This document shows positions 1 to 64,000 of a stretch of DNA of 64,000 nt, in pieces (the first letter of the stretch is position 1; every line of letters starts with the position of its first letter). The notes under the pieces were generated by a model. It was not told where the DNA came from and ran no database searches. It saw only the letters and a list, made by a program, of their open reading frames with translations. The stretch comes from Heliocybe sulcata (Eukaryota; Basidiomycota; Agaricomycetes; Gloeophyllales; Gloeophyllaceae): assembly GCA_004369045.1 (NCBI GenBank), contig ML213521.1, positions 497,720 to 561,719 on the forward strand. The letters run 5' to 3'. The translations under genes were made by a program, and so were the position numbers.

Positions 1-679
1 GCGACGTCTCATCTCGATACTTCGAGACATCCAGCATTTGTCTCTTCTTCCCATCTTCTCCTACACTGGTTCTAAGATAGACATTATTGTTCTGAGCTAG
101 CATTTGTCGGCGAGTGTCGTTCAGAAACAAAGAGACCGGAGCATATTCGCCGTAGTTTAGTAGCTCTTTCAGACGAGGGTGCCATCCTACGATTTCGTCC
201 ATGGCAATATCTATGTCTAGCTCCGTCTCCAGTTTTCTCCTCTTCGTCATAAGGGTTTCATCTTCCGAGTCAGAGTCCCAGCCCCTGCTCCGGCGCCTGT
301 TGTTGGAGTTGAGAGACCGCATATACTCCTTGGCCATCTCCTTCCTCGAGGTCGGTGACAGTCCGGCCATGATCAGAGCGATCGCCGCGGCATCCGGGTT
401 AGCCGCTGGGGTCGTGGCTCGCGAAGGTGGCGGGGTCAGTTCGATGATGTCTGCTTCGTCCTCCGATACGTCCGTATTTCCGGCATCCCGTCGAACCTGT
501 CTGATGTTATTACGCGCACCAATCGCCATCTTCATACCTTCCCGCATCGGTCGTGGGTATTTGGATCCGTCTGGCTTCAGACCTCGGATTAAATAATTTT
601 CCAACACCTGGGGAGTGGGAGAAGGTTGACCATCCGGAGACAGTATGGGGTGACCGCCAGTACCACTAGGAGCAGACAT
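1..679 (-). CDS. Hypothetical protein, N-terminal part (runs off the left edge)
   Basis: An uninterrupted frame runs from the ATG at 679 to the window edge, giving at least 226 residues with no stop. The protein begins MSAPSGTGGHPILSPDGQ, then has an acidic stretch (DVSEDEADIIELTPPPS), an alanine-rich helix, a basic stretch with a likely nuclear signal (TKRRKLE, about residue 145) and the block EIVGWHPRLKELLNYGEYAPVSLF near residue 165 (quoted in part). I do not recognise a named domain. Proteins with a WHPR.KEL..YGEY-like block are, to my recollection, common multi-copy hypothetical proteins in Agaricomycetes and may be linked to mobile DNA, but that is not shown here. The 3' half lies outside the window, so function stays open. 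Confidence 0.7.
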   Translation of the reverse strand, partial: MSAPSGTGGHPILSPDGQPSPTPQVLENYLIRGLKPDGSKYPRPMREGMKMAIGARNNIRQVRRDAGNTDVSEDEADIIELTPPPSRATTPAANPDAAAIALIMAGLSPTSRKEMAKEYMRSLNSNNRRRSRGWDSDSEDETLMTKRRKLETELDIDIAMDEIVGWHPRLKELLNYGEYAPVSLFLNDTRRQMLAQNNNVYLRTSVGEDGKKRQMLDVSKYRDETS

Positions 680-1093
680 GATGGTGCAATAATGTAATTG
701 TTGCCGCGAAGCTAAGCCAGAAAAATCGAGTACGCCGAGTACGAGATAAGAACACAGAGATTGACGCGTACGCGTCCCGTCGTATGAAGAAGAGGCTGAC
801 TAAGCTCTCCCTGTGGCAAGCACTCCCACGCATCAACTCTCGCAAGCTCGCTTTTGCTGCGTGTACAAGGTTGATCCTGATCATGATGACGCATGTGAAT
901 TCATCGCGGTAGAGCCTCCGACTCTGATACATCCAAATCAAGGGATACGTGACCGGTAGCTACCTTTCATTGCATAGCTTGAAACCTAAGATTTATGTAC
1001 GATACATGGATAAATGCATCTATATGATGTGCGACAGACCAGATAACCCCGACGAAACATAAGGCCGCTTTACCTATCAGCCAAGAGAGAAAG
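680..1093. other. Gene-free stretch
   Basis: This stretch holds the upstream region of the leftmost gene and the 3' side of the transporter gene that ends at 1094. Short frames exist on the minus strand (for example 666-941), but they show no recognisable composition or splice pattern. I see nothing else in it. Confidence 0.6.
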
Positions 1094-3070
1094 TCAAAAT
1101 ATGAGATTCAACGAGTACGCGGTGAGAACCACCATGGATATGAACATAAGGATATACTGAGGAATGAGAAACACGGATAAATGCTCGGCGGTCCCGGTGC
1201 CCGAGTACACTTGCGTCAGGAGTATCTAAGCAGAGATTGCAATAATGAACAAGTCAGCGGTCACGGGACAAAATTCAGAGCATAAGCGAACTAACCTGTG
1301 TCGTTGCGGTAGGAAGGCAGGAGAAAAATATGCACACAAAGCGCAACACATTATCGTCTTTAGCAATCACCCCTGCGTTCGTCAACCCTTGACAAATGAG
1401 TACCCCAAGGACGGGCATAAGCAGGACCTTGCCGACTGCTAACGTCCCAATGGCACCGACTGGTAGCCGTGCCCAGCCTTCCAGACCACCTTTCGGCATT
1501 CTCAGCCGCGCCATAGCGCTGCCTAGACAGATCAGTCCCAGGGGCACGGAGGCAGCACCAATGAACTGTGCCGCATCCATGATAAAGGCGAGAGGGGGCT
1601 GGCCGTCAGGGGCGTTGGGTATTGGAGAATTGTCGACCGGGACGAAGAGCGCCTTGAGAGGCTGGATGAGAGCAAGAGGGAAAGCTATGAGGATGGCGAG
1701 AGATGGAGGGGACAGGACAGAGCGGAGGAAGGTGGCGAACTGCGAACGAAGTCGCCGTGTTCGGGTGAGGGAGGGGACAGGAGAAGCAACGGTAGGAAGA
1801 GTAGTAGTTGCTGGGGCATCCGCAGTCAATTGCGCGTCGGCCTCTGCGTTTTGTGTGTCGTCATGGACAACTGTCGGCGCTGGAGAAGCAAAGCGTGACG
1901 GCACAAATTCGGTGTGGGCTGGAGAGTGGACTTGTGATGGACCGCCGAAGACGGTCGTGGCATCGTCGGGGTAAAACGAGACGTGTTTACCGCTTCGCAG
2001 TCGGTCCTCGTCTAGTCCTTCTACAACGGGAGCAATATTTTTACCGCCTAACAGATGGGGTGGTTCTTGTTCCTTTTGAGTGACGGATTTTTCATCTAGC
2101 TCATTGACGCTCTCCAGATCATGGTGCGACCGGAGCTTCCCTATGGAGAGCAGGGATAGTGGATGGAGCGTAGCCTGCAATATTCTTTTCCTCTTCAGTC
2201 TCATCGCTTCTCTGGCCTCCTCGTCAGTGACTTCTGGGCCGGTGAAGTCCATGGCAATCCAGCGATGGGCTCCACAAGGGAACAGCGTTATCTATCACAA
2301 AGACTTCAGCTGCAATCCTGCATTTATGTGCCGTACGTTCCTACCAGAAAGACGAAGATAAATGCAGAACAGTATGCGACTGCGAGGTTCTGATCCGAAG
2401 TGCCATTGAACGGGGCAGTGGCCGTCAGACTCATGATAACGCTCGTAGCTGGACAAGCAGCATATAGACATTTCAGAAACATAGCTAAAGGAGAAGTGGA
2501 GGTAACGTACGTATATCACCATAATTCGCCCATCCCCCAGCAACAATAATACCGTGCCGAAATCGGTGAGGCACCCAAAAGAATTGCTTGATGATCCAGG
2601 CCATGACTATGCCTATGACCTCATACAGGATAGCGACGAAGACCAGCGGGCCTGCAGAGAGTCGCGGAGCGTCGACCATGCATGATTATGGACGTCTCTT
2701 GTGAGCTCTTACAAGGGGGGAGAAAGGGAGCTGGGATATGGTTTGTGCACACCTAAGGCGGAGATGTTGTCCGAATTGAATGCAGGCAGGATTTTAGAGA
2801 ACATGAGCGACGGAAGCGTGATATTCTGATGCCCGTGTCAGTCACACTCTCTAGAATTACTGGACATGCTGCACCAGTGCGATCTGACCAGCACCTCTAG
2901 CAGCCACAGGCGGAAATATGTCCGCCTTGGTTATCGCGAACCCAAACCCGGCCGTAATGAGCCTTCGCGTAGACAATTCAGCTTTCTGTCTTCAACCAGC
3001 TAGTGTAGTGGGCTTACAGTCGAATCAGGGGCCGTACAGACACCCATAGCAACTGACCGACGTCAAGCAT
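1094..3070 (-). CDS. Auxin-efflux-carrier-like membrane transporter (ECM3-like)
   Basis: Multi-exon gene with start MLDVGQLLWVSVRPLIRL at 3070. Exon 2 (about 2955-2870) reads FAITKADIFPPVAARGAGQI and exon 3 NITLPSLMFSKILPAFN. Further exons carry PLVFVAILYEVIGIVMAW and GIIVAGGWANYGDIPTSVIM, the conserved N-terminal bundle of the AEC (membrane transport protein) family. The middle, about 1990-2250, is a long hydrophilic cytosolic loop. The C-terminal half (1275-1900) contains hydrophobic segments such as LGLICLGSAMARLRMPK and ends near 1094 with a last exon reading LSVFLIPQYILMFISM. The two hydrophobic halves joined by a variable loop fit fungal ECM3/YNL095C-like carriers of the ER or plasma membrane. 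The transported compound is unknown. Joins such as GATATAC|CTACGAGC restore the family sequence. Confidence 0.85.
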
Positions 3071-3431
3071 GGCGTAAAAGTCGTTAATACAGAGCCAGGT
3101 CGTGAGCTTAGCAGGGACAGAGGAGGGGAGTCATTCTATTTATTGGCTGGGGGTGTAACGTAAAGAAACCGGGGAGAAGTTACTTGTGGCTTTAGCCGGC
3201 TCGCGGAAGGTCGGGCCGGTGACGCCGAGGTCATGAGGAGTAACGCAGTCACATTTGTGGCAGAAGCCTATAGCAGAAGGCTATAGGAAGCAACTTCACG
3301 TCTGAAGCGCCTAAGGTATGTCAATGGCCATCTTTACGTCCTGATAGTACCATCCAGACATCTTCGAACCTTGTGATCCCCTTGGAGTTAAAGGAGAAGT
3401 GCATTGCAACTGAAACTGAGTTTCTGGTCCA
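3071..3431. other. Gene-free stretch between transporter promoter and FMO A 3' end
   Basis: It holds the upstream region of the AEC gene and the sequence downstream of the FMO A stop at 3432. No coding pattern, repeat or RNA gene is visible. Confidence 0.55.
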
Positions 3432-6035
3432 TCACAGGCTGTATCTCGTTCCGTCCCAGATCCCCTCCTGAAAAGCTTTAATTTCTGACATCGACTGTCA
3501 GCAACCCCAGTGATGCTCAAGAATATTCCCGTGACTTACGGAGTGCCATATGCTTCGAATGAAAGCGACAGAACATGAGGTTGCCTGTAGTAGACGACCC
3601 AAGCGTGTCAATTGTGATATCGTAGTTGCATTGAAGTGCACGAACCAATCATATACCACAAACGCGGCACTCCGATATCTCTCCATGCGCCTTTGATCTC
3701 TCCCTCCTCATCAAGACCCCATAGAGGCTTCAGCTTGTCCTCAAAGTCGCTCCCGAGAACCTTCGTGACGGCATGTCTCTCGTCCCCGAAGCTTCAAGTT
3801 TGTATCAGGTCCTGCAGTGAAGTTACCACGGAAGGTCAGGAGACCTACCCTGTAGCAAATACGACGACGTCACATTCCAGCTCACTCCCATCTTCAAACT
3901 TGATGCCGGTCTCGGTGAAGCGCTCGATAAGACTGTCGTTCTTCAGCTTGATGCGGCCATCGATGATCATTTGACTGGCTCCCACATCTGGGCACCGGTC
4001 ACATTTCGCAAATTAGGACGCAGTATATCAAAGCTCACCATAATAATACCCTCCCGCTTTTGTCCAGGCAAGGTAGACTGCGCCGGAGCCGTTGTCGCCC
4101 CAAGTGAGCTTGAATCCTCTCTTGGTCAGCCCCTCGATTATTTTCCTGCAGAGTTACGATTCACGAAGAACCGGTGAGTGGAATGTGACGAACAATGACG
4201 AGTGGCTATCGTACCGGTCTGCCTCAGCTATGTCCTTAACAATCCTCGGATGGAAGACCCTGAGAAACGGGTTGGGAAATGACGCATTAATCCTGTCTGC
4301 AATATCCGTGGGAGGACCGTTCTGGGAGTATAGAGCTAGGGGAAGCATCAGGGGTTGTGCAGGGATAGATGACTGTTCGGCCTACTCACAGCCCACAAGC
4401 CTCGGCCAGCCCTGTTTCGTGCTCATGACATAGGTGGGACCTCGTTGGATCATAGTAACGTCTTTGAACGTTCAGTGCTAACGCTACAACTTAGTTTCGT
4501 TTGAGCTTACCGATACCATGATCAACATGGTCTGAGCATATATCGTGTCCTAAATGAATAATCAAGTTAATAATCCCGTCGGCAAATTCTCTAGTACTCT
4601 TCTCACCGGATGTACACGCGCCAACGACCACCACCTTCTTGCCCACGTTGTCATGGGCCGTCTTGTGTTGTGACGAATGCATGATCTTGCCTTGGAATTC
4701 GTCCTGCGCAGCGTGAGTAATGAGATCGAGAACCATTCCTGAGACATGTACTAGATAATTACCATCCCAGGATACTTGGGCATACGAGGCAGACCAGCGC
4801 CGAAACCCAACGCGAATATCAAGTGATCGACTTTGAATGTTCTTTCTGGACCGTTCTCTCCACGTCGGATTATGACTGTCCATTTCTTCGTTACGTCGTC
4901 CTGTTCTGTCTTCACAACAGTGGACGACGTCCAGACATTGAGCTCGAGAGAATGAGCGTAGGCCTCGAGCCAATCGGCCAGCTAGAGTAAACAATGGGCA
5001 ACACTTGAGAACAATCCATCTCGCATTGCGTCTCAGCTAACCTTTAGTGCGGGAGTAAATACAGGCCAAGTCTCCGGAAATCTACGCAGCGATTAGTCAC
5101 GTCAACTCTAGACCTAGCTGCGAAACCATACTTCAAGTAAGGCAGATGGTCGTACCCTGCGCCATACCGTTAGCATACCTGCTGCCCTCCAAACACGAAG
5201 GGGGCCTACAGATTGGGTCATGAAGACACAAAGCCTCATACCTCGTCCTCCAGTTGTCACCAATTCTAGGATTCTTCTCGACGACCAAGGCGTTGATCCC
5301 TAGGTACTTCAGCCTGGCAGCCATACCCAGTCCGTTCTGGCCTCCTCCAATGACAATCACGGTCGGATCTTCGTCGACAAAGTCGATTTCTCTTTGCCGC
5401 TGTGAACGCCATTTTCCATGATTCGGCCTTGGCTCGCGAAGAGCGCCGACATGCTCCGGATAGCCGTTCAGATCCTCCAGGTTCGTGAGCACGATGTGGG
5501 CTTTCCATATCAACTGGTCGGATGCGCCTACTGGTGGCGTAGGCACCAGACGGACTACCCCGGAAGCAAGGCCAACACTCGTTTCGAATGTGAACAATGC
5601 TTGTATCCAGACAACATCCGGAAACGGGCGTTCTGCCTCCACTTGATCTTCATTCAGTCTGAAGGAGGAAGCACCTGAGAGAGCCAGGCGGTCTGCCAAG
5701 AACACCCCGATCTTGGACAAGCCATGGAATGTACGGAAATCCCAGGTGAGAGCGAGGATGTCTCGCCAGAATGAATCGCTGATGAAGAGATCGAGTATAC
5801 CGTCTATGTCTCCAGAGCTAACGCAGTGCGCGAAGGCCTGGAGCCACAGTGAAGCTACGTTCCTTGCGTTGACGAACTTGACAGCGGAGCTGGGGACTCT
5901 AAGCCTGTCAAGAGTAGGAAGAGCAGGTTCAGACACAGCACCATTCGGTTCCGTATCTTGGCTCTTTGAGACGCCATTCATCTTCTCTAGTCCAGGGACA
6001 GGGACGGGTGGAATGAACGATGCTGCAGTCGCCAT
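3432..6035 (-). CDS. Flavin-containing monooxygenase, paralogue A
   Basis: Multi-exon FAD/NADPH monooxygenase. The start MATAASFIPPVPVPGLEK at 6035 is preferred over an upstream in-frame ATG at 6203 because it matches the paralogues. Residues about 50-200 form an NTF2/SnoaL-like region (LWLQAFAHCVSSGDIDGIL, SFWRDILALTWDFRTF). The FAD dinucleotide motif is VIVIGGGQNGLGMAARL, followed by VVEKNPRIGDNWRTRYE. An intron after LHDPI joins to W-YDHLPYL. Further on are FQGKIMHSSQHKT, the FMO-type FxGxxxHS fingerprint, and VVVVGACTS, the NADPH site. The C-terminus is ALQIKAFQEGIWDGTRYSL with the stop at 3432-3434. Such enzymes oxygenate small molecules, often in secondary metabolism; the substrate cannot be read from sequence. 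It is divergent from paralogue B. Confidence 0.88.
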
Positions 6036-7189
6036 AGATCCTCTGGAACACTCGACGCGAAGATAAGACGAGCATAAGGATATATATACCGGGCAACGGA
6101 CCTTCTTATTTGTTACGTCTGTCCGACGTATTTCGGTGTTTAGCGCTATCTCTGAAGCAGCTGTCCCCCTCTGTTTGAATTCCTTTCTCATGTGTAGGGT
6201 CACACGCGAACATCACATGCGTTTAACTTGGATGCCGCCCCCGAGCTACACCTTCGCGTCACCAGTACCATATCAGGTTGACAGCACGCTACATCTACAG
6301 CTTCATCCTGGAGTAGACGTAGAACCTACAGTTTATTGACGGGCAAGGCCTGCTCATCCGACGGGGAGGCGTTGCGATTGCGCCCGACGGTAGTGAAGAT
6401 ATCAATATAGTATGCTTTGCTGTAGACTTTTGGCATGAAAGACTTTTGGGTGCATGGTTCCCGAAGTCAATACGCCGCAGGCAAGCTACAAGACGAGTAT
6501 CTGCACGAGCTTGGTAGATGTCGGAGGCAAACCCGGCCCGCCGTTTCAACTGGAATTTAAAGTCAGCGTTTTACCTCGGCTGTTGCCGGACCGGGGGAAT
6601 ACTCGACTCGATGCTACTTCGATGCCCTATGTACAGTCATTCGTCAATGCCACTACCACCGGTTCTGCATCGTCCTCTCTCAGTGCTGGCTGGTTATCTA
6701 TGAGGAAACCTTGCTTTGTTCTGGGAGATTGGGATACTAGGATGGTGTATATCGTGGTCTCGTGGCTACGTCTAACAGGGGTGAATATGACCAAGTTCTA
6801 TGCCTACATATGCATGCATGCATTCTATACGAGCTGCACCGTCAATCTTCAACCGCCACTTATAGCATGCGGATTTTTTATACTGTCTTGGGCTGAATGG
6901 GCGTTGGTCTGGAGCTCGTATCTTGGTGCGGCCGAAAGACGGATCTGCTACTTATACTTCAGTAACGTGATGTAATCGAACATCAAGGTTAGGACCGCGA
7001 TAGGCTTACGAGAAGGAACTGACTCGTGTGCGTGAGTATCTTGCTCTTCCCATGCTTGTAAGTTAATACTCAATACAGAAGTAAATGGTGACGAGCGGAT
7101 AAGCTTTGAGTTGCCGCATGCCACCAGAGGAAGCACCAGCACTTAGCATAAAGGGACGTTCCATCTGTTGCTCTTACTAGGCATTTACG
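6036..7189. promoter_or_regulatory. Divergent promoter region of FMO A and FMO B
   Basis: About 1.15 kb separates the start codons of two head-to-head monooxygenase genes. A TATA-like run (atatatata) lies at about 6080-6090, 45-55 bp upstream of the FMO A start and in the right orientation for it. The run TATGCATGCATGCATTC is near 6810-6826. A 173-codon plus-strand frame (6454-6975) has no family resemblance and is treated as chance. The shared spacer would allow co-regulation, which is inference. Confidence 0.5.
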
Positions 7190-9768
7190 ATGGCAGCGGT
7201 TCTGAACGCACTTCAGCCTGTTCCCTCGGCACTGGATAAATCACACTTGGGCGGCACAGGCAGCATCCCCAAAACTTTACTCAATATTCCTACAGCTGAT
7301 ATAGGCGGCTCTCCTTCATCTGGGCTTTCCTTGCCGACCCTGAACATACTCGGAGTTAAGGAGCTACCCAGTGGCTTGAACGTCCTCGATATAGCGCGCA
7401 AATGGATGCAAACCTTCAAGCAAAATGTTTCCTCTTGCGACGTGGAGGCCATACTCTCGCTGTTCGTTGAGGATGCCCTCTGGAGAGATCTGCTCTCCAT
7501 GACATGGGACTTTCGCACATTCCAGGGCAAATCTCGTATCCGGCAATTCCTCCTTGACCGTCTCCCTGCGTCGAAGTTTACCTCCGTCAATTTAGACGAG
7601 AGTACGGTAGGGCTTCAGCGACCTTACCCTGACTTAGCTTGGGTCCAAGCGCTCTTCGACTTCGAAGGCCAAACCGGCAAAGGATCCGGAGTGTTTCGAC
7701 TTGTGCCTATGGCGATGTCCGATGGAGCCCTGCAATGGAAGGCGCATCTAATACTTACCAACCTGGTCGACCTAAAGCAGTTTCCCGAGAAAACACGCTC
7801 CTTGAACGACCCGCTTCCCAACCAGGGCAGCTGGGTCAAGAAGCGGCGTCAGGAGCTTGAGTTTAGAGACATAGAACCTAAGGTGCTCGTCGTAGGAGCA
7901 GGACACAGCGGCCTGGAAATTGCCGCCAGGTTGAAGAACCTTAACATACCGACGCTAGTGGTCGAGCGCCACCCCCGTATTGGAGACAGCTGGCGGACTC
8001 GCTACGAGTCCCTCCACTTGCATACTTTTCCTGGCGAGTTCAACGACTTCCTACTTAATACGTGGTTACTAAATGTACGGGATATCTAGAGGCCGATCAC
8101 ATGCCCTACCTTCCGTGCGTCACCATTTACCAAATGATGTTACTCAGGGGACCGACAGCCATTATGCCACAGGTTCCCGTCGACCTGGCCCGTATACCCG
8201 TCGGCCTCAAAAGTATGTTCGTGCGCGGTTAAGCATTGAAATTTGCTAATGTGCTCCTAAGTTTGCTGACTGGTTAGAATCGTATGCTCATAATTTAGAG
8301 CTCGACGTATGGACTTCGGCCGAGGTCATCAAAACAGAACAAGACGAGATCAGCAAAAAGTGGACCGTGGTAGTGAAGCGGCTTGACTCTGGTCAGGAGC
8401 GTACTTTCACTGTCGATCACTTGATATGCGCTCTCGGATGGACGGGCGGCTTGCCGAAGATGCCCGTTTATCCCGGTATGGTAAGATTATCTCTTCTGAC
8501 TCCGACCTAAAACAATGCCGTATCTGGACGTAGGAATTATTCAAAGGCCGGGTAATGCACTCTTCTCAGCACAAGACCGGAAGACACTATCGGGGCAAGA
8601 AAGTTGTAGTGATCGGCTCCTGTACATCGTGTGAGTGCGAAAGGCGATTGATTTCCCGCCTGGCTAATGGCAGTGACGATAGCGCATGATATATGCGCTG
8701 ATCTTGTTAGCAATGGAGTCGGTCAGTCAATAACCCAAGCCGTCTATATTCTAGTATATCGTCTCACGCCTTATAGATGTCACCATGGTCCAGAGAAGTC
8801 CGACCTACATCATGAGCGTCAAGAAGGGTAACCCTAGAGTTTACAGTGCGTGTACGGAGTTCTCGGACGCTAGAATTCTCTGCTTCACGAGCTCGCAGAT
8901 ATCTACACTCAAGGTCTGCCCACTGAGAGCGCCGATTTGATCAACGCTTCCTACCCTAACGGGCTGCTGAAGTTGATGCATAAGCGCATGGCCAAGACGA
9001 TTGCGGAGGCTGATGCGTAAGCCATCCCCCCTTGACGGTTCCCGATCAAATCATAAACCTTCAGCTCCAGGGAGCTGCTCGAGGGCCTGAGGCGCAAAGG
9101 CTTCAGACTGAGTATGGGCGATGACGGATCCGGATTGATTATCCTGGCCTGGACGAGGGGTGGTGGATATTATATAGGTACGTGTTGGCCCCGGGACTGC
9201 CATTTATTGATAAATATGGTAGCACAGACATGGGAGCCAGCCAGATGATCATCGACGGGAAGATCAAACTGAAGAGCGGCAGTCCCATCAGTCACTTCAC
9301 CGAAGCTGGCGTGAAGTTCCAGGACGGGAGCGAGCTCTCTTGCGACGTAGTGATCTTCGCAACCGGGTACAGCCTACCATCATGTACTTGAATAGATGCT
9401 GAGCTTCCCTTTCTAGCTATCAGACGCCGAGGGACGGTGTGATAGACCTCCTAGGCCACAGGTTCGCGGACCAAGTCAAGCCTATATGGGGCTTGGATGC
9501 CGAAGGAGAGTTCAATGGCGCCTGGAGAAACTTTGGCGTGCCCAACCTGTGGTACATGATGGGTATGGTGTTCTCGACCGAGACGACTAGCTGTCTGTTA
9601 ACCAAATAGCAGGTTCCATAGGACAGTCTAGGTTTTGGTCCAAGCATTTGGCCCTTCGTGAGCGTGTTTTGGTTTATCAACTGTATCCCTCATGTCTCAA
9701 ATATCCGTTCAGAGATCAAAGCGTTGGAAGAAGGAATGTGGGACGGATCCAGGTACTACGCCCAGTGA
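7190..9768 (+). CDS. Flavin-containing monooxygenase, paralogue B
   Basis: Starts MAAVLNALQPVPSALDKS at 7190 and ends MWDGSRYYAQ at 9766-9768, with about eight introns. It has the NTF2-like N-terminus (WMQTFKQNVSSCDVEAIL, DALWRDLLSMTWDFRTF) and the FAD motif VLVVGAGHSGLEIAARL. Later come ERHPRIGDSWRTRYESL, LADWLE-like FADWLESYAHNLELDVW, FKGRVMHSSQHKT and VVVIGSCTSAHDICADL. The C-terminal block is DMGASQMIIDGKIKLKSG with DVVIFATGY. The first intron appears to use a GC donor (GCGAGT at 8034) with the acceptor at 8088-8089. The splice gives P-E-A-DHMPYLP, matching paralogue C, which has GTGAGT at that place. No in-frame stop was found in the exons I could follow, so it looks intact. The substrate is unknown. 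Confidence 0.86.
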
Positions 9769-10162
9769 CATTGTGATACTCGTAAATGTTACCCTCATGT
9801 CTCCGAAGTACTGCTCGGAGTGTCCCAATCACCTCCTCCCGATATATGGCATTCACAATGGGATGAGCACGTTGTATTACATGAATGCTGCGGGCGTCAT
9901 GAAACTGCAGTCTGCGGAGATTGGAAGATGCCTAATCCAGCGTCCATCAGGTATCCCATTCGAAAAGTACTGAAGAACACGTTGCTTTGCCGCATAGTCT
10001 TCGAGCCTCTTAAATGTTCTCTGTTTCGAACAACATAGAATAATGAATAAAGGTAAGGGGCCTATAGGCGATCCTGTTCGTATGTCAGCCTAGGCCTGAG
10101 ATGTCTGCATAGTGCTACGAGATTCCAATGACCCAGATGTGCTGGGACTGAAGGTAGAAGTG
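9769..10162. other. Convergent 3' spacer between FMO B and FMO C
   Basis: Downstream regions of two genes that point toward each other. Short plus-strand frames here (for example 9820-10038) look accidental. I see no repeat or RNA gene. Confidence 0.6.
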
Positions 10163-12744
10163 CTAGGCCGAGTATCTGTTTCCGTCCCAGAGGCCTTCTT
10201 CCAGTGCTTTGATTTCTGGGTTCAAAGCATGAGACAATGCACATGATAACGGCGAGGATGCACTCACGGAGAGCTAAATGCTTCGAATGGGTACGACACT
10301 GCCCCAAGCCGCCTTTGGATTGCCCGTCAAGAACATAACATCCTTTTGTTGGCGGGGAACGTACCCATCATATACCATAGGTTGGGAACACCGACGTCCC
10401 TCCAAGCGCCGCTGTGCTCTCCTTCAGCGTCGAGATCCCATATAGGTTTTAGCTTGCCCCCGAACTGGTCGCCCAGTAGCTTCAACATGCCGTCTCTCGG
10501 TCTCTGGTAGCTGACAAGAGAATATAGTATCAGACAGTGAATATCAAACTGCCAGGCGGCGCGAGGTATCTTACCCGGTAGCAAAGATCACTAAGTCGCA
10601 GGATAGTTCAGTTCCATCCTGGAACATGAGACCTGTCTCGGTAAAGCGATCAATCAGACTGTCGCTCTTCAGCTTGATCTTCCCGTCGACGATCATCTGG
10701 CTGGCTCCCATCTCTGAACATGACGTCAACAATAATGGCAATAGCGACGCTAAAGGCCTTGACGCACCCAAATAATATCCACCGCCCCTTGACCGTACTA
10801 GACCGTAGTATCCAGCTCCGTCATCTCCCATACTTAGCTTGAAACCTCTGCGTCTCAGGCCGTCCAGAAGCTCCCTAGCAGACCGTCATTCCCTGCTTAA
10901 GAATAATATATCGAGTAGTACTGACGCATCTGCCTCGGCTATGACTTTCGCCAACCGCTTTTGCATTAACTTCAATAGAGCGCCGGGAAAGGATCCAAAC
11001 ATCAAGTCCGCCTTCTCAATCGGCAGACCTCCCTGGGTATATACAGCTGCAACACCATCAAGCACAGAAATTACGGGATCAAATGAACTTACTGAAAGCC
11101 CTACTATTACCCTCCTTCACGCTAACGATGCAGGTTCCACTTCGCTGAACCATAGTTGCGTCTGCGAAACGTCGACTTAGTCGGTGAAGATGATTGCTTA
11201 TGTTCCACTCTTACCTACTCCGTGCTCAGCAAGGTCAGCACAGATGTCGTGCGCTGTCCCACAATCATCAGCTCCGACTGAAGATCAACTAGCACCTCCA
11301 CTCACCCGATGTACAGGCACCGATGACCGCTACCCTTTTCCCGAGGTAGTCTCTGGCAGCGTTGTATTGCGACGAATGTATGATTTGGCCTTTGAAAGCT
11401 TCCTACAACGAAACATCGCACTTTTTTCGAGAGGAAACAAAGGAGGGCAAGCGTACCATAGCGGGATAAACAGGGACCTTTGGCAAGCCTCCTGTCCATC
11501 CAAGCGCACAAATAAGATGGTCCACCGTGAACTTGCGCTCTTGACCGGTTTCAAGGCGCTTGACTGTTACAGTCCACTTCTTGCTAGTCTCATCTTGGTT
11601 CGCTTCAGTGACCTCAGCGGATGTCCACACATCAAGCTCTAGACTCTGAGCATACGATTCTAACCAGTCAGCCAACTTCGCCGCACGTTAGTGTATATTC
11701 TTTTCGAGTACGACTAACCATACCTTCCGGCCCGCGGGATATCTGGGCCAGGTGGATGGGAAGCTATCGACGTCACCTTCAGTGCTCTGAGTAATCCCGC
11801 TGAGAATATGAGAACGCACGGCAGGTAAGCCATGTGGTCCATTTCTGAATATCCGCTGCTTTCAGTAATCACGTAAAGAATAGGACGCGGGTAAACTCAC
11901 CAGCCGGAGTATGCAAGTTGAGAGATTCATAGCGGGTCCTCCAATTATCCCCAACCCGAGGGTGACGTTCGACCACCAGCGTGGGGACATCGAGGTATTT
12001 CAGTCTCGCCGCAATTTGGAGACCAGCATGCCCCGCTCCCACGACGAGTACCTTCGGATCCGCGTCTTTAAACTCAAGCTCGCGCCGTCGCTGCTCAAGC
12101 CATTTGCCGTGGTTGGGGAGCTGCTCGCGCAAAGACCCTATCTTCTCCGGGAATCCTTTCAAATCGTCCAGGTTTGTCAGAATGACATGCGCTTTCCATT
12201 CCAAGGCACCATTGGAGGATCGCAAAGGGATCAGTCGAAACACCCCAGAGCCTGTGCCGTTGTCAGTTTCAAAATTGAAAAGGGCCTGGACCCAAGCCAA
12301 GTCAGGATAGGGCTGCTGGAGCTGTACCACACTCTCGTCTAACTTGAGCGAGGTAAGGTTTGACGCGGACAGACGGTCGAGAAGGAACCGTCGGATATGG
12401 GGCTTGTCCTGGAAGACGCGGAAGTCCCATGTCATGGCGAGAACGTCCCTCCAGAAGGAGTCCTCGACCATCAATGAGAGTATGCCCTCCACTTCACACG
12501 AGGAGACGTATCGTTCAAATGATTGCATCCATACGCGAGCTATATGGAGGGCGTCTAGATTGTTGGGAAGTTCATCGACTCCTAGTCTGGTCAGTGTTGG
12601 CAAGGAAGGTGCCGATGACGATGGAGAGTCACTGGTGACTGCAGGGCGGTGGGGAGGAAGTTGAGGCGTAAGTTGGATATCATCCAAGCGCGACTTGTCG
12701 AACGCGGAAGGGAGAGGCTGAGGAATAGATGCTACTGCAGCCAT
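10163..12744 (-). CDS. Flavin-containing monooxygenase, paralogue C
   Basis: Starts MAAVASIPQPLPSAFDKS at 12744 and ends EEGLWDGNRYSA at 10163-10165. It has the same order of blocks as the other two copies: an NTF2-like region (WMQSFERYVSSCEVEGIL, SFWRDVLAMTWDFRVF), FAD motif VLVVGAGHAGLQIAARL, ERHPRVGDNWRTRYESL, ADWLESYAQSLELDVW, VDHLICALGWTGGLPK, MGASQMIVDGKIKLKS and DLVIFATG. Intron 1 has an ordinary GTGAGT donor and rejoins as E-MDHMAYLP. Paralogue C is closer to B than to A in the N-terminal blocks, so B and C probably arose by the later duplication. A TATA-like cttataag lies about 45 bp upstream. Role: NADPH-dependent oxygenation of an unknown small molecule. Confidence 0.88.
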
Positions 12745-13778
12745 GCTAGTGAGCTGGCGATGCGCAAAGTAGAATTCACAACATCTGCTCTTATAAGCTT
12801 AGCGACAATTATGGCTGCTCGAACGGCACCAGACAGCTCCACCGTCCCGCAAAGCTGTCTCACCGGATGCCTTCTTTACCAGATATAGACCATTTCGAGT
12901 GAATCATGGGCATCTCTGTTACTTCTCTGATAGTGTACGTGCGACATCCAATGGACGGGACATACATAGACCTCACCTGATGTGGAAACGAAGTTAGATA
13001 GCGACTGCTACCGTGCACTGGGAGATGAGGTGCACTTAGCATATATCAATATTGCGGTCTTCCTGAATTTTATTGGGGCATTTGTTCATGATACTATCCC
13101 CAAGGAGCATGCATCCGTCCGATATCCAAAGGGACTGTGTGGTGTCAGTCCTTGGCCTGCATGATCGTCGGAAGCCCAATCGGTATATTATGCATGCGAA
13201 ACTGGGAGCAAGTAACAGCCTTTACAAGCTCCAGCCTCTCCGGAGCCTCTTCTCTCCGGTCACAAGACTCGGATGCGAGCGAGTGAGAGTCAAAAGTCTT
13301 GTGACTCGTACCTAGGCCAGATACACCAAATTATATGCCCTCGGAACCACCGCTGTCCTTTGAGAGGAGTACCATCATTGTACGACATCAGCTGGGGAGC
13401 GACCAAGAAGACCGGGACAATGAGCAGGAATAGATGCCATACGGAGAGCAGCAACAAGGCATCCGGGAATGGGTAGCTGACCAGATGATCCTGGGCCATG
13501 AGAGGTCAAAGCAGAGCGTCCCGTGTCAGTAAGCACGATCTGGGAGCTATCGCTGCCTAGAAAACTGTCGGTTTGTCGCCTACAAATGCTTTAAGCATGC
13601 GTTAGATACATAGGTAGCGGCGCCAGTCATCCTAGTTGTTGAGCTCGAAGAGGCTCTACAAAGGTTGAAGCTTTGAAGCTGAAGCTTGAAGACGTTTTGA
13701 AGACGTGAAGCCGGCCATATCCGCATATAATTCCCACGCTTGTCTCAGACAAGGTATCGAATGAACTTGCAATGGCAG
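12745..13778. other. Gene-free stretch with a short GAAG microrepeat
   Basis: Upstream region of FMO C followed by AT-richer sequence. At about 13663-13713 there is a short degenerate tandem run of TTGAAGCT/TTGAAGAC words. No supported gene was found; the short frames have no family resemblance. Confidence 0.5.
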
Positions 13779-13993
13779 TGGAAAAGCTGCGGACGACATG
13801 CGTCAAGGACTACTAGTCTGTCCAGCCCAAGGTCGCCATGTATTAGGCGTATTATGCGTACTGATGCCAGCTAAGACGGGCAGACGGACAGAGAACGAGC
13901 CGCCGAGCAATGTGTATGTCGCAGTTTTATTCGCATCCCACTTCCGTTATAAATTATACACACCAGTACTAAACACGCGTTTATGCTTCCTTA
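13779..13993 (+). repeat. Direct repeat, left copy, flanking family member P1
   Basis: Shares with 15834-16080 the blocks GTGGAAAAGCTGC, GCGTCAAGGACT, AGTCTGTCC, GAGCCGCCGAGCAATGTGTA with TGTCGC, and ACACACCAGTA, in the same order and orientation. Indels lie between the blocks. The two copies bracket the P1 gene about 2.06 kb apart. Confidence 0.75.
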
Positions 13994-15546
13994 GCTTACG
14001 TGGATATTTCTTTGGAACTAGACCTTCGTTGAACTTCGTGCGAGTTGGGTTGTTCATGTGTATATATGAATAGCGCTGCACGGACAGCAGTTGGATGTGC
14101 CGGATTTGGAGGCGCCTCGTGCGTCGTTAGCTGGCTCCCATTGACCAGGTTGTCTCCTGTGCACTTTGCGTGCGACGAGCATGTCCAAGTATCAAGATAG
14201 TCGGTTTCAAACATAGGGTACCGATTGTCTGTCTTGGTCTCAGTAAGCCTATGTGCTTTTGCTAATACCCTCGTTCTCGAAGAGGAGCTGGAGAGCTTTG
14301 GTACATTCCTGCTGTGGATGCGACTCGTCGACATCCACGAACAACGGGAGCCAGAATGCCCCGGATTTCCTGACAAGTTCTCCTTCCTCCGGTTCTTGAA
14401 CAGGCGACCAATCACCGTGCGTCTTTCTTATCCCGGCAAGCTTGACGATGCGCAGGACCACAGTGCGAGTCCCTGCATGCTCCAGGAAGGGAGAGCGTTC
14501 GAACTGGACGAGAGCTGTGCCTACGTATGGGCCAGAGGGCAGTGAGCAAGCAGTAGTCTCGTAGTGCCGCAATGCGCACCTTCGTATGGCGGCATCTCAG
14601 CCCAATAAGACCGGAATAAATTGTGAAATGTGACGGGCACGATCCCTGAAGGGCCTGTCACCCAAATACGGACCCGCCTGGCCTCCAGCTTTATTCGGAA
14701 AGGCTGGCGAAACCGCCACACGAAATGACTGTGCACCATGGGGCCGATGCTGGTCCGAGGTGAGACGATACCAGCCGCAGCCGCCGCTTTACCCATCACA
14801 TCTTTCGTTACAAGCCGCTCTAAGAGCAGGATGTAGCGAAGCAGAGTGTAATTCTCCCCCGATGCGATGGCAATCAGAGGCAGTGTCCAGGGTTCGCCTG
14901 TAGGCAAGCAGAGGTCTTTTCCAGCAGAGAAACTCGCCGGATGCTCACGGTCTGTGACGCGGAATCGCAATTGTCCGGCAAGTAGAGGGGCGTTTGGGTC
15001 AATATACCAGTAGAAAAACCCCTGCGTGCCTTCAGGATAGCGTTGCTGGCGGCGAGGAGGTGTGGAGCCCATACAGTATGAAAGTCGCAGCTCGCGGTAG
15101 ATGCCAAAATAAGGCGAGGGATGCAAAACTGCCTGTTTTCCGCGTAGCACAATAAAATCTTCTGGCAGTAGCTTCTTCGTGTCTAAACTCCTAAGAACTC
15201 TTGGCCCTAAAGCTCGTCGCAGCCCTGGATTCGTCGCAATTTCAGCCCGACGCGGGCGAGGTTTGGCAGCAGAGGGTACCATGGTGTTCACCCAGCGAGC
15301 CATATGGATTCTGGATGCATGCTTCATAAACCTGGGCTTCTGCATGTGAAGCCATGATACTGAGGGAGTGCATCGTTCTGGATCAGGCAGGCTCGACTTT
15401 TGCCGCGGCGAACGACTTAACACTTGTGCCGCGACAGCAACATTGGTCCTTTGCCAAAGTATGTCTGAGATGAGGATGCGGACTTCGGCCGTCAACCAGG
15501 CAGGACCAAATATTGAGACAGCGGTGAATTCGAAGTCGATAGTACG
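13990..15546. repeat. Segmental duplication, copy 1 (matches 52785-54383)
   Basis: Near-identical stretches extend from the shared 3' flank (TTAGCTTACGTGGATATTTC in both) through the whole P1/P3 coding region and about 80 bp past the P3 start. An example is the shared GGCCGTCAACCAGGCAGGAC. The two copies are in the same orientation about 38.8 kb apart. Differences are scattered substitutions and small indels, so the duplication is not very recent. Confidence 0.85.
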
Positions 15547-15612
15547 GGTAGAGTATAGCAGAATGCTGAACGGAATGATACTCAAACGTTCCCACGCGTG
15601 CGCTCCGTTCAC
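14249..15612 (-). CDS. Uncharacterised family protein, copy P1
   Basis: Two exons with one 59-nt intron at 14521-14579, splicing PPYEG to TALVQFERS. Conserved blocks are PEGTQGFFYWYIDPNAP, LRFRVTDREHPASFSAGKDLCLPTG, PLIAIASGENYTLL and LEHAGTRTVVLRIVKLAG. They are shared with P2 (47919-49235) and P3 (53068-54293), and the intron position is the same in all three. I recognise no named domain, no membrane segment and no catalytic motif. The start is uncertain: the ATG used by P3 is ATA here (codon at 15462-15460), so translation would begin at the in-frame upstream ATG 15612 or downstream. The first residues of P2/P3 are basic and Ser/Thr-rich, which could be a mitochondrial presequence (inference). 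Confidence 0.6.
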
Positions 15613-15833
15613 ATACGCGCGACCATTTATGATCCTGCCTCTCCTGCCTCAAATCCTGCCTCAAACCCTCGTTAAAATCTGCTCTGTTAAAGGGTGGACT
15701 GTTGTTTTCGCCAGTAGCCTGGTAAAGACTACAGCACCGAAAAGCTGTATATATGGCACAAGCCCTGGACATCTAATGTGGACCAGACTTTCCCGACATA
15801 TTTCCAACACTTACCTCAGACCTTCCTCGTAAG

Positions 15834-16080
15834 AGTGGAAAAGCTGCAGACGATATGCGTCAAGGACTAGTCTGTCCTATGCGTATTTATGCCACCGCAC
15901 CGCAGCTAGACGGACGTAGACCGGGCTATCAAGACGCCGCCCTTAGCCCGACTCTGCCCGAGCCGCCGAGCAATGTGTATGTCGCGATCTCTGAGTTTTC
16001 TTCACATTTCACTTGCTTGCGCTAATGAATATTGTACACACCAGTAATAACGCGAACGAAGGCTCTTTATTCCTTGCCGC
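15834..16080 (+). repeat. Direct repeat, right copy, flanking P1
   Basis: Counterpart of 13779-13993, located upstream of P1. It carries the same ordered blocks (GTGGAAAAGCTGC, GCGTCAAGGACTAGTC, GAGCCGCCGAGCAATGTGTA, ACACACCAGTA) with extra bases between them. Confidence 0.75.
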
Positions 16081-17236
16081 CACGCACGTGGCAAACCTCC
16101 GCGCCGCCCTTCCGGTCTATCTTTCAACACGGAGCGCCTTGTGCGGAACAACTTGGCCCTCTCCTCGCGCTCTGATTGGTCGCTTCGGAGTATGTTCCGC
16201 TGCTGCACGCCGAGAGCGGAAGAGAGTAAGGTCCTTGCTGTTCCGAACGCGCCTAGGCGGCACCTGAGCGGGCGTTATATAGCCTGTCGGCCTTTGCGTC
16301 GCGTTGACGCTCGAATGCCCCCGCTTGCAATGTACATCTCTGTTGGTTCCCTTCCCGCCGCGTCTGAGCCTATGAGGCCGACTATTCTATGGTCGATACC
16401 GCATGGCATGAGCGGCGCAACTCTCAGGTCGCATACAGTATCATCCGCCCATCTGTCCTTGTACCATTTGTCGCCGAGCTGACTTAGCAGATATCGCTCT
16501 TCCTGTGACTGGATAAGCATTGCGCTCCCTTACCATTACTCAACGGTAAGTAAGCCCACCTCCCTCTGGTTCGCCACTATTCTTACTCGACCGTCTATTC
16601 GTCCACTGCCTGACAAACCACCTCTCACGTATCTTTATCCCTCCGATGCTCGCAGCTTCCCAGTACTATCCTCAACTTGCCCAGCCAACCACAGTTCTCT
16701 TCCTTGAGCAACTCATATGATGGCCGGCTTGTCCTCGTACAGGGCCTGACGAAGTACTCTCACATGCCAAGCATCTGGTCCGGCGTGATGCGGGCAACTT
16801 TCCCTCACCCCCGATGCCGGTTCTCCTTCCCCGATCCTCAAGCAATGTTTCGGATCAGCGTCTTCCGCGCCTGAATGAGTTCTGACACCAGACCCACTCC
16901 CCGGGGACGTCGAACTTCCAATAGGCGGGCGCGGCACCACCGTGTCTGAGCGTCGAAGTCCACCCATTTCCGAAGTACCGAGGCAAGTTCTCATGGCTTT
17001 GCTTCGTGCGGGGCTCATTTCTGACAGGTCGTGAAGACCACCGCCGTATAACATGACAGCGACGATTATACAACACGCCGGGAAGTTTGTGAACGGAACT
17101 GACAATGATTAGATCCAAAGACATGCGCATTGGTAAGTAGTGCTAATCGTACAATAATTACTTTCAATGGTATCATTCACCTTCCCCTAGAACCCTAAAC
17201 CATCGAAAGCCCCGCTGCCGTACAATGAAGATGCAA
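16081..17236. other. Gene-free stretch, one doubtful minus-strand frame
   Basis: No gene can be supported. A minus-strand frame at 16275-16520 reads protein-like (EERYLLSQLGDKWYKDRWAD) but has no partner exons or family that I recognise. It is recorded only as a possible fragment. Confidence 0.4.
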
Positions 17237-18556
17237 TTAATCGACACGCTTGGGCACCTCGCCGAGCGGTAGCATGAAGTATGCGTCTCGGCGCGTGTTC
17301 ATCTCCGCAAGGGCCATGTAGTATGCGATGAATGCAGTAATGGCGCCGAGGACTCCGCCGGCTTTCGTGACTGTCACAGATGCAGTGAATTCACCTACGG
17401 AGGAGTGGATGTCAGCCTCAATGCTTGGTACGCGAATGTCCATCTGGAACTTACCACATGCGAGTACGATGAACGTTACTGACAAGAACGAAAGGAGGAA
17501 GATCATTGCCCACGATTTCCGTAAGGCGCCGAGGAGCATGAGGAACGTGAAGATGAACCATGAGACGAGGTAGATCCCGAGGGCGTTGTGGAATTCTGTC
17601 GCATTGTCGCCGTAGGACGCAGCAATGCCTGAACCCGGAATAAGGATGGTCGCGTACGACATCCAGAAGGCACCGTACGAGGTGAAGGCTATAGGAAGAA
17701 AGGTTAGCTCCGTGTAAGTGCCGACGAGAGGAGGAACATAGGAGACAATGGGGAGGAAAAGGAGCGAAGGAGTATGATTCGGGTCATGGCATACGAGGTA
17801 CGCATGCAAACGGCCGCTGATTACCTGGCGCTGACTACCCTGATCGTCCAGCCCGGGTAAAACACCGAGACAGGTACTCGCTTAGACATCGCCCCGAGCA
17901 GGCTAAACCCACGCCCGGCTGAACCTCCGACCCACTGCCGATCAACCAATCAGCCGGTGGCTGATTGGTTCACTGGGCCCGAGAAATGCGGGGAAGACGT
18001 GTGGGGTAGGTCCGTGATCCCGAGTCGCGCGGTCAGGGGTCGGCGAGGAGCGAATGGGGGAAAGGAGGATGAAGGTGCACGGCGAATGGAGTGGACCGAG
18101 GTATAGGGGGATGTACTGACCTGTTGCACCGAAGGTGTTGCCGGCGGCGAACTCCCACATACCAGCGAGGAGCTGTGCAAGCCCACCGCAGAAGATGGCC
18201 ATGCCGACGACGACGTTGGCCGTTGAGACGCCGCGTGTCTGAATGTTGATGAGGGAGAGGATGAACGTCGTCGAGGCGAAGGAAAAGAGACCCCTGCGCG
18301 ATGCAAGATCAGTGTTCCACTCATACTCCTACAGCACTGTCGCGACTTACAGAGGCCCGGGGTTGGCGATGGGCCGGTTGGGGTTGCCATTGAAGTCGGA
18401 GGGGGTGATGTTGATGGTGGTAGGAATGCCGCCCTGGCTGTTGGCATTGTAGCCGGGAATGTGCTGGATGCCGTTGATGATGGGCGGCGGCGCCTTCTTC
18501 GCGTCCTCGAAGGCGACTTCGCGGGCACCTCCGCCTTTCTCAAGATCAGTGGACAT
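17237..18556 (-). CDS. GPR1/FUN34/YaaH family acetate transporter
   Basis: Start MSTDLEKGGGAREVAFED at 18556; end GEVPKRVD at 17237. After a roughly 55-residue hydrophilic N-terminus comes the family signature NPNRPIANPGPLGLFSFA, spliced across an intron at about 18292-18350. The rest is six hydrophobic segments, including NVVVGMAIFCGGLAQLLAG, FTSYGAFWMSYATILIPG, ALGIYLVSWFIFTFLML and VLGAITAFIAYYMALAEM. An intron of about 440 nt separates FGAT from AFTSYG, and a short one follows VLACG. The family (yeast Ady2/Ato, Aspergillus AcpA) imports acetate or related monocarboxylates with protons at the plasma membrane, and some members have been linked to ammonium export. A TATA-like TTATAAAG is about 115 bp upstream. 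Confidence 0.93.
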
Positions 18557-21213
18557 CTTGCGCGGGGACTCTGAGATGGATGAGGACGCCGTTGTGGAAG
18601 AGAGTGAGGCCCGCGGCAGGGAAAGATGAAGCGGTTAAGCAGCAAAGGGCAGTCGGTCGGCACGCTGGGGCTTTATAACGGCAGAATGAGTCTCCTGCCA
18701 ATGCTGCTTACTGATTGGCCGATGCGGTGATGGGCAGCTTAGCCTGTTTCGGATCTCAACTTTGCCCAATTCGGATTTGCTACGGCACCCGCGTGACCCC
18801 ATCGGGCGTCAGATGACTGGGCTAGGGGTCTAGTCGATGTCGTCTTTCGATTAGCCTGCACGGCAGAGTGATCGGGAACCGTTGTTTTGCGGGGCAGGAA
18901 CAGCAGATGTTGGTGTCTCGCTGCTTCGCTTCTGTTCTGGTGCGTTTAGTTTTTTCTTCGCTTGAACTGCCTTTTGAACCTTGCGGTGCAGGAGAAGATG
19001 TAACCGTACTCGAGAAGTATCGTACGATTGTCGACCCCGTAATGTCCGCACTTACCGCTCATGTCGCTAGATGTTGATCATGAGGTGGACCGTCTCCAAT
19101 ACCCTCGCCGTTACAGATCAACTCCGCCCCAATACATTGCCATTGTTCAGGGTGAATATTTTCGTCCTGCCATTACCCCACCAAGCTATGAAAAGACAGA
19201 TCGCATCTGAGGAACTTGACCTCTCTTGTAAGTCACAGGTCATTCTTGAAATCAGCCCTTCCCGGGCTCCCATTCGTTCTGCGACGCGCTCGGACTCGGA
19301 CTGCATACGCGATTCTTCTTCCTATTCCGGAGCCCCGTGGCCAGTGACCGCCGACCAAATTGCAGCCGCTGGATGTCGCCGTTTCCCTGACAAACGCAGC
19401 GGGACCGTTTGCCCGACATTTCACCTGCCATCATGATGCATGACGAGTGACCCTCCTTGGATTGACGAGCGGCCTCCGCAGCTCTACAACACCTGAACAA
19501 ATCCAGTCCCTGCATTCAGATGACTTCTTATGAGGTCAGTACCTACCACTCCCGGTTAGATTGCAGCTATGCGCCTTCGCAGACAAGAATAGCAGCAACG
19601 TATTCGTGCGGACCGGCGATCAGTAACTTACTCAGTGGGTAGCCCGGCTATCCCGATTATCCCCATTGCCTCCTGCATTCCATTAAGGTGGGCGAATCTT
19701 AAACGTATTTGATTCTGAGACTAAAGCTTCGAATTACAAGAACGTGTCTTGCTCCGAGCGGGAGGTCGTTATCTCCTAGGCCTGCTCATCTGCAAGAAGT
19801 CTCTCGTATCCGCCCAGCTCGACTGTGGAACATCGAAATACCCCCGAAGTGCGCAATCTACCGAAATTACCCGGCGAGCCATCACTTCACCCAATGCGTC
19901 AAGGGCGGTCATTAGCCTAGTCTAGCCGATAGGGTTCAAAAGCCTCGCCTGGCATACCGGCCTATATTAGTGGGTCCAGTGCTCAGCGCTCATCAGGAAG
20001 AGACGCCACCTCAAGTCAGCGTTTGACGTCGAGGGGAAGGTTATCTTGGTCGCCCGATACCGGACTGGAGCTAAGTATCAAGAGACACCGTGGATCGCGG
20101 ACCATCTATTATTGGCGGCGGCGACGTCGTCAGTTTGGCCGCTAGTTGGAGGTCGATGGCTGTTCCGCGAGCGAGCTGTCTGCTCGTGTAGCTTGGGTCT
20201 CTAGTCGGCGTGCGACGTTCATCACGGTTGGGAGCACTTTTCCTGTCCAGGCTTGTCTCTTTCAAAATGACAGTCTACATTCTACGAACATGACTTACCC
20301 TTGCCTATCGCTTGCCCTATCCCCTCGTATCCAGCCGACACCCCTCCACTAAAGATGACGTCTGCTAGCGGTCGGCTGCGAGGCGAACACCCTGCATACA
20401 GAAGCGGTCTACTCTGTGCATCACGTAAGTAGACAAGCGGCACGATCGCTACGATATCTTCGTAAAGTCTCCGAGATTAACTACCCCCACGAGAGACGTC
20501 CGATCATTAGCCAGCGCAGTCAAGGGTCGAAGTCGGAATGTATGGTTCATATGCCAGGTGAAATGGACAAAGCATATAAACGCTCGATACTTACCCTTTC
20601 GGTTTAAGCGTGGACTTCCTAGGAGATACAATGTCATATTCTTGCAACCTTTGCGAGTCTTGTTTCAGGGAGCAGGATCCTCAGCTAAGGCTATTCAAGA
20701 GACACGAGCGAGCTAGCGTAACCGAACGACGCAGGGTGTCTTCGATAATCAATGCAAATAGTAAACTCTGACTATTAACAAGATCGTGAGACGGCGCCTC
20801 TCACCAGGACTCGTGCCATATATACAGCTTTGTGGCCTGCAGTCTTTGCCCGCCTACTGGGCTCATGTGGCGCAAACAACCCCGGTACCAGTCCAACCTG
20901 TACAGGGCAGAATTTCAAACGAGGGTTTGAGGAAAGAGCAGCTCGGGAGGTGTACCTTAATTAAGGTAAATAATGGTCGCGCGTATGCGGGAGAGTTGAA
21001 CGCCGCGCGCGTGGGAACTTCGTATCCCTCCGATTAATATTCTGTCGATTAATATTCTGTTCAGCATTCTGCTATACTCTACCCGAGCGATGGCTCCAAT
21101 AAATGACTAGAATTCATAGATACAGAGTGGATACAAGTAATATACAAGTGCGTTTGAATCCAGACTAAGCATACACCCTCCCCCCAACATGCAACACGAC
21201 AAACTCAGCGGGC
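18557..21213. other. Long gene-free stretch
   Basis: About 2.65 kb without a supported gene. It contains the upstream region of the acetate transporter and the 3' flank of the aldehyde dehydrogenase. Visible details are the palindrome ACCTTAATTAAGGT at about 20951-20966 and a 15-bp doublet CGATTAATATTCTGT at about 21031-21060. No coding exon, RNA gene or transposon end could be recognised. Confidence 0.5.
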
Positions 21214-22980
21214 TCACATCTTGTGGCCGAGGTTGACGTGCACGGCCTTGACGTTCGTGTAGCTGTCATCACAAGTCAGCACCCAACTATCTGACATACT
21301 CAAAGCAACTGCACTCACTTCGCCAAGGCATACTCGCCCAGCTCACGCCCAATACCCGACTGCTTGAACCCGCCGAACGGAATCTGGGGGTGGAGCTGGT
21401 TCGCGCAGTTAATCCAGACCGTGCCCGCGTGCAGCCGGTGGGCGGTCTCAAGCGCCGTGTTAATATTCTGCGTGAACACCGCCGCCGCCAGCCCGTACAT
21501 CGTGTCGTTCGCCTGGTGGATGATATCGTCCTCGTCCGTGAACTTGATCACGACGCCGACGGGCCCGAAGATCTCCTCCTGCACGATCTTCATCGACGGC
21601 TTCGTGTCCGTGAAGATCGTGGGCTTGATGAAGTAGCCCTCGTTGCCGTGCCGCTCGCCGCCGAGGTGCAGGGTCGCGCCCTGCTCGACACCGGAGCTGA
21701 TGTAGCCCATGATGCGCTAAGAACGTTCAGGGTCAGAGACGGACTTGTGGGGTGGAGTCGGGATTACGTACGTCATATTGGATTTGCGAGACCTGAGGAC
21801 CCTGGTATGCGTCGGCGTCGAACGGGTCGCCAATCTTGAGCGACCTGGCCTTCTCGGTGAAGCGTTTCAGGAACTCGTCGTAGATACCTTTCTGGACGAA
21901 GATCCGGGAGCCCGCGCAGCATGCCTGACCGTGATTCCAACTGAAGACGTATAAGGATCTAATCAACAGGAACTGAGAAAGTCGCGCTTACAAGATGCCG
22001 TGGACAGCCCAGTTGACGGCCTGCTCGATGTCCGCGTCGTCGTAGATGATGTTCGGGCTCTTGCCGCCGAGCTCCAGAGTCACCTTCTTCAGGTTCGTCT
22101 TCGCAGCAGTCTCCATGATCTTCCGGCCGACGAGGGTGCTGCCCGTGAACGCAACCTTCTCGATCTTGGGGTGCTCCGCAATAGCCTGGCCGACGGAGCT
22201 ACCGAACCCATTAATGATGTTGACAACACCGGGAGGGAAACCGGCGCGTTGGATGAGCTCGCACATGCGCAGCGCGGTGAGAGGTGTGAACTCGGAGGGC
22301 TTGAGGACGATCGTGCAGCCGGTGGCAAGCGCCGGACCGAGCTTCCACGAGAGCATCATGAGAGGGAAGTTCCATGGGATGATCTGGCCGACGACACCGA
22401 TGGGCTCGTTGCGAGTGTACGCGAGCTTGTTCTCGTCCGTCTCGATGACCTTGCCAGAGTGCTTGTCGGCCCAGCCAGAGTAATACCGGATACAGCCCAC
22501 CGATGCAGCGACATCAGAGTTCTTTGCCCAGCCGAAGGTCTTGCCTGGGTATGACGTCAGGAGGAGGGTCAAAGATAAGAATCTGTACGCACCATTGTCG
22601 AGAGCCTCGAGAGCAGCAAGCTCATCGGTGTGCTCCTCCATGAGATCCGCAAGTTTTCCGAGGAGCTTGCCTCGCTGAGCACCAGCGATGTTTAAGCCCC
22701 ATACCGTATCAAACGCCTTCTGCGCAGCGTTGACAGCGATATCGACATCCTTTGCCGTACCGCCAGAGATCTTTGTGATCAGTTTGCCGTTCGTCGGGTT
22801 AATGACACTGTCGAGTGGAATGATGAATTCACGCGATCTGCCACACAGCTGCGACACCTACTCGATGGTCTCGCCTTCCTGGCCGTCGACGAACTTGCCG
22901 CCGATGAAGAGGCCAGTGTTGAAGGAGGAGGTGCCCTTGTAGACGGGGGTGTTGAACTCGTAGGTGAATGTGCTGGGCAT
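21214..22980 (-). CDS. Aldehyde dehydrogenase (NAD(P)+)
   Basis: Start MPSTFTYEFNTPVYKGTSS at 22980; end VKAVHVNLGHKM at 21214-21216; about five introns. The class signatures are in order: EPIGVVGQIIPWNFPLMM and WKLGPALATGCTIVLKPSE (cofactor fold), VAFTGSTLVGRKI, LELGGKSPNIIYDDAD with the general-base Glu, FSWNHGQACCAGSRIFV with the catalytic Cys, EEIFGPVGVVIKF, and IPFGGFKQSGIGRELGEYAL. The length, near 500 residues, is normal for cytosolic ALDH1/2-type enzymes, and no targeting peptide is evident. It oxidises aldehydes to acids, for example acetaldehyde to acetate, a nice match to the acetate transporter 2.7 kb away, although co-function is inference. A TATA box (TATAAA on the minus strand) lies about 40 bp upstream. 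Confidence 0.95.
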
Positions 22981-24202
22981 GGTGGGGATGGGGAAACATT
23001 TGTCAGACTGGAGTGAGACTTTATAGAGGAGCTGCCGGAAAGGCGCTCCGATGGTACCAGGACAGGATAGCTAGGCAGTCATCTGACCCGGCTGAGCATG
23101 TCATACGCTTCTCTTCCCAACCCTCTAAGCAATCAGCCTGCCTGATTCTTTCTTTGGCCCGATTTTCTCTTCGCGAACATTCATTGCTTCGTTTGATCAA
23201 GGAGATCCCCCGAGGACGGTTCCGCAGGGTGGGTCGAGTAAAGGGGTGCCCGTAATATCGCCTGCGGGGCCCCGCAACCAGATAACTGATCGACCAGCAA
23301 TTTCAAGTCTGGGGCAGCCGTGCTCGTCTCGTGGCCGGTGTAGGCAGGAGAGGGCATTCTAGGCAGCAGAGGCATTCTAGAGTCAGCCCGGCAAGACGCG
23401 AACTGGGCTCTAACCCGTTCAGTCACTGCCAACTACGACCGAAGTATATCCCAGTTTGTGTTGCATTTCATAAAATTCAAGTGTGGGTCGAGCTACCTAC
23501 CTGCCAATTCATCGTGCGGATGCGACATTATGCTAAAGAAATTTGAATTGAACGCTGGACAAGAGGTTCCAAGCGTCAATAGAAGTGATCTGGAATTGGT
23601 AATGGCTTTATGGCGGAGATGCCACGAGCATCAGGAGTAGCGGATTTTCAAATGCAGGATGGAATGGACGAGCGTAGAGGGAATACGCTGGTAAAGCGGT
23701 AATGCTATAGGCTACTTACACGACCACAGTGGCAGGATATCTTCCAGTTTCCAGGCTATCCCGGTCACGCAATTGGGCATGAATATTGAATGCATGACAG
23801 TCGGTGGGCCGGTCCGACGGCGTGTAAGCGAAAATGCAAGGTACGCGAGAGGACAGCACTAACTTGCTGACATGCCACCTCGCCGCGTCGGCCAGGAGCG
23901 GGCTCTCTATATTCCGGAGTCGAAACGGGCGATGGAGACAGAGGATTTACGTGTTGCACTACTACTCTTGTGCAAAAACACAATAGACACAAGCGCGGAC
24001 CAACATACTCGACCACAGCAGTGGAAGTAAGAGACACTCCACGCGTAGGCAGTCACGTGATTATATTGTCATGTGATCACGGTTGTGGCATATTCCCACG
24101 GATTCGTGCCACATCCATTTCAACGCCATCGGCCTTTCATTCAGCTCACATCGTGAAACTATTCATCCACACCCTACGCCACTGCATTCACACTTTCAAA
24201 TT
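22981..24202. other. Gene-free stretch, divergent upstream regions
   Basis: Upstream regions of the aldehyde dehydrogenase (minus) and of the small gene at 24203 (plus). Apart from the ALDH TATA box near 23019-23024 and the E-box pair at 24053-24080, no gene or repeat is seen. Confidence 0.55.
24053..24080. promoter_or_regulatory. Paired E-box-like sites upstream of the 24203 gene
   Basis: TCACGTGA at 24053-24060, followed 8 bp later by TCATGTGATCAC at 24069-24080, about 125-150 bp upstream of the ATG. CACGTG is the core bound by bHLH factors such as Cbf1/Pho4 types. Binding here is inference. Confidence 0.4.
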
Positions 24203-24803
24203 ATGTTCCGCCCTCGTCGCCAGCCTCTTGTGGAGGTCCAAGATCCACATCCGCTTATCCAGCGCAAGGACAAAGGCAAAGGCAAAAGCAAAGACGCGGA
24301 TACCAAACCGCGAAGGACCTCGCAGCCTGCTGCCGTAGAAACCGAGCACGACCTACTTCTCAAAGAACTCGCATGGCACCCAGGATCATTTCATCCCGAG
24401 TCTCCCGAAGACCCATGGCCGTACTCTTTCACGGTAAGCATTTCAGTGGCTCTCGAGACACCTGAATTCATTCCACTCACTTAACACCACGGACGCACCA
24501 GGACGGCGACGCTGTATGGGTCGCGTTCAACAGAGAAAAGTGGGATCACGGTGTCGTCCTCGATGCCACAGACCGTCGAATAGAGGTGACGCTACACATA
24601 TCTCCACAACAGCGCCGTCTGACGCGAGTGGCATGTAGGACCGATTAGTCACATACTACCGCGTACACCTCCGCGGCAACACCACGGCGTGGTTCAGCCC
24701 ACTCTCTGGCAAAATCAAGCCAGACAGCCACGAGATCCGTGCGCTCCTGCGGGAGTACGGCCTCATAGAAACGAGCAATAGCTCTGCCACAAAGGAGGCC
24801 TGA
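24203..24803 (+). CDS. Small hypothetical protein
   Basis: Three exons. It begins MFRPRRQPLVEVQDPHPL, then a basic low-complexity run (KDKGKGKSKDADTKPRR), then DLLLKELAWHPGSFHPESPEDPWPYSFT. Intron 1 is 24434-24500 (GTAAGC..CCAG). The second exon encodes DGDAVWVAFNREKWDHGVVL and the third, after a short intron ending CATGTAG, DRLVTYYRVHLRGNTTAWFSPLSG. It ends SSATKEA at 24801-24803. The DGDAVWV..W..GVVL..YYRV pattern resembles a small beta-barrel (SH3/Tudor-like) fold, but that is only an impression. It converges on the tRNase Z gene with 186 bp between stops. The splice sites look sound, so I think the gene is real; function is unknown. Confidence 0.65.
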
Positions 24804-24989
24804 GATTGCACTATCATGAGCGTTGTGTATGCTTACAGGCGTATGATTAGTATGACCTGCCTTCACAAGATGCTGTATTACTTTTAACTGACCCTGTATA
24901 CGCTCGTTAGCCTCTACTCATGACTGACGCTGATGGATACGATTCTTCTCACCCCAGCGTGGTCTTCGAGCATAGTCTCCAGATGCACC

Positions 24990-26530
24990 TTAATCCACGT
25001 TCCACACCAGTCCATCGTGTGCGGCGACTGCTTTTACCGCTTTTTCATCCACAGTGCCCTTCCAAGCCTCTGTCGCCTGCCGCTCCACCTCTAGTATGCC
25101 TGGACCACGGTACTTAGCATAATGCGGCGAATATGGCGTGTCGAATCTGCGCGTACAATTGACGGTACATGAGTGACCAGAAAAACAGACATCCAAGAAT
25201 AGTACTCACGGTGTTCCGAGATGATTGAGGTACAGCTGCTTCGCTCCAATGCGTTGCGCAAATGCACCCGCCATCTGGGGAGTCGAGTGGCCTAGTGAAT
25301 GAGCGAAGTCGGCAGCCTTCTTGTTGGCGTCGTCTTCCGCTTTCGAGGCATCGGCAGCCTCGTCTGCCTCACCATCCGATTCGGTCCGGGCAGCTTGAAG
25401 AACAGATGGCTCAACAGCATCGTCCGAAGCTTCGGTAAGGACATTGTCCATATTCAGTTCTCCTTCGGGGCCGAGATTTTTCTTCTTGAGCACGGTTGAG
25501 CGTAATATATGGTTTGGTATGTGCGCGATAGTGGCTTCGTGGACCAAGACATCGGCGTCTGAAGCCAGCGGGACGATGTTGGACGGGTCAGACGTGTCGC
25601 CGAGTACGACAACCTTCCTCCCTGGACGGTCCTCCATCATCGACGGGTTGTCCGTCCACATAATCTCCTCGAAAGAGTCACTATTGCCCTCTGTCGCTTC
25701 TGCCCCGGGACGACCCACTCGCGATCTCTCCGTAAAGACATATCCTAAACATGGCACTGAAGGATGGTACCCTCAATAAGAAATGGGGGTCCTCGCATAT
25801 CTGTAAGCGCACCTCTGTGCTGAATCATAGCAGCGTCCACACGTATATGGCCATTATTCATAAAATCCAGCCAGCGATGACTGTCCTTGTCATCGCACAC
25901 TATATCCTCGCCATCTGCTTCGTTAGGGTGGAGCGCACCAGGATGGCATGATGTCGGAAAGTCTGAGGGAGTCAGGAGCTCATGCACGGCGTACTGCATC
26001 TTCAAGTCAGTGTACGTGATTTGGAGATTCATGCGCACAAACTCCCGCAGGCCTTTTGGACCGTACAAGTGCAACTATAGATAAATCAAAGGAGGCAGGC
26101 GGAGTAGCTCCAGGGCCAGAACATACATAGGGTGCTGTCGGTTTGGCACGTGCTGCTGATCTCGAGACATGGCGCATGAGTGGTATAATGCCCATGACGT
26201 GGTCCTCTGGAAGAAGTCCCGTCTACACGCGTCCCTGTAGGCAGGAAGAGATGGACACACGGTGCATATGGGTGATGAAAATCCGGCGTACATCCTTAGG
26301 CCTAATAGAGGGCAGCCGGGTCTTCCTGAGCTGACTTGTAGTACCCTCCGCGCAGTCCACCACTGCAAGCCGGCACTCAGACCCGATGAAGCAAAGGCGA
26401 TAGCTGCGGACTCACGCCAGGTAGCGGTTATCCCAAAAGTAAGAGCGGTGGAGGTACATTGTCGTCTGGCAGTAGGTCCTCCTCCGCTGCTCGTCCCCAA
26501 GAAAGTCATCGTCCACGATCGAGCGGCCAT
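24990..26530 (-). CDS. tRNase Z (3' tRNA-processing endonuclease)
   Basis: Start MAARSWTMTFLGTSSGGGPT at 26530; last exon ends HDGLVWNVD at 24990. The order of motifs is that of the short-form (ELAC1/RNase Z) metallo-beta-lactamase family: TFLGTSSGGG, LVDCAEGTTSQL (spliced), then IFITHMHQDHVMGI, rebuilt across an intron and giving the HxHxDH zinc motif. These are followed by LHLYGPKGLREFVR, KVVVLGDTSDPSNIV, LVHEATI (HEAT motif) and HSTPQMAGAFAQRIGAKQLYLNHLGTP. It cleaves the 3' trailer from tRNA precursors in the nucleus or mitochondrion. Between HEATI and HSTP there is an acidic Glu/Asp/Ala-rich insertion of about 80 residues, longer than in bacterial enzymes. It is divergent from bL33m, 86 bp apart. 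Confidence 0.92.
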
Positions 26531-26616
26531 CGTGCGCGCTGCTCAGAGGAGATCCGTTGTGACAGTGGCCAGCGTCACGATTGAGGGAGGAATAACTCTC
26601 CAGCATCCCCGCCGTC
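26531..26616. promoter_or_regulatory. 86-bp bidirectional promoter, tRNase Z / bL33m
   Basis: The start codons of tRNase Z (26530, minus) and bL33m (26617, plus) lie only 86 bp apart, so 5' UTRs and promoters must overlap. Both products act in RNA and translation biology, so co-expression is plausible. Confidence 0.6.
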
Positions 26617-26888
26617 ATGGCTGCAAAGTCAAAAGCAAAGTGCGCTGCCGTATACTCTTCTGCAGTCATATTTTCTCATTCAGATGCCTAGGACAATGAT
26701 AGTGCGCCTGGTTTCGACGGCGCAGACAGGATACTTTTACACAACTAAGCGGCTACGACAAGGTCCTAGACTCGCCGCGATCAAGTACGACCCGAAAGGT
26801 GAGTACTGTCAAGGAATACACGCAGGAGTAGTGATGAATTGCAACAGTGAAGCAGCGGGTACTTTTCCTTGAGAGTAAGAAGAAGTAG
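26617..26888 (+). CDS. Mitochondrial large-subunit ribosomal protein bL33m
   Basis: Very short gene in three exons. Exon 1 reads MAAKSKAK (26617 on). A first intron ending GATGCCTAG joins to TMIVRLVSTAQTGYFYTT followed by KRLRQGPRLAAIKYDPK. A second intron (GTGAGT..AACAG) joins to VKQRVLFLESKKK with TAG at 26886-26888. The spliced product, about 57 residues, matches the bL33 family along its length, including RLRQGPRLAAxKYDP and the basic C-terminus. bL33 is a structural protein of the large ribosomal subunit, near the exit site. It has no cleavable presequence, as in yeast Mrpl39. The choice of acceptor in intron 1 is set by the reading frame: the nearer AG gives a wrong frame. Confidence 0.9.
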
Positions 26889-27324
26889 TCGTGGTCTACG
26901 CACGTCGGTCGAGCGCGGTTGTTTCCACTGTCTGCCCTATTCGTCGTGCTCCTGTTGGTCTCCCGAACGCCTATTTGCCCGCTAGTTCATCTACCCAACC
27001 GGAACGCCCTTTCACTCTGCCAACCGCCCGACTCATGCTTCTTGAGCTGATTTGAAACTCCCCGCACCCGATATAAATCATAGTTGTATCTGCATAGGGC
27101 ATGGAGTATGCGTAAATACATATGATGCAAAGCAGAGGAGAGCAGCGATGGACAATTAATGCAATGCACAGGTAAGCTATACAGCAATAAACGGGCAAAT
27201 ATTGATATGATAATGCGTGGGCTCCGGCCAGTGGAGAACGGAAATGCGAGTAGCTTGCTTGCAAGTTGGTATGCTGAAGTTTGAATGCGATGAAATATTC
27301 ACAAGGAACATGATGCGAATGCAC
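26889..27324. other. Convergent 3' spacer
   Basis: Between the bL33m stop and the TBC-gene stop at 27325. AT-richer sequence; nothing recognisable. Confidence 0.6.
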
Positions 27325-30300
27325 TTATTTGTCCGCAGGGGCCCGCGGTAAGGAGATAGCAGAAGTTTGAGGAGTACCAGGAGTACTCGCGGAGCGCTGT
27401 GCCTGCTTCTTGACCTGCGCCTCCATCTTATTCCGCTGCTTCCGTATATCATCGTCCTTGAGTTTCATACCCAAGGCCATCGCGATGAATGCTTCAGGGT
27501 TGGCGGGAAGGCAATTGGGTGGCGGATTCCGGAGTATGTTCACGGCCGCGTCCGCCTTTGTACTCTCCATGATCAACTTGCGACATGATGCGGCAACCGC
27601 GAGACCGACGCGCAATAGGAATACAACACCTGCGTCTATCGTTAGCGTCTAGGTTCTTTGGAAATTAACCATACGCACCTTCGTACAGGAAGACATCCCA
27701 GACTCGGTGCAGTGTGTCAGGCGGCAGCGCGTGGGCGAAGATGGAACAGAACCTACAGAGTCTCACGTCAGCATATCAATTGCTCCGAACATTACCGCGA
27801 ACTGACGCACCATGATCTACATATGGCGACAGGGGGAACTCCCATGTCACCAAAGAGCCTCTTGGCGAGAGGCGCATCATTGGCTTCCAGCGCCTTGCCG
27901 AAAAGTGTCGCATCCACTTCTATCTGAGCGGTACTTGAGGAAAAGTATGGTCGAAGCTGGCTATCCATGAGTGAGACGAAGATCCAAAAAGCGTCTTCTT
28001 CAATGCTCTGGTGTAAGAGTTGCCCCGCAACCAGCGTCAAACCTTTTTTGAATTTTAGCATGACCGTATCATGCAGAGAAAGAGAAACATACCAGGATGA
28101 TACTGAATATCGGGGACCATGGTGAGGTATGCATTGAGCAGGTACACCACAGGTCCGTCCGGTTTCTGGAACTGCGGTTTGTCGGGGAAGAAAGCACTCG
28201 CATCCCGCTCGATGTCCGCCGAAGCAGGCACCTTTCCTCGTTTGCCTAGTTGGGTGTACAGCCCATTCATCCGCTTCGACTTACTATCTGTAAGATGTTG
28301 CCAGACGTTCGACCGTACAGACGCCGGCACGCCCTCGAGAAGAAGCTTCTTGACCTTCTTACTTTTCCGTGCCTGAGAGGCGGGTGTTGCAGACATGAGT
28401 GATATCCACTTCAATTCTCGCTGGCGGTGGGCTTCGATGGAAGGAGCGGCAGAGTCCGAGGGCGTAGTGGGGAACCCAGACACGTCGGAAGGGAGATTGG
28501 GTGACCGAGGCAAGGACAATGATGACATCGCTGGGCTATAAGGTCGCAACACGCTCTGGCCATCGGGGAGGAGAACGGAGCTCTCCCGTGCACTTGGTAG
28601 TGAGTCCTGACTAGTACGTGAGGAAGCCACAGCAGACATAGTAGGTCGAACGAGCTCGAAGTCCATATCTTTCACTTGGACCGTCTCTTGTCCCGGTAGT
28701 GGTGTCGATGGCCCAGGACTGGTGGCTCTGGTACTCCTTGTCTGCAGCGAGGCTAAGGACATCTTCGACCTCAGTGACGGTCTGTGGTTACTGCCAGGTG
28801 GTGGGGATGTCGTGAGAGACCGCGTCTCGCTGTAGTGTGAACCATCAGTACCCCCGGATCGGGTTCGTGTCAGTGTCAATGATGGCCGAGTTGGATCTGG
28901 CTCTGATGAATCGGCTTTCGTGGAACCTGGAGTATCCGGGATTGATGTGTCCAGAGATCGCTTGCGCGGAGACGCTGGAGGCTCAGCATCAGCATCTACA
29001 GATTGAACAGGCACAGACTGGACAGGCACGGGCATGGGCTGCATAGGCGGAGACGCAGCAAAAGGAGAGGAGGGAGGCTTCATTCCGAGAGCGCCGGTGG
29101 AGGCAACTTGGCGTAGACTTCGTGGAGCGGCGGGAGGAGAGTCAGATGAGGGTGCAGGCACCGCTAGTGGCGAGGGAATGAACACCTGAGCCCCTTTCTT
29201 GAAGGAAGGACTGGCGGGAGACTTGAAACCAGGGCTCGTAGGTGACGAAGGCACGCTGCTACTAGACATTGCCAGCGGTGACGGGCCGTGGGTCATACGC
29301 CTAACTGGTCCAGCGTGATGAGATACAGTAGCTTGCTGAGCAGCCACCGGTGTTGCTGCCGAAGCGGACACAGTGCGAGACACCACTTTAGATTGCAGGA
29401 CACGCGGTTTACCTTCAGCGTCTCCACTGTCGTGTCCGGTTAGTGTCATAAACCCATAGCGATTAGAACTAATTACCTAGTTTCCTTGGAAGGCAGGGCT
29501 ATCTCCGCTATTGGTGAATCAAAGCCTGAGAATGACCTGGATCTAGGTCTCGGAGTCTGAGCTTTTGGAAAGAAATTGGCTCTAGGGATGACATTCCCAG
29601 CACCAGGTGAGGGCTGCTGTGGGGAACTGGCCGGACCATCCTGCGGGACAACTGGCGTTGGCGGGGCTGAGCCACTTCGGTCGATAACAGGCATCGTGTT
29701 GATTGGGGGTGGATTTGGTTCCATAGTAGAAGGCCTCCGAATAGCACCGCCCGCCAATCGATTAGCAGGGACAGACTGTGGTGGCTCCAACGAGAAGACA
29801 ATCGGCACAGGCCCCATAGAGGTACTCATATCCACTTGGCACATGCCGTAAATCGTCGTACGCCGCATAACACCATTGGGGCCGTACCGAGAAGCAGCGG
29901 CCATGCGAAGAGTATGCACCAGGTTATTGGTAGGCGTCTGTTGAGGCGGCAAAGGAGCACGTCCATACATCGGTCCAGCAGGAGCAAATGCGGGAGCCTT
30001 CGGCGCATTTGGATGTGGCATGAAGATACTCGTACGAATAAATTGGCTGGGGGGCCTCCCGGGTTCAGAGGGGCGGCGGCGGGGTTGCAAGCCTCCATCA
30101 GGAGTAGCGAGTTGCGTCCTTGGGAGAACGGGCTCTGCCGAGCCATCTGCAGCCAGTTGAGCTATGGTAGGTGGAGAAGCCTCAAGAGTAGGGGAAATAG
30201 GTGCGTCGTCCTTTTCATTTTCTATATCCAACGTAGCACAGGCCGGGGAATCGGGGTATGAACTGGCTGAAGAGGGGGTATCAGGCGGTGCCGAGAACGT

Positions 30301-32208
30301 CGCGCGGATGGAAGAATCAGGAATGCCGTCATCGTCCTCGACGATGATACCAACGCTTGATTTAGGTGACATGGGAGATCGAGGTGACTGAGGTGCGGAG
30401 TCCAGCTCTTGAGGCGGTGGGCTGACGCTAGGGCTGGGACGGTCTTTCTCGAATCTCTCGCGCAGCACCGTGGCTGCCCCACCGGCCTTCGACCCCGAGA
30501 GATCTGGGAGTGGCGGGGCTGTAAGGGGAGGAGATAAGGAGGAAGTGCCGGACGGGTAGCGTGAGGAGACGGGGGAACCAAAAGTCGTATGTAAAAGCGG
30601 CGAAGGAGCCAGGTTCAATGGTGCAGGTCTATCCTTCACTGCACGGGATAGATCGAGACTAGGCGGGGAGCCCTCGGTCTCCTGCTTCGACTCTCCTGCC
30701 GCTTCCGTCGCCACTGGTTGCGGAGACGGCTGGACATCGTCCGTACGCTGATTGTCCTCAGTCCGAGGCTCTATCGGTGAGAGTTGCTGGGAATATACCG
30801 ATTCTGCTTCTGCTTCTGCTTGAGCGTCCTCTTCCAGTGACCGCCGCCTGATGTTCAAGGGCATGGTAGTCTGCGTGTTGGCGAGCAGCTCTTGTGGAAC
30901 CGGCGGAGCATCAGAAGCTATCGTGTACATTGACGCTCGAGAGAAGCGAGACATTTTCGACGCCATAGAGTACCGAGAGTAGCGATAGTCATCGTATATA
31001 TCCGACGCGCCATCCCATTCACCTGTGGAACTGGAATGCAGAGAAGCGCGAGAGTCACCGTAGACAGATCCGCCCAGGGACTTGGCGTCAGAGTTCGTAC
31101 GGGAGCGAGTACCCGATTCTACGGAGGTTAGTGTATCAGTCTGGAGGACAAGGATGTCTGCTCACCTGCTGCGATAGGTGGGGGCGGCATGAGGGGAGGC
31201 TCAGGCTCAGACGCTGCCTCCGGCGAAGCATGCATCAGCTGCGTTTCATCGCTCTCCTCACTCGCGACTGATGAATCATCATCCTCATCCCCACCATCCG
31301 CCATTCCCTGCAATAGCGACAGACCAATACCCGTCTCCCCATCCGACATGGCCAAGGAGATTATTGAACTACGGCGCGTGTCGGCAATGGATGGGTGTGC
31401 AGATAGAGGAGTTGGAGGCGCAAGAGAGTGAGGGGGTTTGTCCACATGATGTACTTCGCCCAAGTCCTCTCGCATGGGTGTTCTATCTTCCTCGGTTGTA
31501 CTGAATTGCGGTGCCTCTGCACGTTCGTCTGACCCCTCCAGTGGCGATTTGGACAGACGTTGTTCCAAGGTGGGGTCTGGTGAATCTAATGGCGTATCAA
31601 GGATAGATTCAGGACCCGTGGAACTTGAAGAATAGCTAACGCTCGGGGCAGGCGGGCCGTCATCCTCAGACATCTGGGAATCGTGGTGGTAAGATGAGGA
31701 CGCAACCAAAGACAATTGACTTGAGGTCGGTCGCAGCGCAGCGCCAAAGGAGGAACTTGAACTCTCCAAGTCCGGGGGTGACAACGTCCGGATGGTTGGA
31801 GAAGGACTGTTCGACACGGAAACTGCCTTGGGAGTCACGGATGAAGAGCGCTTGGTCATGACGGGTTTCTTCAGCTTGCCGTGGACCTGGACGTGCTTGG
31901 CCTGAAACCGGCCGACGACCCCCTCACAATAGCCCTAGCGCCGTGTAAGCGTTTCGTAGCTCGCGTTCTAGATACTCTACGCACCAAATACCAACCCTCC
32001 TGGTCCACCAGTTGCATTAGGACGGTGATTTCGTCATCCTGAACATTCACTCAAAACCGTTTCATCTGGCATGACCATATGCTGAGCTCACCTTTAAAAA
32101 CATCAGTTGCTCCGAGCTCTCTGCAACGCAATCCTGCAAAGCGGTACATCTGCCTATGCCACCCTTCGCCGCAAACCTTGTCCAGCGCGCTAGCTCTGCA
32201 GGCTCCAT
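27325..32208 (-). CDS. SH3 + TBC domain protein (Rab-GAP-like, catalytic fingers missing)
   Basis: Roughly 1,400 residues. Start MEPAELARWTRFAAKGG at 32208. The first exons splice to TALQDCVAESSEQLMFLK-DDEITVLMQLVDQEGWYLGYCEGVVGRF (quoted in pieces), a clear SH3 domain at about residues 22-75. Then about 1,000 residues of Ser/Pro-rich, presumably disordered sequence (exons to 28400). The C-terminal third is a TBC domain: LLLEGVPASVRSNVWQHL, ADIERDASAFFPDKPQF, DIQYHPGLTLVAGQLLHQ, EEDAFWIFVSLMDSQLRPYF, HRVWDVFLYEG. It ends KLKDDDIRKQRNKMEAQVKK and SLPRAPADK at 27325. TBC domains normally need IxxDxxR and YxQG fingers to speed GTP hydrolysis by Rabs. Here these read IERDASA and YHPG, so it may bind Rabs without GAP activity. 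Confidence 0.85.
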
Positions 32209-32617
32209 AGTGCCTCCCAGACGGAACCAAACAGAGAGTTTGAATTATGAGTGTCCTCGGCCAGGTCACTTGCCGGCACGGAACGAAGTGCACGCGTATG
32301 TCGGCAAACGTAAAGGAATGGAGTGCCCGAAGAGAGGTCGGACGTTGGGAAAGGAGCGACAAGGACCTAACCAGAACGAAATCTACAAAGATGAAGGCGA
32401 CGGAGAGATGAGATGGCGGAAGGGGTGAGTGTAAATGCCGGCCGTTCCTTAATTAACTGGCAACAATCATTCTGGGAATCCACCTGCAGGCCGGCGTATA
32501 TAAAGTACATGACTACGGAATGGAATTACGAATGATCATACGTAGAGCTGGTACGGAATCACATAGAGTCGAGAGACAAGTGCCAATCCATCAGAACCAC
32601 GTCAAATTCACAACCAG
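32209..32617. other. Gene-free stretch upstream of the SH3-TBC gene
   Basis: Promoter side of the SH3-TBC gene up to the first transposon target duplication. It contains TATATAAAG at about 32498, oriented to the right, and no supported gene. Confidence 0.5.
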
Positions 32618-32625
32618 AGGTAAAG

Positions 32626-33481
32626 AGGACCCCCGATAATAGGTATCGATGCCTGATCGCGGTCCGGACAAAAAATCGGTCGCCCAGACGCAAATGCCTG
32701 ATTTTATCCGGACAAAACGGCCGAAAACTGCTTGAACGCCTGTTTCATTGTCCGGACAAATCACGGCCATAATCTATAAGCCTGATGCGTAGTCCGGACG
32801 AAGGCTTGTTGGTGCAGTCGGCAGGCGTACTGTGGTTATCGTGTCTGACTCGGTGACGCAAGGTTCGAATCTCACGTAGTGCATTTCTTTTCGTTGTATG
32901 GTGTCCCATACAGATTTCTTTTCTCTTTCATTCTTGAGTACTACGAGTCAGCTTATATATAGTATGCTAAGTTGATAATGATATATTATTGACAATCAAA
33001 GTGGTCATATACAATATGAAAACAAGCTAGCAATAGTGCTGGGTAGCGTGCTTTCTGTACAGTATCCATGGACATCCGAACGTGTAGCTCACAAGTCCTA
33101 GCAGCCGTCACTGAATTAGAGAAGTTACGCGCCCGCTATCGATGGGCACGGAACAAGGATGGGGATGGTGGGCACGAGTAGTAGGATGGTTACCTAACGA
33201 GTGTATGTTTGATTATGGGCATATAAACTCGTTGCATCGCTCAGAGAACGCTAGAAATCACTTCTACAGACGATTTATAGCTTTTGAAACGCCTGATCCG
33301 GGAATCCGGACGGAAAACTGGGCTGAGGCCTAAGCCCGAAGTCCGGACAAATGGCCTCGAAATCTCGGACCCCTGATCTAATCCGGACAAAAACAGCCGA
33401 TTTTTGGAAAATTTATCCGGACAAAATTCCAAAATTTTGGAAATCCGGGATCAGGCATCGATACCTATTATCGGGGGTCCT
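32626..33481. mobile_element. Element E1: non-autonomous DNA transposon, 856 bp
   Basis: Perfect 33-bp terminal inverted repeats (32626-32658 and 33449-33481, outer bases AGGACCCCCGATAATAGG). An 8-bp target-site duplication AGGTAAAG lies at 32618-32625 and 33482-33489. Inside are eight copies of TCCGGAC, four near each end: 32663, 32707, 32751, 32793 and 33305, 33342, 33382, 33416. Several are preceded by CCTGAT, forming a roughly 44-bp spaced array. Such subterminal arrays commonly act as transposase sites. No frame longer than about 63 codons exists, so it needs a transposase from elsewhere. An 8-bp duplication fits hAT, P or KDZ-type superfamilies; the ends do not decide which. The perfect ends suggest recent activity. 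Confidence 0.92.
32811..32882 (+). other. tRNA-like segment inside E1
   Basis: Contains TGTGGTTATCGTGTCTGACT (D-arm and anticodon-arm-like) and GGTTCGAATCT, ten of eleven bases of a Pol III B box. The acceptor stem does not pair well and the T stem is weak, so it is probably a tRNA-derived relic rather than a working gene. Confidence 0.35.
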
Positions 33482-33797
33482 AGGTAAAGTGAACCCTTGA
33501 CGATACCGGAACAAGGGCAAGGCTTCATTCAGGCCCAGTGAAAACTGGATGTAGCCAGGTCGTGCCAGATCAAGTCAAAATGGGACCTTTCGGTTGTATC
33601 GATGTCGCTCGCGCTCACTCGGTACGAGCCAAGATTTAGGACTCGGATTTGTCGCCGCTGTCAACCGAACCTCTGATATTGTGCCAGAATGAGAGAAACT
33701 GTAGTATCGTCGAGATCACCCGGCTAGACACGATTTGAGACAATTATTTATATGATAGAACTAGTACTACAAGCATTATATACATTTTACTAATGCA

Positions 33798-34538
33798 CTA
33801 CAGCTTCTCGCCGACATAGGCACCAGCGCGAACTGTGAGTTCCAGCAGCCGCTCCCTGTACGATCTTCTCGCCATAGCGCTCGGTCTCCTACAGCAGCCG
33901 TGGAGGTACTATCAGCAATATGAGCGCGCGGTGAGCAAAGCAACGACTACATACCTTCATATCACAGTACGCGCGGTGTCAGCAAAATGAGTGCGAGACA
34001 TCAGCGAAATGAGTGCGCGGTGAGCAAGGCGACGACTACATACCTTCATATCACAATGCGCACGATATCAGCGACGTGAGCGCATGGTGAGCAAGGCGAT
34101 GAATACATACCTTCATATCACCACGCACGCGAATCACGATCCCCTGTTATTTTTCTGAGCGGGTGATGTGAGCGGTCGTTCTGCAGATGAGATCACACGC
34201 GCAACGTACATTTGCCTTGCAGTGTACATTCCATTGCTTCACCGTGACGATAATGTCAGCCGATAGCAACAGCGAAAATTGAACTTTAATACGTACTGTT
34301 TGCCCGTCGGGCCCAATGCCCTGCCAGTAAAGGTACTTCTTGCCCTCCATCCATATTCAGCCTGATCTGTTCTCTCTTGCAGAGGCTGATTCTGAGTATA
34401 AGTACAGTAGCATAGTAGCTTACTCACCGGTCTCACCATAAACAGATGAGCTTTCTTCGTATTGAGCTACCTTTTGAAAGTTTCGCGTGTTACCCGGGTA
34501 TCCGTTCTTTCGAACAGCCAATCGAAGTCCAGTGCCAT
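33798..34538 (-). CDS. Possible small spliced gene inside E3
   Basis: Candidate exons on the minus strand: MALDFDWLFERTDTRVTRET (from 34538), KKYLYWQGIGPDGQT (about 34350-34300, followed by GTACGT), GIVIRVRGDMK (about 34143-34111, followed by GTATGT) and a last exon after CTGTAG near 33890 reading ETERYGEKIVQG or, in the alternative frame, LTVRAGAYVGEKL. The exon ends are good splice donors, but I could not fix all frames and I recognise no family. It may be captured host sequence or a degenerate element gene. Confidence 0.25.
33912..34130. repeat. Tandem repeat of about 67 bp in E3
   Basis: Three copies, marked by TACATACCTTCATATCAC at 33948, 34037 and (with one change) 34104. Each is preceded by GTGAGCAAGGCGA-like sequence. 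The first spacing is 89 rather than 67 because a 22-bp piece (AAATGAGTGCG..) is itself doubled. Read on the minus strand, each copy ends in GATATGAAG|GTATGTA, a splice-donor-like site. Confidence 0.8.
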
Positions 34539-35394
34539 TGTACCTGGATGGCCGCAGTCAGTGCCCCAGATGAGAAGCACATAGTCGCAGCTTGAGACAG
34601 AGCAGGGGGGCAGAGAAGAAGGGGGGTCAAGCAGACGTGGTAGGTGGTGGAAAGAGAGAAGACGCGCGTCGCATTCGTAGAGCGAGCGCGCATACAGCCA
34701 ATATCGGCGGCAACTTCCGGGACTTGAATTCGTATATATGCATATATACTGAATATTATTGTAACAGTCAACCAGCTCATCGAGGTCAATGGCACTCAAC
34801 CTGTTTGAATTAGTTAGCCAGAGACAGACAAGTAATCTAGTGAGACAGCTCGGATGGGATTAGACCGCCTTATCAGTCTCGCGGTTTTTGACAAGTTTTG
34901 GACATACGTCGGACCGATCATTGCGCTCTCAGAGGTTCTGGCACGACCTGGCTACATCCAATTTTCACTGGGATTCAGGGTCGGCATGAGAATTGCTCAA
35001 GCTCAGAGACCGAGCAACTTCCACTGCGGGAAGTAAACCCGCTTGACCGAAGTGCCGAAACCTCCACGCCGAAGTGCCCAAGGCACTGCTATACGGAACC
35101 CTGCTTACTCGGGGGACTTTCTCTGGAAGTGCCTCGGGCACTTATGCTACAAGTGCCTTAGGCACTAAGTGGGACATTTTTACTAGTACGGATAAGTGCC
35201 CAATACACTTTGAGGCGGTGTATAGTGCCTTTGGCACCATAGTCGAACGCCGTAGACACTAGCCTTTCGGTGCCTCGGGCACTTATTGTAAGCAGAGAGT
35301 GCACGGCAACTCAATGGCGTAGACACCATCCTGTAAGTCTTAGGCACATATATGAAGTATGTTGAGCGATGTCGATTATACTTGTATCTAATAC

Positions 35395-36090
35395 ATGATA
35401 CGTGGTCATACTACCGAATCACAGGCCACACGGCCGGCTTCTCGTACATCCGCACAGCTCAACGCGCATGTCACATTAACTGCCACTGATAACCGCACCA
35501 CAGACGGAATCAACTTCGCAGCTGACGCTGATCTGTCGGTGGTCGCCAAGGACTTCCGCAAGGTCAAGGAGGTGGAAACCGAGAGACTGGAGACTTACAC
35601 AGCAGCAAAGGAGCAGCTTGAGGAGTCCGAGCACAGCACCACTGAGTGGGGAGACAACTGGGATGCAATCGCGAAAAGCGGAAGTAGCGACGTAGACGAT
35701 GCAACTGCATGTGATGAACAGACTGGTGATGAGCGACGTTGTGCTAAATGGAAAGGTAATTCTCACACCTCAAGCCCTTACTGCCAGTCAGCATCGCGAT
35801 ACGCATGCTCTTGTGCCCTTCGACGTGTCCGGCCGGACCCAGACTTTAAGGCTCACATGGATGGCGGCCAGGCAGCACCCACAGATGTCCATGACCTGCA
35901 CAGCCTTCATGTGCTCCTTGCAGCTCATGCGTCTCCTAGATTAGTCGCCAGTGCCAAAAACTCACCCGAGCCATTTTTGACAACTCCTCGACGTTATCGC
36001 GACACTCAAGGTCTTGGCTTGTTCATAGTGTTGTGCATGCTCAATGCTGCCAGAACGCAGGCAAGCATTGCCTTCTCAAAGCTCTACTAA
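35395..36090 (+). CDS. Uncharacterised frame inside E2
   Basis: A 231-codon frame whose first half is protein-like: Glu/Lys-rich and probably coiled coil (AKDFRKVKEVETERLETYTA, AKEQLEESEHSTTEWGDNWD). A plausible splice donor (AAAG|GTAATT) follows KWK near 35755, so the second half may be intron. No family was recognised and no transposase motif is seen. Confidence 0.35.
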   Translation: MIRGHTTESQATRPASRTSAQLNAHVTLTATDNRTTDGINFAADADLSVVAKDFRKVKEVETERLETYTAAKEQLEESEHSTTEWGDNWDAIAKSGSSDVDDATACDEQTGDERRCAKWKGNSHTSSPYCQSASRYACSCALRRVRPDPDFKAHMDGGQAAPTDVHDLHSLHVLLAAHASPRLVASAKNSPEPFLTTPRRYRDTQGLGLFIVLCMLNAARTQASIAFSKLY

Positions 36091-37169
36091 GAGATCCATT
36101 GAGTGCATGAATACGACAATGATCATAAGAAGCGCATATACATACCTGAATGGCGCATATACGACCTCGGCACACGCATACATTCATCCAGCAGACCAGG
36201 GTTGTCCTGACCTTGCTCCGAGTGTCAATAATCTATGGATACAGCAAGTTATAGGGCCTTGACCTTGTTGATCCGTTGTGTCTGGGGAGCCATGCAAGTG
36301 ATCGAGGGATCCGTCCCTCTAGAAAAGAATACCCTCGATATTGAACATGCCCACACTCATAATGCTGATATCGCTGGAAAGGAGCCAAATGAACATCAGC
36401 CATCTGGACAGAATAAACAGCATCACGAACAGCGCATCCAGACTCTGCACTCTGCAGGTCGTCGGCATGGCCATCAAGCAAATTTCGCGGCCGGGTTGCT
36501 TCAGCATATAGGGGGAGCGACTGAGTCCAGGTGTCGACATCGTGAGCGCGGGAGAGAGCTGAGGGTTGAACGTTGAGCGCTGAGCTGCGAGCGTGGTCAT
36601 GGCGGTCAAGAGGAAATAACAGATTTGAAGTCCGACAAGAGCTGGCTTTTGGACATCCGACTGATCACGTGATCATTCTGCCTCTGCATGGTGGCCTAAT
36701 TTACACGCCGCGATTGCACTTCCTTCTAAGTAAGCTTCTACAATCTCAACCATTGCTCTTTTTACATCCAACCGCACTAGCTAGACAGCGATATATGCGA
36801 TGCCCATAAGCACTACTGTAGGTTTGTGTAGCTCTGCCTATGAATGTGCAGAGAATTCATAATACTGATTATTGATTATTAATTTGCTTAACGGAACCGA
36901 GGAAAGGAACGGAAAACACCTCCACGCCGTCCGATCCCGAACGCAAAAAAAACCACTTACGATGGCGAATGACATATTCTGGGTAAGCCTAACCACGGCA
37001 AGGACACAGACGATATGACCTTCAGGAGGAAATGGGTTTGGCGAGTCGTGGGTCAAATCAATATTGTTTTGTTCCTCATGCTATTTACTCACTCTGGCCA
37101 GTTCGAGAGAACCGCCTACCCAAGAATGAGGTGCAATCTGTCAGCGGTAGATGCATTGAACGTACATGG

Positions 37170-37769
37170 TAGAATGCTAATAGGAGACTGCCTTCCGTGG
37201 AGATTGAGGAGGCTGGCGACATGGAGTTTGCGAGCATCGACGAAAATGACTTTGCCGTGGTACGTGAATGGCACTGTCTATGATCTAGCTATGCCTACCT
37301 CTGCTATCTCCAGGGATCAACTCGGTGATCTTGGGGCAATAGACCCAAGAAACCCACCTCCCGTCTCAAGCCCAAGAACTCGGAGTCTGCCTCGAAGCAG
37401 ACCGAGTCTGAGCTATGCAAGCAAGACTCTATCGCCTCGGTTGATTCTCAGGAGCCTCCGTCGCCGCCTCCGTCACCACCTCCCACCAAGCGGACTCGCA
37501 ACTATCCCGCAGCACCTCCAGCCGGGCGAGCAACAAGGTCATTGCAGCACAATGTAGCAGAGCCGGATAATGCAGCCGCGAAGCACAAGATGAAGACAAA
37601 GGTCGTCAAGCGTAAGGCGGAGGTCCGGCCGGAGGGTGAGCCCGCAGTACGAAAGCAGAGGATGACGGCGGAGACGAAGACCGCGAACAGCAATGGCAAC
37701 GGGAAGGCGAAGGTGAAGTCGAAGGAACACTTCTCCTCGCCGTTGACAAATGAGGCCGAGGATTTCTAG
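37170..37769 (+). CDS. Lys-rich exons inside E2, incomplete model
   Basis: One exon reads LPSVEIEEAGDMEFASIDEN followed by DFAV and a GTACGT donor (about 37256). A second, in another frame, runs from about 37350 to the stop at 37767-37769. It contains ASKQTESELCKQDSIASVDS, PPSPPPSPPPTKRTRNYPAA, KTKVVKRKAEVRPEGEPAVR and ends SSPLTNEAEDF. It is basic, low-complexity and nuclear-looking. I could not find an acceptor that joins the two exons in frame, so the gene model is incomplete or decayed. No transposase or named domain. Confidence 0.3.
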
Positions 37770-38582
37770 GTGCGGTATGTGCTACAAGTCCTTTGATCAG
37801 TCCGCCGTGCTGTCTCATGTCTTCTCGCCGAACAAAGCTGCTGGTCATCAAGGTCTCTCGAAACCATTGTCTTGCAAGACCCGACATTCAACAACACATC
37901 GACACTCTGTAACTGTCCGACTGCTTCCGTGTCTCTAGATCGACGTGCTGGCTCAACAAGTACTGGTGCTTCTTCATGCTGTTATCTATGGTCAGAAGTC
38001 TCCGTCTCACATGTTTGTGTCTTTGTCTTTTCGGCGCTTGATACTCGATGCCTTACTGCTCGTCAAGTCGCTGCTGGCTTCAATCTTTTCTTGTGCCAAT
38101 ACTAATCGACTGCTTCGCTTGCCGCAGCATCTTGGCATCCTTCTTTGCACCTTCTCGACTTCAAGATACGGCCTTCGCACACTCTCAGCGGCAATGGGCA
38201 TTGCCCGTTATCTCGAGCGTTTATGTTCGCTTTCGCTATGTTTATTACCAGCCCGCAATGCACCGTTAATGCTCGTGTATACTAGAAATGCTATAACTAA
38301 TGTATAAAGCACTCGTGATGCATGCTTTTCGTCACTTTTTATGAGTGTCTTAGACTCTGCTAGTACGCGTCCAGAAATTAGTGTCCAAGGCACTGCTGCG
38401 ACAAGTGTCCAGGGCACTTGGCACCGGTCGGGGTCAGCGCGACACTCGACGGTAGTGCCTCGGGCACTTGCCGACAAGGCACTTAATACACGTGCTACGG
38501 ATTTCAGTGCCTTGGGCACTTCCTGGTAGCGGTTAGTGCCTAAGGCATTGCCACCAAGTGGGTTTACTTCCCGCAGTGCTTC

Positions 38583-38891
38583 CAGAATGTCAAGCTGCAT
38601 ATACTCTTCGGGAAGTCTTAGCCGCAAAGAATAGGAATGCCCTTCAACATCTCCAATAGCCAGGATGAGAGGGCGCACCCCGTCGAGCACAGGGCTGTCG
38701 GAATTCGCTACGGTCACTCAGTCATTGGCGGAAATCAGGTCGTACCATGAGCTGGAAGGACCTGGATATTTGCGCCGGCACCCTCATTCGCTGGGAAATG
38801 GCCTGAATGATATTCATACAACAATAGATCCCACAAATAAGATTATAGATGTCCCGCGTGAAGGCCTACCGCATCCATCACCTCTGGCCGA
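38583..38891. other. Spacer between E2 and the BRCT gene
   Basis: Downstream of the BRCT gene. On the minus strand a frame reads VLDGVRPLILAIGDVEGHSY and so on, and is cut by E2. Read across the pre-insertion sequence it would close soon after (LSNSHADPE). It may be a host exon or chance. Confidence 0.35.
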
Positions 38892-41800
38892 TCACGAAAC
38901 AGCCGCCTTCTGGAGCCTGTACTTCGTGTCAGCGATGTCCAGTGTTTGCTTCAGGGCGCAGAGCAAAAGCCACTCCGTGTCATAGACAGTAACGCCATTG
39001 TCGACGAGCGGCTCCCAGATCGATCCGTCTTCCTCGCACGATATGACATAGTGAGAATTGTGTTGACCATTCAATAAGCGTACGGTCGGGCGATTGTTCT
39101 TAGCCACCTACTCGCATCGTCAGTATGATTCAGGACAAGAGCAGATATAACGCACCTCGCCGCCGTTCGCCTTAATTACTGCCTGGTACAGCTCGCGGTT
39201 CTTTTGGATCGCTGGTGTTATGTGGAATGTTTTCCCGGAAAGTAGCCCCTTTCTCTGCTCTTTCAGCAGCGTGGCGCGCTGTAAGGCTTCGCTGAACTTG
39301 AAGTCATATCTAGCCTCACCCTCTTCGTCGAGGAGGAGATACTTCTCCACCGCTGAAAGGCAAAAATAGGATATGACATTATATTCGCAAGTAAGACGAG
39401 ACGGACTTACGAAGCAGCTTGCCTGCATTTACAGAGTCGATAGCCCACTCTGAATTCATGACGAAGGGTGCCTGAGGTATGGCACACAGGAGCTTCTCTG
39501 TGCGGACTAGTCCTTTCACGACGAGATGGGTGCAGTCGGCGACCTTGCTAACAAACTTCACGCCCATTTCCTTGAGCGACTGTGTAGAGCACGGTTAGTG
39601 AATGAAGGACCAGACACGTCCGACTGGGACAGCTCATACCTCGACGATCTGGTCGCCAAGTTTGACTTGGGTGGTGAGGAGACGGATCCCCTTGCTGTAA
39701 GCTAGCTTAGTCTTGAAAGGAACGAACGAATGCAGCACTTACTGTGACGCTGCCCCCACATTACTAGCCCGCTTGTTTGCCTTTGGACCTTGTTTGCTCT
39801 TGCTGATCGTTACAGTCTCCTGGTCCGAGTCTTCCCCAACGCCGTCGACGGGCGTCTGGTTCTCGTCGCTCTTCCTAGACCTTTTCCTCCGGCTGCTGTT
39901 GTCGTCGCCTCCAGTAGACACCCTCTTCTTTCCATTCTGCAGCTCCTTCTCCTTGAACTCTTTCTCCCATGGACCCCGTACGTTCCAGTGCTTCTCATTC
40001 TTCTCCCATTTGAGCATATCCGGCATGACATGATCATGAAGCATCTGATTAGCCTTCAGTGCCGCAGACCGCTTCGCGCGGGCGTTGTTCGGAGTCTCCA
40101 TTCCATCTGCGTGCTCATCAGACTGCAGGCGACTCGATGTCACAGGCGTCAGCGACGAAGAGCGAATAGCCGGCATGGATTTCTCCTTCCTCGATGACCT
40201 GTCTGGAACTTCTTTAGCCTCCAAATGAGTCGCGTCGCCCTTCATTGCTCGACCCCGCCCTCTCGTGGGCGAATAGGTAGACGCAGCCACACTCTTCTTC
40301 TTAGGAAGCAGCGGGATCTCCACAGATTCCAGAGTCGTCTTACCCTTCAACAGCGAGGGCAGTGTCGCGGAGGGAGAGCTCGCCTTGCCTTTGCCCCGCG
40401 ATTTCGAAGGACTGCTCGGCCTCTCTCGCAGCAGAGTGCTGACGTCAGGCATATCTTCGTCGCTCTCTGAGTCGTCAAGTACCAGCGCCTGTACCGCTTG
40501 CCTGTGCTTTGAGGGACCGGGAGCGTTGTCGTGCTCATCAGAACTAGGTGTCGCTGGACGAGGTTTCTTCTTCGGCGACGTCTTAATGGGAATGACGATT
40601 TCTGAAACCGGTTTCGCCATTGTCCTCGGCCGCCTTCCGCGGCTGTCGGGGACCTCGTTCACCTTCTCGCCTCCTTCAGCCTCTGCATCAGACGTCTCTG
40701 GGTGCGATAGTTCTGCTATGCTGAAAGGCTTCTTCACGGGGCTGAGGCTCTTCGCTATGCGCCTAGACCTCCTTGGGGAAGCTTCAATGACATGAACATC
40801 TGCGTCCTTTTCCTCGTCGACGAAATCCGAATCAATAGATGCAGCCTCTGCTCTCGGTTTCCTTGGAGTTCGTGGCTTCGTCACGATATCCGTTAGATTG
40901 CGGTCGGCGATGCCGGCGTCGATGTCGACATCTATCACCGGGACACTGGCAGGGTCATCCATGAGAATCACATCTTCGACTTCCATCATGTCGTACACGC
41001 TGCCCACAGTGCTGGTCGGCGCCTGCAGCTCCGTCTTGTTCACTTGGCTTTTCCTTCCGCTCGGCTCCTCTATCTCACCCGCATCGAGTGCTCGCTCCAA
41101 CTCTAGCTCGAGCACCGCACGCCCGATCTCCTTCTCGCCGAGTACAGTAGAGAAGTCTACACCCGGTGGGAAGGAGATATACTTCTCAAGCCCGACCGTA
41201 AGGTTCCGCCACTGTACAAAGCAGTCCTCCAGCCATGTATGGTTGACAACCGGTATGTTCCAGTTATACGCTTTGTCGACCTTATTCCCGCCGATGCTAA
41301 TGTAGAGGATTAGGGCGATATAAAGCGATTGACCAAAGACACATCGCTTACTAGGCAGCGATGACGACCGTATTGGCATTCGACATCGACGGCGTGAAGG
41401 AGCCTCCCATCGTCATAATAAGCTTTCGTATATAGTCCCGTGCTTCGCCCGTGTAATTGGTAATCGTAATGATCTGGGTCTGAATGAGTACCGTAGAGAC
41501 GCTACGCTGGGATTGTTGTACGCACATGTGAACTGAACCCGGGAATGGGGTCCTTAGGTATAGGAAAATGCAAAAGCTGGTCAGACGGTGCAGCCAATAC
41601 ACCCGTGGAATGGACGTGAAACAACCATGACAGCGTCCCGATGGTTTTCCCAGACTTCAAAGCCTACAAAGGGAGTCAATACTGGAGGATATGAATGACG
41701 CAAATTGCCCACCCTGTAGTATGCCGCTCCCGCTCGATAGCGCGTAATGTAAACATCTGCGTCTTCAATCTTCTCCGCCTCCTCTTCTTCATCTCCATTG

Positions 41801-42790
41801 CGATCATGAGATTGGACCACAATCCCACCCGCCCTGGCAATCCCCGCCTCAATAGCCTCCCGCCTGCCGTCCTTGAGTTTCGTCGTAACACCAAGCAGAA
41901 CCTTCCGCCCGCCCCAGACATTCTGGCTACTACCTCTTGTCTGCTGATCTGTTTCAGCCACGGCACTCTCGTACAAGGCCTTCTTCTCCCCTGGCACAGA
42001 ACTCTTCCGCATGCCCTTCTCGCCCTCCTTCCTGAACATAGCCGGCTCCGGCCACTCATACTCCGTCGTTGGCAACCCTCTGTACCCAAGCTTGACTGCA
42101 TCGTCGAACCAGTGGGGGAGGAGGATCTTCATCCGAGTGGCACCTCGGTGGTGCATGGCTGTTTCATAACGCACGGAGTCGGGAGTGAGGGCGAAAAGGT
42201 GGGTGACATCCCTAGTCAACCCCGCACGCCATTGCCCGCCGAGAGCTGTAATACCAGCCATCAGAATCTCAGTGTCGCTGTCTCCGAGCTGGTGAAAGGT
42301 CTGCATCAGCACCCTCTCGCTGACAAGGCAAATTGGTGCATACGTCTGCTGAGCAGGCCACGACCCCCGAGAATATCATGGCAGCATCCGCAGAGTACCA
42401 TGATGGCCTGACGCCATCGTAAGTCAGCTTTAAAGCTAGATAGTCTGAATACGCACGGCTGCTTCTTCGCGAGTACCATTGACCGATCGACCCAGTAGTC
42501 CTGTTTCTCTAGATATAAGTACTAACATGACCATGCATTGCTGTCTAACGACTGACCGACACAACCGCAGCATCCTCACCAACCAACTGCCGCCCCTCGA
42601 AATTGTTGGAATTCGTGATTACATGGGTAGCTTGGTCAAGGTCGACCGGTGTCGCTCCGTTCGCGTCCAACACAGTCGCCAGTTCCTGTCTCCTCTGCGC
42701 AGACAGAGACGGCGCCAGAAAGTAATATACATCCTCGAAAACGTGCATTTGCGGGTCTGAGACGATGGATGAAGAGGATAACCCGGTCAT
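38892..42790 (-). CDS. Multi-BRCT DNA-damage protein (Brc1/Rtt107-like)
   Basis: About 1,150 residues in roughly ten exons. The start is MTGLSSSSIVSDPQMHVFED at 42790 (a second Met, MHVFED, at 42748 is possible). N-terminal BRCT repeats: MHVFEDVYYFLAPSLSAQ; ITALGGQWRAGLTRDVTHLF; KVLLGVTTKLKDGRREAIEA; VTNYTGEARDYIRKLIMTMG and PVVNHTWLEDCFVQWR. The middle is a long acidic/basic Ser-Pro-Lys linker (residues about 450-850). The C-terminal BRCT pair reads EMGVKFVSKVADCTHLVVKG, WAIDSVNAGKLL, GLLSGKTFHITPAIQKNREL, then HNSHYVISCEEDGSIWEPLV and ALKQTLDIADTKYRLQKAAV, stop at 38892. The four-plus-two layout is that of yeast Rtt107 and fission yeast Brc1, which bind phosphorylated H2A at stalled forks. 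Divergent from uS17m. Confidence 0.85.
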
Positions 42791-42953
42791 TGACTCGCAA
42801 ACGCGTCGTGATGTGCGCGTCTTGCACGTGAACGTGAGAAGCGTGAGAGTGTCAATACTTATAATTTCAGTAAACTCTATACGTAACTTCACCGCCACTC
42901 CTGTGCACCCCCTTGCACGTCCTTCTGCTTTTCTCTTCTTGAACCGCGTCGAG
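42791..42953. promoter_or_regulatory. 163-bp bidirectional promoter, BRCT gene / uS17m
   Basis: Two head-to-head start codons share this spacer. It is pyrimidine-rich on the plus strand near the uS17m start (CCTTCTGCTTTTCTCTTCTT), as is common for ribosomal-protein 5' leaders. Confidence 0.5.
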
Positions 42954-43341
42954 ATGCCTCCGATGACATTTACTGGCGTTGTGACGAAGGTGGGGTGTAT
43001 GAATAAAACTGCGACAGTAACGGTTTCGCGCTGGATGGTGCATAAACCTACGGGGAAGGTACGCTACGCCTCTACTTTGCAACCATTCAGCTAAGATAAA
43101 TGCGTGCTACAGCGGCTGATACGGACCAAGAAGTACTTGACACATGACGCACAGAACCGTGCGTCCCTAATTTCACTCAATTAGATATGACTATTGAACG
43201 AGGCGCACAGAGTTACGACTGGAAGATACAGTCCTCATTCGAAATTGCCCGCCAATATCGGCGCGTAAGCGATTTACGCTTGCTAAGATCCTGAAGAGTC
43301 CTGAGGCGCAGCGAACCCTTGCCCACTCGACACCCGCCTAA
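42954..43341 (+). CDS. Mitochondrial small-subunit ribosomal protein uS17m
   Basis: Three exons. Exon 1: MPPMTFTGVVTKVGCMNKTA, then TVTVSRWMVHKPTGK, with donor GTACGC at about 43059. Exon 2: RLIRTKKYLTHDAQN. Exon 3: LRLEDTVLIRNCPPISARKR, then FTLAKILKSPEAQRTLAHST and PA, with TAA at 43339-43341. The OB-fold core (GVVTKxGCMNKTATVTV), RxxRTKKYLTHD and RNCPPISxRKRFTL are the bS17/uS17 family signature. It binds 16S-type rRNA early in assembly of the small mitochondrial subunit. About 97 residues, no extra presequence, start fixed by the family alignment. Confidence 0.93.
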
Positions 43342-43585
43342 GAGATGGCGACAACTTCTCCATTACCCTCAACCTGAGCGCGGATTTCTACCATACACAG
43401 GTGGCATTCCCAATCCTCAAATCAACATATGCTTCTTGGCAATCCTTCCTCAGGACTCCCGTGGAGAGCTTACGGCGTTTTGGAGTTGTAGGGATAATTA
43501 CTGGGCGATGGTCGACGGGTAGAGGCTGAACGCATAAGGATGGAGGTCAGATTCAGCTGTATCCGATACCACGGCAATTCTCTTC

Positions 43586-44117
43586 TCATGCGACGGGCGC
43601 TTGTTGCTGGATTGCACCTTGCGTTTCGAGAAGCTAGACGTAAATCCTGTAATTGTATCTTTGGGAACCGTTCATCGACAAGGCCACTTACTTCCGTCTT
43701 TTTCTTCTCCGCTCGAGAATTAATGTCCTTCAACTGCCCCTCCACCCGTTTTCTGATCATACAATTTGTCAGTGATGAGTACTGCATACACAACGAAGAC
43801 CGACATTTCGCTGCGAATGAAGTCCAATCGAGTTTTGACATTGCTTTTCGCCTCGGCCTGGTCTTGCTGAACAAGGACCGGCCCTACAAGTTTGTATACC
43901 GTATTCTCCAACGTCAACTGGTCGAATTCCTACATTAAGATCGTTATCCACTGTAAAAGGCCTTGTTCGTTATGTAGTGGCCCACCTTCTTCACCAATTC
44001 ATTCTCGGATAGCTGCGCATCCAATTTCTGCCTTGCCTCCACTACTGCAGAAAGGTCTTCCTGCAGCTTCTGGTACTCCTGGCTCTTCTGCTGCAATTTG
44101 GCTTGTAAAGCGTCCAT
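43586..44117 (-). CDS. YKE2: Prefoldin subunit 6
   Basis: Four exons. Exon 1 reads MDALQAKLQQKSQEYQKLQE and then LSENELVKK (44117 down). Exon 2 is EFDQLTLENTVYKLVGPVLV, then QQDQAEAKSNVKTRLDFIRS. Exon 3 is IKRVEGQLKDINSRAEKKKT and exon 4 LLETQGAIQQQAPVA, stop 43586-43588. The last acceptor (CGTCTAG) was chosen because it restores the family C-terminus; an earlier AG gives an unrelated Arg-rich tail. The two long coiled coils flanking the hairpin NTVYKLVGPVLVxQ are characteristic of beta-type prefoldins. The hexamer delivers unfolded actin and tubulin to the CCT chaperonin in the cytosol. Head-to-head with VTI1, 111 bp apart. Confidence 0.93.
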
Positions 44118-44228
44118 TGTCCCGAGTCTCAGCGCAAGTGGCGGTAGTAAATAACTGTAAACTAATTACCGCGGGTTTCCCTCCTACCATTCGCGCAGCT
44201 GAGCTGCAGCCACTCTATATTCCTCACC
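44118..44228. promoter_or_regulatory. 111-bp bidirectional promoter, prefoldin 6 / VTI1
   Basis: Spacer between divergent start codons at 44117 (minus) and 44229 (plus). No TATA box is seen. The two 5' leaders must fit within it. Confidence 0.5.
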
Positions 44229-45136
44229 ATGGATAACTCCCCGACCGCCCTCTTTGACTCGTACGAGCAGGACTTTCACCAGATCATCGCGAGCATAAGA
44301 GAGAAGCTTGACGGGGATGGCAAGGAGCAGCGGGGAGGTTAGTTCGCATCTCCTGGGCGGGATCCACACCAGACCCTGACCGGCATTGCTAGAGCAGCGG
44401 AAGGCCGCACTAAGGCGGGTGGAGATGGAGCTGGACGAGGCAGATGAGATGGTGCGTAAATTCTGTCATAATTCAAGCACCCTGCCCACTTCCCTCCCAG
44501 GTCTCGCAAATGGAGATCGAAATTCAGGGCATTCCCCAGTCCATCAAGCCGCAGTACCAGACGCGCATCCGCACCGCCAAGGCTGAGCTCGCTCGGTACA
44601 AGAAGCTCTCCAAGGACCTTCACGCTCAAGCGTCTCGCGCTGATCTACTAGCACGGGCAGGGACGCCTACGAGTGACGAGCCATACGGACCGTCGAGCGA
44701 CCGGACGCGGCTGCTGGCAGGGACAGCTCTGCTTGAGGATGGTAGTCAACGTCTTCAGGAGAGCCAGCGGATTGCATTGGAGACGGAGGAGCAGGGAGCT
44801 GATATTCTCAGGAACTTGAGGGGCCAGCGAGATCAGATTGAGCACGCTAGGGATACGGTAAGCAAGACTTCGCTAGTTACGCATTTCCGTCTCATCTCTT
44901 GTCTAGCTGCGGACAGCGGATACCTCTATTGACCGTGCATCGGGTACCCTGAAGAAGATGATTCGACGGTGGGTCACTCAGCCATGCCAATGTTCAAACT
45001 CTACACCGTATTCCAGTTTCTTCTGACACGGTCAACTTCCCGCAGGATGTATCAGCAACGCGTGGTTACCGGTGCCATCATCGTCGTGCTCGTCTTGCTC
45101 ATCCTCATCATCTTATGGGCCAAGTTCTTCCGCTAA
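44229..45136 (+). CDS. VTI1: Vti1-type SNARE
   Basis: Starts MDNSPTALFDSYEQDFHQII at 44229 and ends VLVLLILIILWAKFFR with TAA at 45134-45136; about five exons. The N-terminal helical (Habc-like) region includes QQRKAALRRV-type heptads and MEIEIQGIPQSIKPQYQTRI. The SNARE motif is EEQGADILRNLRGQRDQIEH, then ARDT-LRTADTSIDRASGTLKKM across an intron. The zero-layer Gln is in LRGQRDQ, and the final transmembrane anchor is TGAIIVVLVLLILIILW. This is the domain order of the Qb-SNARE Vti1, which acts in Golgi-endosome and vacuole fusion. About 220 residues, the normal length. Confidence 0.93.
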
Positions 45137-45323
45137 CTGCTTTCTTCACTGCTCTGGACGACCTTTCACGGATTGCTGTCAAGATTATTTACTTTGTATT
45201 TTATTTGAGTGGGGTACTGGGATACTTTTCTGGGATGCAAGCATCCCACTCTCTCGCGCTGATGTGCGGGAAGTCAGTGTCAATGATCCCAGGTTATTAT
45301 GTCTCTTCCGCTCCTCCGCCGCT

Positions 45324-47778
45324 TTACCGCTGCGACATCCGTCTGACAAACTCGATGAACGCCCTATGTCCTGGTCAGCTTGCTTTGGGCAGAATATGCG
45401 GTTGAGCCACTCACCTGACAGGACGGCCCGTCATCCCCTTCTCCATGTAAGGGGTAGCCCTCGTCGCCTGCAGATCAGTCATCCTTTATTATATCTTTTC
45501 AACGTCGATCTATATACTCACCTCCATGGACCCAGCAATATCAATATGCGCCCACCTGATGGCCGGTCCTTGGCCATCTTTCTCCTCGACACCCTCGACG
45601 AAAGACTTCAGGAACAGGGCAGCTGTGCAACTGCCAGCGGATTTCCCACCAGTCTAGGGACAATATCAGCAACCTTCACATCCACAGGATTGGACGCATG
45701 GGCGAGCACACACGTTGCATAGGTCGGCATTGGACGAGTTGATCTGGGGCGCGAACTCCTCATCCAGCGGCATGCGCCAGAACCGATCGTACTCCACCTC
45801 ACCGGCTGCGTGGAGCTCCTCCCAGAGCGAATCTGATGTCTGCATAGTACTCCCGTCAAAGGAGTGTATACAATGAGAAGGCGCTGCACGAACAGAGAAG
45901 ACGCCCGAGAAGACCTCGCCTAGGGCGGTCTGCATAGCGCTGAAGACCACATGGTTACTTGCGTCAATTTTCAGAACAGACAGGCGAACCCAGTGAGCGT
46001 TGCAGAGTCGATGAGCGTGTGAGGCTTGTAGACAGTGGAGGTATAGTAGAGCGCATCTGCCAGGCAGTCATCGCGTCAGCTGGAGAACAAAGTGCGCCCG
46101 TGACGCTCTCACCAGCCAGGATAAGGCGACCCTCGGCATCGGTGTTGTCAATCTCGACAGACTTGCCATTCATGCCGTACAACCTACGCGAGAGACGCGG
46201 GGTATTTCAGAGGAGTGCTTCAGATATGAAGAGCAAACGACGAACACATCTCCGGGCCTGTTCGCGGTGGGCCCTGGCATGTTCTCGCAGAGCGGGGTCC
46301 CCACAACGAGGTTGACGCTGAAGAACACGGTATTAGGACGCGGGAGATGGATGCTGAAAGAGATCGCACGGAAGTTTTAACTGTGCGATTGCGAGAGCAG
46401 CTCCAACAACGCTTGCCGCTCCGCCTTGTCATCCTTATCAGCCGGTGCATCAGGACATGCAAAAATCTGGACATACCCATGTCCCCGCGCATGAGTTTCA
46501 TGTCCTGCAGGCGTCCTAGCGATTTAACTCGACGTAGCCAGGACAAGAACCTTGCTATGTACCTTTGAGGGCTTCAAACTGATGCCTCCGGAGTCAAAGG
46601 TAATGCCTTTGCCTACGAATGCGATGGGCTGAGAGTTTGCCGGGGCACCTGTGTAATATCTTCCCACTGCTACTCAGACTCAGTACAGGGAAGGCAAATA
46701 CCAGTACTAACATCTCAAGGAACTTGGCTGGCTCGTCGCTGCCTTTCGCAACCGAAAGGAACAAGTTCTGGGTGACAACAATAAGTAATTGCATGTCGGA
46801 TAAACCAATGCAGGACAAACCATGCCCTTTTCTCGCGCCCAAGCTGCTCAAAATAAGACACGCAGCATTAGCAACTTCGCTACTGGTGGGGACCAGAGAT
46901 GAAGATGACGAGGGCCTTATACCATGTGGATACAAAACAGACCTTCGTCATGTACGACTATCTCGACATTCTCCAGACCCTCAAACTCAGACCGGACGCG
47001 CTCGGTGAATGCCTGGCTGACGGGGTGAGCATCAACACTAAGCTTCAGGCATATCATGCGAACGTACGGTTGGTGTCAGGATGTTTGCGGGGAGTTCGGA
47101 CAACTGGGAAATAGTTACAGAATATTCCGGTGAAATTTTGCTGCTCGCACCGTCCGAGCAAAGTTCTGCGCTCTGGCGTACACCACACCTCTCTCCCATT
47201 CCTCGGAGCTCTCATATGGGTGAATTTGGAGAGTCGCTGGAGGATGGTTGCCAGATTCTGGATTGTATATAGTATCTCCAGATGTCTTGAGAGAGAACTT
47301 GTACGTGGCCAAGTGAGCAGCCACCGCTACATACTATCAATTGGAGCCTCGCCCAAGAACAATCTGGCGAACCTGTCGCTTGCGGATCAAGAGACTCGTC
47401 CAGTTCAGCTATAGCTGCCTCTTCGAACTGCTTGGCCGCTTTCAGACCGCGCCCGACTGCCTTCCGGACAAGCTCCTTCTTAGCATTGGCAGTCCGCTCA
47501 GAAAGCGAGTCGCCCAAGGAAGACAAAACCGTGGCATTTTCCTCCTCCGGTATGCCATAGAACATCCTAGTAGTCCCGGCTCTAGGCAGATTCGAGCCCT
47601 CGGAGGATTCTGTGGACCATAGCTTCGCGAGGTCAAGGCCGGGAAGCGCCCTGGAGGACGGCTGCCTCGGGTCGAATGGAATAACGAGCGTCGTCGAGGA
47701 CAACGCGCGCGACACTTGCAAGAAGTGCGACGGCAGTCTGCGTCTCGCATACGCTATCGTGGGCAATGAGCGTAGCAT
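45324..47778 (-). CDS. M17 leucyl aminopeptidase
   Basis: Likely start [20 protein letters not shown] at 47778: the Arg-rich, acid-free N-terminus resembles a mitochondrial presequence. An upstream in-frame ATG exists at 47832. The N-domain has [20 protein letters not shown]. The catalytic domain is split over several introns: [83 protein letters not shown] (the M17 signature NTDAEGRL) and DSATLTGAMQTALG. It ends [20 protein letters not shown] and RRMSQR at 45324-45326. Family enzymes use two metal ions bound by Lys, Asp and Glu in these motifs to remove N-terminal residues, usually as hexamers. It converges on VTI1 with 187 bp between stops. Confidence 0.92.
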
Positions 47779-47918
47779 TAATGAGAGGAAATGTACGGAG
47801 TCGAGGATGATGGGAGGATCGGAGATCCACATATGGATTATTCAAACATTATGCCACATTGCAAAAATTTACCTCATTACTTCTGCTTGGTCGGTCGTCG
47901 ATTCTGGCTATCTTGCTC

Positions 47919-49235
47919 ATGCTCCCGCGAAGAGCAGTCGCTGTCGTCGCGCAGGCCAGTGGACGTTCTCTCACCACTTCATTCCATCCCGGATGTTGCA
48001 CCCGCTTGGTATCATCGGTGTACTACGCGTCCTATGGGCAGAAGCGCAGGGCCAGTGGACTTGCTGAAGTCTACACGAAAAGGAAAGGAGCGTCTTCCGA
48101 TGATAAAACCGGTCGACATCGATCTCCAAGTCTACCTATACCATTAAGGACCTTGGACCCGAAGAATCTATCGTCCGAAGACTTTGTGGTACTCCACGGT
48201 CAAGTAATGGTTGTGAAGCCCGTGCACGATCTGAGTCTTCCATTATTGCACCTCACGTACTACCAACAGACAGGGTACAAATGCGACTTTCCTAAAGGCA
48301 CGCAGGGGTTCTTCTACTGGCACTCCGAGCCTGGAGCGCCTGAACTCATGGCTCAGGTCCGTTTCCGCATCACGGAAAGCGAGGACCAGGCGACGTTCTC
48401 CTCTGGGCGCGATCTCTGCTTGCCCACGGGTGTTCCCTGGAGTATTCCTTTGCTTACCATGGCACCACAGAAGAGCTACGAGCTGCTGCAGTCTATCCTG
48501 CTCTCGGAGGGGCTTGTAACCCAAGCCCTGTTGAAGAGAGCGGCAAATGCAACCACTACGCCCCGGCGCAAGGGCGCTGGGCCTGGATTGCATAGTAACT
48601 TCGTCGGGCGGTTTGGCGAGCCATTCGGCGTCTCGCTACAGGCTGAGGCGGTCAAGGTGTGGATAACCGACGATTCAACAGCCTTGTCCGTTGGGATCCA
48701 AACTCCGTTTCGACTCTATCACAGCCACAGGCCACCATATGAAGGTGAGCGGCGCTGCCGCCGCAACGCTAATGCTCGCTCACTGCCTTCTGACCCACCC
48801 ACAGGTTTTGCCCTCGTACAGTTCGAACGCTCAACTCTGCCGGAGCATGCAGGCTCCCGCACTGTGGTCCTCCGCATTGCCAAGCTTATTGGGCTGAGAA
48901 AGGTTGATATCGGACCCCCTCCCCCAGGAGCGCCCGAACCCAAGGAAGGAGAGTTGGTTATGCAAAAAAACCGCGGAAAGTTCAGTAAGAACGGGTGGTC
49001 CGGCGGAGAAGGTTGGATTCCATGGTCCGTTAATGTCGACGCGGCGGATCCCCACTTGGAGCGTACGCAAGCTCTCGAGCTGCTGTATCGAAAGGAAGGC
49101 CTTAGCGAACCCAAACAGGAGGAACAGGGCGAAGTGAGCACATTGGTTTTGCGTGGCGATGCGAATGCTAACTGGGAGATCATGAGATGGGAAGCCTTGA
49201 AGCTGCTCCTGCCGATGAAAAAACCCAGTGGTTGA
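47919..49235 (+). CDS. Uncharacterised family protein, copy P2
   Basis: Start MLPRRAVAVVAQASGRSLTT at 47919, chosen because it aligns with the P3 start (MLWQRTTLITAQVLSCSPRR). The frame is open further upstream but without an ATG. One 60-nt intron at 48745-48804 joins PPYEG to FALVQFERSTLPEHAGSRTV, the same position as in P1 and P3. Conserved blocks: LDPKNLSSEDFVVLHGQ, PKGTQGFFYWHSEPGAP, VRFRITESEDQATFSSGRDL, GWIPWSVNVD. P2 is longer at the C-terminus than P1/P3 (ends MRWEALKLLLPMKKPSG). It is the most diverged of the three and probably the ancestral-type copy. No named domain. The N-terminus is basic and could be a mitochondrial presequence. It starts 140 bp from the divergent aminopeptidase gene. 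Confidence 0.75.
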   Translation: MLPRRAVAVVAQASGRSLTTSFHPGCCTRLVSSVYYASYGQKRRASGLAEVYTKRKGASSDDKTGRHRSPSLPIPLRTLDPKNLSSEDFVVLHGQVMVVKPVHDLSLPLLHLTYYQQTGYKCDFPKGTQGFFYWHSEPGAPELMAQVRFRITESEDQATFSSGRDLCLPTGVPWSIPLLTMAPQKSYELLQSILLSEGLVTQALLKRAANATTTPRRKGAGPGLHSNFVGRFGEPFGVSLQAEAVKVWITDDSTALSVGIQTPFRLYHSHRPPYEGERRCRRNANARSLPSDPPTGFALVQFERSTLPEHAGSRTVVLRIAKLIGLRKVDIGPPPPGAPEPKEGELVMQKNRGKFSKNGWSGGEGWIPWSVNVDAADPHLERTQALELLYRKEGLSEPKQEEQGEVSTLVLRGDANANWEIMRWEALKLLLPMKKPSG

Positions 49236-49800
49236 CTGGGAGTTAATGGAAGCAAATATCAATCCTCTCACTGAATTCCTGTCGCCATGGGTATCGCGGA
49301 TGACCATGAGCACCTCAGCCGGTGGCAATGAACTCTCTCCCTTCTCTATGATCTGCGTCCCTGCTTTAGTCTATCTCGTGTTCCTCCAACAGTCTCGAAC
49401 TTGGCGCCTACGCCTTCACCCGTTCGAATCTTCACTGGTCATTATCCATTCCACTTCGGAGTGGTCCCAGCCCTCACCTTAACCTCCCGACCCTTTATGC
49501 CTAGTCGCTGTGATGAGATTGTGGTGGCGGCGGAGATGTATGGTCTAAAGACGTGATAGCCATTGATATTTATCAACGAGACGTACATACTCGCGAGTAA
49601 GGTCCAGTGACAGAGAATCTGATTCGTGTCGTATCGCCACATTTTACCCCACACGGGAGTCCGGGCCGGTCAAAGGATTCCTCTGACATCGGACCTTCCC
49701 ACTTCTTTACGTGAAACGCCACTGCTCGGTGCTTGTCCCCATCGCTGGCAGCACACAGCTACCTTTTCAACACCGCTAGCAACGACCCGCGACAACGACC
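49236..49800. other. Gene-free stretch
   Basis: Between P2 and the Sym1 gene. No coding pattern or repeat is seen; the last part is pyrimidine-rich promoter and leader of the downstream gene. Confidence 0.55.
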
Positions 49801-50827
49801 ATGGCATCCCTCATGAAAGCCTACAAGTACGCCCAGAAGCTCTTCTTAGTTGCGGAATGTACTGACCGTGCCCTTTCCTACTGTCCATGCATTCACTTCC
49901 GCTCGAATGACTTGAATGATTATATTTCACTGTGTCCAGCACGCTGCTCATCCGCCGCCCGATGATGGCCCAGTGCGCGACAGCAGCAGTACTCTTCGGT
50001 GCAGGTGATGTCCTCGCACAACAGGCGATCGAGAAGAAGGGGAAGGAGCATGACGTGAGTCGCGGTACATCCTGCTCTTCAGTGCAGCTCACTCAAAGTG
50101 GAATGCGAGCGTAGTTCATGCGCACAGCGCGGCTATCCTTCTACGGCGGTTTGTCCTCCTTGCACTCCACCACAGCCAGAGGGCCGAGTACTCATTGATC
50201 CCTGGGGCAAACAGGCGCTCTCTTCGGCCCCATAATCACGAAATGGTACCAGTTCCTCAACAAGCTGCAGTTTTCGACACCGACGAAGGGGATCATCTAC
50301 AAGGTATGGCTCGACCAGGCGGTCTTGTCACCAGGTGCGCTTCGTGTTAGGCTGCGTCCGGCATCTGGAGGTATTGAACTGGAGGTACAGCGGTTGTGGC
50401 GTACTTCTTTGGTTCGATGACGCTCCTAGAGGGGAAGCCTCTGTCTGAAGCTGGCGAGCGTCTCAGCTCGGTACGTGCCATCCTCTCATTACTTCGCTCC
50501 TCTCCTGAGCAAGAAATTTGATCCCCTAGGCATACGTACCAACCCTGATTCGTAACTGGTACGCGAACCTGATTCAAGTGATCATTGAACTAACCTTTTC
50601 ATGGATGCAGGGGTGTATTCGTACCTGCACAAGCGCTCAACTTTGCGGTCGTCCCGCCCCATATGCGGTTCGTGTTCGTCAGCGTGGTCAGCTTATTCTG
50701 GAGTACGTGCTTCCGTCCCGCCTTCGCTTCCTCATTTGACTGGCATGTGCTGCTAGATACATACCTGAGTGCAACAAACGCCAAACAACAAGCCGCTGAA
50801 GAAGGAGTGAATTTAAAAGTCGAGTGA
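49801..50827 (+). CDS. SYM1: Mpv17/PMP22 family inner-membrane protein (Sym1-like)
   Basis: A very short first exon MASLMKAY at 49801, then TLLIRRPMMAQCATAAVLFG with AGDVLAQQAIEKKGKEHD. Next FMRTARLSFYGG, ALFGPIITKWYQFLNKLQFS with KVWLDQAVLSP, AVVAYFFGSMTLLEGKPLSE, AYVPTLIRNW, and GVFVPAQALNFAVVPPHMRF with VFVSVVSLFWNTYLS. It ends EEGVNLKVE at 50825-50827, after seven or so small introns. The motifs GDVLAQQ, R.....G, WLDQ, NW..W-like and the terminal WNTYLS box are those of Mpv17/PMP22 proteins, with four membrane spans. Yeast Sym1 sits in the mitochondrial inner membrane and is needed for growth on ethanol under heat stress; the exact transport role is unsettled. Confidence 0.9.
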
Positions 50828-51415
50828 AAATAAAATCACCTGGGCGTCAGAAACAAGCAACGTCAAAAGCGAAGGAAGAAGCAATACTGATAGACGGTCT
50901 TGATTGGGAACCCTCCGCAAGCAACTGTATACCCCTACATAGACAAGCAACGCTGCCGTACCTAGAGTATAATTCAAATGCTTATTTAGCTCATCCTTAC
51001 GTATTGCTGAGGCAAGAATAAACTGAAATTATATATAATTACGTGCGGCAGGTGCACGCCGTCAACAAGCCCGACGTAAAAGGCCCGCCAGCGCTGCTAC
51101 ACCTCGACCAGGAGTATACTGAACGCCATGATCATCAGCAAGTACTGCGGCATACAGGATGTATCCCGAGTCGATCACGATCGTATATGACCCTGGGAAA
51201 GGCAGACGCTGGGCGCCGCTTGGGTCGCCAGATTTGCGAGTCTCTGTTTCCAGAGCCATCGCTGGCCAACCTGCCTGTGTCTCCCCTTCCGTCCATACTA
51301 CGCTCCTTACCTTCCTTTCCGCCTCATACTTTTCATTTTTCCTCCGCATTTATTTTCAGTTCAGGCCTGCCCCGGAATTTCGAGTCACCTGCAATAACAA
51401 CAAGAAGGACATGCA
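50828..51415. other. Gene-free stretch
   Basis: AT-rich 3' flank of SYM1, then the upstream region of the next gene. A minus-strand frame at 51062-51349 is long but unlike anything I know, and it is not called. Confidence 0.5.
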
Positions 51416-52586
51416 ATGCTCTACCTAGACGCGCCCTTCGTCACCTCGCCTGTCCTCTCGCCCTTTTGGCTTGCGGCTGTGAGGCTCACGCTCGGGACGT
51501 ATGCGTTTGCGACTGCGCTCGCGGTGTTGATCAAGGATGGGATTGATGCGCCGAACGCGCGGGGGTTTGGGTGAGTGGTTTTGTTTCGGACGTAGGCCTG
51601 TATGGAATGCGCTATGATTCAGAAATACTATCCTCTTATAATGAACCTGCACATATCAATGGCAGGCATGATAACATAATCAGAATCGCTATGAGCTCTT
51701 CCCTACGACACCTCTTCTCCCTCTTATCGCGCCCACCTTCTAACCCTCTCATCCCAGATATTTCTCCTACTTCACCGATCTTTCCTACATAGGCCTTTTG
51801 TCCTACCTGCTCGCCGCAGGCTTCCAGACTCTACTCTACTCCCGCGGCGCACCCGCACCCAAGTCAACGCGTGCAGCACGGGCACTGAGGTACGCCCATG
51901 GTGTGCTATATAGTACGATCACTACCTTCCGTACGTCTCCTTCAATCATATCGGCGAGGAAGGGAATTGACGGATTCCGTTGCCTGGTTCGTGTGGCGTA
52001 CAGCGGTCATTGTGACCGCGGTGTACTGGTCGGTCCTCTCCTCGCAAGAGACCTTTTCAACCACTTACTCCTGTACGTCTGTCTCATTTTGTCTCACCTC
52101 AATATACTTCCTGGCAATTAAGGGACGCACCGCAGCCTGGTCAAACGTCTCACATCACGCCCTCAACACCGCCCTCGCATGCTTCGAAATCCTGCTCACC
52201 TCTGCCGTGCCCCTCCCCTGGCTGCATCTCCTCTACTGCATCCTCCTCCTTGCTCTCTATCTCGCACTCGCGTACGTCACGCATGCGAGTCAGGGATTTT
52301 ATAGTGCGTATCTCCTTTCCCTCCAGCCCCCATTCAACCATCTCCCTAGTCCATGCTAACGCACCCGTCTCTCACAGCCTACGATTTCCTCAACCCTTCA
52401 ACGGAGCACGCCAAGCTCGCGGGATACATCATCGGTATCGCAGTTGGCGAATGCGTCCTCTTCGCCATCGTCCACTACGTCATCGTCCTCCGCAACCTCC
52501 TCTTCGCGCGGTACCTTGGCTCGTCTAATCGGGAGCCAGAGGCGCTCGACGAATGGGAAGAGGTGCACAGGCCCGAAGCCGTTTAG
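51416..52586 (+). CDS. FAR-17a/AIG1-like membrane protein
   Basis: Start MLYLDAPFVTSPVLSPFWLA at 51416 (an ATG five bases earlier stops at once). Exon 1 continues AVRLTLGTYAFATALAVLIK. Later exons give FSYFTDLSYIGLLSYLLAAG, a span ending VTAVYWSVLSSQETFSTTYS, SNVSHHALNTALACFEILLT with PWLHLLYCILLLALYLALAY, then VTHASQGFYSAYDFLNPS and IGIAVGECVLFAIVHYVIVL. It ends EEVHRPEAV at 52584-52586. About six hydrophobic segments with the YFTxLSYIGL and HALN blocks fit the fungal FAR-17a/AIG1-like family. Animal members (AIG1, ADTRP) hydrolyse fatty-acid esters of hydroxy fatty acids; the fungal function is not known to me. Confidence 0.75.
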
Positions 52587-52784
52587 TTGGGCCTTCTTCC
52601 CGTGTTGTCTGGGCTTCCGCACTACTTAGGTGGCGAAAAGCCATGTAACCTTGCATCCCTCATTTAGAGGCGCAAGAAGGGGTGGCATTTCACGGACTCG
52701 TTCATGTCACGGTTACGATTCGGCTCGGATGTATATACTAAACTATTGCTCGCCGCTTAGTGTACAATCTTTGCATTCATGCTT

Positions 52785-54383
52785 ACTTAGCTTACGTGGA
52801 TATTTCTTTAGATCTGGACTTGCATTGGACTTCGTGCGAGTAGGGTTGTTTATGTGTATATACGAATATCGCTGCACAGACGGCAGTTGGATGTGCCCGA
52901 CTGGAGACGCCTCTCCCGTCGTTCCCTGGCTCCCAGTCACCAGGTATTTTCCTGTGCACTCTGCGTGCGACGAGCATGTCCAAGCTGTCCGTTCTATCTT
53001 CTCCCCGCCGCTCCCAGTACCAAGGCAGTCGGTTTCCAACATAGAACACCGATCGTCTATCTTGCAGTCAATAAGCCTCCTTGCCTTTGCTAAAATCTTC
53101 GTTCTCGAAGAGGAGCTGGAGTGCTTTGGTGCGTTCCCGCTTGGGATCCGACTTGTCGACATCCACGGACCACGGGATCCAGACTGGCCTGGGTCCAAGT
53201 GTTCGTCTCATGACAATGTCTCCTTCTTTCGGTTCTGGAGCAGGCAGAGCAGACGGATCGCCGTCCGCCTTTCGCATCCCAGCAAGCTTGACGATGCGGA
53301 GGACCAAAGTGCGGGTCCCTGCATGCTCCGGCAAAGTGGAGCGTTCAATCTGGACGTGAGCTGTGCCTACATACGGGCCAGAGTGTAGTGAGCGAGCATC
53401 AGCCTCGCAGTTCTGCAATACGCACCTTCGTATGGCGGCGGCTTGGACCCGCGAGACCGGAATAAACTGTGGAATACGAGGAGCACAACTTTTGAAGCAC
53501 CTGTTACCCAAACACGGGTATGCCTGGCGTGTAGCTTTATCCTGAATGGCTGCCGAAACTGCCAGATAAAATGACTGTGCACATTGGGGCGGATGTCGTT
53601 CCGTGTTGAGAGGTTACCAGTCGCACCCGCCGCTTTGTCCATCACATCTTTCGTTACAAGCCGCTCTGAGAGCAGAATGCCGCGGAACAGAGTGTACCTC
53701 TCACCCGACGCGATGGCAATCAGAGGTAGTGTCCAGAGTTCGCCTGTAGGCAAGCAGAGGTCCTTTCCAGCGGAGAAACTCGCCGGATCCTCGCTGTCTG
53801 TGACGCGAAATCGCACTTGTCCGGCAAGCAGAGGAGCTCCTGTATCAATGTACCAGTAGAAAAACCCCTGCGTGCCTTCAGGGAAGGGTTGGTGGCGGTA
53901 AGGAGGCGTGGAGGCCATGCAGTACGGAATTGGCAGCTTGCGATGGATGCCAAAATGAGGCGGCGACTGCAAAACCGGGTGTGTTCCGCGTAGTACCATA
54001 AAATGTTCTGACGATATATTCTTCGCGTCTAAAGTCCCGAGAACTCTTGTCATTCTGGGCCGCCTTGGATTTGTTGTGGTTTCAGCCCGACGTCGGCGAG
54101 TTTTGGCAGCTGAGGGCACCACGGTGCTCACCCCTCGAGCCATACGAATTTGGGTAAGTTTAAGTCTGCCCTTTTGCATGTCAAGCCATGATACCGAGGG
54201 ACTGCATCGTTCCACACCAGGCAGGCTCGACTTTCGCCGCGGCGAACAGCTTAACACTTGCGCCGTAATAAGAGTCGTCCTTTGCCAAAGCATGACTGAG
54301 GTGAAGATGTCAAAGGTTCGGCCGTCAACCAGGCAGGACCAAATACTGAGCCAGCGATGACTTCGAAGCCGATAGTACGAGGC
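52785..54383. repeat. Segmental duplication, copy 2 (matches 13990-15546)
   Basis: Contains P3 plus about 280 bp of 3' flank and about 90 bp of 5' flank shared with the P1 locus (for example TTAGCTTACGTGGATATTTC and CCGTCAACCAGGCAGGACCA). Beyond both borders the similarity stops abruptly. Confidence 0.85.
53068..54293 (-). CDS. Uncharacterised family protein, copy P3
   Basis: Start MLWQRTTLITAQVLSCSPRR at 54293; intron 53367-53425 (59 nt) joining PPYEG to TAHVQIERS; stop at 53068. Blocks FPEGTQGFFYWYIDTGAP, VRFRVTDSEDPASFSAGKDL, LPLIAIASGERYTLF, LPEHAGTRTLVLRIVKLAG and WIPWSVDVDKSDPKRER are shared with P1 and P2. The frame is intact and the start codon, lost in P1, is present. Basic residues and no acids in the first 35 positions suggest a possible organelle presequence (inference). 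No domain that I can name. It is the closest relative of P1, in the same orientation 38.8 kb away. Confidence 0.75.
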
Positions 54384-54590
54384 GATTGCAGCTGTCGGCT
54401 ATTTCCGTTCTTGGTGGAACCGCTCGACCGACGCGCTTCTTGGGTTCTTACTGTCAGCGGCGGGCTATGATCACTTACGTCCCAAGACTCTTCTTGGATA
54501 ATGATTGCTTCCTCTTCGCGCGGCGGGATCAAGGGCGAAGCTTAATACCTGCGGCGGCGCTTCCTTTCTGCCTCCTTCTGTAGTCGCCCT

Positions 54591-54735
54591 GCTCTGGTGA
54601 ATAATGGCGGCATTGATCGACACGTTGTCGACAGGTCTACATAACAATGTCGTCGGCTGCTAGCTGGCTCTGGTGATCAATGCCAGCATTGATCGACGCG
54701 TCTCTGTCGTTGGCTTCTGGCTGGCCGTTAAAGCA
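54591..54735 (+). repeat. Two-unit tandem repeat, period 76 bp
   Basis: Units start with GCTCTGGTGA at 54591 and 54667 and share AATG followed by GCATTGATCGAC and a TCGTCGGCT/TCGTTGGCT block. The two units differ at several bases. Confidence 0.7.
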
Positions 54736-55852
54736 GTCGCGCCTCTTGGTCGCCCAGTATGACACGGGATATAAGCCGTGATTAACGAGGACATTGCGCT
54801 CATATGCATCCTACAATGCACGCTCTTGGGCGAAACGGAGAGTGCGAGCCCAGGGGGCCGGCGGCCAGAAAACGCGCGACATCAACTCAAGAAAGCGTAT
54901 CTGGACCCCGGGAGCACGTACAACCACCTCGGAAAGGAAATTTTGTGGCGTCAGCTAGTCGTGGGTACACAGCCTGTAAGGCTCTACGGTGCTATCTTCC
55001 TGTATATGACATACCATTGCATAGCTATGGCTAGAAAAGGTCTGGATGCAAGGTACCGTAAGTAGTGGCATACACTGTTATCAGGTTCCATATTACTCTA
55101 TGTTCTATGGCCGGTATACTGCTATTCACAAAATAACCATGGGCTTTTGGCCATATTGCCGTGCTACTGTAAGAATATTAATGAGTACTTATTGATTATT
55201 TACATCAACTAGACAACGAAGACCTGCGACGGAGTCCTGGTAGGCTCGACCTCCCGCTCAGGGAAGTCGTGGCGTACCTCCTATAGTGCTATGCCCAATG
55301 ACCACAGGAGCACAAGTCCTCCTACACCGCCTTCTTGGTAATAAGAAGCTATAGATACACAAATAATGTGATTATTATCTTGTAGCAGCCCTCTAGTATA
55401 CTTCAGCGCGAAGAACTTCAAGATTTCGGTCTCAAGAGACCATGTTTACTTACCACAAAGACATACGGACTAGGGAAAATGGGTAAACCTATAACTATAT
55501 ATGCTGGAGATACACTCCTAATATTTGCTCTGGAGAGTGAAGCTTAGAGGAACAAGGAGGGCATGGGCTGCAAGTTCGACACCTTGCGATTGTTGCGCGC
55601 CACCCGCGGCCTCCATCCAAATCGGGCCAGGTTGTACACCGGCCTTGAACGCATATCGAATTTATTCCATCTGATGTAGCGATTATACGGCTGTAAAAGC
55701 TACACCAAAGATAATCTATTGGTGATATAATACTTCAGAAAAAACAACGGAGCTACACATAGCGTATGCAGACCACAGTAACAAAACGAAGGCGAAACGT
55801 GCAGGAAAGCGCAAATCGGGACCCCGTAAAGTCGCTTGGGGGTAACAACAAC

Positions 55853-55975
55853 CTAGTTGACGTCGTCGGAAATCTCCGCGCTCGCCCCCTGTGCGAGCCT
55901 GTGTCGCTTTACAAGATTCTGAAGAGGGTCGAGTTTCATGAGTAAGAAATCTTCTCCCACAGCACTTCCCGACAT
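55853..55975 (-). CDS. Possible 40-residue protein
   Basis: A short frame from ATG 55975 to TAG 55853: MSGSAVGEDFLLMKLDPLQN then LVKRHRLAQGASAEISDDVN. The composition is protein-like (amphipathic LDPLQNLVKRHRLAQG). The same frame just upstream, beyond a TGA, reads PAKNLPAQQRYGFR, so it could be the last exon of a longer spliced gene. No family was recognised. Confidence 0.25.
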   Translation of the reverse strand: MSGSAVGEDFLLMKLDPLQNLVKRHRLAQGASAEISDDVN

Positions 55976-56111
55976 CCAGCTGACACGGAAGGATCAACGG
56001 AAGCCGTAACGCTGCTGTGCAGGAAGGTTCTTAGCGGGGTTCTGTGGAGAAGCTGACGGCGGCGCCTTGCCTTTCAACGTTCAACGATCGGGTCCCGACA
56101 ACGGCGCGTCG

Positions 56112-56164
56112 ACGCGTCGCGTCGCGTTACGCGCCTACGACGCGTCTTTCGCGCGGTATATAAA
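56112..56164 (+). promoter_or_regulatory. Core promoter with two MCB-like boxes and a TATA box
   Basis: ACGCGT at 56112-56117 and 56140-56145 in a CG-rich tract, then TATATAAA at 56157-56164, 59 bp before the ATG at 56223. ACGCGT is the MluI cell-cycle box read by MBF (Mbp1/Swi6) in ascomycetes. Its use here is inference. Confidence 0.5.
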
Positions 56165-56222
56165 GCGTCTTTCACGCATTTCGCTCGCCATCACACCGTC
56201 TCTTACCATCCTGTCCGAAGCC

Positions 56223-57814
56223 ATGTCTCAGGTATGTCCTCTGCTCGTAACACTGCGCGTCATGCTTATCATTCTCCTGCGCTTTCTAGTGGAAGGTCCT
56301 TACGCCTTTACCTGCGACGCCGCCGCCCGCCGCCTCGATCCCTATGCCAGCTCCCCTCCCCGTTATCCCACTGCCAGCGGAACTATTCGTACCTATCGAA
56401 GACCGAGGCACAGGGAACAGGGTCAACGGCTGGAAGAAGAGAAAGGCCATGAACGAGCGCGACAGAGCGACCTGTCGCGTTCTCTTTCAGGAGGGGGTAC
56501 CGCCCCCCGTCATTTCCCGCGTGGTAGAGGCCACAGAGGTGACATCGCGGAGGGCCGTCCAGAATAACTATGAGGTTCGCGACGACGTGACGCAGGACAA
56601 GAAGCATATACCGGAAGCCCTGAGGATTTGGGTCAAGCAGGTGAGTTGTCGCTGTTGATGTTGTGGTGTTTCTAATTTCTCGTGCGAAGAAACGAGCAGC
56701 GGAGGGTAGGACCTCGCCCAAGAAGAAGAGGAGCAAGTCCCCTTCCGAGAAGGAGAACCAGCCGCTTGAAGGCCAATCCAAGCGGGTCAAGGAGAAGAAG
56801 AAACACAAGAAGAGGAAGATCGACGAGAGCCAGGTCAGCAAGGAAGCGGCGCCGAAGAACATCCGGTTCCATGAAGACGAACAGGTGGATGAGCTGGCCG
56901 AGGACGACGTCGCGGCTCCGGTAAGTGTATGGCTTGCCTCATAGACGTGCACTAACGCTGACTTTTGACAAGGGAAACCAGCCGCTTGAAACGCAATCCA
57001 AACCGGCCAAGAAGAAGATAGAGAAGAAGAGGAAGATGGACGATAACGATGTCGGCAAGGAGGCGGCATCATCGAAGAGGGTACGGTTCACTGACGAAGA
57101 GGTGGATGAGCTGGCCCAGGACGACGTCGCGGTTCAGGTAAGTATACGGCTTGCTTCATAGACATGCGCTAATGCTGACTTCTGACAATGAAAACCAGCC
57201 GCTCGAAGAGCGATCCAAGCAGGTGAAGAAGAAGAAAGACAAGAAGAGGAAGATCCACGAGAGCGATGTCGGCAAGGAGGCGGCGCCGCCGAAGAGGGTC
57301 CGGTTACATCAAGACGAAGCCGCAGACGAGCTAGCCCTGGACGAGGTCGCGGTTCCGGTAAGTATACGGCTTGCTTCAGAGACACGCGCGGGCGCTGACT
57401 TCATCGTATCCGACCGAGAAGATGCAGACTCAGAACGTGCGTAATCTTACCCTGCTCGCATAACTATCACTAATGGTCAACTGCGACGCCATATAGCCTC
57501 GGGCGAATTTGTCTTCGTCTCCTGACCGTTCCCAGCTCATCGATCTGACTACGGAGGCAAAGCCGGACCCGGACGACCCAGTGTCTTTCCTCCGCTGGAT
57601 CCTACACACGGGCGGTATCAAGGAGCTCGACTGCTGTTTGCAACTTTTTGCGAAGCATGGCGTGGAGGACTGGGATTCGACGTACGAGATGCTCTCGCTG
57701 GATGACTCTATACCGGAATTCGTCGACAAGGTCATGGCCAGGGCGGGTTGGAGCACGTTGAGGGTAGCAAAATTGGCGAAGGTCTTGAAGCAGGCGGCAA
57801 AAGACCATACTTGA
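56223..57814 (+). CDS. Lys-rich nuclear-type protein with three tandem exon copies
   Basis: Tiny first exon MSQ, then WKVLTPLPATPPPAASIPMP. The N-terminal part has GWKKRKAMNERDRATCRVLF with QEGVPPPVISRVVEATEVTS, resembling a helix-turn-helix of the homeodomain/resolvase kind. The middle consists of three near-copies of PLExQSKxxKKKxxKKRKxx with SxVGKEAAPxKxVRFxxDEx and VDELAxDDVA, each on its own exon. The last exon has SQLIDLTTEAKPDPDD and a SAM-like helical region (LQLFAKHGVEDWDSTYEMLS, VMARAGWSTLRVAKLAKVLK), stop at 57812-57814. The basic repeats look like nuclear signals. Introns 3 and 4 are also near-copies of each other. I do not know a family name; a DNA- or chromatin-binding role is a guess. 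Confidence 0.75.
56762..57410 (+). repeat. Three tandem exon-intron units of about 217-220 bp
   Basis: Units begin CCGCTTGAA/CCGCTCGAA at 56762, 56982 and 57199, and each runs through the exon, the donor GTAAGTATACGGCTTGC (GTAAGTGTATGGCTTGC in unit 1) and the intron. In unit 1 the preceding AACCAG is exonic (ENQ). In units 2 and 3 the same AACCAG serves as splice acceptor. Confidence 0.88.
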
Positions 57815-58067
57815 AGGCAGGCGGGTGTGGTAATAACTGGTAGTGATGTTTGTACCTTATACTCGTATAATTCTTCGCCTCGCTTGGATTTCATGTCCGT
57901 AGTGCAATGGCTGCAGCGTCTTCGTCGCGGGATAATTAGGCATATAAGAAGCTTCCAATACAATTTGCTATTGATCAAATAAATACGACAAGACGACAAG
58001 TAGCAGCTCGGCAGCGCATTATTACAGAGTATTCTAGCAGTCCGACCCAGGCGCAGTGGTCGAGTGA

Positions 58068-59062
58068 TCACTGTTCGTCAATGTAGTGCCGAGAGAAGAG
58101 GTCGTTCTGAATCCACATGACCTAGATAACCATGCGGGTTATTCAAGCAACGGAACAGAGCGTCTTCGGTACTGACCTTGTTGATGGCTGTTATCGCGGC
58201 GATTTTGTCTGCCATGCTCAGTTGAGAATCCGGGACTTGTAGAAGGGCCGTCTGGAGAATCGACTGGATCCAGCCCATCGTCAAGGCGATATCACGATCT
58301 GAAATACGAGCGTTGCACGATTTAGTAAATCGTAAGGAGGGTAGGACAGTGAGGCTTACAAGGTACGTTCAACGGCTTGATGCCCATCGTGCGCTGGTGC
58401 TTGAATGGCGATACGCCGGTGTGCATGATGCCGACCTTGTCCATGTACGCCCAGGTTTTCCCCGTAGTGTAGTCAGAGGTGAGGACCCGCCTCGCCCAGG
58501 ACTTCATGAACACTTTCCGGAACTTTATCTGGGGGCTGTCGAGCGTCAGGTCCTCTAATCGGTTAGGCAATGGTCCGTCGAAGCCCTTATTTATAGTCTC
58601 AATACCATGCAAACATATCGCAGCTAATTAGCGCACCTGATTCCGGTTCATGAACACCTTCTTGGTGATATCAAACTCGAACAGCTTCGCATACATGTCG
58701 TCCACCATCTCGGGAATGATGTCGTTGACATATGGCGCGACCTTGGTGATCATGTCAGAGTCGTCCGACGTGAAACCAAGAAAGTCGGTGAGATAGGCGA
58801 CGCGGTCTTCGAGAGACTTGCGGAGGAGCAGCGGGTCGACTTCCTGGGTGAAGACGACGGGGCATGTCGCCTCGGAGGATGTGCGGCCGTCGTGGTCGCT
58901 GGTGGGGGGGCTTGAGTACGAGGACTTTTGCTTGTGCGACGATGATGGCGAGGCGGTCCTGCTGCCGTCTGACATGGCGTCTGACTGCTTGCGTGGAATG
59001 TGCCCAGAGTACGGACAGGAGATCTCATCATTGGCAGTGACTTTAAGATAGCTGTGTTCCAT
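58068..59062 (-). CDS. Globin-sensor (protoglobin-like) protein
   Basis: Start MEHSYLKVTANDEISCPYSG at 59062; stop 58068-58070 after MWIQNDLFSRHYIDEQ; four exons. A Ser/His-rich N-terminal tail (residues about 25-60) precedes the helical domain: LLRKSLEDRVAYLTDFLGFT, ITKVAPYVNDIIPEMVDDMY with AKLFEFDITKKVFMNRN, SPQIKFRKVFMKSWARRVLT, TTGKTWAYMDKVGIMHTGVS and LTMGWIQSILQTALLQVPDS. The MxxxxWxxxD..GxMHTG block places a His where protoglobins hold the heme iron. Fungal members of this single-domain globin-sensor family bind heme and possibly oxygen, NO or CO; the partner is unknown. No output domain is present in this copy. Confidence 0.85.
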
Positions 59063-59972
59063 GGCAGAGAGACAAATAACGGATGAGACGCTTCGGGAGA
59101 CGCTGGTGAATGCTGAGATGCCCCTCCCGGCTTGGATTTAAAGACGAGACCCGGGCAAAATTTGAAAGAGTTGTCGGGACAGCCGGGTCGTGGTCAGCAG
59201 AGCGGAATGTGACCATGGTGGTAGATTGCAGAGTCGAGAGCATCGACGGACGAGTCGAGTCTGGACGCGCCAGCTCGAGGCGCCGACAGGGGCAAATACA
59301 AATCCTAATATGCCCAAACAATATTTGTGGCCGCGGGTGCTCTCAACCTGATAATACCCAGAATTTAATGCCACTGTTCCAGCAGTTGCTCGACTTGGTC
59401 CTCGTCGTTTCTCGCACCGGCGCTGTACACCTTCTGGCCGCCCTGTCTGACCGCTGATAATAAAGTACGGAGCAGTCTGAATGTGCCTCCGCGCTGCAAA
59501 TACCCCGCTGTCAGGACGCGCTTAAACCAGGCTTCCGCGTCGTACTAATGGCCGTCCACTTTACTTGCGCTGTGCCGATGCGGTGAGTTCACGCGAAGTG
59601 ATCCAATTGAACGTTGTGACATGCTACTAATGATAGTTTGACTCTTAGGGATGACCGGGATGCCTGGTGAAAGAGACAGAGCGCTCGTCTGTTCAACAAG
59701 ACCAATCCAGGAGACGATATCCTCAATCCAGCATCTGCTGTAGGGAGCGAGGTCCTATTTTTGTCAAGTTCTACCTACGCATCATCAACTGCTTCGCCAT
59801 CAATTAAACGGTCCGACCCTTATCATCTGCAATATTCTAAATTAGATGAGCATCCGAGTTCTTTCCGGCTGGAGTAGCAGATAAGACGTCGTTGAGGTGA
59901 ATTCATATACATAGCGCGTACAATGTCGAACGGCGTCCTTGACCAGCCCCTTCTGGTACGATCCTCACGACT
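59063..59972. other. Gene-free divergent upstream region
   Basis: Between the globin-sensor gene (minus) and the permease gene (plus). Short frames (for example 59110-59457) look accidental. Nothing else was recognised. Confidence 0.55.
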
Positions 59973-62094
59973 ATGGTGCCGACGCCAACCCTGTCTTTGC
60001 GGCCCGTACGTGACTGGGTGGAACGGCTTCGACGTGCGACGACCTCCAAGGAGGCGTTTCTTGAGTACGTCTGTACGGAGGGGAACGCGAAGATCACCGA
60101 ACATCCTTGGACGAACGAAGACCTCAAGCCTTCCCCTCGTAGCATGATCAACTGGAGATGGTATAACTTTTGCATCTTCTGGTTCGGTATGGGATTCGGA
60201 AACTGGTACGCGATGCAGTCCTACACTCCAGTAGTACTTGAAATGCTTATCATTGTCAAATTCTAGGACACTAGGGTCGAGCGTGGTCGCTATTGGACTC
60301 AACTGGTACCAAGCGACATTCGTCATTCTTTGCGCGGCTGTCATCTCCGGCGCCTGCATGGCCTTCAACTCGCGCGCAGCCTCGACGTACCACATTGGCT
60401 ACCCAGTAGTCGCCCGGAGTTGCTTTGGCATGTACGGGCATTACTGGCCCGTGGCATGCCGCGGCTTCTGCGCTATGCTCTGGGTTTCTGTCATACGTGA
60501 GCACTCTGTTGCATATATTTGTCCGAGAGGCTGACAGTGGAAATACAGTGTTTCAAGGCGGCGCCTACGTTTCGACAATGTTAACATGCATCTTCGGGCA
60601 CCGCTGGAAGGAGTTGCCTAACCAGTTCCCAGATTCAGTCGGCACGACCATCCAGCGTTTTATCGGCTACTTCCTCTTCTGGTGCATCACACTGCCTTTC
60701 TGCGGCTTCCGGCCCAACCGTCTCAAATGGCTGTACGACTTCAAGGCCTTTGTCCTCCCCCCATCTGTACTCGGCTTGTTAATTTACTGCTTGGTTCAGA
60801 GCAAGGGAAAGCTAGCTGATACGCTGTCACTTGCGGACCAGGGAACAACAGTTCCTCGGGGTGCCGTCTTGGGCTGGTTGTTCGTCAGTTCTGTCAACTC
60901 GTCGATGGGCAATTGGGTACGTCGCCACCTTGGGTTATTTTCCCCGCTGCTGATCGCATTTCCGCCCAGTCCACATTCATCGCGAACATGCCTGATTTCT
61001 CAAGATATGCAACAAGCCCGAAAGCGACCTTTTGGACGCACATTCTGCTGGTTCCAATACCAGCCACTCTGGTCGGTTCTGCATCTTTACAACTGGATTC
61101 GCTCGATACTGATACTCAACCAGGGAGGCATGATCGGTATATTCGGCACCTCTGCCATTCAGCGTGCCTGGGGCGTGACCCTCTGGAACCAGTGGGACCT
61201 ACTCGATGCCATACTCGAGCAGTCCTGGACGCCGCGTACGCGTTTCGCAATCTTCCTTCTTGCTTTCTCGACCGCGCTGTTCACCCTCGGTGCGCTTGTG
61301 GGCGCGAATCTCCTCCCGTTCGGCAGTGACTCGACCGCTCTGTTGCCGAGGTATTTCAATATCACCCGGGGGATGTTTTTCTGCTGTATCGTAGCATTCG
61401 GGTTGGTGCCATGGAAGATTCTAGGCTCGGCTCATGGATTCTTGGTGGGAGCAGTCTTTAACTGCTGGAAAGGTGTGACTGAACCTCGACTGTCTAGGCG
61501 TTCCTAGGAGGATATGGTATCTTCATGGGTAAGGCGCTACGATAAAAGCCATACGATACTGTACTGACTGTGGATACCAGGCCCAACGGCCGCGATCATG
61601 ATCAGCGACTACTGGATTATTAGGAAGGGGAATATCGACATCACACAGCTGTACACATCCACTCCTGGCAGTGCCTACATGTACACTGGCGGCTGTAACT
61701 TGAACGCCGTCGCAGCCTACTTATGCGGGTGCGTCCCCACTGAATACATACTCCGATAATCTTCTGACTCGCGACTTTTAGCATGATCCTGCCCTTCACA
61801 GGTTTCGTCGGTACCTTCGGCGTCAAGGTCCCTGCTGGTGCGGTCAAACTGAACGACCTCGGGTGGATCGTCAGTACCTCCGTTGCGTTCGTCATGTACA
61901 TTGTTTTCTGCAAGCTTCGGCCGTTGGATAACGTCGACCGGAGCTGGAGTTGGGAGCAACTCGCGCGCGAGAATGTCTCGTCGACGACATCCTTCATCAA
62001 TGATCCTGAGAAAGTTATCGATGACGAGAAAGAGTCTCCAGTGGTTGAGGTGCCTGTATACATTGGCGAGGACGAGTGGAAGACGAAGAAGTGA
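59973..62094 (+). CDS. NCS1 nucleobase/nucleoside permease (Fur4/Dal4 type)
   Basis: Start MVPTPTLSLRPVRDWVERLR at 59973; end VPVYIGEDEWKTKK at 62092-62094; about eight introns. Splicing TGG across the first intron gives FWFGMGFGNWTLGSSVVAIG. Then LNWYQATFVILCAAVISGAC, STYHIGYPVVARSCFGMYGH, FQGGAYVSTMLTCIFGHRWK, GYFLFWCITLPFCGFRPNRL, STFIANMPDFSRYATSPKAT, GGMIGIFGTSAIQRAWGVTL, HGFLAFLGGYGIFMGPTAAI and ISDYWIIRKGNIDI. Twelve hydrophobic spans and the blocks NxPDFSRY, GIFMGPxxAIMISDYW are those of the NCS1 family, which imports uracil, uridine, allantoin or related bases with protons at the plasma membrane. The acidic C-terminal tail (DPEKVIDDEKE) may take part in turnover. The substrate cannot be told. 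Confidence 0.92.
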
Positions 62095-62474
62095 TATGTA
62101 CTTTATAGGTAGAGCTTTGTGTCATAGTATACTTTATCAATCGAGGAGACCAACGATCAACTGGACGTAGACGCATGATGGCTCCTTAAACTCAAGTATC
62201 GGATTCGACCATCGCCTTAAGCACTCCATGGTGCTGCCGAAACCACAACTTCCAAGGTCACTGCTTCATGACCACCATCAGACAGATAAATCCAGATCAG
62301 TAATATCGTCCGCACTCTAGCGTAAACCTACTTCCAGTCCTATATACAAGAGCGCCAGTAGTAGTAAGTGTATAAAGAAAACAACGTCCGCTTGGATACG
62401 TAGAATAACGATAGCAACGTGCACAAATAAAATAACAGAAACGCAAGGTCTCCACCAAGCAAATATACCAACCC
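62095..62474. other. Convergent 3' spacer
   Basis: Between the permease stop and the Rab-like gene stop. AT-rich in its right half; nothing recognised. Confidence 0.6.
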
Positions 62475-63830
62475 TCACAGCGAACAGCATACGGATTTGC
62501 TGCCGAATCGAAGTGCCTTTGCACCGTGACTGTCGAGTCTGACTCTTGATGGCTCCTGCACATGCATCACCCGGCTCTCCACCGCTTCCTCGTACTCCCA
62601 GCGGCGCAAGACCCGTGCAGCAACATATTCGAACACGTCCGGCACTCCTTCTCCTGTCTTGGCAGACGTGAAGAATAGCTTTGGACGCCGCTCAGGCGGA
62701 GGTGGAAGTGGGGGGAGATGGTGATGACGAGTTGGGTCATGGGAATGCTGCTGGGCCGCGAATCGACCGGGAGTGATCGTCGGCGTGGAGGACGTCGTGG
62801 ACATGGAGAGGTTCGACGTACGCCGAGGGACGAGACTGGAGTTGCGCGAGTGGGAGCGAGTGAGGGACAGTGCGGGCGACTGAGGACGACTATCTGGCGA
62901 TGCAGACATCGAACGTCGGGGCAGCGTACCGGGCACTGGGGATGAGCGCGCAGATTCATACATGTCGAACAGGGACGAAGAGGGGGTGTGGTAGATGCTC
63001 AAAGTGGTGTGCGTCGTTGTCACCGTTCCGGCATAGAACTTTGATGAGCGACTGCGAGAGCGCGACTTTGGTAGTAGAGATCGTGCAGGACCGGTTATGT
63101 CGATGGAATTGGTCCGGTTTCTCGGCAGGGACTCGGGATGACCACTGGTGTCGCTGTTCATGGTAAGGTGGGAAATCTCTCGTGGTGAACCAGAAAGGGC
63201 CAATGAGTCAGGCCCAGGAGGCATGATCTCGTCAATGAATCGCAATGCGTCCAGCTCCGACACCTTCCCGTCCCCGCCGTTTTTGCCAACCAGATCCACC
63301 TTGTTCCCAACAACAACACAACAATAGTCATCCACCTCGTCGTCGCGCACCGGCGCCTTCTCTTTGAAATCCTCCCACCACTTACGCAGAGCTTCGAGGG
63401 TTTGAGGGTGGTTCACGTCGAAGACAAGAACAGCGGCGTCCGCGCCACGGAAGAAGGCAGAGGAAAGGGATGAGAAGCGTTCTTGGCCTGCTGTGTCCTG
63501 CCATGCGAGGGAATGGAATTTATGGACAGAAGTGAGGTCAACTTGTGTCCGAGGGCAAAGAGGAGGGAACGCACCCATATCTGCAACGTCACGCCCTCAT
63601 CCGGATGACCGCCATGAGGAATCGTCTTGCCAATGAAGTCCGCACCGATTGTAGCTCGGTAGCCATTAGAGAAACGCCCGGATATATACTGCCAATAGTA
63701 TCAAACATTAGCGAGAGTACGTCTCAAGAACCTGCCCCTCAGTTTATTTCGGACGGCCGCTCACCTGGCCTCGAAGACTCGTCTTCCCTACGCCAGACGC
63801 GCCAATTACGACGACTTTAACCGTACGCAT
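62475..63830 (-). CDS. Rab7-like small GTPase with a long insertion
   Basis: Start MRTVKVVVIGASGVGKTSLR at 63830 (P-loop GASGVGKT). Exon 2 is YISGRFSNGYRATIGADFIG with KTIPHGG (switch I Thr in ATIGADF). Then DTAGQERFSSLSSAFFRGAD (switch II), AAVLVFDVNHPQTLEALRKW, VVVGNKVDLVGK (G4), and FFTSAKTGEGVPDVFEYVAA (G5). It ends GAKALRFGSKSVCCSL with a CC prenylation site, stop at 62475. The closest pattern is Rab7/Ypt7 (late endosome-vacuole traffic). About 210 residues separate NKVD from SAK, where Rab7 has about 30. The extra part is Ser/Arg-rich (KSRSRSRSS, ASPDSRPQSPALSLTRSHSR) with a His/Pro run. The reading frame is open through it, so it is probably translated. Confidence 0.9.
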
Positions 63831-64000
63831 ACGGTCGTGTGCCCATGAGCTCGTCCGGCCAGTGAATACTGAGCGTTATCTGCAGTATGCAGTAGACCGT
63901 AGCAGTGCAACCGGGACATGGTGCCTGAGAAGAATGAAGGGCGGCATTTCAATTTGCCGGCCGTCACTGCAGCGATCACACCTTTGAACGCCGGAGTACC
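63831..64000. other. Upstream region of the Rab-like gene, window edge
   Basis: Presumed promoter and 5' leader of the minus-strand GTPase gene. No further gene can be supported in the remaining 170 bp. Confidence 0.5.

Follow-up and report, generated by a model that had tools for sequence, protein, structure and literature searches.

Clustering of small DNA transposons is known from plants. In the available part of PMC3695323, clustered insertions are described for the DcSto Stowaway elements of carrot, including independent insertions very near other elements. Nested unrelated MITEs are described there as well, and the maize bz locus is cited as a 'transpositional hot spot' (PMC3695323, in part). 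For fungi, the excerpted text of PMC12730594 includes CACTA/EnSpm in a CMCT clade with 5'-CAC..GTG-3' ends and 2-5 bp duplications. The same excerpts give 7-bp duplications for hAT7 of the Pucciniales and 8-bp duplications for Zisupton, Dileera and ordinary hAT elements, and describe Kyakuja, with two Laccaria families, as having a 7-bp duplication, CA..TG termini and no TIRs (PMC12730594).

The locus considered here lies in a 64-kb stretch of DNA from Heliocybe sulcata, the whole of which was analysed and is called the window below. It resembles the DcSto clusters and maize bz in that small DNA elements, some of them unrelated, have inserted at or near one another. Those cases, as presented in the available part of PMC3695323, concern several plants or loci, whereas here a single fungal locus carries duplications of three different lengths. 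The three-element cluster is a neat instance of a pattern already known, ordinary in kind. Among the titles and abstract openings listed in topical literature searches, nothing was recognisable as this locus.

Structure of the three elements

The block at positions 32618-38582 of the window holds three elements in the order E1, E3, E2, each with its own ends and none nested in another. The first-pass annotation had described them with their own inverted ends and duplications, and this was confirmed to the base; its spacer lengths of 37 and 38 bp are also exact. Once the elements are removed, the three insertion points span 86 bp. The features of the block are as follows, with the strand given where one was assigned.

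32618..32625, no strand: E1 left target duplication AGGTAAAG, 8 bp (from the sequence)
32626..32662, plus strand: E1 left TIR, 37 bp, 36/37 complementary to the right end
32626..33481, no strand: E1, non-autonomous TIR element of 856 bp; subterminal repeats of the TCCGGACAAA type lie near its two ends
33445..33481, minus strand: E1 right TIR (from the inverted-repeat comparison)
33482..33489, no strand: E1 right target duplication AGGTAAAG (from the sequence)
33490..33526, no strand: ancestral spacer E1-E3, 37 bp (letters read off the sequence)
33527..33533, no strand: E3 left target duplication ATTCAGG, 7 bp (from the sequence)
33534..33569, plus strand: E3 left TIR, 36 bp, 35/36 complementary
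33534..34972, no strand: E3, non-autonomous TIR element of 1439 bp, with an internal degenerate direct repeat at 33911-34150
34937..34972, minus strand: E3 right TIR (from the inverted-repeat comparison)
34973..34979, no strand: E3 right target duplication ATTCAGG (from the sequence)
34980..35017, no strand: ancestral spacer E3-E2, 38 bp (letters read off the sequence)
35018..35021, no strand: E2 left target duplication CTTC, 4 bp (from the sequence)
35022..38578, no strand: E2, non-autonomous element of 3557 bp with CACTG..CAGTG ends, CACTA/EnSpm-like
35073..35283, no strand: six subterminal palindromic repeats AGTGCCNNNGGCACT (at most 2 mismatches), left side of E2
38380..38549, no strand: five subterminal palindromic repeats of the AGTGCCNNNGGCACT kind, right side of E2
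38579..38582, no strand: E2 right target duplication CTTC (from the sequence)

In all three elements the TIRs are directly abutted by the target duplication, as is characteristic of non-autonomous TIR DNA transposons, and the duplications differ in length (8 bp for E1, 7 bp for E3, 4 bp for E2). The elements are best read as three independent non-autonomous DNA transposons, because their ends are unrelated, no strong enclosing repeat was listed and no Pfam cut-off was reached; E2 is CACTA/EnSpm (CMCT)-like, and E1 and E3 are left without superfamily placement. Judged from their structure, E1, E3 and E2 would each represent a mobile family.

The window was scanned for inverted ends of at least 14 with abutting duplications of at least 4. 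At this loosest setting 12 candidates were obtained, six of them with ends of at least 20, among which are E1, E3 and E2. The other three candidates with ends of at least 20 were discarded, their 'duplications' (TCGA, AGCT and CCGG) being self-complementary, i.e. the inverted repeat running on. Also discarded were the six candidates with ends of 14-19, which are either of the grade found in random sequence (0-3 per sequence) or pieces of longer inverted duplications. A duplication of at least 7 bp was found only in E1 and E3. In ten random sequences of equal length from a first-order Markov model, 0-3 candidates each were found at the loosest setting; ends of at least 20 appeared in 0/10 of them, and duplications of at least 7 likewise in 0/10.

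Within the 64-kb window no further copies of E1, E3 or E2 were found, the sole outside match, at 18194-18211, being to 18 bp of E2 (E 0.016), and the flanks of the block gave no other match to the rest of the window. The exact end sequences of E1, E2 and E3 had 0 matches in viral contigs and that of E1 had 0 matches in prokaryote genomes, both as expected for fungal DNA. When end and repeat strings were sought in paper texts, only the short TCCGGACAAAA appeared among the matches listed, in unrelated work. When the subterminal regions were folded as single strands, z values of -2.4 to -3.3 were obtained, as expected of inverted and palindromic repeats, and no function is read into them.

With one mismatch allowed, 12 TCCGGACAAA-like matches occur in the window against 4.0 expected, a number reached by 0/100 shuffles, and 10 of the 12 lie near the ends of E1. 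These 10 matches occupy seven distinct places, six of them forming overlapping pairs on both strands of a palindrome (three overlaps). The hAT end consensus begins (T/C)A(A/G)NG. The AGGAC terminus of E1 departs from this consensus, and E1 was therefore not filed as a hAT element. Its 8-bp duplication has the length found in hAT elements and fits Zisupton and Dileera by length too; in this duplication and its inverted ends E1 is like all three groups as they are outlined in the excerpted PMC12730594. A tRNA-like stretch noticed by eye in E1 (~32810-32885) was given up, as it received no support from ARAGORN (bacterial code) or Rfam (0 matches). A search of the 7-kb block with Rfam returned a single match, mir-4427, at E 0.26 and with 23 bits where the cut-off is 86.

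The 7-bp duplication of E3 matches that of hAT7 in length, and E3 shares inverted ends with this group; no transposase was recognised in E3 (hAT7 features according to the excerpts of PMC12730594). Kyakuja was also considered and rejected, since those elements are of a TIR-less CA..TG kind whereas E3 has 36-bp TIRs starting CCCAGTG. The duplication can alternatively be read as 8 bp with one change (CATTCAGG/GATTCAGG, with the ends reset); the exact 7-bp reading was preferred.

The ends of E2, CACTGCGGGAAGTAAACCC, are perfect across 19 bp and 83% complementary across 35 bp. Of 14 matches to AGTGCCNNNGGCACT in the window (at most 2 mismatches), 11 are at the two ends of E2; 3.2 matches are expected per window, and 0/100 shuffles reach 14. 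Dense subterminal repeats are typical of CACTA/EnSpm elements, and they are present at both ends of E2. The 4-bp duplication is weak alone (1 in 256 by arithmetic), and E2 is backed by its termini and subterminal repeats. The 5'-CAC..GTG-3' termini, together with a 4-bp duplication within the 2-5 bp of the clade, agree with the CMCT (CACTA/EnSpm) elements as defined in the available part of PMC12730594. In the three EnSpm families of Puccinia striiformis presented there, the duplications are 3 bp long and a transposase is encoded, whereas E2 has a 4-bp duplication and no transposase was recognised in it (PMC12730594, in part). By its ends and duplication E2 is provisionally assigned to CACTA/EnSpm (CMCT clade), and it is the only one of the three elements that was filed.

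Relatedness and coding content

The view of the first-pass annotation that three separate families are present is supported by the unrelated ends, the differing duplication lengths and the subterminal repeats, which differ between E1 and E2. The three are treated as separate families because their left ends, compared over the initial 40 bases, agree at just 9-11/40 positions in register; at any offset the maximum is 15-16/40, a figure that stands without a shuffled control. It can be imagined instead that the block is one composite element, or moved as a unit, with the three repeat pairs as its parts, and in the one copy available E1, E3 and E2 do lie next to each other. Against this, the ends are unrelated from one part to the next and each part is flanked by a clean duplication of its own, and no strong inverted pair enclosing the whole block is among the 25 pairs listed in each of two inverted-repeat surveys. 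The bracketing pairs that are listed are just 14 nt (86%) and 16 nt (81%) long, a grade that recurs throughout the listing. A composite element was rejected on the absence of strong enclosing repeats from these listed pairs, and is considered extremely improbable.

The block is overlapped by 43 stop-to-stop open frames of at least 60 aa, all of which were scanned against Pfam. The curated cut-off was reached by 0/43 frames and no transposase model appeared even below it, in a frame scan that spliced, shorter (<60 aa) or unfamiliar transposases could escape. Matches below the cut-off were taken as noise (DUF3199 0.082, SH3_19 0.027, DUF5551 0.084, FAM171 0.18, DAAD 0.74 and tRNA_Me_trans_M 0.039). 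Comparison of two block frames with the PDB gave one weak match (E 0.38) for one frame and none for the other.

The insertion gap and its neighbouring genes

The cluster lies between two genes, of which the following parts delimit the gap.

31128..31859, minus strand: open frame of the left neighbour, ATG at 31859, 758 bp from the left duplication of E1
38892..39107, minus strand: 3' end of the BRCT-domain gene, stop codon at 38892-38894, BRCT_2 match with E 7.4e-12 for 38895-39107

The right duplication of E2 is 309 bp past the BRCT stop codon, and the site had thus rightly been placed at the 3' end of the BRCT gene. Further along the strand of the left neighbour a RabGAP-TBC match is found (28055-29449, minus strand; E 0.00038, below the Pfam cut-off), which probably belongs to the same gene as the frame at 31128-31859. 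The gene content and the short introns seen by eye suggest a fungal source. Without the elements, the gap between the two genes measures 1161 bp (~1.16 kb).

The base composition of the target is like that of its surroundings, with a GC content of 51% (94 bp including the E1 duplication) against 52% for the flanks and 53% for the window. The 50-bp windows directly left of the target have 42-48% GC. Within the gap, GC content reaches its minimum (30% over 50 bp) ~220 bp right of the E2 site, away from the target. No motif common to the three insertion sites was evident by eye. The joined empty site has a minus-strand open frame of ~60 codons beside the junction, and insertion into an older gene or element was considered and dismissed; the 45-aa uninterrupted part of this frame (38583-38717) matched no Pfam family at E 0.01. 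The joined site also contains two exact 9-bp inverted repeats within 600 bp, approximately as expected by rough arithmetic. One of these includes the E3 target duplication, and nothing is drawn from the overlap.

Tolerance, attraction or coincidence

The explanation that we favour, with a probability of about 0.65, is that three unrelated non-autonomous cut-and-paste DNA transposons inserted successively into a short intergenic stretch, where they persisted mainly by tolerance. E1, E3 and E2 would have arrived in turn, all within one short stretch between the two genes. As the elements are non-autonomous, each was presumably mobilised by a transposase supplied in trans from elsewhere in the genome, which would have made a staggered cut of its own (8, 7 or 4 bp) in the target and left its own duplication. 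Their survival side by side may be due mainly to insertions being least harmful here, past the 3' end of one gene and at a distance of ~760-850 bp upstream of the other. A further contribution may come from intergenic DNA being accessible in general.

The first-pass annotation had pointed to a local hotspot, which is not established by the present data. A true hotspot, in which a local feature (a nucleosome-free region following the BRCT gene, the shape of the DNA or a bound protein) draws transposases of different superfamilies to the same 100 bp, has in its favour that three unrelated elements are found inside 86 bp. PMC7337890 lists among its references a study whose title states that Hermes, a hAT element, inserts in vivo into nucleosome-free regions. 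If the bodies of older elements count as equal targets, three insertions end up un-nested and within 86 bp with a probability of 0.0008-0.003, according to their order, a value that assumes element bodies to be as attractive as gap DNA. Under that model a real preference for the site is favoured, and no other argument for it is as strong. The locus is, however, a single one chosen after the fact. When only the gap is taken into account, three random insertions in 1161 bp fall within 86 bp with p = 0.016, rising to p = 0.028-0.063 when 300-600 bp near the two genes are excluded, and neither GC content nor an evident shared motif sets the target apart. Moreover, triples are expected by chance in the model when a genome holds thousands of such elements: the expected number is 1.2 for 2000 elements in 5 Mb and 4.6 for 5000 in 10 Mb, against 0.04 for 1000 in 10 Mb, and it ranges from 0.00007 to 18 over the assumed element numbers and tolerated lengths. 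A hotspot of this general kind is regarded as unlikely, though a serious contender. Its stricter form, a cross-superfamily hotspot beyond the BRCT gene that drew three different staggers to 86 bp in preference to the larger bodies of older elements, is more doubtful again.

Coincidence alone would mean uniform insertion, with neither tolerance nor preference, which came to notice because oddities were being looked for in a 64-kb window. The modelled genome-wide expectation, which could be above 1 in a genome with thousands of TIR elements, speaks for it. Opposed to it is the finding that E1, E3 and E2 are the only elements of such grade in 64 kb, so that local density outside the cluster is low, and pure coincidence is judged quite improbable. 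Tolerance of insertions in a presumably harmless stretch would account for the data no less well than attraction to that stretch. One site cannot show a true hotspot, and what it provides is a modest statistical hint.

For the study of these elements, the locus supplies three non-autonomous elements that are defined by structure and form a clean set. If it is true that different superfamilies insert here repeatedly in relatives, the site would let one ask what marks a target for unrelated transposases.

Duplicated and repeated sequence in the window

Recurrence of related sequence was seen at several places.

7316-9565 and 10362-12618: inverted duplication of genes, 69% identity over 2.3 kb
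13977-15546, 48287-48903 and 52773-54379: gene-like sequence in three copies, related by DNA identity
15545-15768 and 20804-21085: multiple short stretches recurring in inverted order, ~5 kb apart
56742-57402: repeat of tandem-like arrangement, ~220-bp period, 79-80% identity

The single copy of the inverted gene duplication that was scanned matched an NAD(P)-binding oxidoreductase. The first and third gene-like copies share 78% DNA identity, and the second is 65-66% identical to both; a Pfam scan of the open frame around this second copy (47859-49232) gave 0 matches at E 0.01. The short inverted stretches, which include 39 nt at 90% and 28 nt at 93%, possibly represent an older element; a clean target duplication was not found by eye.

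Internal features of the three adjacent DNA transposons

32810-32885: tRNA-like B-box sequence GGTTCGAATC, found by eye inside E1, a non-autonomous TIR element
33911-34150: direct repeat inside E3, also a non-autonomous TIR element, with three degenerate copies of an 84-nt unit
36961-37769: gene-like segment inside the CACTA/EnSpm-like E2, with splice signals (by eye) and an open frame

ARAGORN and Rfam gave no support for the tRNA reading of the E1 stretch. In E3, the later two repeat copies show 83% and 63% identity to the first. The splice signals of the E2 segment resemble those of an intron. Its open frame (37329-37766) encodes a basic, Lys-rich product; the best Pfam hit (E 0.74) was not credible and a PDB search gave 0 matches. 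The segment is possibly host sequence captured by the element.
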